Below are positions 1 through 48,189 of a DNA stretch of 48,189 bases, in pieces. Within the stretch, counting starts at the first letter, position 1. Every line of letters begins with the position of its first letter. The notes beneath the pieces were generated by a model. The model was given only the letters and a program-made list of their open reading frames with translations, made no database searches and had not been told where the DNA came from. Origin of the DNA: Fidelibacterota bacterium (GTDB lineage: Bacteria; Fidelibacterota; Marinisomatia; Marinisomatales; TCS55); assembly GCA_002724735.1 (NCBI GenBank), contig PBPT01000082.1, positions 105,016-153,204 of the forward strand. Direction: 5' to 3'. The translations under genes and the position numbers were made by a program.

Positions 1-510
1 ATGGTTTTTCCATTTAATCCTACAATACTTTTAGGTCATAGTGCAAACTATTCACCAATTACTCCAACACATACAAACTATGCCTATAATGCTTACCAAA
101 ACAGTCAAGTAGATAACATTACTATTACAGGTGAATTTTACAACGAGAACGAAAATGATGCGAAATATTGGGTAGCAGTATTACATTTTTTAAGATCTGT
201 AACAAAGATGTTTTATGGCGATAGTAATCCTCAAGGTAATCCACCTCCTGTATGCAGATTAAACGGATACGGGCCACATGTGCTTAGTAATATTCCTATT
301 GTAGTAACAAACTTTACAACAGACTTACCAGCAGATGTAGATTACATTGAGTGTACTGTACCTGGTGCATCAAAAAGAGACTTAGTACCTGTACAATCAC
401 AGTTTACAGTTACAGTAATGCCACAATACTCAAGAAGATCAACAGCTAAGTTTAATCTTCAACAGTTTGCAAATGGCGACTTTACTACTGGCACAGAGGG
501 CTTTGTATAA
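1..510 (+). CDS. Baseplate tail-tube cap protein, gp48-like (C-terminal part, 5' truncated by window)
   Basis: The reading frame is open from the first base, so the ATG at position 1 is probably internal and about 169 C-terminal residues are visible. T4 gp48 (about 364 residues) caps the baseplate and starts tail-tube assembly. Features recalled from the marine T4-like gp48 family are an HFxRSxTKMFYG segment (residues 62-72), a PPPVCRLNGYG segment, then NIPIVVTNF and a terminal QFTVTVMPQYSR strand. The stop codon overlaps the next start (TAATG), which fits co-translation with gp53. It could instead be the related gp54; the family assignment is by pattern memory, not alignment. Confidence 0.6.
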   Translation: MVFPFNPTILLGHSANYSPITPTHTNYAYNAYQNSQVDNITITGEFYNENENDAKYWVAVLHFLRSVTKMFYGDSNPQGNPPPVCRLNGYGPHVLSNIPIVVTNFTTDLPADVDYIECTVPGASKRDLVPVQSQFTVTVMPQYSRRSTAKFNLQQFANGDFTTGTEGFV

Positions 511-806
511 TGACAAATAAACTAGGCCCATACAAAAATACTCCTGTAACAAATACAGGATTTTTAGATATTTTTAAACCTGTACCTATTCCTGTAGCTG
601 GCAATGATGTATTATATGAAATATTACCTCAATACAATTACAGACCAGATTTATTAGCTTATGATCTTTACGGAAAAAAAGAATTATGGTGGGTGTTTGC
701 TCAGCGTAATTTAGACGTGTTAAAAGATCCTATTTTTGACTTTGTTGCTGGTACAAAAATTTATCTTCCACAAGGATCAAATTTAAGACAATCTATAGGA
801 TATTAA
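510..806 (+). CDS. gp53: Baseplate wedge protein gp53
   Basis: This 98-residue protein matches the T4 gp53 family, a small LysM-like baseplate wedge subunit that joins wedges around the hub. Visible family features are the N-terminal YKNTPVTNTGFLDIF, the central YNYRPDLLAYDLYG, and KELWWVFAQRN. It is shorter than T4 gp53 (about 196 residues) but normal for marine T4-like phages as recalled. The start overlaps the upstream stop by one base, with a GAGGG ribosome site about 9 bases before it. The next gene begins immediately after the stop. Confidence 0.85.
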   Translation: MTNKLGPYKNTPVTNTGFLDIFKPVPIPVAGNDVLYEILPQYNYRPDLLAYDLYGKKELWWVFAQRNLDVLKDPIFDFVAGTKIYLPQGSNLRQSIGY

Positions 807-3800
807 ATGGCTTCTTTTTTTAAAAAGTTAACTAAGGCCGCTAGCACTATTTCAACAATAAAAAGTGTTACAAATTCTGTTAGCACAGGAAACTTTGGTA
901 GCCTTGCTAACACTGCAATTAATATAGCTAGCAATCAAAATAATATCACACAGCAAATTAATTCAATAAGTGGCTTTGGAAAAGTAGCATCTCAATTTGC
1001 AAGCACAGCAGGAAAGTCATCATTATTTGGACAAGACTTTACAGGAGGTACATTTGGGTTTCCGCAAAATAGAGGAAACTTTAATTTCGGTACAATTTTA
1101 GGAGGTGCTTTAGAATTAGAAGGCTTAGTAAATAGTCCAATTAGAATTATTCCTAAAAGTGCCGCAGAGATTTTTAATTTAGAAGGAGGCAGATTTGATT
1201 TTTTACGCCAAGCCGCTTCTGACCTATCAGAATTAAGTGCATACAGTGATTTCGTGGACGATAGTTTTTATGATCCTAGAGATCCTGTTAAAAAATCCGG
1301 TGCATCAAAAAGCAGAATAGAAAATCCTTTACGTAATTTTAGTTCATACAATTATAAGTTTACAATGGGAATATTAAGTGCAAAAGAATTTAATAATCCT
1401 AATTTGTATAGGGAAGCAGACGGATTTCAAAACTATATTATTAAAAGTACTGGAGGTCAATTAGAAAAACGCTATCAAGTTTTAGACGAAGTTGAAAGAA
1501 GCCCAGTTGGCCATGGTGAATACTTTATTGAAGATTTCAATTATGAAGGATTAGTGGCACCTAATCCCGCTACCGGTGTGACAACAGGTATGCTTATACA
1601 GTTCAAAGTAATAGAACCATTTAGTATGGGAAATTTTACAGAAGCAATAGTAGGGGCTAGTGCATCTTTAGGTTATAAAAATTATTTCTCAGCTCCTTTT
1701 TGTGTGAGACTAGACTTTTCAGGTTGGGGTGAAGAACAAGAACAATTAAAATTAAAGCCTATATTTTTACCTCTCAAAATAAATCAAATGGATATGAGAG
1801 TTACAGGACAAGGTTGTGAATATGATGTATCAGCTGTGCCATTTACTGATTTAGGATTAGCAGATAATATTAATAAAATTATGACTAATGTAAATGCACC
1901 AGGAAACATTGTGCATGAAATATTACAAACAGGTGAAGATTCTTTATCTAATAATTTAAACAAAAGAATAGAAGTTTTAGAAGAATCAAATGTAATCCCC
2001 GGGTATGATAGATACTTAATTTGCTTTCCAAAAAACCGTGACAGTATTTTAAAATATTTAGAAACTGGTAGACAAAAAGTTGAAGAAACTACAGCATTAC
2101 AAGAAGAGGTTACAAAACAAGGATTAGCATCAGAAGAAGAAATTGATCAAGAACTATTATTCAACCAACAATCAGTTACTGATAAAAAGAAAATAGAACC
2201 ATCATCTCAGATGTTTGAAACTTTGCTAGCATATGCAAGTGATGAAACAAACATGAATGAAATAGGATTATCTGCTATTGTAAAAGATGATGCAGAAGGC
2301 GGCGATGCACCTATGGCAACATTTAACGGTGCATATTCTGGTGCAGGAGCAGAGCCAGAACGTGCTAAATTAATTAGAAAAGATGCCGCTGTAGCACAAC
2401 AACCTACCAAAGGTAGGATTACACAGTTTTCACAAGGTGAGTCTATAATAAGTGCTATAGAAAAAACATTACTTAACAGTGAATATTGTAAAGAAAATGC
2501 AGTAAAAGAAAGTGATAGTAAAGGTGTTAAAAGGTGGTTTAGAATTGATCCCTATGTGTATTTAGAAGAAAACAAAACAACTGAAGAGAAAGTAGGTAGA
2601 CCGCCTGCTGTATTCATTTATTGTGTATATCCTTATGAAACTGATGAAGCTAAATTTTTAGGACCAAAACAGATTCCTAAGAATACAGCAGGATTAAGGC
2701 AATCTGCCGCAAAAGAATACAATTATACCTATACAGGTAATAATGAAGATGTATTGAGATTTGATATAGAATTTAACACTGCTTTTATGAAAACTGCCCT
2801 TGCAGGCTACGGTAATAACTCTGGAGCAATGCAGGCTGAAGCAAGTCAATCTAAGGTTATTTCTGATAGTAGTCCTAAAGGAGCCAAACTTGCTGAAACT
2901 CCTCCTGAAGCAACAGATGCTGTCGAACAATCTGCAGGCACTCAAGAAGTCACACGTTCCGAATCAAACAATGCTACAAGAAGTTTAGATATACGTAGAC
3001 AAGTAGCTGAACAATTTCATGATTCTATTACAAATCAAATTACAGATATGATCAGCGTAGAAATGGACATATGGGGAGATCCGTTTTTTATGCCTCAAGA
3101 AATAGGCAACTATGCTCCTAAACAATCAGGTGCTTCTCCTAATTCAACAGAAGATGGAACAATGACATATACTAAAGGTGAAGTATTTGTAGTTGTAAAT
3201 TTTAGGACACCATTTGATTATCAAGTAGATGGAGCGTTAATGGACCAACCAGTAATAGTTCCGCAATTTAGTGGATTGTTTAGTGTATGGAAAACAACAA
3301 GTACGTTTAGTAACGGACAGTTTACACAAACATTAAATTTAATTAGAAGATATGGACAGTCACAAGAATCTACCCCAAATAATAAAGGACTTATTCAAAT
3401 TGAAGAAGATGCAAAAATGAAAGAAACATTGCCTAATAGTTCTAAAGTAGACGATAGTCAAAAATTAGGTAGCAATACTCCTTCTGAAACACAAACTGCT
3501 GTTAACCAAGCTTCAAATTTACTTACACAAATAGAAAATTCAGGATCATCAGTAGTAGGCGATGTTACAGGTGCAATAGCTAACCAAGCCCAAATAAGCC
3601 AAGGTATTGTAGCTAATCTAACAAGTTCAGGATCAGTAGCATCACAGGCTATTTCAAATCTAACAAGTTCAGGATCAGTAGCATCACAGGCTATTTCAAA
3701 TCTAACAGGCTCGGGGGCAGTAGCATCGCAAGCACTTTCAAAATTTACTGTGCCTACAACAGCTAATCTTTCTGTTGATAACTTTGGCTTTAACAAATTT

Positions 3801-4136
3801 AAAACAAGTGATATAATAGGAGATACTAGTCAACTTGTTAATGATGCATTAGTAAATGCTATTCCATCATTTGGCCAAGTTAGTGTTGACTTGTCTACGC
3901 CTCAAGGTCAATTAGGTGTGCTTACAAATACTATCAACAAAGGATTTGATGATATATTAGGAACAAAACCAAGTCCTGCAATAGTTGATGCAACTGAAGA
4001 ACTTAAAGGATTAGCCACAAGTGTAGCAAGTATTGATTTAGGACCATCAATAAATCCAGAATCTATTACAAAAGATCAGACACAAGCACTACTAAAAATA
4101 GCTCAAGCTAAAAGAATGAGAGGAACAGTAACATAA
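807..4136 (+). CDS. Large virion structural protein (probable baseplate/tail hub region)
   Basis: An 1109-residue protein between gp53 and the gp5-like gene. The N-terminus is Ser/Thr/Asn-rich and amphipathic. Residues about 170-310 contain NPLRNFSSYNYKFTMG and a beta-rich segment ending CVRLDFSGW, a style recalled from large structural proteins of marine T4-like phages. Residues about 885-1010 are low-complexity and include three 14-residue repeats (nucleotides 3615-3740). No catalytic motif, signal peptide or membrane segment is visible. An ATAGGA ribosome site lies 6 bases before the ATG. The position suggests a hub or tube-attachment role, perhaps covering the place of T4 gp27 or gp29, but no homology to those was recognised. 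Confidence 0.65.
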   Translation: MASFFKKLTKAASTISTIKSVTNSVSTGNFGSLANTAINIASNQNNITQQINSISGFGKVASQFASTAGKSSLFGQDFTGGTFGFPQNRGNFNFGTILGGALELEGLVNSPIRIIPKSAAEIFNLEGGRFDFLRQAASDLSELSAYSDFVDDSFYDPRDPVKKSGASKSRIENPLRNFSSYNYKFTMGILSAKEFNNPNLYREADGFQNYIIKSTGGQLEKRYQVLDEVERSPVGHGEYFIEDFNYEGLVAPNPATGVTTGMLIQFKVIEPFSMGNFTEAIVGASASLGYKNYFSAPFCVRLDFSGWGEEQEQLKLKPIFLPLKINQMDMRVTGQGCEYDVSAVPFTDLGLADNINKIMTNVNAPGNIVHEILQTGEDSLSNNLNKRIEVLEESNVIPGYDRYLICFPKNRDSILKYLETGRQKVEETTALQEEVTKQGLASEEEIDQELLFNQQSVTDKKKIEPSSQMFETLLAYASDETNMNEIGLSAIVKDDAEGGDAPMATFNGAYSGAGAEPERAKLIRKDAAVAQQPTKGRITQFSQGESIISAIEKTLLNSEYCKENAVKESDSKGVKRWFRIDPYVYLEENKTTEEKVGRPPAVFIYCVYPYETDEAKFLGPKQIPKNTAGLRQSAAKEYNYTYTGNNEDVLRFDIEFNTAFMKTALAGYGNNSGAMQAEASQSKVISDSSPKGAKLAETPPEATDAVEQSAGTQEVTRSESNNATRSLDIRRQVAEQFHDSITNQITDMISVEMDIWGDPFFMPQEIGNYAPKQSGASPNSTEDGTMTYTKGEVFVVVNFRTPFDYQVDGALMDQPVIVPQFSGLFSVWKTTSTFSNGQFTQTLNLIRRYGQSQESTPNNKGLIQIEEDAKMKETLPNSSKVDDSQKLGSNTPSETQTAVNQASNLLTQIENSGSSVVGDVTGAIANQAQISQGIVANLTSSGSVASQAISNLTSSGSVASQAISNLTGSGAVASQALSKFTVPTTANLSVDNFGFNKFKTSDIIGDTSQLVNDALVNAIPSFGQVSVDLSTPQGQLGVLTNTINKGFDDILGTKPSPAIVDATEELKGLATSVASIDLGPSINPESITKDQTQALLKIAQAKRMRGTVT
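3615..3740 (+). repeat. Three tandem 42-bp repeats inside the 1109-residue structural gene
   Basis: The unit begins AATCTAACAAGTTCAGGATC. Copies one (3615-3656) and two (3657-3698) are identical base for base. Copy three (3699-3740) is diverged at several positions. The period keeps the frame and encodes a 14-residue unit, NLTSSGSVASQAIS. The perfect identity at silent positions points to a recent duplication. Confidence 0.95.
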
Positions 4137-4801
4137 TGTCAGACTCACCTCAAGATAATACATATACTATAAATGATGCTCCATCAATAGGTGCAGATCC
4201 TAATGCTAATCCTCACGCTTTTAAAGTAAGGGGAGACACTTTTTATCAAACTATAACACCTTCTGGTGTAGTTACAAAAGATCAGGTGTTTGCAACTAAA
4301 ACTACAGACGATGTTATACCACCAGAAGCTGTTGAGCAATATAGTGCTTATTTAATTTTATCAAATAAAGTTAAACCTATTAGTAATTTAACTCCAGAAG
4401 AATTTTCTATTAATCAACAATACATAGAAGAAGCTGTAAAAAGGAGAAATAAGGCATTAGATTTAATTGGTGGAACAGAATATACAGAAGAAAATTTGAA
4501 TGTAATTGCAAAACAAAAACCTTTAGCAACATCAGTACCAGATTTTCAAGTAGATGCTAGTGGCAACACAGCTCCTTCAGTAGTCAGCAAAGATTTTGCA
4601 CACCTACCTGCTGATGCAGGTGTTTATTCTTATCAACAAATTGACTTATATGACGATAGATATGATTTTGAAACAGGAAAGAAAATACGTGTAGGAGTTG
4701 CAGGCGGAATAGCAGGCGGTGCAGGTAATACTACAACAGAAGGTAATACAGAATCTACAGTAGAACAATCAGAGTATCCTAATTATGGTCCTCCGATGTA
4801 A
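4136..4801 (+). CDS. Hypothetical protein in the baseplate gene block
   Basis: A 221-residue protein that was not recognised. It is hydrophilic, with a predicted helical middle (about residues 85-120, rich in Glu, Lys and Arg) and a Gly/Ala/Thr-rich C-terminus (VAGGIAGGAGNTTTEGN). There is no signal peptide or membrane segment. It overlaps the preceding structural gene by one base (TAATG), with GAGAGGA about 11 bases upstream, and sits 24 bases before the gp5-like gene. That context suggests a virion component or an assembly factor for the hub. Confidence 0.6.
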   Translation: MSDSPQDNTYTINDAPSIGADPNANPHAFKVRGDTFYQTITPSGVVTKDQVFATKTTDDVIPPEAVEQYSAYLILSNKVKPISNLTPEEFSINQQYIEEAVKRRNKALDLIGGTEYTEENLNVIAKQKPLATSVPDFQVDASGNTAPSVVSKDFAHLPADAGVYSYQQIDLYDDRYDFETGKKIRVGVAGGIAGGAGNTTTEGNTESTVEQSEYPNYGPPM

Positions 4802-4825
4802 TAATTATAGTAAACTGGATATATA

Positions 4826-7291
4826 ATGGCTAGAGGCGAATATACAAGAACCCCCCATCAAAACAGGAAATTTAGAGATCCTGGACCATACGAAGCTGTG
4901 GTTGTAAATCATTTAGATGTAAGATATATGGGCGGTCTTGAGGTTGAACTTATAAAGTATGCTGGATCTGGCGGTACTCCTGAAAAAGGCGGAGAACTTG
5001 TGCAAGTAAGGTACCTAAGTCCATTTTATGGAATCACACCTGCATCTGGATTAACACCTAACGATGGTTATCAAAATACCCAAAAAAGTTATGGAATGTG
5101 GGCGGTACCTCCCGATATAGGCACCCGCGTACTTGTAATATTTGCAGAAGGAAATCCTAATCTAGGGTATTGGATTGGTTGTATACCTGACGATTACATG
5201 AACTTTATGGTTCCTGATGGCAGAGCTAGTACAGAACAAACCACGGCACTTACACCAGAAAATATTAAAGGTGCAAAATTACCAGTTGGAGAATATAATA
5301 AAGCATTTGAAGATGGATCTTTAGTTGATCCTACTTTATTTGAGAAACCTTACAATAAAGACTTTACAGAAGTGTTAGAAACACAAGGGCTTTTATTCGA
5401 TGAGTCAAGAGGTACTACAACTTCAAGTGCAAGAAGAGAAATGCCAAGTATGGTTTTTGGTATAAGCACTCCTGGACCACTCGATAAAAGAGACGGTTCT
5501 CCGCAGGTAACAATAGGTCCAGCAGATGACAAAGTAAATGTACCCTATAATAGACTAGGCGGTTCAAGTTTAGTTATGGATGATGGTGATCCGTCATTTA
5601 TTAGAAAAACACACCCTGAAGATGGTCCTCCTATCTATATGAATTTAATGAAAGAAGAAACCGGTGGCAAGTTTACTATACCTCAAAATGAATTGGTACG
5701 ATTACGTACTAGGACAGGTCATCAAATTTTAATGCATAACTCAGAAGATTTAATTTATATTGGTAATGCTAGGGGAACTACTTGGATAGAAATGACAAGT
5801 GACGGAAAAATTGATATACATGCACAGGATAGTGTAAGCATAATGACAGATAATGATCTAAACATTACAGCGGAAAGAGATATCAATTTTGAAGCTGGTA
5901 GAAATATTAACATGAAAGCTACTGCACGTTACAGTAAAGGAGAACCTATTGATACAAAAGGGCTAGAAAGCGGACGAATACATTTAGAGGCGCAACATAA
6001 TCATAATTTACTTGTTGGTAAAGATTCTAAAATTACTGTAGTTGGAAATATGCATACTGGAGTAGGTGAAAACCAGTTTATATCTAGCGGAAAATACTTG
6101 CATGTAAACACAGGGCAAGACAATAGATTTACAGCAGGAGGATATACGCATTTACATTCAGGAAAAGAACATCGAGAAACTGCCACATTTATACATATGA
6201 ACGGACCAGGAGCCGCAGTTGCTAATCAAGCAGATCTTGTAAAGCAATTAGAAACTGTACAGTTACCTTATATTTTTCCTGGCACATTAAACCCTGTTGC
6301 TTACGATAGTATTTTAACTAGAGCTCCGCAACACGAACCTTGGCCACATCATGAAAATTTAGATCCAACTGCATTTAAAAAACCAGAAACTGATAGAGAA
6401 CAACCAGGTGGCTTACCTACTTCTGAAAGAGTGCTTACTCCTGATACGTTTTTTAAAAATAAAGGTGGAAGAATATCAAGTGCATTTGTAAGTGGCTCAG
6501 GAGGTAATCTTGATAGTGGATACCAATCAACTGCTGGCGGCACAGGTTCTGGAGTTGGTACTACACCAATTGATGATTATTCGAGTAATTTTGAATTTAG
6601 TGAAGAATTAGGCTCACTAAGTTCTAAGTATGAATCTAAAGGCAATCCTACAGCAATAGGTTTTGACAAAACAGGAGGTTGGAGTTACGGAACATATCAG
6701 CTTGCAACAAGACCTGGAGCATTCAAAGGCTACATGCGTTATTTGAAGGCAAAACACAAACAAGTATATGAAGTATTACAAACAGCAGGCGGAAATTCTG
6801 CGGCTATGAATGGAATAGACACCTTTAGAGAAACTTGGCAATTAGCAATGTCTGAAAAAGATAAAGCAGAAACGCAACATGCTTATGCTGTTATACAATA
6901 TTTTGTGCCAGCGGCAGATAAAGTGACCAATAGCACAGGTATTGACGTAAGGTTAAAGTCAAAAACTTTACAAGACGTACTATGGTCTACTTCTGTTCAA
7001 CACGGTGCAGGAGGTTGTAATAAAATTTTCAAAAGAGCAATACAAAGATGCGGTACTAAGACTCCTACAGATGATGCACTGATAGTAGCAGTCTATAATG
7101 AAAGAGCCGCAGATAATGGAAGAAAATATTTTGGAAGTAGTAATAATAATATTAGACAAAGTGTTGTAAAAAGATTTAATAATGAAAAATTAGATGCTTT
7201 AAAAAGTTTAGAATTAGAATTAAAAGCCGCAACACAGGCACAACAAGGTAGTACCCCAGGTGCAGTCACACTGCCTGTGGGCCCGCAATAA
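4826..7291 (+). CDS. gp5: Baseplate hub spike protein, gp5-like, with C-terminal cell-wall hydrolase-like domain
   Basis: An 821-residue protein with three regions. Residues 1-135 form a gp5-type OB-fold region (YEAVVVNHLDVRYMGGLEVEL, then MWAVPPDIGTRVLVIFAEGN and GYWIGC). Residues about 320-450 hold short strand repeats such as DGKIDIHAQDSVSIM and AERDINFEAGRNINMKA, as in the gp5/VgrG triple beta-helix. Residues about 590-780 resemble a muramidase or transglycosylase-like domain with SSKYESKGNPTAIG and GGWSYGTYQLA; E603 is the likely catalytic acid. The role is membrane puncture and local peptidoglycan cutting at infection. In T4 gp5 the lysozyme lies between OB-fold and helix, so this domain order is different. 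The ribosome site before the ATG is weak (GGAT). Confidence 0.8.
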   Translation: MARGEYTRTPHQNRKFRDPGPYEAVVVNHLDVRYMGGLEVELIKYAGSGGTPEKGGELVQVRYLSPFYGITPASGLTPNDGYQNTQKSYGMWAVPPDIGTRVLVIFAEGNPNLGYWIGCIPDDYMNFMVPDGRASTEQTTALTPENIKGAKLPVGEYNKAFEDGSLVDPTLFEKPYNKDFTEVLETQGLLFDESRGTTTSSARREMPSMVFGISTPGPLDKRDGSPQVTIGPADDKVNVPYNRLGGSSLVMDDGDPSFIRKTHPEDGPPIYMNLMKEETGGKFTIPQNELVRLRTRTGHQILMHNSEDLIYIGNARGTTWIEMTSDGKIDIHAQDSVSIMTDNDLNITAERDINFEAGRNINMKATARYSKGEPIDTKGLESGRIHLEAQHNHNLLVGKDSKITVVGNMHTGVGENQFISSGKYLHVNTGQDNRFTAGGYTHLHSGKEHRETATFIHMNGPGAAVANQADLVKQLETVQLPYIFPGTLNPVAYDSILTRAPQHEPWPHHENLDPTAFKKPETDREQPGGLPTSERVLTPDTFFKNKGGRISSAFVSGSGGNLDSGYQSTAGGTGSGVGTTPIDDYSSNFEFSEELGSLSSKYESKGNPTAIGFDKTGGWSYGTYQLATRPGAFKGYMRYLKAKHKQVYEVLQTAGGNSAAMNGIDTFRETWQLAMSEKDKAETQHAYAVIQYFVPAADKVTNSTGIDVRLKSKTLQDVLWSTSVQHGAGGCNKIFKRAIQRCGTKTPTDDALIVAVYNERAADNGRKYFGSSNNNIRQSVVKRFNNEKLDALKSLELELKAATQAQQGSTPGAVTLPVGPQ

Positions 7292-7306
7292 TAGGGTAAA
7301 TACAGT

Positions 7307-7744
7307 ATGAGTGAATTAGAAAAAAATCTATTTAAGCGTGTTACTGTAACACAAAAGCAAAAGGATGCTGTAAATGGTCGTGCCTATAGAGGGTTTTCAA
7401 CTGTTGATGGTAAAAAAGAAGGTTTTGCAAAATACGATTTTGATCTAATAAAACAAGATCTTATAAATCATTTTCATATTAGACAGGGTGAAAAGTTAAG
7501 TGATCCTAGTTTTGGCACTATTATATGGGATATGTTGTATGAACCTTTTACAACAGACGTACAAGAAGCTATTGTAGATGATGTAACAACTATTGTAAAC
7601 TATGATCCAAGGTTAAGTGTTGATGAAATAGTAGTAGATACCTATGAAAAAGGTATTACTGTTGAATGTGTAGTAGTATTCCTACCTTATAACATTTCAG
7701 AGCAGTTACGATTTACGTTTGATCAGGCCAATGGCTTGCTGTAA
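7307..7744 (+). CDS. gp25: Baseplate wedge protein gp25
   Basis: A 145-residue protein of the gp25/T6SS TssE-like family, the wedge part that contacts the sheath and helps trigger contraction. The length is close to T4 gp25 (132 residues). Visible signatures are YDFDLIKQDLINHFHIRQGE, DPSFGTIIWDMLYEPF, and a basal VECVVVFLPYNISEQLRF strand pair. The start follows the gp5-like stop by 15 bases with only a modest AGGG ribosome site about 10 bases upstream. gp25 beside gp6 is the expected wedge pairing. Confidence 0.88.
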   Translation: MSELEKNLFKRVTVTQKQKDAVNGRAYRGFSTVDGKKEGFAKYDFDLIKQDLINHFHIRQGEKLSDPSFGTIIWDMLYEPFTTDVQEAIVDDVTTIVNYDPRLSVDEIVVDTYEKGITVECVVVFLPYNISEQLRFTFDQANGLL

Positions 7745-7757
7745 ATTATATACGCAC

Positions 7758-7774
7758 TTATCTGTAACAGATAA
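7758..7774. repeat. 17-bp perfect inverted repeat overlapping the gene 6 late promoter motif
   Basis: TTATCTGT-A-ACAGATAA is symmetrical over eight bases each side of one central base. Its right arm overlaps the first bases of the GATAAATA promoter-like motif. As RNA it could fold only as a weak five-pair stem. As DNA it resembles a two-fold protein binding site. Confidence 0.6.
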
Positions 7775-7777
7775 ATA
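7770..7777 (+). promoter_or_regulatory. T4-type late promoter motif before gene 6
   Basis: GATAAATA in the 56-base gap between gp25 and gp6 matches the T4-type late -10 motif (TATAAATA; NATAAATA in marine relatives). It lies 23 bases before the gene 6 ATG, which leaves room for a short leader containing the AAGAGGA ribosome site at 7787-7793. Confidence 0.55.
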
Positions 7778-7800
7778 TCATAGTAAAAGAGGAAAAAGAC

Positions 7801-10800
7801 ATGTCGTCAACAGATAGACAGACAAGATTATTAGTATCTGAAGACTGGAAGAGAATTTATCAAGCATTTCGTAATGCAGATTTTCAGAGTTACGATTTTG
7901 ACAATCTTCGTCGTACTATGATAAATTATCTTAGACAAAACTATCCTGAAGATTTCAATGATTACATAGAATCTTCAGAATATCTCGCATTGATTGAAAT
8001 GATAGCTTTCCTCGGCCAAAATTTAAGTTTCAGAGTAGATTTAAATGCTAGAGAAAATTTCTTAGAAACGGCCGAAAGACGAGAAAGTATATTACGTTTA
8101 GCACGTATGCTTTCGTATAATCCGAGACGTAATCAAGCCGCTAATGGCTTACTTAAAGTTAATACAATTAAAACTACAGAATCTATTATTGATTCAAGCG
8201 GTATTAATCTTGCTAGTACAGTTATTAAATGGAATGATCAATCTAACACAAATTACTTTGAGCAATTTCTTAAAATATTAAATTCAGCATTGCCTGTTAC
8301 AAATAACATAGGTAATCCTTTGAAAAGTGCAAGTATTGCAAATGTAATTACCCAACAATATAGATTTAATGCTACAAACACAACCTCTGCAGTTTTTCCT
8401 TTTACAAAAAGGGTTGAAGGAGTAAGCACTAGATATGAAGTGGTAAGTGCAGGTATATCAGGAGAGGATATTGTAGAAGAAGCTCCTATTCCGGGAAATA
8501 GTCCAGCATTTTTATTCCGTGACGACGGGCAAGGCGCAGGTAGTAGTAACACAGGGTTTTTTATGCACTTCAGACAAGGCAAATTAGATAGCTCTAACTT
8601 TAGCATTACATCACCTGTACCAAATCAGTCAGTTGCTATAGATGTTACTGATATTAATGATACAGATATATGGTTGTACAATGTCGATTCTAATGGTTTT
8701 GAAACAGATTTTTGGACTAAAATTGAAGCAGTAGAAGGTAATAATATTATATACAACAATTTATTTGAAGGTATAAAAAATGTTTATGCTGTTAATACTC
8801 GTGTAGGCGATAGAGTAAATTTAGTATTTTCAGATGGAGTATTTGGTAATTTACCAACAGGTAATTTTAAAATATATTACAGGACAAGTGCTAATGCAGG
8901 TAGCGTAATTACACCAGGAGCAATAGGAAATGTAAATATTGATATTCCTTACCAAAATAAATCAGGTGGACTAGAAACACTTACTTTAGGTTTGCGTTTA
9001 AATTATACTATCACAAATGGAAGTGCAACAGAATCTAATACTGAAATAAAAAATAATGCTCCAGCAACTTACTATACACAAAATAGGTTGATAACAGGAG
9101 AAGATTATAATATCGGTCCCTTATCAGTAAGCCAAGAAATTATTAAAACAAAAAGTACTAATAGGATTAGTAGCGGAGTAAGCAGATATTTTGATTTAAA
9201 AGATAGTTCTGGAAAATACAGTAACACAAGTCTATTTGCAGACGATGGCGTTTTATACAAAGAAATATTTTTAGAAAAAACACAGTTTACTTTTACAACA
9301 CAGAGTGATATTGAAGGAATCATTAATAATACAATAGAACCTATACTAGGTGCGGCTAATACTAAAAACTTTTATTTAGATCAATTTCCAAAAACTATTG
9401 TATCTGATTTAAATGCAAAATGGAATCAGCAATCACTTGCAACTAATCAAGCTACAGGAAGATTCTTAGATAGTACAGATTCTCCTTATATGACAGGCAC
9501 ATTCACTGCAAATAGTTTAAGGTATATAGAGCCAGGAGCATTATGTAGATTTACGGCACCAACAGGCTTTCATTTTATGAAAGATGGAACACTAATGACA
9601 GGTACAGCAGACCATTTTGGATCTAGCACTTATAAATGGGCTAAAGTTATTTCAGTAGACGGCGACGGAACAACAATAGATACCGTAACTGATACTGGTC
9701 CTATAGTTTTTAATGATAATATTCCTTCTAATGCTATTTTAGATAGAATTATTCCAAACTTTTCACGTGTCTTAGTAGATTCTATAAAAGTACAAATTAT
9801 AGATCAAACTTTTGCTTATAAGGATTTTGGTTTAAGGTATGACTTAGAAGATAGACAGTGGAAACTTATAACAACAGAAAATTTAAATACAATATTAGAC
9901 TTTTCTACAGGCAAAGCAGGAGATTCTACAGGGCAAAATTTAGACTCTAGTTGGTTTTTATATTTTAAAACTGACGGAGAAACTTATAATATCACTTATC
10001 GTAACTTAAAATATGTTATAGAAAGTGCAGACGAAATTAGATTTTATTTTGACGGTATAGACAAAGTTTATAATCCTGCTACAGGACAAGTAGTAAGAGA
10101 TAAGATTGACATTTTAAATATTAATACTAAACCTGCTAGTACAAGTCCTTTTACAAATGATTTTTCTTGGTCAGTTTCAGGAGCATATAGAGATCCAGAT
10201 GGGTATGTTGATTCACGTAAAATAGAAGTACAGTTTATAGATTTAGATGATGACGGCACTGTAGACAATCCTGAGATCTTTGATGAGATTGTATCTCCTG
10301 ATACTGTTACTACGCTACAAAAAACTATATTTCAAAAGAAATATACAACATCAGACGGTGTAGAAGATTTCAAATATTTTGATAATGCATCAAATGAGAT
10401 TACTATTGTTGCAAATGAAGCGGCTATTGCTCCTTATAGTACTAGGACAGAAGGACAAATATTTTATTTGGATGATGAGAAAGTATTTAAAAAGTTACAA
10501 AAGTCCTTGAACAATACAGTATTAAATTCAGATTACAAAGCATTTATTGGCAGAGGCGGTTTAAAGTTCCATTATGTTCATGTCGCAGACAGTAGCTATA
10601 GAATTGACCCAAGTGCAAGTAATCTAATTGATACTTATTTGCTAACAAAGACCTACGATAACAATATAAGAAAGTTTATCGCAGGAGAAGTTGCAACACT
10701 ACCTATGCCACAAAGTAATGATGAATTGTATAGGAGTTATGGAGCTTCTTTAGAAAAAATAAAAAGTATAAGTGATGAAATTATTTACTATCCTGCAAAA

Positions 10801-11403
10801 TATAAAATATTATTTGGATCAAAAGCACCGGCGGATTTACAAGTGAAATTTAAAATTGTTAAAAATAGAGATGTTGTTACAAACGATAACGAATTAAAAT
10901 CAAATTTGATAGAAGCTGTAAATAGATTCTTCGCAATAGAAAATTGGGATTTTGGAGAAACATTTTACTTCCAAGAACTTAGTGCATATATTATGACAGA
11001 ACTATCACCTAAGTTAGCTTCTGTTTTGATTGTACCTAATCAAGGCACACAATCCTTTGGTAGCTTATTTGAAATAAAATCAGAACCAGATGAGATTTTT
11101 GTAAGTGCCGCTACGGTTGCTGATGTTGAAACTATAACTGAAATTACTGCAAAGGAAATCCAAGCAAGTGGTACAGTTATCACAAGCTCGACTACAACTT
11201 CTACTACAACAGGAATAACAAGTTCAGCTTCTACATCTACTACAGCTAGCACAGGTGGAGGTTTAGTTACATCTAGTAGTTCAACAAGTTCAAGTAGTTC
11301 TAGCTCAAGTAGTTCTAGTTCAGGAGGCAACGGTTCAGGTAGCTCAGGAGGCAACGGTTCAGGTGGTTCAGGTTCAGGCGGCAGTGGAGGCTATAGCTAT
11401 TAA
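7801..11403 (+). CDS. gp6: Baseplate wedge protein gp6 with extended Ser/Gly-rich C-terminus
   Basis: A 1200-residue protein of the gp6 (baseplate J-like) family, which forms the ring of wedges around the hub. The N-terminus carries family segments: DWKRIYQAFRNADFQSYDF, SSEYLALIEMIAFLGQNLSF and ARENFLETAERRESILRLA. T4 gp6 is about 660 residues, so this one is nearly twice as long, with added beta-rich material from about residue 400 on. A later family-like segment is NRFFAIENWDFGETFYFQELSAY region near residue 1040, quoted here only by its core FGETFYFQELSAY. Residues about 1124-1200 are a Thr/Ser run followed by Gly/Ser linker. A good ribosome site (AAGAGGA, 7 bases) precedes the ATG, and the stop overlaps the giant gene start. 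Confidence 0.88.
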   Translation: MSSTDRQTRLLVSEDWKRIYQAFRNADFQSYDFDNLRRTMINYLRQNYPEDFNDYIESSEYLALIEMIAFLGQNLSFRVDLNARENFLETAERRESILRLARMLSYNPRRNQAANGLLKVNTIKTTESIIDSSGINLASTVIKWNDQSNTNYFEQFLKILNSALPVTNNIGNPLKSASIANVITQQYRFNATNTTSAVFPFTKRVEGVSTRYEVVSAGISGEDIVEEAPIPGNSPAFLFRDDGQGAGSSNTGFFMHFRQGKLDSSNFSITSPVPNQSVAIDVTDINDTDIWLYNVDSNGFETDFWTKIEAVEGNNIIYNNLFEGIKNVYAVNTRVGDRVNLVFSDGVFGNLPTGNFKIYYRTSANAGSVITPGAIGNVNIDIPYQNKSGGLETLTLGLRLNYTITNGSATESNTEIKNNAPATYYTQNRLITGEDYNIGPLSVSQEIIKTKSTNRISSGVSRYFDLKDSSGKYSNTSLFADDGVLYKEIFLEKTQFTFTTQSDIEGIINNTIEPILGAANTKNFYLDQFPKTIVSDLNAKWNQQSLATNQATGRFLDSTDSPYMTGTFTANSLRYIEPGALCRFTAPTGFHFMKDGTLMTGTADHFGSSTYKWAKVISVDGDGTTIDTVTDTGPIVFNDNIPSNAILDRIIPNFSRVLVDSIKVQIIDQTFAYKDFGLRYDLEDRQWKLITTENLNTILDFSTGKAGDSTGQNLDSSWFLYFKTDGETYNITYRNLKYVIESADEIRFYFDGIDKVYNPATGQVVRDKIDILNINTKPASTSPFTNDFSWSVSGAYRDPDGYVDSRKIEVQFIDLDDDGTVDNPEIFDEIVSPDTVTTLQKTIFQKKYTTSDGVEDFKYFDNASNEITIVANEAAIAPYSTRTEGQIFYLDDEKVFKKLQKSLNNTVLNSDYKAFIGRGGLKFHYVHVADSSYRIDPSASNLIDTYLLTKTYDNNIRKFIAGEVATLPMPQSNDELYRSYGASLEKIKSISDEIIYYPAKYKILFGSKAPADLQVKFKIVKNRDVVTNDNELKSNLIEAVNRFFAIENWDFGETFYFQELSAYIMTELSPKLASVLIVPNQGTQSFGSLFEIKSEPDEIFVSAATVADVETITEITAKEIQASGTVITSSTTTSTTTGITSSASTSTTASTGGGLVTSSSSTSSSSSSSSSSSSGGNGSGSSGGNGSGGSGSGGSGGYSY
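11170..11400 (+). repeat. Low-complexity Ser/Thr then Gly/Ser-coding tract at the end of gene 6
   Basis: The last 77 codons encode a Thr/Ser-rich stretch, a run of 12 serines, then Gly/Ser/Asn linker ending GYSY. Serine codons are mixed (AGT, TCA, TCT, AGC), so it is not a simple slipped microsatellite. Short DNA units such as TCAGGAGGCAACGGTTCAGG recur. Confidence 0.9.
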
Positions 11404-14400
11404 TGTCATACGATGATAATCAAAAGGATTTAACTCCTCCTATACCCGGCGAAAAAGTTAAGAATATAGGTATTAATTTTTTGCCGAAGTTTTTCCGTAC
11501 GGAAGCAAATAAAAAGTTTTTACAAGGGACTATTGATCAGCTTGTACAGCCAGGAGTAGCAGAAAAAGTAAGTGGATATATTGGTAGGGAAACTGCAAAA
11601 GCATTTCAACCTACTGACAACTATATTGGTGATGTTACTAATGATAGGAAGAACTACCAATTAGAACCTGCCGCTGTAATTAAAGATAATTTTGATAATG
11701 TTTTATTTTATAAAGATTATAATGACTATGTAAATCAATTAGGCGCATTTGGTTCGAATAACGACAATCATAGTAGACTTAATAATCAAGATTCTTACGG
11801 ATGGAATCCTAATATTGATTGGGATAAATTTGTAAACTTTAGAGAGTATTATTGGTTACCAAATGGTCCTACAAGTGTAGCTGTAAGAGGACAAAATAAA
11901 GAAGTTGTAAGTACTTACACTGTAACAACTTCAGATCAAGGTGATAATATCTCATATGTTTTTAATGACGGTTTAACAGTAAATCCAACAATTAAATTAT
12001 ACAAAGGGCAAACTTATAGATTTGAAATAGACACTCCTGGGCATCCAATAGCATTTGCTATTACAAGATCTTTTACTCCTGGAAGTGCAATACTTACAGC
12101 AGGATCAGAAGGAATTAGGGCCGATGGACAGTTTGATGCAAAATTGTACGGCAACAATTATGATCAAGGAGAATATGTTGTATTGCCTAGCAGTGGGTCT
12201 GTAACATTTGAAGCAGACGAAAATGTTAGTACTTTGTATCCTACAGGTATTACAAAATATGGAAAAGAAGGAGAAGTAATTTCTGTTGTATATGTAGAAG
12301 AAGGCACGATAGAATTTACTGTACCAGAAAATGCTCCTGATAGACTTTATTATGTAAGTCAAAATAGTGTTGATACAAGTGGTCTTATAAGAATATACGA
12401 TATAGCGGAAAATAGTGCAATAAATGTAGCTGATGAAATTTTAGGCAAAAAAACTTATTCAAGTGCAAATAATGTAAAATTATCAAATGGCATGAAACTT
12501 ACGTTTCAAGGCGAAGTTACACCTGCAAAGTATGCTACAGGACAATGGTATGTTGAAGGTGTAGGATCACAAATAAAATTAATTAATAGTAAAGACTTAA
12601 TTATTCCTGCGGCATATTCTACAAATAAGCTTGTTCCTTTTGATACTGATAAATTTGATGAATTACCGTTTGCTGATGCTAAAGCATTTGCCGCTACAAA
12701 AGATTATATCACAGTAAATAGGGCAAGTCCAGATAGAAATGCATGGAGTAGGTATAATTGCTGGTATCATAAAGATGTAATTTTAGCTAGTGAATCATAT
12801 AATAGCTTACCTACAACACTCGACGAAAGCACTAGAGCTAAACGTCCTATTATTGAATATGAAGCAGGACTTAAATTAAACAACTTTGGTGTGTCAGCAA
12901 AGAATGATGTTGATTTAGTAGATGTCTTTACCAAAGACGTTTTTAGTACTATAGAAGGATCAACTGGTTACAATGTTGATGGTGTAGATTTGTCTGATGG
13001 CATGCGTGTATTGTTTACAGCAGATACAGATATTTTAGTGTCTGGAAGAATATATGAAGTTAAATTTGTTACTATTAATAATGTAAGACAGATAAACCTT
13101 AAAACAGTAAGTGACACAGATCCTATTGACTTAGAAACAGTGCTTGTTACACAAGGTTCTAAGTATGCAGGTACAAGCTTTCATTACAACGGAACATTGT
13201 GGGTTCAATCTCAGCAAAAAACTATTACTAACCAGCATCCATTATTTGAGGTATTTGATGCTAACACAAATAGTTTTAGTGATACAACTTATTATGGTTC
13301 TACAACATTTACAGGAACCAAAATATTTTCATACAAGCAAGGAATTGGCACTAACGATACAGAGTTAGGCTTTCCGTTATCTTACAAGTCAATTAATAAT
13401 TCTGGTGATATTGTTTTTAACTTTAATTTGTTAAACGATACATTTACATATCAAACTGATACAGATTTATTTACGCAAGCAATTTCTACAGGATACTTAA
13501 AAAAATACAAAAGCCTTACAGAATTTGATTACGTAAATGGGTTTAGCAGTATTGCAACTAGCACAAGACAAATGGTGCTAAAACAATACACATCTACAGA
13601 TATTAAAAATAATAATTTCGAAATTGATGCATATAAAAAAGCAGGCGATCTTAATGATCTAATTGTACATGTATATTTGGACAATAAATTAAAGATAATA
13701 AATCAAGATTATGAGATTGACAGAGCTAATGGGTTTGCACATGTACGTTTTTATAATGATTTAAAATCCGGACAAGTCATAAAAATTAAAACACATAGCT
13801 CATCAGCAAAAGTTAATGGTCATTATGAATTTCCACACAACTTAGAAAGAAATCCTCTCAATGAGGATATTACAGAATTTACCCTTGGCGAAGTAATTGA
13901 TCATGTTGATACCATGATTGAAGATATACAAGGATTTAGCGGAGAATATCCTGGAAGAAGTAATTTACGAGATGTAGGAGAAACTGATCAATTTGGTAAA
14001 AGATTTGTAAAGCATAGTGGTCCTATTAACATACCTCTTTATCATATAACAAATAAAGAGTTTAACATTGTAAAAGCTTTGAGGTATTCAAAAAATGAAT
14101 ATAGTAGATTCAAAAGAAAGTTTTTAGAAACTGCAAATAGTTTAGGATATGACGGTCCTATAAAACAGCATGTTGATAAAATTTTAAATGAAATAAACAA
14201 AGAAAAAATAAAATCAGAACCTTTTTACTTTTCGGATATGTTAGGATACGGTGATGCTAATGTAATTAAGTATACAGTTGTAGATGCAAGAACAACAACA
14301 TACCCAATTACTTCACCTTTTAATTTAACCGATTTAAGTGCAAAAAGTATTAACATATATCTAAATGGAATACAATTAGAGTATGGATTAGATTATACAT

Positions 14401-17400
14401 TTAATTCAGACGGTTATGCTGTTATCACAGCTAGTAAAGTTGAAGATGATATAATTGAAATTTATGAGTATGAATCAACTGATGGCAGTTTTATAGCACC
14501 TACTCCTAGTAAATTAGGATTGTATCCTAAGTACTATCCAGAATTAACAATAGATGATTCATATATTCAGTCATCTACAACTAACACTGGTCCTTTTAAA
14601 GTTTACGGCAGAGAAGAACAAACTACAAAAACACATAAAGGAAAAGTAGGTTGGTTTTATCCTTTGTATACTTCTGAAGAAGCCGCTATAGCCGCAGATT
14701 CAGATTCAAGTGCAGATACAGGTTCTGCACACAAACATGTGTTTGAAGGATTATCACAAATTTTCTATATGCCTTCTACAGAAGTAAATCATGCTGTACA
14801 AGATTCCGATTTGTACGATGAATATCCTGTAGGTGTTGCAATGATACGCGGTCATGACGGAAGTTATATAAAAGCGTACAAAGATTTTAGAGATGAATTA
14901 ATACTAGAATTAGAAAGACGTATTTTTAATAACATAAAAGTTGATTATTCTAAAGCTTTACTTGATATACAGGACTTTATTGGCGGCGAATATAGAACAT
15001 CTGAATTTTCTAAATCTGAAGTTGATAACACATTGGCTGCAGACTTCCAACAATGGCTAAGATTAATTGGTAGCAAAGAATATACAGAACATGATTTTTA
15101 CGATCCTAACAATAGTTTCACATTTAACTACGCAAGTGCTAGCACACCTCTTGGTAATGGTCATCCAGGTTTCTGGAGAGGTGCCTACATGCATGCGTAT
15201 GGTACAGATCGTCCAAATGCAACACCTTGGGAAATGTTAGGCTTTACAATGAAACCAACCTGGTGGGAAGCAACCTATGGTCCTGCACCATATTCAGGAG
15301 ATAATCTTGTCCTATGGAAAGACTTAGAAGAGGGAAGAATAAAGGAGCCTGGAGTTGCAGAAGTAGTTAACGGCAAATATGCTAGGCCTGGATTAACAAA
15401 TCATATACCTGTAGACGGCCAAGGAAAATTAAGATCACCAAGAGATAGTAATTTTGCTAGGGCTTTTTTAAGACGTCAAGCTACTAATGGTTGGAAGTTT
15501 GGCGACCATGCACCAGTAGAAACTGCCTGGAGAAGAAGCAGTGAATTTCCGTTTGCAATACTATTAGCATATTTGCTAAACAAACCAGCTAAAGTAATGG
15601 GATTAGGTTTTGATGTATCTAGGACAAAGAAAAATTTAGTCAAACAATGGATACAAAATGATACAAACAAACCTATACAGCTTTCTACTGCAAAGTTACC
15701 AAATACTTACAAAGATGATACTAGGGTACTAACCTGTGGATTAGTAAATTACATATATAACTTGGTAGCAAGTGATGTACTTTCAGTGTATACTGATTAT
15801 AAAAATAATCTTGCAAACTTGCGAAATCAATTAGGCTTTAAAGTTGGAGGATTTACCGACACAAGCAAGTTTAATTTAATACTTGATAGCAGGTCTCCCA
15901 CCAAGCAAGCAGATAGAGATGGAATATTTGTTCCGCAAGAAAGTTTCAAAGTCTTTAACAACACAAGTAGTCCTTTAGAGATGGTGACATATAGTGGTAT
16001 GTCTGTGGAAAAAGCTGGATCAGGATATATTATTAGAGGATACAGTAATACTTCGCCAGAGTTTGAATATTATAAACCTAAACAAGGATCATCAAAAATA
16101 ACTGTCACTGTTGGAGGAATATCTGAAGCTTCGAGTGAATGGTCTGCAAATACATTTTATGAAAGAGGTCAAGTAATACAATTTAAAAATGAGTTTTATA
16201 GGGCGGCAAGACAATTTACAAGTGGCGACACATTTACAGCAGATGATACTGTAGCAAAATTAGATGAATTACCTATAACAGGAGGCAGGACAGCACACTT
16301 CTTTAAAGATTTTGACGAAACAGAAGTCTTTAAATTACAGTATGGTACAAGATTATCAACTACACAAGAAGTTGTAGATTTAATGCTAGGTTATAATGCT
16401 AGACAAAAAGTGTTAGGATTTAGTTTTAATGAAGTTGACTCTTTCAATGAGAAAGTTGAAAACTGGGAAAATACTGCAAGAGAATTTATGTTCTTTACTA
16501 CACAAGGATGGGCGGCAGGCACAGTTATAACATTAAGTCCTGGAGCACCTAAAATAGAATTTAGTAGACCTAATGTTGTAGTTGATAACCTTTATGACAC
16601 ATTCTATGAATATAGCATATTTAAAGCTGATGGACAACCATTATCTGCAGAATTAAATGGAGTAGTAAGAGAAGGTAATAGTTTTGGGTTAGCTGTAGCA
16701 GATTCTGATGAAGGCATATATCATGTAGCATTACCTTTAGTACAAAAAGAACACGTAATTCTATTAGAAAATAAAACAGCATTTAGTGATGTAATTTACG
16801 AACCAAAATCCGGATACAGACAAGAACGTATCAAGGTAAGTGGATATAGAACAGCTGATTGGGATGGAGGATTAAATCTACCTGGATTTTTATATGATGA
16901 AGCGAAAATAGTAGATTGGTCTCAGTGGAAAGATTACAAAATTGGAGAATTAGTCAAATATAAGCAATTCTATTACACAGCAAAAAATAACATTCCTGGT
17001 TCCAAAAATTTTAATGCAAGTAGTTGGTTACAATTATCAAATAAGCCTGAACCAGAGCTAACAGCAAACATGGATTACAAAGCTAATCAGTTTACTGATT
17101 TCTATGATTTAGACAGTGCAGGTTTTGACAGTGAGCAACAGAGATTAGCACAGCATCTAATAGGTTATCAAAAAAGACAATATCTAGCAAATATTATTAA
17201 TGACGATGTAAGTCAATTTAAATTTTATAGAGGATTCATTGGTGAAAAGGGTACTATGAATGCTCTTACAAAATTATTTGAATCTTTAGGTACAGGACAA
17301 GAGTCTGCTTTAGATTTTTATGAAGAGTGGGCAATTCAAACAGGAAGGTTTGGTGCAACAGACAATACTAAACAGGTTGAATTTAGTCTCAAAGAAGATT

Positions 17401-20400
17401 TAATGACAGAAACACCTCAAGCGTTTGAGTTGCTTAATACATTACCTACAACTAATTACGAAAAAGTTTATAGAATATTACCTAATGAAGTTTTTGATAA
17501 ACCTGAGAATTATAATCATGAACCGTTCCCTACAAAAGTAATATCATCAGCAGACGAATATATAAAGACAGGTGGATATGTATCTGAAGAAGATGTAGCA
17601 TTTGTTGCAGGATCAATTCCAGAACTTGCATTAGGTGATGTAAATGCAGTAAACCTAGGCGATTATATATGGGTTGTTGAAACAGGGAAAAATACTTGGA
17701 GTGTGTATCAAGTGATTCCTGCGAACGTCAATGTAGTATCAGCAACAGTAAGAACAGATACTATTTCGAACGATGGTATGCGTTTAATTGACTTACAACT
17801 TGACACATGGGCAGATATTCCATATGATGGAATTAAAGCACTTATCACTGTAAATGATATTATTGGTGTACGTGGCGCGACTGCATATAATCTTGATGGC
17901 ATGTATGCAATAGAAAAAGATGGAATAGATTTAACTAAAGTAACAATTAAAGCAGATATAAATGTTGAAACAGAAGACTTTGAAGGCGAATCATTTCAAG
18001 TTGTTAAATTTAGAGAAGTGCGTAGAGCAACTATTGACGAACTTAATGTAAGTCGTTATGACATGTATGAAAAGCAAAAAGTATGGATAGATAATTATAA
18101 TGGTGATTGGGCCGTACTTGAGAATAATCCAGCATTTTCAGAAAACCAAACAATTTATAATACATCAGATTTTGATAGCACCGCACATGATTTTAGTAAA
18201 GGTGGCACTGTTACAGAAAATAACAATGATGTTTTTGTTTCTGCACCAGGAGACGGTTCAGGAAAAATTACGCATTATAAAAGAACAAACGAAAAGAATA
18301 ATTTAGTTTATGATAATGTAATTCAATTAGATGCTAATGATGATTTACTTAATACTGCAAGCACTTCAAGATTTGGTGAAAGTATATCAGTAAGCCCAGA
18401 CGGCGAATACTTAGCAGTAGGTATGCCAAACGCAACTGGAATCAAAACAAAATTTAAAGGTGACTTTGACAAAACACAAACTTACACTAAAGCTGATATT
18501 GTAAAGTATAGAGAAAGTTTATGGAAAGCAAACAGAGAAATACTTCCAGAAATTTCTTCGCAAGCATTTACTACATTTGATACATATGTTAACTTGGCTG
18601 CTTCTGCTGATGCAGACTCTACAACTTTACAGCTACTAGTAGCAGGTGATCCTGGTTTAGCTAATAATACAGTAGATCATTTACTAGTTAGAGCACCAAA
18701 AGACATGTATTTAGGCACTTCTGCAGGAGATACTATTAGTTTATATTGGAATCAGCGAAGTTTTGCTTATCCTACATTAGATAATTATTTGCCGTTCAAC
18801 GGTGCAATCCCTCAAATTAATTTTAGTTTTCTAACAGGCCAGCATACGATTGTCCATAAAGTTGATCATGTGTTGTTTGTATCAACATTTGTTACACTAC
18901 CTACTGTAGGTCAAACAGTTACAACAAACACTGGTAGTGCTACAGTCGCATACGTAGGAACAAAAGCTGATAGTGCAGTAATTTATATTAAAGACACTAA
19001 TGGTATATTCAATGTTACAGATGAATTGTTTATTGACGAAACAATATTTGTTGGTTTTTATTCTGAAACATCAACTTACAACACAAGTTCAGCTGTAGAT
19101 GGATTTTGGTATATTAATACTGGATTTAGTTATTCTAATAATGCAACATACTATGACACAGGTAGAGGATTAGTATATGCAGATGTTAGATTAGCTTCAT
19201 CATCAAGAGCATTTAATACATATTCAAATATTCAACAGGCTGTAGGTTCGATTGGATCATATGTTAAGAATAAAAATAGAGCCAGCTATATTACACATTT
19301 ATCTTACAGAGGTGATCCAGGCGGCGTCGAAGCAGATCAACTAAGCAACAAATGGGTAGTAAGAGGTGAAAAATCTTATACTGACACTTTAAGTGCAGGA
19401 GATGAAACTGAATTTAGAATATATGATCTAGAAAACAGAACAGTGGATGTTACTTCGGCTGGATTTAGTCTAGCTATTTTAAATAAAAAACAAACTATTG
19501 TAGATCTTTGGGACGGATATATAGATTTTACTTTTGATGAATTTGATTTTAACGGAAATGTATTCGAACCTGTAATAGGAGATATAATCAGTGATGTACA
19601 AATTCCAAACGACGGACAAGGTGGGTTGGCAATTACAACTCAAACTACAAGCACAGCGGAAGTTGTATTTTATAGAAGAAACTTTAACAGCGTAAGAGTT
19701 TATGTAAAAGCATTAAGCGGCGATTGGAGCCAGTTAACAAACATAGGCAAGTATTCTATACAACGTAATGCAAATACAGCAGTAAGAGGAATTGCTGACG
19801 TAAATCGTGTTATGGGCACAGTAGCTGACGTAGACAATGATATTGCAGTTGGGACTGCTACTGTAGGTAAATTAATAGTATTTGAAAATAGTTCACAATT
19901 CAATGTTGTTACTAATCCAGAAATTGTTGATGAGGAATATTGGTTCTTTAACGAAAATACAGAACAGGGTATTTCTAGGACAGAAAATCCTCCATATAGT
20001 CTGAACAAAGATTACACACAAGTATTTCATATACAAGCAGAAGCTACTGGAGTAGCAGGTCCTAACACAGAAGGTGCGGTAGCAATATATAGAAGAACTG
20101 AAGGAGGAAATTATAGACGACAGTATGTGTTTGTTTCTGAACATAGAAAAGAAAATAGAAAATTCGGCAAAAAAGTCAAACTAGTACAAAAAGGAAATTA
20201 TTATACACTTGCAGTTTCAAGCGAAGGTTTAGGTACAAGAGAAGATCCAGGTAGTATCGAATTTTATAGGCATGGTGTTAAGCCAGAACAAGTCAATAAT
20301 TTTAGAGGCAATTATCAGATAGCCGCATACAGTGTTGGCGATATTGTAAAAAATAATGATTTATTTTACCTTTGTATAAGAGCCGCGGCTAGCACAAATT

Positions 20401-23400
20401 TTGTTTCTGATCCTGTGTATTGGGAAAATATAAGTTGGAAGCACGGAAAAGACAGAAATTATAGAGGTGTATGGGACAATACTTACAGATATGAAAAAGG
20501 CACTATAGTAGAATACAATAATCAACTTTACAAAGCAAAAACTAATATTGCGGTAGGCGCTAGTTGGGCACCAACTAGCTGGGATTTGCTAACAACTAAT
20601 ATAGACTATATTGGAATGTTACCAAATAGAACGAGTAAAACTTTTTATACAGACGAAAACATATTTGATCCTATACAGGATATACAACAATTTAGTAAAG
20701 ATTTCGATCTAAGCAAAGATGGAGATGTGCTTGTTACCACAAGCACACAAGTTGCTACAGATAGTACCAGAGATATTGCAGTAGTAATATACAGAGAAGT
20801 AGATGATAAGTTTCAGTTTTCTCAAATGATCACTGAAAAATCAGCAGTTGACGGCTTTGCTGATAAAGTAAGTATGAATCCTGAAGGAACAAAGATTGCT
20901 GTTAGTGCTCCTTTGGAAGATACTACAAGAATTAATCAAGGCGTTGTAAACATTTATAGTGCAGATACTAGCGGAACATTCGGTACCCCAATTACTACGT
21001 CAACGCAGATAGACTGGACACAGTTTGCTACAGCAGTTTTAGAAATGTCTTCAAATAACTTTACTCATCCACTAGTACCTTTCTTAAAAACGCAACATAC
21101 AGATGGAAGAATTTATGCTGATGCTAATTTAAGTGGAAATATTGCAGATAGTGTAGATCAACAAGCAGATGATATAAATGTTTGGGACGCATTAGAATGG
21201 CAAAGATATGCGGCTGATCAAGATAATCATACGGTTAACAGTCATTCTTGGATAGATGGCACAGTAAAATCTGCATTTCTTAAAGTAGCAAGTTCTTATC
21301 CTTCGGCTTTGAAAACAGTAAATGTTGATGTAGGAGAATGTACACCTAATCAAATTTTACTTCCACCACAAGACGAAGAATCAGAAAAGTTTGGTCATAG
21401 TGTTGAATGGGGATCAGAATACTTGGCTATATCAAGTCTTAATGGGGATCAAAAAATTCCTACAGAATTTGATACATATACAAAAACACAAACAGATTCA
21501 TATCAGTTAGATGTAACCTCTGATAGGAAACAAACACCTACTACTTTTGACAATAAATTTACCACATTTAAAAATATAAAAATTGACAAAGGTGTTATAT
21601 ATCTGTACGAAACACTAGAAAACAAAGTAACACAATCAGAAGTTATTACGTTTCCATTAATACAAACAACGTTCGGAGAAAATCTTCTAGCACAAGGAAA
21701 TCATTTGTATGTAGGTTTACCTCAACAATTTGATAATAATAAAAGAGGTGCTGTAGTTGATTTTAGAAAACTGCCAGGAAATAATGCTTGGAAACAAATA
21801 AGAAGCAGTGTTACTCCTGTTGATGTAGATAAAATTAGAGGAGCATTTTTATATAATAAAAGAGAAAATCAAATTGTTACATATCTTGATTTCATAGATC
21901 CTGTGCAAGGAAAAATAGCAGGTATTGCAGAACAAGAAATTGATTTCAAAACAAAATATGATCCTGCTTTCTACAATACAGGACAATTGGCAGATGATAA
22001 TGTTGATCCTAATAGGCACTGGGCTGAAAAGTATATAGGTAAAGTATGGTGGAATATTGCAGGAGCAAGATTTGCTCATCCTTATCAAGGTAGTACTAAT
22101 TTCCAAAGAAACGTTTGGAACACACAATTAGAAGGCTCAACAATTAATGTTTATGAATGGGTAGAAAGTAAATTACTACCATCTACTTGGGATTCTATTG
22201 CTGATACAGATGAAGGGTTAGCACAAGGTATTAGCGGAATAAGTTTGTTTGGTAATACAAAATATACAACAAGATTAGTATATGATAGTGTAAGTAAAAC
22301 TTTTAATAGTCTATATTACTTCTGGGTAGAAAACAAAAAAACAATACCTGCAAACACAAAACGTTTATTAAGTATTAGAAACATTGCCGCACTTATAGGA
22401 AATCCAAAAGATCAAAAATATAGATATCTTAGTTTGCTATCTAAAAATAAGTTCCTATTAACAAATTGTAATGACATTGTTAATAATGACGATATTGTTT
22501 TAAACATAAAATATACAAATGATAATTTACAAAAACAAAAACAAAATACACATAGTCAATATCAAATTTTAAGTAAAGGCTTATCTACTAGTGTGCCAAA
22601 TCCTGATATACAATTAAAATGGTTTGATAGTTTGATAGGATTTGATGATAAGGAGCGTAAAGTCCCTAACACTGATGTACCAGTAAAAAGTAGATACGGA
22701 ATTCAAAACAGACCAAGACAAGGAATGTTTGTTAACAGATTTGAAGCACTAAAACAATTTATTGAACGTGTAAATCTTGTATGTAAACAAAACCTATTAG
22801 CTGACGAATATGATCTAAGTTCATTATCTATGAAAGAACCTTTGCCTACTTTATTAAGTGGCGAATATGATCATAAAGTAAGTACCTATAGCGAAATAAA
22901 TTTTATTAGTACAAGTAAAGTAACTCCTGCAAAGCTTACTCCTGTAGTCCTAAATGGTAAAATTGTTAGAGTAACAATTGATGATGCAGGTAGAGGATAT
23001 AAAGTTGCTCCAAGACTTAAAATTACCGGCGCAGGAAAAGATGCTGAAGTAAAATTAACTATAGATACTTTAGGAAAAATTACTTCTGCAACTGTAGAAA
23101 ATCAAGGAACAGGTTATGATGAAAATACTTACATTAGTGTAAGGAGATACAGCGTATTAGTTGAAGCTGATAATACAGTGTTTAATAAATGGGCATTGTA
23201 TTCTTGGAACGAAACTGATAGTGTATGGTTTAGAAGAAGCATACAAGACTATGACGTAACACAGTTTTGGAGTCAAATTGATTGGTATGCAGATGGCTAC
23301 AATCAATTTACAGAAATAGATGATATAATTGCAGGTTCTTACTTACTTACAAGTCTTGATAATAGCATAGGTGATGTTGTAAAGATTAATAGTGTAGGAT

Positions 23401-26400
23401 CTGGCGGATGGCTACTATTAGAAAAAATTGCAGATGAAGATACAGAAGATTATACAGTAAATTATAAAACAATTGGTAGACAAAACGGAACAATTGAATT
23501 TAATGATAGATTATATGATTATACAAAAAACACTGTAGGTTTTGACAATAGAAGTTTTGATAGCTATTTCTACGATAATACGCCTGCAAAAGAATTAAGA
23601 ATAATACTTAATGCAATAAAAGACAAAATTTTTATAGGTACTCTTGCAGTTGAATATAATGAATTATTTTTTGCTTCATTAAGATATGTATTAGCTGAGC
23701 AAAAAGGTGCTGATTGGTTATTTAAAACAAGTTTTGTTAAAGCTAAACACAATCTTGGACCTTTATACCAAGATCTAACATTTAATAATGATAATTTAGC
23801 AAATTACGAAGCTTACATTAATGAAGTGAAACCATATAGCACGAATGTTAGGGAATTTGTAAGTAATTATTCTACAGTACAAGAAACTAATACAACAATT
23901 AGTGATTTTGATTTACCGCCAGAATATAATAATTTAACAAAAGCTATAGAAGCTAGTAAGGCACAAGTTATTGATGGTGTAGTAGTTTCTTCACCAAACA
24001 GTGCAAGTATATATCCTAGAAAACATTGGGCTGATAATAATTCATATCAAGTAAAAGAAATTAAAATTAGTAATCCAGGTAGCGGATATACATATACACC
24101 TACTGTAAAAATTACAAACACAGAAGGATCTGGTGCTACTGCAAAAGCATATTTAGGTTATGGTAAAATTACTAAAATAGAAGTAACAAACCCTGGCTCA
24201 GGATATATTAAGCAACCTATTGTTACTATAGAAGGGCCGCAAAGTGAAGGTAGTGTAAAAGCTACTGCTACAGCAATTCTTGGTAATGGTGTTGTAAGAG
24301 CTCCTACTATTGTAACTAAATTTGATAGAATTTCAGGTAAAACATACTATACTACATTATTACAAGAAAGCACATTTGCAGGCACAGGTTCTCAATTAAC
24401 CTACAATTTAGAATGGCCAATGGACCTTTCAGCTTCAAAAGTTAAGGTTTTTGTAGGCAAAGATGCAAATAATTTAGTTGAACAGTTAAGAAGTGCTTAT
24501 ACTTTTACTAATATTGAAAATGATACAGCAGGTTATACACGAGAGCAAGGTAGAATTACATTTACAACTCCACCAAAAAATAATGATGTTATAAAAATAA
24601 GTTATTATAGGCCTTTAAGCTTGCTTACAGCTGAAGATAGAATAAACTTCGCATACAATCCAACAAAAGAAATGTATGGTAAAGAACTATCACAACTAAT
24701 GACAGGTATAGATTATGGCGGAGTTCAAGTTCGTAGTTTTGAATTTGATAAACCAGCTGGTTGGGATAGTGCAGGCTGGTATACAGATAGTTGGGACACA
24801 TTTGATAATACATTTGAAGATGAAGTTTTTTATAGTGATGGTTCTACAAATGCTGTACAGTTGACAAAACCAATGGCAAATGGCATTATGTATAATTTTT
24901 ACTTGAACGGTGTACGTATTGATGATCCAAATTATGATAATAGCACCCTAAATAAAAACCCTAGTGCAATTACAAATTCGATTATAGGCGATGGAGTTAC
25001 AGATACATTAGATTTAGAAACTATGGGTATTAGGTTAGCACCTAGTGATGTTTTAATAATAAGAAAAACTACTAGTGATGGAAGCACATTGCCTGATGCA
25101 GAAAGTTATGATACAGCATTGTCTGGAGGTGACTTGGCATATAAAACAGCAACAGGTTTAAAAGCAGAAGATATTATTATCGATGGTGATGACTTTGTAA
25201 CACCTACAACAAGTGGCGGTCCTGAAGAGCTTGTTCCAGGACAAGTACTAGATACTTTAGACATAAAAGTGTTTACAAGAGATAGTGCAGGACAAGGAAG
25301 AATACACAGTCAAAGCTATACAATGACTAATCAAACCATTTATGATTTAGGTGTAATTCCAAGAACTGCTCCTGCTGTAATAGTGAAAGTTGCTAACGTA
25401 ATTCAACCTACTAGCAATTACACAATTGATTGGAATTTGAATACAATAACTTTAAATAATCCAACTCCTGGTGCAGAGTTAAACATAATTGCAATGGCAC
25501 AAGGTACACAAAAAGTTTTAGATTTCGGCACAGGACAATCAGTAGCTGGCCAATCAGATTACCTTACAACAGTTGACTGGGAAGAAGGAGTTAGTGTTTT
25601 TGTAAGTGTCAATGGTGTGGCATATAATGATGTGGTTGTATTTAATAGTGCAGAAGATAGTGTTCCAGGACCAGCAAAGGTTGGTATTAGATTTAGTACT
25701 CCTTTAGAAGCATCTAACTACAAAATACATTACACAGTATTCAGTGATAGCACAAAAATAAATTACAGTCAAGTAAGCAAAGACCAATTCCAAGCAGATG
25801 GTACAACTAAATCATTTTCTCTTGCTACTACTCCATTTTATGCAAAACCAAATGAGCATAACATAATTGTAAAAGTTGCAAATAAAATTTTAAATCCTGG
25901 TTATAATATACAGTATACTATAGATTCAGATAATACGAGAGAATATAAAATTGAATCTTTCCAACAGCCAATAGGATCAAATGCGGCATCTGATATTAAA
26001 GTATTTGTTGATGGAGTAGAAAAGTTTACTCCAAATGAGTGGAGATTTGATATTGCTAATAGCCAAGTTGTGTTGGCTGATGAAGTAGGTAAACCTGGCT
26101 CTACTGTAGAACTTTTTGCAATTACAGATGGCGAATACAGGATAACAGGAAATGTAATCACGCTTGATAGTACTCCAGCTCAAGATACAATTATTGAAGT
26201 TTTCCAATTTTCAAATCATGATTTACTTGGCCTAGAAAGAATCAACTATGACGTTGTTAAAAGGACTTTGTTATTATCAACTGATGTACAAAATACAACA
26301 TATAACAGATTAACAGTAGGAGAAATTACACTTAGAAGTAAAGCAGTAGATGCTGAATATGTATGGGTAAGTGTAAACGGTGAATTGCTTACGCCTAGTG

Positions 26401-27200
26401 TTGATTATTATCTTACAGATGACCAAATGAAGGTTAGGTTAGTAAGAACACCAGAAGCAAATGATGTAATTGATGTATTGCACTTTAGCGAAAAAGTAAG
26501 TACAGAAAAATTTGCATATAGACAATTTAAAGATATGTTAAACAGAACACACTTTAAGCGTTTAGATAAAGAAGCTACTACTCTTAGTGTTCCACTGAAT
26601 AGCACAGATTTAAGAATAGAAGTTGTAGACGGGACTAACTTATCAGTACCTAGCAAAGGACAGAATATTCCAGGAGTACTTTTTATAAATGGAGAAAGAA
26701 TAGAATATTTTGTAAAAGAAGGCAATACATTAAAGCAATTAAGGAGAGGTACACTTGGTACAGGTGTAAAATCAGTTTACCCAGCAGGTCAAAAAGTATT
26801 TGATCAGAACATAAGTAAGACTATACCATATAAAGATATGACACAGTCACAGAGCTTTAATGGAGATGGTGCTACTACTGCATTTACTTTAGGATTTGAT
26901 GTTACATCTGCAGATGAAATTGAAGTATTTTCTGCAGGTTCAAGACTAAGAAAAACAACTTTACAATCTTTTGATCCAGCAGTAGCATTAGATAGTCCAG
27001 ATGGTGATACGACATTACCAGAAGAGTTTACTCTAAACGGACAAGTTTTAACTTTAAGTGCTATTCCTGCATTGAATACTAAGGTAACAGTGATTAAAAA
27101 GACTGGTCAAACATGGACAAATACAGGAGAAACACTAGGAGAAGCTGAAAATTCTATAGCACGATTCTTACGAGCAGGAACTTCGGCGCTACCAGAATAA
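11403..27200 (+). CDS. Giant modular virion structural protein (5265 residues), in the gene 7 position
   Basis: One uninterrupted 15.8-kb frame occupying a third of the window. It lies between gp6 and fibre genes, where T4 has gene 7, and may be the wedge protein reaching out to the fibres; that is inference from position. The N-terminal INFLPKFFRTEANKKFLQGT is a style recalled from giant proteins of marine T4-like phages. Modules visible: a cupredoxin-like fold (about 193-327); carbohydrate-binding-module-like units YxxGxxVxYxxxxYxA (about 1580, 1840, 2360, 2970, 3025); propeller-blade-like repeats (about 2264-3443); four GxGY repeats (about 3848-4290); and fibre-type VxVNG/VxVDG repeats near the C-terminus. 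No protease or other catalytic motif was recognised. Start overlaps the gene 6 stop by one base. Confidence 0.8.
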   Translation: MSYDDNQKDLTPPIPGEKVKNIGINFLPKFFRTEANKKFLQGTIDQLVQPGVAEKVSGYIGRETAKAFQPTDNYIGDVTNDRKNYQLEPAAVIKDNFDNVLFYKDYNDYVNQLGAFGSNNDNHSRLNNQDSYGWNPNIDWDKFVNFREYYWLPNGPTSVAVRGQNKEVVSTYTVTTSDQGDNISYVFNDGLTVNPTIKLYKGQTYRFEIDTPGHPIAFAITRSFTPGSAILTAGSEGIRADGQFDAKLYGNNYDQGEYVVLPSSGSVTFEADENVSTLYPTGITKYGKEGEVISVVYVEEGTIEFTVPENAPDRLYYVSQNSVDTSGLIRIYDIAENSAINVADEILGKKTYSSANNVKLSNGMKLTFQGEVTPAKYATGQWYVEGVGSQIKLINSKDLIIPAAYSTNKLVPFDTDKFDELPFADAKAFAATKDYITVNRASPDRNAWSRYNCWYHKDVILASESYNSLPTTLDESTRAKRPIIEYEAGLKLNNFGVSAKNDVDLVDVFTKDVFSTIEGSTGYNVDGVDLSDGMRVLFTADTDILVSGRIYEVKFVTINNVRQINLKTVSDTDPIDLETVLVTQGSKYAGTSFHYNGTLWVQSQQKTITNQHPLFEVFDANTNSFSDTTYYGSTTFTGTKIFSYKQGIGTNDTELGFPLSYKSINNSGDIVFNFNLLNDTFTYQTDTDLFTQAISTGYLKKYKSLTEFDYVNGFSSIATSTRQMVLKQYTSTDIKNNNFEIDAYKKAGDLNDLIVHVYLDNKLKIINQDYEIDRANGFAHVRFYNDLKSGQVIKIKTHSSSAKVNGHYEFPHNLERNPLNEDITEFTLGEVIDHVDTMIEDIQGFSGEYPGRSNLRDVGETDQFGKRFVKHSGPINIPLYHITNKEFNIVKALRYSKNEYSRFKRKFLETANSLGYDGPIKQHVDKILNEINKEKIKSEPFYFSDMLGYGDANVIKYTVVDARTTTYPITSPFNLTDLSAKSINIYLNGIQLEYGLDYTFNSDGYAVITASKVEDDIIEIYEYESTDGSFIAPTPSKLGLYPKYYPELTIDDSYIQSSTTNTGPFKVYGREEQTTKTHKGKVGWFYPLYTSEEAAIAADSDSSADTGSAHKHVFEGLSQIFYMPSTEVNHAVQDSDLYDEYPVGVAMIRGHDGSYIKAYKDFRDELILELERRIFNNIKVDYSKALLDIQDFIGGEYRTSEFSKSEVDNTLAADFQQWLRLIGSKEYTEHDFYDPNNSFTFNYASASTPLGNGHPGFWRGAYMHAYGTDRPNATPWEMLGFTMKPTWWEATYGPAPYSGDNLVLWKDLEEGRIKEPGVAEVVNGKYARPGLTNHIPVDGQGKLRSPRDSNFARAFLRRQATNGWKFGDHAPVETAWRRSSEFPFAILLAYLLNKPAKVMGLGFDVSRTKKNLVKQWIQNDTNKPIQLSTAKLPNTYKDDTRVLTCGLVNYIYNLVASDVLSVYTDYKNNLANLRNQLGFKVGGFTDTSKFNLILDSRSPTKQADRDGIFVPQESFKVFNNTSSPLEMVTYSGMSVEKAGSGYIIRGYSNTSPEFEYYKPKQGSSKITVTVGGISEASSEWSANTFYERGQVIQFKNEFYRAARQFTSGDTFTADDTVAKLDELPITGGRTAHFFKDFDETEVFKLQYGTRLSTTQEVVDLMLGYNARQKVLGFSFNEVDSFNEKVENWENTAREFMFFTTQGWAAGTVITLSPGAPKIEFSRPNVVVDNLYDTFYEYSIFKADGQPLSAELNGVVREGNSFGLAVADSDEGIYHVALPLVQKEHVILLENKTAFSDVIYEPKSGYRQERIKVSGYRTADWDGGLNLPGFLYDEAKIVDWSQWKDYKIGELVKYKQFYYTAKNNIPGSKNFNASSWLQLSNKPEPELTANMDYKANQFTDFYDLDSAGFDSEQQRLAQHLIGYQKRQYLANIINDDVSQFKFYRGFIGEKGTMNALTKLFESLGTGQESALDFYEEWAIQTGRFGATDNTKQVEFSLKEDLMTETPQAFELLNTLPTTNYEKVYRILPNEVFDKPENYNHEPFPTKVISSADEYIKTGGYVSEEDVAFVAGSIPELALGDVNAVNLGDYIWVVETGKNTWSVYQVIPANVNVVSATVRTDTISNDGMRLIDLQLDTWADIPYDGIKALITVNDIIGVRGATAYNLDGMYAIEKDGIDLTKVTIKADINVETEDFEGESFQVVKFREVRRATIDELNVSRYDMYEKQKVWIDNYNGDWAVLENNPAFSENQTIYNTSDFDSTAHDFSKGGTVTENNNDVFVSAPGDGSGKITHYKRTNEKNNLVYDNVIQLDANDDLLNTASTSRFGESISVSPDGEYLAVGMPNATGIKTKFKGDFDKTQTYTKADIVKYRESLWKANREILPEISSQAFTTFDTYVNLAASADADSTTLQLLVAGDPGLANNTVDHLLVRAPKDMYLGTSAGDTISLYWNQRSFAYPTLDNYLPFNGAIPQINFSFLTGQHTIVHKVDHVLFVSTFVTLPTVGQTVTTNTGSATVAYVGTKADSAVIYIKDTNGIFNVTDELFIDETIFVGFYSETSTYNTSSAVDGFWYINTGFSYSNNATYYDTGRGLVYADVRLASSSRAFNTYSNIQQAVGSIGSYVKNKNRASYITHLSYRGDPGGVEADQLSNKWVVRGEKSYTDTLSAGDETEFRIYDLENRTVDVTSAGFSLAILNKKQTIVDLWDGYIDFTFDEFDFNGNVFEPVIGDIISDVQIPNDGQGGLAITTQTTSTAEVVFYRRNFNSVRVYVKALSGDWSQLTNIGKYSIQRNANTAVRGIADVNRVMGTVADVDNDIAVGTATVGKLIVFENSSQFNVVTNPEIVDEEYWFFNENTEQGISRTENPPYSLNKDYTQVFHIQAEATGVAGPNTEGAVAIYRRTEGGNYRRQYVFVSEHRKENRKFGKKVKLVQKGNYYTLAVSSEGLGTREDPGSIEFYRHGVKPEQVNNFRGNYQIAAYSVGDIVKNNDLFYLCIRAAASTNFVSDPVYWENISWKHGKDRNYRGVWDNTYRYEKGTIVEYNNQLYKAKTNIAVGASWAPTSWDLLTTNIDYIGMLPNRTSKTFYTDENIFDPIQDIQQFSKDFDLSKDGDVLVTTSTQVATDSTRDIAVVIYREVDDKFQFSQMITEKSAVDGFADKVSMNPEGTKIAVSAPLEDTTRINQGVVNIYSADTSGTFGTPITTSTQIDWTQFATAVLEMSSNNFTHPLVPFLKTQHTDGRIYADANLSGNIADSVDQQADDINVWDALEWQRYAADQDNHTVNSHSWIDGTVKSAFLKVASSYPSALKTVNVDVGECTPNQILLPPQDEESEKFGHSVEWGSEYLAISSLNGDQKIPTEFDTYTKTQTDSYQLDVTSDRKQTPTTFDNKFTTFKNIKIDKGVIYLYETLENKVTQSEVITFPLIQTTFGENLLAQGNHLYVGLPQQFDNNKRGAVVDFRKLPGNNAWKQIRSSVTPVDVDKIRGAFLYNKRENQIVTYLDFIDPVQGKIAGIAEQEIDFKTKYDPAFYNTGQLADDNVDPNRHWAEKYIGKVWWNIAGARFAHPYQGSTNFQRNVWNTQLEGSTINVYEWVESKLLPSTWDSIADTDEGLAQGISGISLFGNTKYTTRLVYDSVSKTFNSLYYFWVENKKTIPANTKRLLSIRNIAALIGNPKDQKYRYLSLLSKNKFLLTNCNDIVNNDDIVLNIKYTNDNLQKQKQNTHSQYQILSKGLSTSVPNPDIQLKWFDSLIGFDDKERKVPNTDVPVKSRYGIQNRPRQGMFVNRFEALKQFIERVNLVCKQNLLADEYDLSSLSMKEPLPTLLSGEYDHKVSTYSEINFISTSKVTPAKLTPVVLNGKIVRVTIDDAGRGYKVAPRLKITGAGKDAEVKLTIDTLGKITSATVENQGTGYDENTYISVRRYSVLVEADNTVFNKWALYSWNETDSVWFRRSIQDYDVTQFWSQIDWYADGYNQFTEIDDIIAGSYLLTSLDNSIGDVVKINSVGSGGWLLLEKIADEDTEDYTVNYKTIGRQNGTIEFNDRLYDYTKNTVGFDNRSFDSYFYDNTPAKELRIILNAIKDKIFIGTLAVEYNELFFASLRYVLAEQKGADWLFKTSFVKAKHNLGPLYQDLTFNNDNLANYEAYINEVKPYSTNVREFVSNYSTVQETNTTISDFDLPPEYNNLTKAIEASKAQVIDGVVVSSPNSASIYPRKHWADNNSYQVKEIKISNPGSGYTYTPTVKITNTEGSGATAKAYLGYGKITKIEVTNPGSGYIKQPIVTIEGPQSEGSVKATATAILGNGVVRAPTIVTKFDRISGKTYYTTLLQESTFAGTGSQLTYNLEWPMDLSASKVKVFVGKDANNLVEQLRSAYTFTNIENDTAGYTREQGRITFTTPPKNNDVIKISYYRPLSLLTAEDRINFAYNPTKEMYGKELSQLMTGIDYGGVQVRSFEFDKPAGWDSAGWYTDSWDTFDNTFEDEVFYSDGSTNAVQLTKPMANGIMYNFYLNGVRIDDPNYDNSTLNKNPSAITNSIIGDGVTDTLDLETMGIRLAPSDVLIIRKTTSDGSTLPDAESYDTALSGGDLAYKTATGLKAEDIIIDGDDFVTPTTSGGPEELVPGQVLDTLDIKVFTRDSAGQGRIHSQSYTMTNQTIYDLGVIPRTAPAVIVKVANVIQPTSNYTIDWNLNTITLNNPTPGAELNIIAMAQGTQKVLDFGTGQSVAGQSDYLTTVDWEEGVSVFVSVNGVAYNDVVVFNSAEDSVPGPAKVGIRFSTPLEASNYKIHYTVFSDSTKINYSQVSKDQFQADGTTKSFSLATTPFYAKPNEHNIIVKVANKILNPGYNIQYTIDSDNTREYKIESFQQPIGSNAASDIKVFVDGVEKFTPNEWRFDIANSQVVLADEVGKPGSTVELFAITDGEYRITGNVITLDSTPAQDTIIEVFQFSNHDLLGLERINYDVVKRTLLLSTDVQNTTYNRLTVGEITLRSKAVDAEYVWVSVNGELLTPSVDYYLTDDQMKVRLVRTPEANDVIDVLHFSEKVSTEKFAYRQFKDMLNRTHFKRLDKEATTLSVPLNSTDLRIEVVDGTNLSVPSKGQNIPGVLFINGERIEYFVKEGNTLKQLRRGTLGTGVKSVYPAGQKVFDQNISKTIPYKDMTQSQSFNGDGATTAFTLGFDVTSADEIEVFSAGSRLRKTTLQSFDPAVALDSPDGDTTLPEEFTLNGQVLTLSAIPALNTKVTVIKKTGQTWTNTGETLGEAENSIARFLRAGTSALPE
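11975..12385 (+). other. Cupredoxin-like domain with missing copper ligands (within giant protein)
   Basis: Residues about 193-327 show LYKGQTYRFEIDTPGHPIAF and, later, TFEADEN and VPENAPDRLYYVSQN. This is the order seen in cupredoxin-like domains of marine fibre proteins, where GHP carries a first histidine and LYYxCxxHxxM carries Cys, His and Met. Here H214 remains but Cys/His/Met are replaced, so a structural and not a redox role is likely. Confidence 0.45.
18190..21735 (+). other. FG-GAP/beta-propeller-like blade repeats with inserted modules (within giant protein)
   Basis: At least seven or eight blade-like units are visible: FSKGGTVTENNNDVFVSAPG (about 2264), FGESISVSPDGEYLAVGMP (2322), MGTVADVDNDIAVGTATVG (2802), FGKKVKLVQKGNYYTLAVSS (2920), FSKDFDLSKDGDVLVTTST (3097), FADKVSMNPEGTKIAVSAP (3151), FGHSVEWGSEYLAISSLNG (3329) and FGENLLAQGNHLYVGLPQ (3424). 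Several continue into a strand like GVVNIYS, GVIYLYE or GSIEFYRHG. Long insertions separate some blades. Confidence 0.5.
22950..24290 (+). other. Four GxGY beta repeats in two pairs (within giant protein)
   Basis: The pattern GKI-x-x-(V/I)-x(5)-G-x-GY recurs: GKIVRVTIDDAGRGYKVAP and GKITSATVENQGTGYDENT (about residues 3851-3916), then VKEIKISNPGSGYTYTPTV and GKITKIEVTNPGSGYIKQPI (about 4216-4290). About 300 residues separate the pairs. Such repeats are common in fibre and adhesin-like proteins. Confidence 0.6.
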
Positions 27201-27203
27201 ATA
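27196..27203 (+). promoter_or_regulatory. T4-type late promoter motif overlapping the giant gene stop
   Basis: AATAAATA spans the TAA stop of the giant gene and ends 16 bases before the next ATG. It matches the T4-like late -10 motif. The leader would be short, and a GGAAA ribosome-like site lies in it. Confidence 0.45.
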
Positions 27204-27219
27204 CAGTATAGGAAATACA

Positions 27220-27822
27220 ATGAGCGAAAATATGCAAGATAAAAACGGAGTACTAGTACAGGGTCATATCAAGATATTTGATCCTAAATCGCAAGAAGTT
27301 TACGTAGATAAGCGTAATGCAATTCATTATGAAAATATGAGTATTGCATTAGCAGAAAGCCTTGCTAATGAAGGTGCAGGATTTATATATGAAATGAGCT
27401 TCGGCAACGGCGGAACTTCAGTCGATCCAACTGGTATTATTACATATCTTACACCTAACAGTACAGGTACAAACGCTACATTGTATAATCAAACGTATAC
27501 AAAAGTAGTAGACGAAAAAAGTGTTAACAATACTGACACTGCAAGAAATAAAACAGAAACAAGACATGTAAGCGGAACAAACTACACAGATATACTTGTT
27601 TCATGTTTGCTTGATTACGGTGAACCGAGTGGACAACAAGCATTTGATAATGCTACTGATCCAGAAAATGCTTACGTATTTGATGAACTTGGATTAAGAA
27701 GTTATAGTGCAAGCGGTACAGGACGCTTAATTACTCATGTAATTTTTCATCCTGTACAAAAATCATTGAACAGATTGATACAGATAGATTATACTGTTCG
27801 TGTACAGAGTTTAGCGGGTTAA
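27220..27822 (+). CDS. Virion structural protein (200 residues)
   Basis: Not matched to a named T4 gene, but the style is recalled from conserved structural proteins of marine T4-like phages. Features are an N-terminal GVLVQGHIKIFDPKSQEVYV strand pair, ENMSIALAESLANEG helix, FIYEMSFGNGGTSVDPTGII, and a C-terminal LITHVIFHPVQKSLNRLIQI strand. There is no signal or membrane segment. It sits between the giant protein and the fibres and may be a connector in the wedge-to-fibre chain (the region of T4 genes 8-11). It has its own late-promoter-like motif. Confidence 0.65.
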   Translation: MSENMQDKNGVLVQGHIKIFDPKSQEVYVDKRNAIHYENMSIALAESLANEGAGFIYEMSFGNGGTSVDPTGIITYLTPNSTGTNATLYNQTYTKVVDEKSVNNTDTARNKTETRHVSGTNYTDILVSCLLDYGEPSGQQAFDNATDPENAYVFDELGLRSYSASGTGRLITHVIFHPVQKSLNRLIQIDYTVRVQSLAG

Positions 27823-27832
27823 GGAAAAGATT

Positions 27833-29893
27833 ATGGCATATGCAATTAATTACACTGACTCCGTAAATAAAGGAACAATTACTGTTGAAGACAATACTAT
27901 AAACTCTGAAACTACTATTAGTCTACCTGGTAGATTTACAACAGCATATGGCCAAGCAATCAGTGAAAACTTTTTACATTTATTAGAAAATTTTGCAAAT
28001 AGTTCTGCACCAGAGAGACCTGTAGAAGGTCAATTATGGTATGATACTACAACAGGTGTCGACCAACTAAAAATTTATGATGGAACAATTTGGCAAGCGG
28101 CCGCAGGGTTGAAAAAAGCAAGCTCAGAACCAGCAGTGGCAAATAGCAGTGCAGGCGATTTATGGGTAAACACAGGCTCGCAACAATTATATTTGTTTAC
28201 AGGATCTACTTGGGTTTTAGTTGGACCAGAATTTACAGATGGATTATTAACTGGTACAAAGTCGGAAGTTTTAGCAGGAACTGACAATTTAAGTTATACA
28301 GTATTGTCTATTAAGGTACAAGACAAAACTGCATTTATTATAAGTGATAGAGCTTTTACACCTAAAACAGCTATTGCAGGATTTACAACAGGAATTAAAG
28401 CAGGTATTAATATTAGTTCTGTAGCATTAGTCGGCACAGAAACATTAAAATATTATGGAACAGCTGAAAAAGCAGATGCATTAGTAATTGGAAATACAAC
28501 AGTACCAGCGGCGAATTTTGTAAGAACAGACGTTAGCTCAACATCAAATTTTGATTTAAAAGTAAAAAATAATGATGGTGTTGTAATTGGTACAGGAGGA
28601 CAATTAAGCCTAGGTGTTGACGGTGAGCAGGGAGTTATCCAACACAACACTAGCGGATCTAATATTGATTTTAGATTAAGAAGCGGCACTTCTACACCTA
28701 CAATTATGCGTATTGACGCATCAGGAAAAGTAGGAATCAACAATAGTGCTCCTGAGCAAGATCTTGATGTTGCAGGTAATATTAAACTTACACCAAAAGC
28801 AGGAGTTGCTGGTTCAGGTTATTTACAGCTTACTAGTACAACAGATAGCAGTAGTATTAGCACAGGATCATTAATTACAGCAGGTGGTATAGGCGTAGCA
28901 TTAAATGCTTATATAGGTGGTAACGTTGATGTAGGAGGAATACTACAAACAGGTAATATTGCACCTGACACTGGATCTAGTAGGAATATTGGAACATTAA
29001 TTAACAAATATGACAGCATATATGCAAATACATTTTTTGGTAATTTACAAGGAAATGTTAGCGGTACAGTTAGCGGCAGGGCAGGCTCTGCAGATAAGTT
29101 AGCTAGTGCAACAACTTTTGCAGTTACTGGTGATGTTGATGCGGCTAGTTTTGAATTTGATGGACAAACTGGCGGCAGTACAAAAACATTTAATATGTCA
29201 ATTGCTAATACCTTTATTAGTAATAAAACTGTTACATATGCCGCTGAGAACTCAGATGAATTATTACTGAATAGACCAACAGGTACAACAGGTGTGTTTA
29301 GAATTACTAAAAGTAATTTCCTTAAATCAGTGCCTATTACTCCAGTTGGATCAATGGTTATATATGGTGGAACTACTGCACCTGCAGGATGGTTATTTTG
29401 TGATGGCACAGAAGTTAGAAAATCAGATTACAACGATTTATGGTTAGCTATAGGATTTAATTTTAAAGATGCTTCGCTTATTTCAGATGCAGGAGTTAAC
29501 TTTTTTGCACTACCTGATTTAAGAGGTAGATTTGCATTAGGTATGGATAATATGGGCGGAAACACTGCCAATAGGGTTACAGATGCTACAGCAGATACAA
29601 TAGGCGGAACAGGCGGTGCTCAAAATACAACAATTCAGCTTAATAATTTACCAGAACACGAACATGATATGGAAGGTGATAGCGGTACTCAGTACTATGC
29701 AACAAGAGTAGGAACAGGTACTCCTGCAGATTCAGGAGCCATTCAACTTTCAATTACTTCTGGAACACAAGGTACACAAGGTCTTGCGTCAAGTGGAGGT
29801 ATTAAAACTACATCTTCATTAGGAACAGCAATGGATACAATAGATCCTTACTTGGCTGTAAACTATATTATATATACTGGAGTAACAACATGA
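27833..29893 (+). CDS. Tail fibre protein with phage tail collar domain
   Basis: A 686-residue fibre-like protein. Residues 1-130 are the module shared with the next two genes (NENF-like SENFLHLLENF, APxRPVEGQLWYDT, GDLWVNTGSQQLY). The middle has fibre motifs KVGINNSAPEQDLDVAGNI and NKYDSIYANTFFGNLQGNV. Residues about 502-560 form a phage tail collar domain: GSMVIYGGTTAPAGWLFCDG and FFALPDLRGRFALGMD, followed by LNNLPEHEHD. Collar domains occur in short tail fibres such as T4 gp12. It probably acts in receptor contact or fibre attachment. AAGGAAAAG precedes the ATG, and the stop overlaps the next start by four bases. Confidence 0.85.
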   Translation: MAYAINYTDSVNKGTITVEDNTINSETTISLPGRFTTAYGQAISENFLHLLENFANSSAPERPVEGQLWYDTTTGVDQLKIYDGTIWQAAAGLKKASSEPAVANSSAGDLWVNTGSQQLYLFTGSTWVLVGPEFTDGLLTGTKSEVLAGTDNLSYTVLSIKVQDKTAFIISDRAFTPKTAIAGFTTGIKAGINISSVALVGTETLKYYGTAEKADALVIGNTTVPAANFVRTDVSSTSNFDLKVKNNDGVVIGTGGQLSLGVDGEQGVIQHNTSGSNIDFRLRSGTSTPTIMRIDASGKVGINNSAPEQDLDVAGNIKLTPKAGVAGSGYLQLTSTTDSSSISTGSLITAGGIGVALNAYIGGNVDVGGILQTGNIAPDTGSSRNIGTLINKYDSIYANTFFGNLQGNVSGTVSGRAGSADKLASATTFAVTGDVDAASFEFDGQTGGSTKTFNMSIANTFISNKTVTYAAENSDELLLNRPTGTTGVFRITKSNFLKSVPITPVGSMVIYGGTTAPAGWLFCDGTEVRKSDYNDLWLAIGFNFKDASLISDAGVNFFALPDLRGRFALGMDNMGGNTANRVTDATADTIGGTGGAQNTTIQLNNLPEHEHDMEGDSGTQYYATRVGTGTPADSGAIQLSITSGTQGTQGLASSGGIKTTSSLGTAMDTIDPYLAVNYIIYTGVTT

Positions 29894-31758
29894 GCTATCA
29901 ATTAAATAAAACAGATGGTACATTACTTACTTCGTTAATTGACGGGCAGATTGATCAAGCTAGCACAAATTTAACTTTAGTTGGAAAAAACTACACAGGG
30001 TATGGCGAAGCGTTTAATGAAAATTTTATAAAGTTGTTAGAAAATTTTTCTAACACTTCAGCGCCAAGTAATCCCCTAACAGGACAGCTATGGTGGGACA
30101 CGAGTAATGCTAGACTTAAAGTTTATACAGGCACACAATGGAAAGCAAGCGGTGGCCCATTTGTGCAAAACACACAACCTACTATGGTTGCAGGCGATTT
30201 ATGGATTGATAATTTAAATAATCAATTGTACGCATTTGATGGTACTGACACTACTTTAGTAGGTCCACAATATACAACAGCACAAAAGAAAAGCGGCTTT
30301 GAAATAGGAACAATTCTTGATAATCAAAGTAGATCAAGAACAGTAGCATATCTATATATAGGTGGCACTCTTTCTGCAGTTTTAAGTTCACTAGAATTTA
30401 CACCTACATATTCTCAACGAGTTTTAGGTTTAGTTGATGCAAGCACTAATCCAAATGGTATAATATATGAAGGTGTTAATATTATTAACAACTCAACGTT
30501 TAAGTGGCACGGGGTTGCAAATAGTTCATTAGCACTTACAGACTCTGCAGGTGTTGCAAGAACTGCTGAACAATTTTTAGCATCAAATGCTAATGATGTA
30601 ACAACAGGTGCTTTAACAATTCAAAATTCAGGTGGCTTAACAATAGGGCTTTCGCAAAACAATGTTCAAAAAGTTATTGGTGACAGATTTTATATAGAAA
30701 ATCAACTTTTAGATCATGATTTAAGTTTGCGTGTACGTTCTAACCAATTTAACTCATTGATTGTTGACGCTTTGTATGTAGACGCAAGTACAGCAAGAGT
30801 TGGAATATTTACAACAAACAGACTGCCACAGTACACATTAGATGTTGAAGGTGATATAAGAGCTACAGGAAACTTAATTGTACAAGGTACGCAAACTACA
30901 CTTGATACAGTTACACTAAGAGTAGAAGATAAAAATATAGAATTAGGCTATCAGTCAGATAGCACAGGCGGTGATGATGTAGGTGCAGACGGAGGTGGTG
31001 TTACATTATTATCAACAGACTCTAACAAAGAAATCAAATGGCTAAATTCAACTGATTCCTGGACTTTTAACAAGAATATAGATCTATCTGATACTACTAA
31101 ATCTATTAAGATCGGCGGACAAACAAAATTAACAAATACAAGTCTATCAAATATTTTGTATGCTGACGAATTAACAAGAGTAGGCACACTTGTAAATCTG
31201 CAGGTAGATAGTATTAATATTAATGGTAACACTATTAGTAACAGTGTTTCTAATATTAATCTTACAGCAACAGGAGGAATGGGTATAACACCTGGTGGTG
31301 CAGTAACATTTACTGGAGCACCACAAATTAAAGGTGTTGGTGATCCTTCAGACATACAGGATGTTGCAACTAAAGCTTATACAGATACAGAAATAGCAAA
31401 TGAAGTAATAGTAATGGGTTTTGACATTACCGGATTAGGTACAGGGTCAACATTACAAGCGGCAGTAGCAGGTTATTTAAATGACCTGTATCCTGCAAGT
31501 GCGGCAAATAGTGGAAAACAAGCAAAACTACATTGTACTTCATACGCAAACGCAACAGCAAGTGGTATCGATGTGGATTCAGCTAAAACTATTTCCTATA
31601 TTGCTGTTGATTCTAATGGCACACAGAATGAGTCTGTTGTGCAAGATATAGTTTTTGCAGGAGCCAGTGGTAACGTTTCGTTGACTGCGGCACGTAGTTT
31701 GATGAGATACCAGTCAAACGGAACAGCATGGGAGTGGCAGCAAACAACTGCTTATTAA
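29890..31758 (+). CDS. Tail fibre-like structural protein
   Basis: A 622-residue protein with the shared N-terminal module (GEAFNENFIKLLENF, PLTGQLWWDTSN, GDLWIDNLNNQLYAF, LVGPQYT). The middle carries YTLDVEGDIRATGNLIVQG and LDTVTLRVEDKNIELG, recalled as typical shaft segments of marine phage fibres. VATKAYTD near residue 495 is the common fibre hinge motif. The C-terminal 120 residues differ from both neighbours and end EWQQTTAY, so the tip is a different head on the same base. It overlaps the collar-domain fibre gene by four bases (ATGA), implying coupled translation. Confidence 0.8.
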   Translation: MSYQLNKTDGTLLTSLIDGQIDQASTNLTLVGKNYTGYGEAFNENFIKLLENFSNTSAPSNPLTGQLWWDTSNARLKVYTGTQWKASGGPFVQNTQPTMVAGDLWIDNLNNQLYAFDGTDTTLVGPQYTTAQKKSGFEIGTILDNQSRSRTVAYLYIGGTLSAVLSSLEFTPTYSQRVLGLVDASTNPNGIIYEGVNIINNSTFKWHGVANSSLALTDSAGVARTAEQFLASNANDVTTGALTIQNSGGLTIGLSQNNVQKVIGDRFYIENQLLDHDLSLRVRSNQFNSLIVDALYVDASTARVGIFTTNRLPQYTLDVEGDIRATGNLIVQGTQTTLDTVTLRVEDKNIELGYQSDSTGGDDVGADGGGVTLLSTDSNKEIKWLNSTDSWTFNKNIDLSDTTKSIKIGGQTKLTNTSLSNILYADELTRVGTLVNLQVDSININGNTISNSVSNINLTATGGMGITPGGAVTFTGAPQIKGVGDPSDIQDVATKAYTDTEIANEVIVMGFDITGLGTGSTLQAAVAGYLNDLYPASAANSGKQAKLHCTSYANATASGIDVDSAKTISYIAVDSNGTQNESVVQDIVFAGASGNVSLTAARSLMRYQSNGTAWEWQQTTAY

Positions 31759-31773
31759 ACATATGATAAAAAC

Positions 31774-31781
31774 GATAAATA
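31774..31781 (+). promoter_or_regulatory. T4-type late promoter motif before the third fibre gene
   Basis: GATAAATA lies in the 47-base gap after the second fibre gene, 24 bases before the next ATG. Placement is nearly the same as the gene 6 motif. A GAGGAA ribosome site follows at 31795-31800. Confidence 0.55.
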
Positions 31782-31805
31782 ACATAAGTACTACGAGGAA
31801 CAGCA

Positions 31806-33281
31806 ATGGCATATCAAATAGACAGATACAATAATACGCTTTTAACAAACGTAGAAGATGGTACCGTTGACCAAACCACGGATTTAAAGTTCATTGGTAA
31901 GAATTATGCAGGTTACGGTGAAATTCAAAACGAAAACTTCCTGTTTTTGTTGGAAAATTTTAGTGGAGCGACAGCACCTGCTAAGCCACTAAGTGGTCAA
32001 GTTTGGTATGATAGCTCTGTTTCAAAGTTAAAATTTTATGACGGAACAAAGTGGAGAACAAACGGAGGTTCAGAAGCGGCTTCCACAGAACCAACAGGGT
32101 TATCAATTGGCGATTTTTGGTTCGATACAACAAATAATCAATTATATGTTTATAACGGAACAATTTTTGTTTTAATAGGTCCACAAAACGCAGGTAGCGG
32201 TATTACACAAATGCAAAGCTTATCTTTGCTGGACACAGGCGGTACTACAAGAAATGTAATAGCAGGAACAATTAATAGTGAAACTGTTATGCTTATTAGT
32301 ACTAACGAGTTTGATATTGCCGCAAGTAATTCAATAACAGGATTTGACAGAGTTAAAAAGGGTATTACTTTAGTTAATACACAATTAGCAAGTAATGGAG
32401 TAACAACACCAGCAGGACACTATTTTTGGGGTACAGCATCTGATTCGTTAAGATTAGGAGGTGTTCTTGCATCTAACTTTATACAACAATCATCAGGTGG
32501 TGCTAATACTGTGTTTACTACTACAGTTGAATTTCCTGATAGCGGAATTCAAATTGGCAATTCACAAGATTTACAATTATTAATTGAAAACGGTACAGAA
32601 GGTGTTATACAGAACGTTACTGGTAATAACAGTAAGATTAAAGTTAAAAGTACAAATGGATCTGGCACTACAACACACTCAGTAACATTTGATTCTACAG
32701 GAATTACTCCAGCAGTAGATAATACATTTGCTTTGGGTAGCGGATCATTAAAGTTTTCAAATGTATATGCAACTAATTTTACAGGTGAGGCTTCACAAGC
32801 AACTGCACTTAGAGTAGGTACAGATTTTAGAACCGCAAGTGCAAGTGCATCAAATAATACGGTAGCTGTAAGAGATGCAACAGGCAATATTGCGGCTAAC
32901 TTATTTCAAGGAACTGCTACACAGGCAAGGTACGCTGACTTAGCAGAAAATTATTTAACTGATGAAATATATCCAGTAGGTACAGCAATGGCTGTAGGCG
33001 GCGATGCAGAAGCAAGATCCGCAAAAGTTGGAGATTATTGTATTGGTGTAATATCTGAGAATCCAGCTTACTTAATGAACTCAGAAGCGGGGGGCCAAGC
33101 AATTGGCTTAAAAGGTAGAGTTCCTGTTAGGGTAAACGGTCCAGTTTCAAAAGGGCAAGCAGTTTTTGCTTGGAAAGACGGAGTATGTAGTACTATTACT
33201 ACGAATGCGTTAGTTGGTATTGCACTTGAAACAAGTACTGAAGATGGTGAAAAATTAGTCGAATGTGTACTCAAAGTTTAA
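31806..33281 (+). CDS. Tail fibre-like protein with G2-peptidase-like C-terminal domain
   Basis: A 491-residue protein. Residues 1-125 are the third copy of the shared module (IQNENFLFLLENF, PLSGQVWYDSSV, GDFWFDTTNNQLYVY). A shaft motif LGSGSLKFSNVYATNFTGEA resembles one in the first fibre. Residues about 376-491 begin YADLAENYLTDEIYPVGTAM and continue GDYCIGVISENPAYLMNS and LKGRVPVRVNGPVSKGQ. This resembles the C-terminal domains of cyanophage fibres and of G2-type intramolecular chaperones, which can cleave themselves after folding. No catalytic serine could be assigned, so self-cleavage is not claimed. Confidence 0.8.
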   Translation: MAYQIDRYNNTLLTNVEDGTVDQTTDLKFIGKNYAGYGEIQNENFLFLLENFSGATAPAKPLSGQVWYDSSVSKLKFYDGTKWRTNGGSEAASTEPTGLSIGDFWFDTTNNQLYVYNGTIFVLIGPQNAGSGITQMQSLSLLDTGGTTRNVIAGTINSETVMLISTNEFDIAASNSITGFDRVKKGITLVNTQLASNGVTTPAGHYFWGTASDSLRLGGVLASNFIQQSSGGANTVFTTTVEFPDSGIQIGNSQDLQLLIENGTEGVIQNVTGNNSKIKVKSTNGSGTTTHSVTFDSTGITPAVDNTFALGSGSLKFSNVYATNFTGEASQATALRVGTDFRTASASASNNTVAVRDATGNIAANLFQGTATQARYADLAENYLTDEIYPVGTAMAVGGDAEARSAKVGDYCIGVISENPAYLMNSEAGGQAIGLKGRVPVRVNGPVSKGQAVFAWKDGVCSTITTNALVGIALETSTEDGEKLVECVLKV

Positions 33282-33290
33282 GGATCGATT

Positions 33291-34232
33291 ATGGCAGATA
33301 TTACCGCGGCTCGATTAAATAACTTACAATCGAGAATAGCATTAATACTTGGAACAGGAAGCGGCACTAGCGGTTACGGACAAACCCTAGTATCCTCCCA
33401 AGTTGTCGCTGATTCAATCGTAGATGCGGACGATATCAATAATATTTTTACTGACATGGTTAAAGCAAGGATACACCAAGTAGGTATCCAAGAAACAGGA
33501 ATTAGACAAGTTGTTGAAGACCTAAATACTATTGCAGAAGAAACAAGTAAAAATATTGATAATTCAGGTAATGAAACAGCTGATGCTGAAGGTACAAAAA
33601 AAGGTATAGCTGACTATGAGTCATTAATGACTCAAATAGAAACTGACAAATTATTACTTCATTCAAGTCAAGCTGCCTTAGAACCACAACTTACAAGCAC
33701 AAGAACAACTACTTGGAACGGAATAATTACACATATATTTCAAGTTACTTGGGGATCAGCTGACGAAAGACGTCATTTTTTTAATGCAGGTGGAGAAATA
33801 AGATTATCTGCAAATAATTCAGGAGCAAACGGTCCTAAAGGATTAGATTGGGCCGCATTATGTAGTGAAATTGGTGTAGTAAAATTCGGGCAAGATACTA
33901 CGACAGCAACTGGTTCAGGTACTAGTTATGCAATCGGAAACAATGATGTGACATCTGCATATCAAAACTGTTTTCAGAAAGTAGGAGCAGGCACATACAG
34001 TGGAATTTATGCTGGTAACCTATACACAGTAAAAGTTAGAATGCCAAATGCAGGCATTAACGAAGGTGTGCTTGAATTTAGAATAGAATTCAATGATGTT
34101 GTTTTTGACAACACAGTAGATAATAATGTTGACGGAGCACTAACAAGTACAGTTCAGCAGTATAGAGCAGTTGGTCCTACAAGTGTTACTTCTGTAAGTC
34201 CTACATATTTTACTACTGATGCACTCCAGTAA
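33291..34232 (+). CDS. Virion structural protein, paralogue A
   Basis: A 313-residue protein homologous along its length to the next gene. Shared anchors are an N-terminal helix (ARLNNLQSRIALILG), SGYGQTL, KARIHQVG, ITHIFQVTW, RRHFFNAGGEIRLS and KGLDWAAL, with a C-terminal beta strand LEFRIEFNDV. The same layout is recalled from structural proteins near fibre genes in marine T4-like phages; the precise role (neck, whisker or fibre attachment) is unknown. An AAGGA ribosome site sits 6 bases before the ATG, and the gene starts 9 bases after the third fibre gene. Confidence 0.7.
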   Translation: MADITAARLNNLQSRIALILGTGSGTSGYGQTLVSSQVVADSIVDADDINNIFTDMVKARIHQVGIQETGIRQVVEDLNTIAEETSKNIDNSGNETADAEGTKKGIADYESLMTQIETDKLLLHSSQAALEPQLTSTRTTTWNGIITHIFQVTWGSADERRHFFNAGGEIRLSANNSGANGPKGLDWAALCSEIGVVKFGQDTTTATGSGTSYAIGNNDVTSAYQNCFQKVGAGTYSGIYAGNLYTVKVRMPNAGINEGVLEFRIEFNDVVFDNTVDNNVDGALTSTVQQYRAVGPTSVTSVSPTYFTTDALQ

Positions 34233-34255
34233 ATTTTTTACCCCCACTTCAAACG

Positions 34256-34262
34256 CTAAATA
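34256..34262 (+). promoter_or_regulatory. T4-type late promoter motif (CTAAATA)
   Basis: CTAAATA in the 51-base gap between the paralogous structural genes, 21 bases before the ATG at 34284. Position and sequence parallel the GATAAATA motifs at 7770 and 31774. A GAGAGG ribosome site follows at 34271-34276. Confidence 0.45.
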
Positions 34263-34283
34263 GTACTATAGAGAGGTTATTTC

Positions 34284-35231
34284 ATGCCAACTAAGGTACT
34301 AGCATCACGTTTTAACACATTAAAAGATAGAATAGAAAATATTCTAGGTCCTGCTGAAGAAACTAATAGGGTAGCGGCGAATAATGGTTATTCGTATGGA
34401 TACGGACAAGCACTAGGACCATTAGTAGACCAATCTAGTAGTAATGATTTAATAGATGCTTTAGCTTACAAGCAATTATATATAAATGTACTAAAAATTA
34501 GATTTCATCAGGTAGGCACATCTGCATTTACAGCTGATCCTTTCGTTGTAGGAGATTTTGCAACAAACGCCGCATCTACAGATAAAATTTTAGAAGCGTA
34601 TATTCAAGGTATTGAAACTCTTGCAACTAATATGGAAAATGATAGACTTACAGTACATCCTTCGCAAGCGTCAATACAATCTATGGGAAGTAGCACTAGT
34701 GCAACAAGCTGGAATGGAACATTGTCACATATTTTCCAAATAACATTTACAGATGCACAAGCAAGAAGACAATTTTTTAATGCAGGCGGTAAAATTAGGT
34801 TTTCAACAAGTATGAACTATACAGGAAGCCAAGCTAAAAGTCTTGATTGGAAAAATATGCTTGCACAAGTAGGAACAGTAGATTTTGCGTATAGTAGTAC
34901 TATAAATTCAACAGGCGTAGGACAGTCTTACGGAGGCATAGGGCATGATTATATGTTCAGCTACTATCAAACTGCATATTACAATTCAGGAGGAGGAGTA
35001 TATAATCCGAATAGATATACCGTATATGCTATGGAAATGAATGATAGTGTGTTACAATTTAAAGTCGAGTTTTCAGATCCTTCCTATGGAGTACCAGACG
35101 AAACTGTTCTTGGTGCTGTAACTAGTGATATAGAAGCTGTAGTTCCAGATGGTACCGCATCTATTGACGGCACTATGCAAACAACCGTATCTGTACCATC
35201 CCCTACATACACACTTGTATCTAACTTATAA
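34284..35231 (+). CDS. Virion structural protein, paralogue B
   Basis: A 315-residue paralogue of the preceding protein. Matching segments are SRFNTLKDRIENILG, YGYGQALG, KIRFHQVG, LSHIFQITF, RRQFFNAGGKIRFS, KSLDWKNM and a C-terminal LQFKVEFSD. It differs in a Tyr/Gly-rich segment near residue 230 (YYNSGGGVYNPNRYTV). It is the last structural gene in the window; the stop lies only 3 bases before the -35 box of the downstream promoter and no terminator hairpin separates them. Function within the virion is not known. Confidence 0.7.
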   Translation: MPTKVLASRFNTLKDRIENILGPAEETNRVAANNGYSYGYGQALGPLVDQSSSNDLIDALAYKQLYINVLKIRFHQVGTSAFTADPFVVGDFATNAASTDKILEAYIQGIETLATNMENDRLTVHPSQASIQSMGSSTSATSWNGTLSHIFQITFTDAQARRQFFNAGGKIRFSTSMNYTGSQAKSLDWKNMLAQVGTVDFAYSSTINSTGVGQSYGGIGHDYMFSYYQTAYYNSGGGVYNPNRYTVYAMEMNDSVLQFKVEFSDPSYGVPDETVLGAVTSDIEAVVPDGTASIDGTMQTTVSVPSPTYTLVSNL

Positions 35232-35234
35232 TTA

Positions 35235-35263
35235 TTGACATATATTCATAATAATGCTATAAT
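35235..35263 (+). promoter_or_regulatory. Perfect sigma70-type promoter with extended -10
   Basis: TTGACA (35235-35240), a 17-base spacer, and TATAAT (35258-35263), with TG one base before the -10 (TGC-TATAAT). This is the full bacterial housekeeping consensus. The predicted transcript start is about 35270. It stands at the junction between the last structural gene and the glycan gene operon. Confidence 0.85.
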
Positions 35264-35270
35264 ACTGTAG

Positions 35271-35304
35271 TTCAGTCTTTGTCATTTAGTACCTAAAGAT
35301 TGAA
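35271..35304 (+). promoter_or_regulatory. Hairpin at the predicted 5' end of the operon transcript
   Basis: TTCAGTCTTT (35271-35280) pairs with AAAGATTGAA (35295-35304) over ten positions with one G-U pair; the loop is 14 bases. It starts within a base or so of the predicted transcript start. No U-run follows, so it is not a normal terminator. It may stabilise the mRNA, or the DNA dyad may be an operator. Confidence 0.65.
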
Positions 35305-35320
35305 TAAGTACTACTATTAT

Positions 35321-35326
35321 AGGAGG
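35321..35326 (+). promoter_or_regulatory. Full-consensus ribosome binding site AGGAGG
   Basis: AGGAGG five bases before the ATG at 35332. It is the strongest ribosome site noticed in the window and fixes the start of the first operon gene. Confidence 0.85.
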
Positions 35327-35331
35327 TTTCT

Positions 35332-35691
35332 ATGGACGAAAAGTTATCAAAAGCATTAGACTTTTCTAATTATATGGTTACTCTAAATAACCAAAAAAGA
35401 CTACTTAACGAAAAATATGCAGAAAATTTATTACATTTTACTAATGGTGGACAATTTACTGTTACTAAAGAACTTATAAATTTTGTAAAACTACTAATTG
35501 ATAACCATCAAAACGACGATGTGGTTCTTACAGACGATAATGATATTCCTCTCATAATCGACGATATTGAAGCTTTTTACCAAGACATAATTAATGTTTA
35601 TTTTGAAGCGTCCAACTCTTATCACTCAGAATATATGAAATTAAAAACACAACGTAGTGTGGAGAACCTCGTCGATCATGCAGAAAAGTAG
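35332..35691 (+). CDS. Small acidic protein, first gene of the accessory operon
   Basis: A 119-residue protein that was not recognised. It is mostly helical in character, with an acidic middle (DDVVLTDDNDIPLIIDDIEA, residues 63-82) and a Lys/Arg-bearing C-terminus. No signal peptide, membrane helix, Cys pair or DNA-binding motif is visible. It has the best expression signals in the window: consensus promoter, 5' hairpin and AGGAGG. Its stop overlaps the following glycosyltransferase start by 14 bases. It may be a structural chaperone or a regulator, but no function can be assigned. Confidence 0.7.
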   Translation: MDEKLSKALDFSNYMVTLNNQKRLLNEKYAENLLHFTNGGQFTVTKELINFVKLLIDNHQNDDVVLTDDNDIPLIIDDIEAFYQDIINVYFEASNSYHSEYMKLKTQRSVENLVDHAEK

Positions 35692-36532
35692 AGGGGCATT
35701 ATTAATTGCTAAAAATAATACACAAGTTGATTACATAAAGCAAGCAGTTTTTTTAGCAAAACGAATAAAAAAGTTTCTTAATATCGGAACTTCAGTGATA
35801 ACAGATTCTACAGAATATTTAGAATCTGCATTTGATAGTTCTATATTTGATAAAGTTATTTCCTTGAATAGTCATTCGGAAAAAAATGAAAGATTATATT
35901 TTGATGGAGCTATGTATCAAAAACAAGCTACATTTAAAAATAGATCTAGAAGTAAAGCCTTTGATTTATCACCTTATTATGAAACTCTTCTTTTAGATAC
36001 TGATTATATTATTTCTAATAATTTATTAGGATCTTGTTTTAATTCTGATGACGATTTTATGATATATAAAAAATCCTCAGATATTGCACAAGTAAGAAAT
36101 GAACAAGAATTTAAATATATAAGCGATACTGGAGTTCCTTTTTATTGGGCTACATGTGTATTTTTTAGAAAAACTAATGTTAATAAAATATACTTTGATC
36201 TAGTAAAGCATATCGAAGAAGAATGGGATCATTACCGAAGAGCATACCAAATTACCTCTTCTCTGTTTAGAAATGATTTTGCTTTTAGTATTGCAATACA
36301 TATTATGAATGGATTTGCTCAAGGTACTTTCGCAAAAGAATTGCCAGGCAAAATGCTATACACAACAGATAAAGATATACTTTGGAAATTAGACGATGAT
36401 AAAATGATGTTCCTTGTTGAAAAGAAAGATTACATGGGAGAATATACAGCTTTAAGCACAAAAGGACAAACTATACATGTTATGAATAAATTTAGTTTAG
36501 GTAGAATGATAGACGAGGTAGAAAATGTCTAA
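35678..36532 (+). CDS. Putative GT-A glycosyltransferase, paralogue 1
   Basis: A 284-residue protein from the ATG at 35678. An in-frame GTG at 35657 would add seven residues but is less likely; GGAG at 35661-35664 fits the ATG, though at a longish spacing. The N-terminus ALLIAKNNTQVDYIKQAVFLA matches the next gene (its core only: NxxxVxYxKQAxxLA). LLLDTDYIIS carries a DxD motif (D107, D109), the metal and nucleotide-sugar site of GT-A enzymes. There is no signal peptide or membrane helix, so it should be cytoplasmic. The sugar donor and acceptor cannot be predicted. It overlaps both neighbours. Confidence 0.7.
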   Translation: MQKSRGALLIAKNNTQVDYIKQAVFLAKRIKKFLNIGTSVITDSTEYLESAFDSSIFDKVISLNSHSEKNERLYFDGAMYQKQATFKNRSRSKAFDLSPYYETLLLDTDYIISNNLLGSCFNSDDDFMIYKKSSDIAQVRNEQEFKYISDTGVPFYWATCVFFRKTNVNKIYFDLVKHIEEEWDHYRRAYQITSSLFRNDFAFSIAIHIMNGFAQGTFAKELPGKMLYTTDKDILWKLDDDKMMFLVEKKDYMGEYTALSTKGQTIHVMNKFSLGRMIDEVENV

Positions 36533-37364
36533 AGGTATACTAGTACTTGCACAAAATCTTTCTGAAGTAAATTATGTAAAACAAGCAGAAGTGCTTGCAA
36601 TGAGTCTTAAAGTTACTAATCCAGAAACTAAAATTAGTATTGTAACAAACGACAAAGTTGAGTTCAAAAATTTATTTGATAAGATAATAGAAATTCCATG
36701 GAATGATGACGCACAGTTCAGTGACTGGAAAGTTGAAAATAGATGGAAGCTTTATCATGCTAGTCCTTATGATAAAACTATTGTAATGGATACTGATATG
36801 TTAATCTTGCAAGATATAACAACATGGTGGAAATTTTTAGAAAATTACAAATTGTTTTTTACTAGTAGTGTTCTTACATATAGAGGAGAAATTGCAGATA
36901 CGCAATACTATCGAAAAGCATTTATTGCAAATAATCTTCCTAATCTTTTTGCAGGATTTCATTACTTTGAAAAATCAAATATGTCATTAGAATTTTACAA
37001 ACTTTTAGAATTGGTCGTACAAAACTGGCAGGCGTTTTACGAAAAGTTTTTAGAAGGAGTCACAAGACCTAAACACGTTAGTATTGATGTGTGTGCTTCT
37101 ATAGTAGCATTAATTTTAGATTGTACAAATGATATTACAAATGCTAAAGCAAGTTTTCCTACATTTACTCATATGAAAAAATATTGTCAAGGATGGGTTG
37201 ATGGGTCTGATAACTGGCAAGATAGAGTCGGCTTTTATATGTCAAGAGATTGTGATATTAAGATTGGAAATTATAACCAAACAGGTATCTTGCATTATAC
37301 TGAAAATGATTTTTTAGAAAAATCTCCAGTAATTGAAAGATACAGGAATTATTTAAATGTCTGA
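36525..37364 (+). CDS. Putative GT-A glycosyltransferase, paralogue 2
   Basis: A 279-residue paralogue of the preceding enzyme. The N-terminus GILVLAQNLSEVNYVKQAEV parallels that gene, and the DxD motif is in IVMDTDMLIL (D89, D91). A later acidic HYTENDFLE segment near the C-terminus is similar in place to metal-binding histidines of GT8-like enzymes, though this is weak. It overlaps the upstream gene by eight bases and the downstream gene by eight bases. Tandem DxD paralogues with different interiors suggest two successive sugar transfers. Confidence 0.75.
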   Translation: MSKGILVLAQNLSEVNYVKQAEVLAMSLKVTNPETKISIVTNDKVEFKNLFDKIIEIPWNDDAQFSDWKVENRWKLYHASPYDKTIVMDTDMLILQDITTWWKFLENYKLFFTSSVLTYRGEIADTQYYRKAFIANNLPNLFAGFHYFEKSNMSLEFYKLLELVVQNWQAFYEKFLEGVTRPKHVSIDVCASIVALILDCTNDITNAKASFPTFTHMKKYCQGWVDGSDNWQDRVGFYMSRDCDIKIGNYNQTGILHYTENDFLEKSPVIERYRNYLNV

Positions 37365-38691
37365 TTTAAGCGAATTATTAAAAGCACTTACTACTAGTGT
37401 AGAAACTGATGATCTTACGTATGTATACTATTACAGCGATAGCGGAGAAATATTTAAAATATCAGGTGTAATAGATGAGGTTGAAGAAGGGCAAGAAATA
37501 CTTGAAGTACTTTACGATATTGCTAGTCCTATTCTAACTGGAGAAAAACGTACAACAGATTTTGTGGTCATTTATGATACTGCGTTAAAGCGTAAAACTT
37601 TAAAAGAAAAAAACTATCAAGATACGTTTAAAACTGCATCTGCTATGTGCTATCAAATACCTGTTATTGCAAAAAGCCTTGCAGGTCATTTTTCGTTATC
37701 TGAAATTTATGAAGATGTAAAAGTCTACATATGGGTTAAAGAGTTAGCTTATAAAAAAGATGACATAGTTTGGTATAATGATAATGTCTATAAATTACTT
37801 GCAGATAACGGAAAGGATAAAAGATGGAGCAAAAAAAATTCTAAGTTGTTTATTGAAAATGTATTCTTATCTGACATTCCTACGCAAAAGTTTTCAGTGT
37901 TAGAATTAAAATTTGAACAACAATATAAAGGTATACATGTTGATGTATGGTATGATGATTTAAATCATTTGGCAGGACAGCATGTATGGATAGGAGACTG
38001 TGTATATAAAATATTAGAAGACCAGCCCGCACACACAAATTTTGATCCAAAAAATGCAGAAATGCTAGTATCTAATGTAGCACTTAGGAACGACACAAAC
38101 AAAAATCTTACTTTTACACAAATTATCGATGATGGAAAATTATATTTAGATTTTAATAAAATTTATAGTGCAAAAATTATAGAATCTCATTATGATAAAA
38201 GTGCAGATGATATAGTTTATCATACAGATGAACGTCATATAATAGTTTGTAAAAAAGACTTTAAAATTCATATGGATACTTTTGACAAGAAAAAGTTTAA
38301 TTATTTAAAAACTGATTTAACATTACAAGATCAAAATACATTAAAAAACGGAGACAAAGTTTTACTAGGTACAAAATTATATAATGTACAGTTAAATAAA
38401 GAATTTGATATTATAGTAACTCAACATACTAATGAAAAATTCTGGCAACTGAATATACACCCCTCGACATTAAAATATTTTCAAACAACTAATTATGATC
38501 AAGATGACCTTTTGTACTTTAGTATTACTGCAAAACATGATCCTAATATACTTTATAGGTCATTGAAAATACCATTATCAATGTTAGCTGATAAATTAGT
38601 AATTCCGTTTAAATATGATGCAGAACATAAAGAAGATCTTAGTATATATACAGCAAAGTATTTTGATAGTTATGGACACGAAATTTTATGA
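37357..38691 (+). CDS. Unknown protein with carbohydrate-binding-module-like repeats
   Basis: A 444-residue protein with no recognised catalytic motif. Residues about 130-150 (YKKDDIVWYNDNVYKLLAD) and 205-238 (AGQHVWIGDCVYKILED, then NFDPKNAEML) follow the pattern of short CBM5/12-like modules, in which aromatic residues bind polysaccharide. A weaker unit is NGDKVLLGTKLYNVQL near residue 340. The N-terminal 120 residues and the C-terminal third are beta-rich and unassigned. Similar units occur several times in the giant virion protein. No signal peptide is present. Sitting among glycosyltransferases, it may bind the glycan being built, or be a virion decoration. Confidence 0.6.
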   Translation: MSDLSELLKALTTSVETDDLTYVYYYSDSGEIFKISGVIDEVEEGQEILEVLYDIASPILTGEKRTTDFVVIYDTALKRKTLKEKNYQDTFKTASAMCYQIPVIAKSLAGHFSLSEIYEDVKVYIWVKELAYKKDDIVWYNDNVYKLLADNGKDKRWSKKNSKLFIENVFLSDIPTQKFSVLELKFEQQYKGIHVDVWYDDLNHLAGQHVWIGDCVYKILEDQPAHTNFDPKNAEMLVSNVALRNDTNKNLTFTQIIDDGKLYLDFNKIYSAKIIESHYDKSADDIVYHTDERHIIVCKKDFKIHMDTFDKKKFNYLKTDLTLQDQNTLKNGDKVLLGTKLYNVQLNKEFDIIVTQHTNEKFWQLNIHPSTLKYFQTTNYDQDDLLYFSITAKHDPNILYRSLKIPLSMLADKLVIPFKYDAEHKEDLSIYTAKYFDSYGHEIL

Positions 38692-39611
38692 CCAACAGAT
38701 TTAAAGTAACAGACTATGACATAATTTATTTAAGTTATGACGAACCTAATGCAGAAAAAAACTATGCAGACTTATGCAGTAAAGTTCCGTGGGCAAAACG
38801 TATACATGGAGTTGAAGGTTCTGACGCCGCACACAAAGCTTGTGCTGAAATAAGTGAAACTGATAGATTTATAACCGTAGATGGAGATAACATAATAGAT
38901 CCTAAATTTATTCAGCAAGTTATAGATTTTGATGAACATGAAGATCTACAGCATAGTGTTATAAGTTGGGCAGGATATAATGTAGTCAATGGTTTAATGT
39001 ATGGCAATGGCGGACTTAAATGTTGGCCAAAGAAATTTGTACTTAATATGCGTACCCATGAAAATGCTGATCCTAATAATGCTCATGCACAAGTTGACTT
39101 TTGTTGGGATATAAATTATATTCAAATGAATAGTTGTTTTAGTTATGTATATAATAACCATACTGCCCAGCAAGCTTGGAGAGCAGGCTTTCGTGAAGGT
39201 GTGAAAATGGCATTAGATAGAGGAGTGCGTGTTACGAAAGAGGAGTTTGCAAATTTACACTGGAAGAACTTACATAGGTTGTATATTTGGTTAACAGTTG
39301 GCAGCGATGCAAAAAATGGGCTTTGGGCAATATACGGAGCAAGAGAAGGCCTATACAAAACAATGGCTACAGAATGGGACTACATAAATGTAAGAGATTT
39401 TGAATATTTGAACAACTATTGGAATGAGCAAGTAAAAATAGAAGAGGAAAATCTTTTAGATGCAGTGAAAAAATTAGGTAGCAAATTATTAAATGAATTA
39501 GATGTTCCTATCCCAGTAGATCCTTTTAGTGAAGAACAAAGCAAATTTTTTAAAACTGTTTATCAAAATCCTGGTAGGATGGCAAATCAATTCATTGATA
39601 TTGAGAGATAA
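38688..39611 (+). CDS. Putative GT-A/family 2-like glycosyltransferase
   Basis: A 307-residue protein. The N-terminal DYDIIYLSYDEPNAEKNYAD is a nucleotide-binding beta-alpha start typical of family 2-like enzymes, and FITVDGDNIIDPKF carries a DxD-type motif (D65, D67). YGNGGLKCWPKKFV resembles the acceptor-loop segment of such proteins. A long C-terminal helical region (ENLLDAVKKLGSKLLNELD) is extra. It overlaps the upstream gene by four bases (ATGA) and ends two bases before the radical SAM gene. Substrate is unknown. Confidence 0.65.
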   Translation: MTNRFKVTDYDIIYLSYDEPNAEKNYADLCSKVPWAKRIHGVEGSDAAHKACAEISETDRFITVDGDNIIDPKFIQQVIDFDEHEDLQHSVISWAGYNVVNGLMYGNGGLKCWPKKFVLNMRTHENADPNNAHAQVDFCWDINYIQMNSCFSYVYNNHTAQQAWRAGFREGVKMALDRGVRVTKEEFANLHWKNLHRLYIWLTVGSDAKNGLWAIYGAREGLYKTMATEWDYINVRDFEYLNNYWNEQVKIEEENLLDAVKKLGSKLLNELDVPIPVDPFSEEQSKFFKTVYQNPGRMANQFIDIER

Positions 39612-39613
39612 AC

Positions 39614-41017
39614 ATGAGTCAAAGCAGTTATAATGCTGGAGCCGAATACGCTAGAGAGAAGCTAAAGCAAATTAGTTGTTCAATGTGTCTTGCAAAATGG
39701 ACACAAGTAACAATGCATTTGCATAATGGGCATACCCATAGCTGTCATCATCCTGCTCCTCATTTTATTCCTTTAGATGAAATAAAACAAAATCCCCATG
39801 CATTGCATAATACAAAACATAAAATAAAACAACGCCAACTAATGCTTGCAGGAGAACAACCAGAAGAATGCAACTATTGTTGGAATATAGAAAATTTAAA
39901 TCATGGGCATTTTAGTGATAGGCATTTTAAAAGTGGAGAAGATTGGAACGAAGGACAACTTGAAAAAATAAAAGCAAACCCTTTAGATGAAAATTTTTTA
40001 CCAACTTATGTTGAAGTTAGTTTTAATAATACTTGTAATTTTGCTTGTATGTATTGCAGTCCACAAATATCTAGTAAATGGATGGAGGATATTGAACACG
40101 GTGGAGCATATGACCTAGGAAATTATCAAGTCCATCATCTTGATTACTTACGCATTAAAAATCAAATACCAATTCCTAACAGAGAAGTTAATCCTTATAT
40201 TGAAGCATTTTGGAAAATATGGCCTGAGCTATATACTAATTTAAAAGTTTTTAGAATTACAGGCGGAGAACCGTTGTTAAGTAAACACACATGGAAAGTA
40301 TTAAAGTATATTCAAGATAATCCTAATCCAGATTTGATAATAGGAATAAACACAAATTTAGGAGTACAAGATGCTTTTATTGATAGATTAATACCTATAG
40401 CAAAAGATCTAATTCTTAATAATAAAGTAAAAAACTTTGAATTATATACAAGCGTCGAAAGTACAGGAGTACAAGCAGAATATATTAGAGATGGATTAGA
40501 TTATAAAAAGTTTATTAGCAATCTTAATAAAGTAACAAGCGAAATTCCAATGTTAGATTGGAAGTCAAAAACAGTTATTATGGCAACATATAATTTATTA
40601 AGTATTCCTAATTTTAGAAATTTGCTAGAATGGTTACTTGAATGGCGTACTAAACATGGTTCAGCTACGTGGAAAAAGTTATGGTTAGATATAAGTTATT
40701 TAACTTATCCTAACTGGCAAACTATTGCATTAGCTGATAATAATATGTTAGCTATAATGGAGTCTGATTTAAAATTTATGCAAGATCATAAAGAACAAGC
40801 AATAGGACATCACGGATTTCAAGATACCGAAATTTCAAAAATGGCAAGGGCTGTAGACTATGTGACGCAAAATATAAGCAAAGATAAAACAACTGAGATG
40901 ATGCAGTTTTATAATTTTTTTAATGCTTATGATTTGAGAAGAAATAAAAACTTTGTAAAAACTTTTCCAGAATTTGCAAATTTTTATAGTAGGTGCAAAG
41001 AGGTAGCAAATGCATAA
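39614..41017 (+). CDS. Twitch-domain radical SAM enzyme, copy 1
   Basis: A 467-residue protein. The radical SAM motif CxxxCxxC is C141, C145, C148 (TCNFACMYC), followed by FRITGGEPLL as the SAM-binding GGE segment. An N-terminal Cys-rich region (C22, C25, C44, C86, C89; CSMCLAKW and ECNYCW) looks like the auxiliary iron-sulphur 'twitch' region of a family recalled from phages and marine bacteria. Such enzymes use radical chemistry on peptides or sugars, and the substrate of this family is not established. It lies inside the glycan operon and is paralogous to the gene at 42984. Overlaps the next gene by eight bases. Confidence 0.85.
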   Translation: MSQSSYNAGAEYAREKLKQISCSMCLAKWTQVTMHLHNGHTHSCHHPAPHFIPLDEIKQNPHALHNTKHKIKQRQLMLAGEQPEECNYCWNIENLNHGHFSDRHFKSGEDWNEGQLEKIKANPLDENFLPTYVEVSFNNTCNFACMYCSPQISSKWMEDIEHGGAYDLGNYQVHHLDYLRIKNQIPIPNREVNPYIEAFWKIWPELYTNLKVFRITGGEPLLSKHTWKVLKYIQDNPNPDLIIGINTNLGVQDAFIDRLIPIAKDLILNNKVKNFELYTSVESTGVQAEYIRDGLDYKKFISNLNKVTSEIPMLDWKSKTVIMATYNLLSIPNFRNLLEWLLEWRTKHGSATWKKLWLDISYLTYPNWQTIALADNNMLAIMESDLKFMQDHKEQAIGHHGFQDTEISKMARAVDYVTQNISKDKTTEMMQFYNFFNAYDLRRNKNFVKTFPEFANFYSRCKEVANA

Positions 41018-42272
41018 AGTTCCAATATGGCATAGGACAGATTTAAACGACTATCCAGAGACTCCCGATGGTCAAAAGTTATACAAGTATCATTGTGGTA
41101 TTAATTTAGATTATTTGAATAATACTTACAATGCTCATGGTGATCCTGGTATTAACATAGGAGTAGCAGGTATACATAAAACAAGGGTATACGAAGATAT
41201 TGATTCAAATTACAAAGGAAAATATTACTATCCTTTTATATTGATGCAACCTATAGAAGGAGTACATTATGGTTCTGTGCCAGATAAACCTATTATAGAT
41301 ATTGAACCAGAACATATATTAAATATAAAAACAGGTAGATGTAAAATTTTAATTGTGAATACCATGGAAGGTTGGGATCATAATTCGTTCTTTAAAATTT
41401 TAATTGATGCTATCAAGAGTAAATATTTCCTAAAATATAATGATTTTGTAATACTGTCGGGCAATATGGAAGAAACCCAATATGGTACGCCTACTGTGTA
41501 TCATAATTGGTGGGAACAGCATCTACGAGAGCACGATTTGGGAGAACTATTAGAACAAGGTGTCCTAAGCATGAATAATTGGGAAAGGCCACACAAGTTT
41601 ATTTGTTTGAATAGAAGACCTCACGCCCATAGAATAGCAATTACAACACTATTACATAATTATAAACACAAAGGTATACTTACACTTGCTAAAAAAGTTG
41701 ACAACCATACAGAAGTTTTTGATAAAAATCTTAAACTTATGAATGAATACTATCCTGGATTAACAGCAAAGCCTAAAGCTATGAATCGTCTTCTTAAAGA
41801 TTTACCTTTGGAATATAATGACGGAGTAGACCCAAATACAGAAAATCCAGTACATGATGATGCCCCTGATAAATTTTATATGAGTTATCTACATGTCGTT
41901 ACGGAAACATTTGGGAGAGGATCACAAACTTTTTTTAGTGAAAAAGTTTTCAAACCAATTATATACTTCCAGCCTTTTGTATTAGTGGGTGCATATAATG
42001 ATTTGCATAGGTTAAAAAGTTTAGGTTATAAAACTTTTAATGGTATAATAGACGAAAGTTATGATGATATTAAGGATGACGAGAAAAGATTAATAGTGTT
42101 ATCGAAAGAAATAGGTAGAATTGTTTCTATGTCAAATGATGAAATTAATAATTTTTATCAAAGTTGCTACGACATCATGATGCACAATTTTTTCCATTGG
42201 ATATATAGGCAACAAACAATACATATTGATTTAAAAAATAATTTGTTAAGGAAGTTAAATGGATACGCCTAG
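41010..42272 (+). CDS. Transferase-like protein (FxCxN-HR/TEK family), copy 1
   Basis: A 420-residue protein sharing a motif set with the genes at 44416 and 47022: F-x-C-x-N-x5-H-R (F197, C199, N201, H207, R208), VTET (297-300), SEK (310-312), QPFVLVG (321-327) and DESYD (348-352). The set resembles C-terminal halves of GT-B glycosyltransferases, where an EK/E pair binds the sugar nucleotide; exact family unknown. The N-terminal half differs from its paralogues and may bind the acceptor. No membrane segment is visible. It overlaps the radical SAM gene by eight bases and the hydrolase gene by 14 bases. Confidence 0.6.
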   Translation: MHKVPIWHRTDLNDYPETPDGQKLYKYHCGINLDYLNNTYNAHGDPGINIGVAGIHKTRVYEDIDSNYKGKYYYPFILMQPIEGVHYGSVPDKPIIDIEPEHILNIKTGRCKILIVNTMEGWDHNSFFKILIDAIKSKYFLKYNDFVILSGNMEETQYGTPTVYHNWWEQHLREHDLGELLEQGVLSMNNWERPHKFICLNRRPHAHRIAITTLLHNYKHKGILTLAKKVDNHTEVFDKNLKLMNEYYPGLTAKPKAMNRLLKDLPLEYNDGVDPNTENPVHDDAPDKFYMSYLHVVTETFGRGSQTFFSEKVFKPIIYFQPFVLVGAYNDLHRLKSLGYKTFNGIIDESYDDIKDDEKRLIVLSKEIGRIVSMSNDEINNFYQSCYDIMMHNFFHWIYRQQTIHIDLKNNLLRKLNGYA

Positions 42273-42987
42273 TTTATTTGCATTTGGTTGTAGTTATACA
42301 TACGGACATGGTTTAGAAGACTGCTTCGAACTTTATCCCAATGGTAACAATGGTCCAGGAAAACTTCCTACAAGATTGGGTTACACAAATATAATTGCAA
42401 AGAAAATTGGTAGGAGGGTGATTAACTGTGCATCTCCTGGCTCAAGTAATAAATTAATTATGCATACTATAAACATGATAAAACAAGAAGAATATTATAC
42501 GGTTCATCAAGGAAAAAAACTTAAAAAATTACAAACTTATTGGAGAGAAAAAATTCCTGCTATGAATCCTGATACAGATGCTGTAATAATTCAATGGAGT
42601 TACATAGACCGACACTGTGTTTTAGATCAATATGCAGACGTGCAATTAGATAAAGTAGAAAATTTAGGACCGTGGGTAAAAAAAGGTAGATCTCCAAAAT
42701 ATTATAAATTTGTTTGGTCTACTTACGATGATCAAATTAGTGTATATCATTATATAAATTATGCTGATCTTACACTAAAAAACATGGGCTTTAAAAAAGT
42801 TTTACATTTGCCTCCGCCGTTGTTAAGTTTGCATAGAAGCAAATTAGAAAAGGGTTTGGTTATGGCAGATACAGATATTACACGACACTCATGTGATAAG
42901 GCTTTAGATGGCGGCCATCCAGGTCCTCTATCACAACAAGCGTATGCTGAACATTTGTTAGAGGATTATGCTGAATATTTAAAATGA
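42259..42987 (+). CDS. SGNH/GDSL-like hydrolase, copy 1
   Basis: A 242-residue protein with SGNH-family blocks: FAFGCSYT with nucleophile S12, NCASPGSSN with G61 and N64 as oxyanion candidates, and a C-terminal DGGHPG with D217 and H220 (DxxH). The usual chemistry is ester hydrolysis or acyl transfer, for example removal of O-acetyl groups from polysaccharide. No signal peptide is visible, so it would act in the cytoplasm or in the virion. Overlaps the transferase-like gene by 14 bases and the second radical SAM gene by four bases (ATGA). Confidence 0.75.
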   Translation: MDTPSLFAFGCSYTYGHGLEDCFELYPNGNNGPGKLPTRLGYTNIIAKKIGRRVINCASPGSSNKLIMHTINMIKQEEYYTVHQGKKLKKLQTYWREKIPAMNPDTDAVIIQWSYIDRHCVLDQYADVQLDKVENLGPWVKKGRSPKYYKFVWSTYDDQISVYHYINYADLTLKNMGFKKVLHLPPPLLSLHRSKLEKGLVMADTDITRHSCDKALDGGHPGPLSQQAYAEHLLEDYAEYLK

Positions 42988-44438
42988 AAAAGATAACTGA
43001 AATAGATCCGCAAACTGCCGCACAGCAAGTATTGCCCATGTTGGATGAAATATCTCCTAGCATGTGCATGGCTAAATGGTTGTGGTCAAGTATCCATTTG
43101 ACTAATGGTCTTACTAATAGTTGTTTTTTACCTCCGCTACACAAAATTGATCCAAAAGCAGTAGAAAATAATCCAAGAGCTTTACACAATACACCAGAGA
43201 AAAAAGCACAACGTAAAATGATGCTCAAAGGAGAACAACCAGAAGGATGTAATAGTTGTTGGAAAGTAGAAGCTCAAGGTAAACAACTTAGTGATCGTGC
43301 TTATCGCAGTTCAGAGCCCTGGGCACAACAAGGATGGGAAGAAGTTATTGCTACTGGTTCCGAAGGGGACATTGATCCAACATATTTAGAAGTAAATTTT
43401 AATCATGCTTGCAATCTTGCATGTAGTTACTGTAGTCCTCATTTGAGTAGTAAGTGGGCAGAAGATATTGAGCAAAATGGTCCATATCCTACTAAAGTTC
43501 CACACAATAGTATTGAATATTTTAAGAGCATAGGACATTATCCTATTCCAAACAGAGAACACAATCCTTATGTGGAAGCTTTTTGGAAATGGTGGCCTGA
43601 GTTATATCCTAAATTAAAACATTTTAGGATGACCGGAGGTGAGCCTTTAATGGATAAAAATACATTTCGTGTATTAGATTATGTCTTAGATCATCCACGA
43701 GATGATCTTAATATTAGCATCACCTCAAATGCAAGTGTTCCAAAAAAAAATTGGGATAGGTTTGTAGATACAGTAAGTTTCATAGATGAATATAAAAAAT
43801 TAGAAAGCTTTAGGCTGTATGTAAGTGTAGACGGATGGGGAGAACAAGCCGAATATATGCGTGACGGTTTAGATTTTGAGCTTCTATGGAATAATGTAAA
43901 CAATTATTTAACTAGAACCAAAGACGGCCTAGTAACTTTTATTGTTACATTAAATATGTTGAGTATGCCAAGTGTTAAAAAACTAATGCAAGGTATTCTT
44001 GAATTACAACGTATACATAATGTAAAAAAAACAAGGCGTGATGATAATGGAAAGTTGACATACTATGGCAACCATAGAGTATTTGTGGACACACCAGCTT
44101 TACATTATCCTGCTTGGCAAAGTTTAAAAGTATTGCCAGAGGAATTTTGGCATTACGGGGATGAGTGTTTAGAATTTATGAAAGCTAATACTGATAAACA
44201 ACGTGAAAGTCGCTGGGTTGGATTCAAACCACATCAAATTAAGCGTTTTGAAAGAAGTTTAGATTTTATGAAGCAAGGATTTCCTACAGAACAAGACAAA
44301 ATAAATGCACAGGAGAATTTTGTTAGATTTTTTGAAGAATACGATAAAAGAAGAAATTTAAATTTTCATAAAACATTTGTTGAATTTAGTCCTTATGTAA
44401 AAAGATGGAAGAAAAATGCGATACTCACATCATCATAA
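42984..44438 (+). CDS. Twitch-domain radical SAM enzyme, copy 2
   Basis: A 484-residue paralogue of the protein at 39614. The radical SAM cysteines are C143, C147, C150 (ACNLACSYC) and the GGE segment is FRMTGGEPLM. N-terminal auxiliary cysteines are C28, C47, C89 and C92; the extra cysteine at the first cluster of copy 1 (C22) has no counterpart here, so auxiliary cluster binding may differ. Conserved stretches are MxAKW, NNPRALHNTPEKKAQRKMM, LKGEQPEGCNSCW and SSKWAEDIEQNGPY. It overlaps the downstream transferase-like gene by 23 bases, one of the longest overlaps in the operon. Confidence 0.85.
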   Translation: MKKITEIDPQTAAQQVLPMLDEISPSMCMAKWLWSSIHLTNGLTNSCFLPPLHKIDPKAVENNPRALHNTPEKKAQRKMMLKGEQPEGCNSCWKVEAQGKQLSDRAYRSSEPWAQQGWEEVIATGSEGDIDPTYLEVNFNHACNLACSYCSPHLSSKWAEDIEQNGPYPTKVPHNSIEYFKSIGHYPIPNREHNPYVEAFWKWWPELYPKLKHFRMTGGEPLMDKNTFRVLDYVLDHPRDDLNISITSNASVPKKNWDRFVDTVSFIDEYKKLESFRLYVSVDGWGEQAEYMRDGLDFELLWNNVNNYLTRTKDGLVTFIVTLNMLSMPSVKKLMQGILELQRIHNVKKTRRDDNGKLTYYGNHRVFVDTPALHYPAWQSLKVLPEEFWHYGDECLEFMKANTDKQRESRWVGFKPHQIKRFERSLDFMKQGFPTEQDKINAQENFVRFFEEYDKRRNLNFHKTFVEFSPYVKRWKKNAILTSS

Positions 44439-45711
44439 TCTATTAGAAGAACATGACTTGCTTAATCCGAACAATACAGGACTGTATAGCAACTACCCTC
44501 TAGGACCTGCTTGGTTCCCTTTACGAGAAAAAACAAAGCAACAAGAAGGTTGGGACAGCATGTTTATTGATTTAGGTAAAACTTTTTTCAAAGGTGTAAA
44601 TAATCCTTATGCTGTATATATGGGTGTGGGAAAAATAGGTTATCTAGAATTACCAAGCACAATACTTGATGTAAAACCTAGGAATAGAATTAGGAAAAAA
44701 GGATTAAAAATTTATTTGCTAGAACCTCTAAGTACTTACAATATCCATGAAACTAATCCTCAGCACATTTATGCAAATTATGAATTAGACGATATTGCAG
44801 ATATTAGAGCTAGGGAGTTAGATAGTATTTCTATATTTGCAGAACGTAATGAACTTCCAGATGTAACAGTTTATGCTCCTGATTATAGAATAAATGAATT
44901 TTTTGGAATGACATATCCTAACCTAAATTTATATTGTTCACCTGTTGGTTGGATATATCCTGCAACTATGAAAATAGATATAGACATTCCAGAAAAAACT
45001 AGTATACGTGCAAAATTTTGGTGCGGTAATTGGAAGTATGGCGCTCATAGGCATTTAATTGCATCATACCTTGCTGGAAGATTTGATTCTAATGAAATAA
45101 ATTTAAGTTGGATATACAGTTCTAGTCCATCTATGCTAAAAAATAATTTATGGTTTAATTTAAAAAAATTAAAAAAATGGGAAAATCCTATTTTAAATGG
45201 TGCTCAAAAATTAGATTTACTTGCTCCTCAAACAATGGGCGTAAAAATGAAACGTGCATTAGATATTACAGAACAAGCACCGGACTTACACACGAATACA
45301 AATCCTAAAAGCTACTATGACGAAAGTTTTTGTGCTATTGTTAATGAAACAAGGTTTGCTCAAGCTACAGGATTGCTTACAGAAAAAATAATGATGCCTA
45401 TGCTTAACTGTAAACCGTTTATTATGGTTGGCCCTCCAGGGAATTTAGAATATATGAAAAGATGGGGATTTGAAACATTTAGTGATTATTGGGACGAAAG
45501 CTATGATAAAGAAGAACAGCATGATAAACGTCTCGCAAAAATTTTAGGATTAATAGACTGGATAGGTTCTAAGAGTATAGAAGAATTACAAGACTTGTAT
45601 GAAAGAATGTTACCAACTTTAATGTTTAATCAAGTTAGAATTTTAGACTTACAAGAACAGTTATTAGCAGAACCTATTACAAAAAACATTTTATTCAAGA
45701 GGCTCGGATGA
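44416..45711 (+). CDS. Transferase-like protein (FxCxN-HR/TEK family), copy 2
   Basis: A 431-residue protein with the same spaced motifs as the gene at 41010: F201, C203, N205, H211, R212; NET (310-312); TEK (322-324); CKPFIMVG (332-339); DESYD (360-364). The N-terminal 190 residues differ. The ATG at 44416 lies 23 bases inside the radical SAM gene; a GGAAG ribosome-like site precedes it, and the next in-frame ATG is far downstream, so this start is preferred. It overlaps the acyltransferase gene by four bases (ATGA). Probably a sugar transferase, exact family unknown. Confidence 0.6.
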   Translation: MRYSHHHNLLEEHDLLNPNNTGLYSNYPLGPAWFPLREKTKQQEGWDSMFIDLGKTFFKGVNNPYAVYMGVGKIGYLELPSTILDVKPRNRIRKKGLKIYLLEPLSTYNIHETNPQHIYANYELDDIADIRARELDSISIFAERNELPDVTVYAPDYRINEFFGMTYPNLNLYCSPVGWIYPATMKIDIDIPEKTSIRAKFWCGNWKYGAHRHLIASYLAGRFDSNEINLSWIYSSSPSMLKNNLWFNLKKLKKWENPILNGAQKLDLLAPQTMGVKMKRALDITEQAPDLHTNTNPKSYYDESFCAIVNETRFAQATGLLTEKIMMPMLNCKPFIMVGPPGNLEYMKRWGFETFSDYWDESYDKEEQHDKRLAKILGLIDWIGSKSIEELQDLYERMLPTLMFNQVRILDLQEQLLAEPITKNILFKRLG

Positions 45712-46304
45712 TAATAAAAAATGACAAGCCATTAAAAATTATTGGGTATGCTGAAAGCACACTTACACAGGAAAGTTTGTTTTATGGAAAAAGTTTTGTT
45801 ATAGAAGATACTAGTCTTATGACTCCGCAAGAATTCAAAGTATTGAAAAACAAAGATGATTTTCAATATTTTATAGGATTTGCTTTAGACTTAAAAGAAA
45901 GGGAACAAACTATTGATCTTTTAGATGAATACGATAGTGATTGTGTTACATATGTTCATGATAGTGCTATAGTGTTTGACGGAGCAACTATAGGTAAAGG
46001 TTCTTGTGTTGCAAATTTTAGTTCATTAATGGCAGGAGCAACTGTAGGTAATCATTGTTTTATAGAAACTTACTGTTTAGTAAGCCACCAAACTACAATA
46101 GGAAATAATTGTATGTTACACAGCGGTACAATGATAGCAGGAAAAACAAAAATAGGAAAAAATTGTATGTTTAATTTCAAAAGTGCCGCAATTAACAATA
46201 TAGAAATATGCGATAATGTTACTCTTGGAGCTTTTAGTAGTGCAACTAAAAGTATTACAAAAGAAGGAATCTATGTAGGCACTCCTGCAAGACTTTTAAG
46301 ATGA
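45708..46304 (+). CDS. Hexapeptide-repeat acyltransferase, NeuD/PglD-like
   Basis: A 198-residue protein. The C-terminal half (about residues 85-190) is a left-handed beta-helix of hexapeptide repeats: AIVFDGATIGKGSCVANFSS, ATVGNHCFIETYCLVSHQTT, IGNNCMLHSGTMIAGKTKIG. H127 in LVSHQTTIG sits where NeuD/PglD-type enzymes keep their catalytic histidine, and GTPARLL is the typical end motif. These enzymes transfer acetyl from acetyl-CoA to sugars or sugar nucleotides; PglD acts on a UDP-4-amino-sugar made by a DegT-type aminotransferase, and such a gene begins at 47983. The N-terminal region lacks a clear dinucleotide-type glycine loop. Overlaps both neighbours by four bases. Confidence 0.8.
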   Translation: MIIKNDKPLKIIGYAESTLTQESLFYGKSFVIEDTSLMTPQEFKVLKNKDDFQYFIGFALDLKEREQTIDLLDEYDSDCVTYVHDSAIVFDGATIGKGSCVANFSSLMAGATVGNHCFIETYCLVSHQTTIGNNCMLHSGTMIAGKTKIGKNCMFNFKSAAINNIEICDNVTLGAFSSATKSITKEGIYVGTPARLLR

Positions 46305-47035
46305 AAATCCATAAAAAGAAAAAATTACTAATTACAAGTGGTTGTAGTTTTAGCGAAACTTCAAATCAAATGCAATCGTGGCCTATTCAATTAAATAGAC
46401 ACTTTCAGAATTTTGGATTAATATCAAAAGGAATGAGTAGCCAAGGCAACGGATTGATTGCAAGAAGTATAATTTATGAAGTAAGTAAAGCTCTTGAAGA
46501 TACTCTTCCTCAGAATATTATTGTAGGTATAGGATGGTCGGGTGCTGATAGGCACGAAGTTTGGGTAGATAATCCAACATGCCAACAATATAATAATACA
46601 GATGGTTGGATACAAAATCCTACTGGGTTTATTGATGGCACTAAAAGTTGGGAAATATTTAATCATCATTGGACCACAACAAAATCAAAAATTTTTTATA
46701 AAAATTTTTATACTGAGGTAGGAAAATTAATTGATACTATTGAGAATGTTTTAAGGGTACAATGGTTTTTAGAAAAACATAATATTAAATACTTTATGAC
46801 TAGAATGTGTGATTGGCAAGATAGCCTTGCTGAACATCATGCTGAAATAGGATATTTAGTAAAGCTTATTGATAAAACTAAATTTTTACCAGTAATGGGT
46901 ATGTATGAATGGGCCAGGGACGAATCAGGACTTCCTTTAGGCCCAGACGATTACCATCCAACAGTAGCACAACATATAATGTTCACTCAAGAAATTATAT
47001 TGCCATTTTTGAAAAAGACGTATGATTTATCTTAA
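46301..47035 (+). CDS. SGNH/GDSL-like hydrolase, copy 2
   Basis: A 244-residue protein with SGNH blocks: LLITSGCSFSE with nucleophile S16, SKGMSSQGNG with G44 and N50, and DDYHPT with D216 and H219 (DxxH). It is diverged from the hydrolase at 42259 but has the same length and block order. No signal peptide. In this copy of the module it follows the acetyltransferase directly, overlapping by four bases, so ester addition and removal (or acyl transfer) genes are adjacent. Overlaps the next gene by 14 bases. Confidence 0.75.
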   Translation: MKIHKKKKLLITSGCSFSETSNQMQSWPIQLNRHFQNFGLISKGMSSQGNGLIARSIIYEVSKALEDTLPQNIIVGIGWSGADRHEVWVDNPTCQQYNNTDGWIQNPTGFIDGTKSWEIFNHHWTTTKSKIFYKNFYTEVGKLIDTIENVLRVQWFLEKHNIKYFMTRMCDWQDSLAEHHAEIGYLVKLIDKTKFLPVMGMYEWARDESGLPLGPDDYHPTVAQHIMFTQEIILPFLKKTYDLS

Positions 47036-47993
47036 CATATGGAATGACATACACCCTATAGTGTCAAAACATGGTAATGATTACATGCTTAATAAATTAA
47101 TTGATTTAAATAAATCTGATGACATAGGAGTAATGTGTGCAGAAGAAGCAAGTATGCACGATATTCGCCCATTCCTACTTACTGATACTATGTCTAAGTT
47201 TAACAGATTATATATGGTTCAAGGAGGCTATGATAAAAGTTATTATAGTTTTTTAGATAGTTTTAAAAATCTTAAATTTGAAATTTGGCCATATTACTTT
47301 TTATATGAAAGTGTATACCATAATAATTCTGCGAACAACAAGCAACAAATAGACAGATTATTTTTGTGTATGAATTACAAGCCTAGAATACATAGGAAAA
47401 AATTATTAGATAGATTGGCTAAATTTAATTTACTAGATTATAATTATTACACTTGGCATCAACCTAAAGAAAGTAAATTTTACAAACCAGATTTATTTGA
47501 CGAAGATCAATACGAGTGGAAATATTGGAAACCTAAGCAAGTATACTTAGAAGGACAAACCTGGGATCAATATGCGCCACCAATACAAATGTCTAAGTGT
47601 GTAATTAATTTAGTAACTGAATCTTTTTTACATTGCCCTTTTATAACTGAAAAAACATGGAATTCTATTATATCAAAAAAACCTTTTATAATTTTAGGAA
47701 ATGTAGGTATACACAGACATTTAGAAACACTAGGATTTAAATTACCAACTCAAATAAATTATTCATTTGATAGTGTTGCTGATAACGATTTGCGTATAAC
47801 AATGATTGTAGATGAAATAAACAGACTATCAAAAAAGAATCTACAAGAATTAAGTGAAAGTATGCAAGATGTAGTAGAACACAACTACATGAAAGCAATA
47901 GATATCGTTAAAACAGAAAAACAGTCTAAGCACGTATATATACATTACAATAAAATAATAGATAGGGCAAAGGATAAGGCAAATGGGATTTGA
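47022..47993 (+). CDS. Transferase-like protein (FxCxN-HR/TEK family), copy 3
   Basis: A 323-residue, shorter member of the family at 41010 and 44416, with F114, C116, N118, H124, R125; VTES (198-201); TEK (209-211) and KPFIILG (220-226). The DESYD motif is replaced by a weaker NYSFDS. The N-terminal domain is about 85-90 residues shorter before the first motif. It ends in a Lys-rich helix. It overlaps the hydrolase by 14 bases and the aminotransferase gene by 11 bases. Confidence 0.6.
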   Translation: MIYLNIWNDIHPIVSKHGNDYMLNKLIDLNKSDDIGVMCAEEASMHDIRPFLLTDTMSKFNRLYMVQGGYDKSYYSFLDSFKNLKFEIWPYYFLYESVYHNNSANNKQQIDRLFLCMNYKPRIHRKKLLDRLAKFNLLDYNYYTWHQPKESKFYKPDLFDEDQYEWKYWKPKQVYLEGQTWDQYAPPIQMSKCVINLVTESFLHCPFITEKTWNSIISKKPFIILGNVGIHRHLETLGFKLPTQINYSFDSVADNDLRITMIVDEINRLSKKNLQELSESMQDVVEHNYMKAIDIVKTEKQSKHVYIHYNKIIDRAKDKANGI

Positions 47994-48189
47994 AATAGTG
48001 CAAAGATTTGAGCAAGAAATTGCACAATTTTATGGTGCTCCTTATGCAGTAGCAACAGATTGTTGCACACATGCTATTGAATTAAGTTTACGTGTTGAAC
48101 CATTAGCGGCTATGGTATGTCCTACCCATACTTACATTAGTGTACCTATGACTTTACAAAAATTAAAATTGCCTTGGAGTTGGATAGAT
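47983..48189 (+). CDS. DegT/DnrJ/EryC1-type PLP-dependent sugar aminotransferase (N-terminal part, cut by window end)
   Basis: An open frame from the ATG at 47983 to the last base, 69 codons. It reads RFEQEIAQFYGAPYAVATDC, then CTHAIELSLR and MVCPTHTYISVPMTL, the classic start of DegT/DnrJ/EryC1 enzymes (FE-x-E-A-x-(Y/F)-x-G, a Thr/Ser-rich cofactor loop, then P-x-x-TY-x-S). These transfer an amino group to keto-sugar nucleotides such as those leading to perosamine or bacillosamine. The ATG overlaps the upstream stop by 11 bases, with an AAGG-rich ribosome site before it. The PLP lysine lies beyond the window. Confidence 0.8.
   Translation, partial: MGFEIVQRFEQEIAQFYGAPYAVATDCCTHAIELSLRVEPLAAMVCPTHTYISVPMTLQKLKLPWSWID

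Follow-up and report, generated by a model that had tools for sequence, protein, structure and literature searches.

The closest described counterparts of the locus analysed here come from T4-type marine phages. In pelagimyophages, a variable tail-fibre island known as the host recognition cluster (HRC) and situated between VrlC and gp14 holds several glycosyltransferases, sugar-nucleotide enzymes and radical SAM (rSAM) cassettes among the tail fibres; the available part of its description gives no rSAM subfamily, TEK family, SGNH protein or bacterial relatives (PMC7029224). One T4-like marine genome carries twelve rSAM genes and an A-type Fe-S carrier, and the portion of that paper available to us draws no link to glycans or tail fibres (PMC5332604).

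The window, as we call the whole 48,189-nucleotide stretch of DNA analysed, resembles the HRC in combining tail fibres, glycosyltransferases and rSAM cassettes in a structural region. Unlike the pelagimyophages, its phage, itself uncultured and aquatic, is large, the same stretch being found on a 335-kb contig. An A-type Fe-S carrier (PF01521, 50.8 bits) is likewise encoded on C57, a near-identical contig of the same bin. An earlier note on this DNA had called the chemistry of the locus undescribed for any phage; within the open-licence literature searched this stands for the chemistry and for the trio of rSAM, TEK and SGNH families, but rSAM cassettes as such are in print for pelagimyophages, as the available text of PMC7029224 states. 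Our leading reading, a tentative one, places the stretch within an island of phage genes for glycan building, sited among the tail-fibre genes of a large phage of the T4 type; the most likely acceptor of the glycan would then be the phage's own tail fibres.

Layout of the island and its flanks

The features of the region are collected in Table 1. The eight ORFs from rSAM-A to TEK-c have the starts that the earlier note gave them, and its claim that all junctions overlap was borne out at seven of seven (by 8, 14, 4, 23, 4, 4 and 14 bases, in order). A 2-base gap separates rSAM-A from the gene upstream. Baseplate and tail-fibre genes lie upstream of the island, and the GT8-like pair ahead of it (25% mutual identity over 191 columns) is co-conserved at this place in relatives; the 36525 ORF has no Pfam match and the 35657 ORF has no NCBIfam match.

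Table 1. Features of the island and of the region upstream of it (positions within the window)
Feature	Position	Strand	Basis or remark
Tail collar fibre-like ORF	27833-29893		Comes before the pair in the next row
Two tail-fibre / virion structural ORFs	29890-31758, 31806-33281	+	Upstream of island; PHROGs matches
Two paralogous GT8-like ORFs	35657-36532, 36525-37364	+	Label is our own
444-aa protein, possible carbohydrate-binding CBM5/12 patch	37357-38691	+	Pfam CBM_5_12 E 0.0093, under curated cut-off
Weakly GT2-like glycosyltransferase	38688-39611	+	Immediately before rSAM-A; Pfam Glycos_transf_2 E 0.0091, under cut-off
rSAM-A, radical SAM with N-terminal twitch region	39614-41017	+	NF033640 303.5 bits; Cys sets
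TEK-a, predicted GT-B-fold glycosyltransferase	41010-42272	+	AlphaFold2 model, VIA structure match
SGNH-a, SGNH-like hydrolase/esterase	42259-42987	+	GCSYT block, C-terminal HP motif
rSAM-B, radical SAM	42984-44438	+	NF033640 340 bits; nearest outside kin in Bdellovibrionota
TEK-b, TEK (predicted GT-B) family member	44416-45711	+	Family HMM; C-terminal part 26% identical to TEK-a
NeuD/PglB/VioB-like hexapeptide sugar acyltransferase	45708-46304	+	Pfam Hexapep 74 bits; TIGR03570 112.7 bits, under cut-off 160.8
SGNH-b (DUF6071), SGNH-like	46301-47035	+	Pfam DUF6071 33 bits, cut-off 27; motifs
TEK-c, TEK (predicted GT-B) family member, short N-terminus	47022-47993	+	Family HMM; 27% identical to TEK-a over 113 columns

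On C57 the island can be followed beyond the end of the window. It continues there with a DegT-like ORF (assigned by eye), a third SGNH protein, a nucleotide-sugar dehydrogenase, a second GT2-like protein and two further rSAMs of the NF033640 family (301.4 and 266 bits).

Predicted folds and conserved residues

The AlphaFold2 model of TEK-a (pLDDT 83, pTM 0.85) finds its best VIA structure match in 2nzw (Z 12.4, 265 aligned residues, rmsd 4.7, 8% identity), and all 50 rows listed are glycosyltransferases, with Z from 9.5 to 12.4. Judged from this model, the TEK proteins are predicted to have the two-domain GT-B glycosyltransferase fold. The likeness to GT10 alpha-1,3-fucosyltransferases and the GT-B superfamily is one of overall fold; at the sequence level, in contrast, a Pfam search with 37 TEK members gives no match to any glycosyltransferase family at E 0.1. 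The (T/S)EK motif of the family resembles a GT10 motif. As for the label FxCxN/TEK in the earlier note, the cysteine of FxCxN is present in all three window proteins, but it is not family-wide, and TEK-a has SEK rather than TEK. Similarity between TEK-a and TEK-b is confined to 226 C-terminal columns. Matches of single TEK members to 24 Pfam families (one member each) and of TEK-c to PHROGs (E 0.05) were set aside as chance, and a sequence-profile search of the PDB gave chance matches alone. Four TEK queries found no match in 50,697 cultured-phage records. A related viral model of 788 aa bears the name UDP-glucose/GDP-mannose dehydrogenase and may therefore be a fusion.

Among the nearest folds to TEK-a is T4 beta-glucosyltransferase (Z 12.2), and glucosylation of DNA is given as one task of phage glycosyltransferases in the available part of a study of large aquatic phages (PMC12619734). 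The transferases could accordingly be imagined to glycosylate phage DNA, yielding hypermodified bases, but several transferases, the acyltransferase and the SGNH genes adjoin tail-fibre genes, and we regard this alternative as very improbable.

Both window rSAMs score far above the curated cut-off (170 bits) of NF033640 (N_Twi_rSAM), a twitch domain-containing radical SAM family; in other loci, membership of the rSAM family was decided by a profile of our own, not by that cut-off. To our knowledge, the family is without an assigned reaction. The two proteins are 39% identical to each other. The radical SAM motif CxxxCxxC (C141, C145 and C148) is invariant in 22/22 sequences, as is an N-terminal set (C25, C44, C86 and C89) that may hold an extra cluster. 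Foldseek ranks the aminoglycoside-sugar dehydratase AprD4 first for the rSAM-A model (E 8.5e-5), with a TM of only 0.27, and in VIA-align SkfB (13.7), BlsE (13.6) and anSME (13.2) tie, so that peptide- and sugar-type enzymes come out level. The resemblance to the sugar-type enzymes AprD4 and BlsE goes with an identity of 13-14%. The sequence-profile search of the PDB returned MoaA alone (E 0.003), and in the cultured-phage records the only rSAM matches were weak Vibrio ones (20-24% identity).

SGNH hydrolases are defined in part by an Asn in block III. In 33 SGNH sequences, the block I nucleophile S16 and the block V His H219 are invariant (33/33); block III has no conserved Asn and instead carries an invariant Arg, R84, in an alignment whose mean column identity is just 13%. 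At E 0.01, the Pfam matches among these 33 proteins are Lipase_GDSL (4), Lipase_GDSL_2 (2) and DUF6071 (8). Hydrophobic segments (19-residue mean of at least 1.6) occur in none of 71 TEK and 66 SGNH proteins and in 14/265 rSAM-family ORFs, none of which reaches 1.9.

Ancestry and order of the genes

The order rSAM-TEK-SGNH occurs twice in the window, and the earlier note explained this by a working unit that was duplicated as a block and then diverged. That proposal had to be abandoned. For all six paired genes, the nearest relative is not the partner but a protein of some other phage or of a bacterium: the best outside matches score 433 (rSAM-A) and 489 (rSAM-B) against 332 bits within the pair, 238 (TEK-a) and 201 (TEK-b) against 66 bits, and 126 (SGNH-a) and 156 (SGNH-b) against 18.5 bits, when the close lineage L008-L021 is excluded and with several of the remaining top matches (L096, L097, L100 and L101) being cousins that have upstream genes in common with the window at about 47-71%. 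Between SGNH-a and SGNH-b, blastp finds no similarity (E 2.9).

When bacterial sequences are included, a single clade of rSAM-A and rSAM-B is rejected (p-AU 0.0002), in a tree that was searched quickly, has SH-aLRT values as support and includes two phage-like rows (L236 and L246) that are very long; the separate acquisition that the earlier note would have taken as refuting it is what this tree indicates. The phage-only tree accepts all three groupings (rSAM-A with rSAM-B groups, p 0.68; rSAM-A with other first rSAMs, 0.66; rSAM-B with other first rSAMs, 0.70), and thus only the tree with bacteria decides. TEK-a and TEK-b groups as a single clade give p 0.086, with five long rows omitted, TEK-c among them. 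AU tests confined to the window's own two genes are uninformative, because close orthologues split the pair. The repeated order, the phage-only rSAM test and the TEK value of 0.086 are what can be said for block duplication, to which we give almost no credence. On sequence comparison, the island is best read as a mosaic of cassettes acquired singly.

In the tree with bacteria, rSAM-B nests among Bdellovibrionota genes, and its closest outside relative (L202) is 51% identical over 476 columns. By sequence, rSAM-B has nearer kin among the rSAMs of predatory bacteria than in rSAM-A of the same island.

Clustering of the three families recurs in aquatic phages that are uncultured, where the cassettes are mostly shuffled. 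We kept 80 of 181 rSAM relatives and 80 of at least 582 TEK relatives, and dropping near copies left 62 rSAM loci and 76 TEK loci. The adjacency search proposed in the earlier note therefore does find the families together outside this genome: an rSAM is present in 56 and an SGNH protein in 48 of the 76 TEK-anchored loci. Exact rSAM-TEK-SGNH triplets are found in 8/62 rSAM loci, 6 of them from the window's own lineage, and in 4/76 TEK loci. TEK-SGNH and SGNH-TEK adjacencies both number 25, whereas shuffling the labels of all genes within a locus leads one to expect 14.5 and 14.4 (25 is reached in 0 and 2 of 1000 shuffles); they are not special when only the three families' labels are shuffled in their own places (186 and 178 of 1000). 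The 19 rSAM-TEK adjacencies exceed neither expectation (14.0, 84/1000; and 21.0, 745/1000). Under the second shuffle, rSAM-rSAM is enriched (0/1000), and TEK-rSAM and SGNH-rSAM are depleted. These outcomes establish clustering and an rSAM-first order rather than a fixed trio.

Such fluidity is also what one would expect if unlinked auxiliary genes had accumulated in a hypervariable region without acting jointly: exact triplets are rare, the cassettes differ in ancestry, and TEK-SGNH adjacency is ordinary once the places of the three families are fixed. Even so, the families cluster relative to all-gene shuffles with the rSAMs first, relatives of TEK-a and SGNH-a are still adjacent in L096 and L097 (near copy L137), and 117/145 junctions among the three families overlap, a count inflated because each ORF was taken to begin at the earliest start codon available after the preceding stop. 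We consider such an unlinked accumulation improbable.

The gene directly before the first rSAM belongs to a GT7 family in 48/62 loci and to the weakly GT2-like family of the window's 38688 ORF in 8/62 (together 56/62). The motif WxWGxEDDD is kept in all 45 aligned GT7-family proteins (three short pieces of the 48 were left out), and the one member scanned has Pfam GT7 and lectin-like domains. A nucleotide-sugar dehydrogenase family occurs in 11/62 rSAM loci and a DegT-like family in 8/62. Named tail-fibre families lie within the fetched flank in only 24/62, which counts against the tail-fibre reading, a count lowered by short flanks that cut many loci; families 7 and 22 were named from one PHROGs-scanned member each, and family 8, none of whose scanned members matches PHROGs, by its position.

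These neighbours bear on a further alternative, in which the rSAMs modify protein or peptide, acting on side chains of the tail fibres, the glycosyltransferases use the modified residues and the glycan is secondary. SkfB, anSMEcpe and SuiB stand near the top of the VIA-align results, level with BlsE and MoaA, and the island follows the tail fibres, both of which speak for this alternative. Against it, a RiPP-type precursor gene would have little space beside an rSAM, as only 1/145 junctions among the three families exceeds 50 bases, and a GT7-family or GT2-like gene precedes the first rSAM in 56/62 loci. We judge a primarily peptide-directed role to be unlikely, on a par with an unlinked accumulation.

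Proposed role of the island and the Bdellovibrionota connection

The earlier note had the three families act on a glycan or glycopeptide, and the link to glycans is supported by the predicted GT-B fold, the GT7 or GT2-like gene before the first rSAM and the nucleotide-sugar enzymes nearby. We infer the enzyme activities, their order of action and the acceptor as follows. In the cytosol of the infected cell, the nucleotide-sugar dehydrogenase, the DegT-like aminotransferase and the NeuD-like acyltransferase would supply modified activated sugars, which soluble glycosyltransferases (GT2-like, GT8-like and TEK GT-B, with GT7 in relatives) would transfer in turn to the acceptor. The twitch-type rSAMs may then use radical chemistry, for instance epimerisation, dehydration or oxidation, on the sugars or on the site where they are attached, and the SGNH proteins would determine the acyl pattern. 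With the phage's tail fibres as the most likely acceptor, the glycan could tune binding or shield the virion, and one of the rSAMs would be common to phage and Bdellovibrionota. If this is true, a phage glycan made by radical chemistry would be a novel means of varying receptor-binding proteins, and the TEK glycosyltransferases, a large phage family with no Pfam match among 37 members examined, would acquire a function.

The island might instead alter the host surface polysaccharide and block superinfection, its modified sugars and transferases feeding the host O-chain pathway. This is how the glycosyltransferases of the pelagimyophage HRC are read in the available part of the published account (PMC7029224), and the nucleotide-sugar dehydrogenase and DegT-like genes are consistent with it. 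However, of the genes expected in a Wzx/Wzy-type surface polysaccharide locus, the flippase PF01943 is absent from the phage contigs C57 and C77 (the single match in the bin is on C10), the priming transferase PF02397 is absent from the bin, and the TEK and SGNH proteins have no hydrophobic segments, all of which would imply full dependence on host machinery. The single run of overlapping ORFs after the tail fibres also suggests late expression. We hold a host-surface role to be possible but rather unlikely.

Returning to glycosylated tail fibres, a broader version can be stated, which we put forward as a doubtful proposition: a glycan edited by rSAMs and made wholly in the cytosol by soluble GT-B transferases without a family name, SGNH enzymes and as many as eight proteins of the rSAM family per locus would coat tail fibres throughout a large group of aquatic phages not yet cultured. 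The rSAMs would be exchanged with Bdellovibrionota, predators that could apply this chemistry to their own surface. Bdellovibrionota neighbourhoods were considered as proof of a glycan role and rejected as such, since the enrichment near rSAM genes is not significant (near versus far: GT4 11/265 versus 5/202, GT2 13 versus 6, GDSL 8 versus 3; each p ~0.2). These counts come from 55 of 59 loci that remained after near copies were dropped; eight of 67 loci had been set aside by eye as phage-like, among them L206, which is labelled bacterial in the rSAM tree. As rSAM genes of the same clade reside in bacterial genomes, exchange with Bdellovibrionota would offer a route to the substrate.

Origin of the tandem arrangement

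The earlier note read the two rSAM-TEK-SGNH series as a duplicated block. Once the window's close lineage is set aside, each of the six paired genes has an outside relative that beats its in-window partner. In a radical SAM (rSAM) tree with bacterial sequences, rSAM-B, its phage orthologues and five bacterial rows form a 9-row set (99% SH-aLRT), nested in a 16-row set (95% SH-aLRT) with 12 bacterial rows, 11 labelled Bdellovibrionota and one Myxococcota. rSAM-A is placed elsewhere; forcing the two together in this tree costs 67 log units (p-AU 0.0002), and a tree of phage sequences alone does not reject that joining. For TEK (the FxCxN/TEK family), making the TEK-a and TEK-b groups sisters is 26.5 log units worse and is not rejected (p 0.086). 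The top four outside matches of SGNH-a each sit directly behind a TEK gene, which in three loci (L096, L097 and L137, the last a near copy of L097) ranks among the best kin of TEK-a. In L097 a GT2-like gene is followed by the TEK-SGNH pair with no intervening rSAM. Duplication is thus wrong for rSAM, whose two copies were gathered as separate cassettes that converged on a tandem order, and unsupported for SGNH and TEK, where separate gathering is also the most likely origin.

Coordinates of the features discussed
Feature	Contig or locus	Position	Remark
GT2-like gene	window	38688-39611	directly before rSAM-A
rSAM-A	window	39614 (start)
TEK-a	window	41010 (start)
SGNH-a	window	42259 (start)
rSAM-B	window	42984 (start)
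TEK-b	window	44416 (start)
Acyltransferase	window	45708 (start)
SGNH-b	window	46301 (start)
TEK-c	window	47022 (start)
ORF of 5265 aa	window	11403-27200	single ORF between baseplate and tail-fibre genes
Run of ORFs, by eye	L006 (C57)	2797-15100 (C57 152796-165099)	several 2OG-Fe(II) oxygenase-like; fatty-acid desaturase-like, ATP-grasp-like, B12-type radical SAM-like
Long TEK proteins, 821 to 831 aa	L053; L054; L073	14892-17357; 14874-17357; 14019-16514
GT7 galactosyltransferase	L035	6571-7989	fused to laminin-G-like lectin domain (one family member scanned)
Nucleotidyltransferase-like protein	L217	11333-12289	by eye, GxSDxD motif
Look-alike of the L217 protein	L186	13762-14733	no Pfam match
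Eight rSAM-family ORFs in 11 kb	L207	107-11362	917-kb Bdellovibrionia contig

The island and its contigs

The eight ORFs at 39614-47993 are real, share one strand and overlap at all seven junctions, as first described. The window ends a 153-kb contig (C77) in a 2.36-Mb bin, and its last 17.5 kb recurs inverted on a 335-kb contig of that bin (C57), at 99.87% identity over 17,515 bases within the fetched part of C57. That one bacterial bin contains both of these near-identical phage contigs points to contamination by phage or to two strains of the same phage. The NF033640 model exceeds its cut-off in two of 199 genomes drawn from the bin's phylum, the source bin being one of the two, and all six matches there lie on C57 and C77. 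Upstream of the island, genes for the baseplate hub and wedge precede tail-collar fibre-like and structural ones; the source is therefore read, from sequence, as probably a large T4-type myovirus. C57 runs on past the window's end. TEK-c is followed there by an ORF that looks DegT-like by eye, a third SGNH gene, genes for a nucleotide-sugar dehydrogenase and another GT2-like protein, and a further two rSAM genes of NF033640; the contig also encodes an Fe-S carrier.

Recurrence and gene order in other phages

The trio recurs in other phages, as had been proposed, but loosely, and exact triplets are few. We counted 62 non-redundant rSAM loci (from 80 of 181 rSAM relatives) and 76 TEK loci (from 80 of at least 582 TEK relatives). 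The rSAM loci hold TEK in 33, SGNH in 32 and both in 24; TEK loci hold rSAM in 56, SGNH in 48 and both in 35. The exact rSAM-TEK-SGNH triplet is found in 8 of the 62 rSAM loci, two of them (L032 and L082) outside the window's lineage, and in 4 of the 76 TEK loci.

Within the TEK loci, TEK-SGNH and SGNH-TEK adjacencies number 25 each, against 14.5 and 14.4 in all-gene shuffles (reached in 0 and 2 of 1000); they do not exceed shuffles among rSAM, TEK and SGNH places alone (reached in 186 and 178 of 1000). The rSAM-TEK adjacency (19) is above neither shuffle (14.0 and 21.0, respectively). Since rSAM-rSAM (30) is above chance and TEK-rSAM (6) and SGNH-rSAM (3) are below it, the loci open with runs of rSAM genes, behind which lie the TEK and SGNH genes. 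Two or more rSAM-family ORFs occur in 47 of the 62 rSAM loci and four or more in 23, with a maximum of eight. The first is preceded in 48 loci by a gene of a GT7-motif family (motif present in all 45 proteins aligned of 48), often in two copies, and in eight by one of a weakly GT2-like family; families called tail fibre fall within the fetched flank in 24.

Protein families and possible role

Both rSAMs match NF033640 (303.5 bits for rSAM-A, 340 for rSAM-B; cut-off 170), and all of 22 sequences compared retain both sets of Cys residues (C141/C145/C148 and C25/C44/C86/C89). The predicted rSAM-A model (pLDDT 90) has AprD4 as its top Foldseek match (E 8.5e-5, TM 0.27). VIA-align gives a tie between SkfB (13.7), BlsE (13.6), anSME (13.2) and MoaA (12.7), so the substrate may be a sugar, nucleoside or peptide.

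TEK proteins share the motifs NRxxRxHR, (T/S)EK and DESYD, and R208, G339, D352, R360 and N393 do not vary among 37 sequences. By predicted fold, TEK-a is a GT-B glycosyltransferase (Z 12.4 to GT10 fucosyltransferase, 12.2 to T4 beta-glucosyltransferase, 11.2 to exostosin). Pfam offers no plausible match for any of the 37, and the window's three have no NCBIfam match and none in PHROGs better than E 0.05. Relatives are encoded in at least 582 stretches of viral contigs; four queries of 50,697 phage records found no TEK match. The long TEK protein of L053 matches the TEK profile twice and is therefore read as two fused transferase domains. All 33 SGNH sequences compared retain the nucleophile Ser and the His but show no obvious block-III Asn.

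The link of the three families to a glycan, part of the original proposal, is well supported. The transferases, acyl-modifying enzymes and rSAMs form a soluble set, encoded by overlapping ORFs behind tail-fibre genes, that would glycosylate a virion protein in the cytosol, with tail fibres as the first candidate. Alternatively, the island may change the host O-chain, the role given to similar islands in the available part of one report (PMC7029224); neither a PF01943 flippase nor a PF02397 priming enzyme is present on the phage contigs. From the portions available, there are earlier reports of a T4-like genome with many rSAM genes and an A-type carrier (PMC5332604) and of Tasman Sea phages enriched in rSAM and glycosyltransferase genes (PMC7150976). 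The island is a radical-SAM-rich form of a known phage island type.

An rSAM alignment search of 84,980 species genomes gave 67 loci, 59 of them judged chromosome-like (49 labelled Bdellovibrionota, 5 Pseudomonadota, 3 Myxococcota and 2 without phylum). Glycosyltransferases and GDSL proteins are among the neighbours of these bacterial rSAM genes, with no significant excess over genes further off. A protein of the same sequence cluster as the L217 nucleotidyltransferase-like one lies within three genes of the rSAM in 17 of 55 Bdellovibrionota-type loci.
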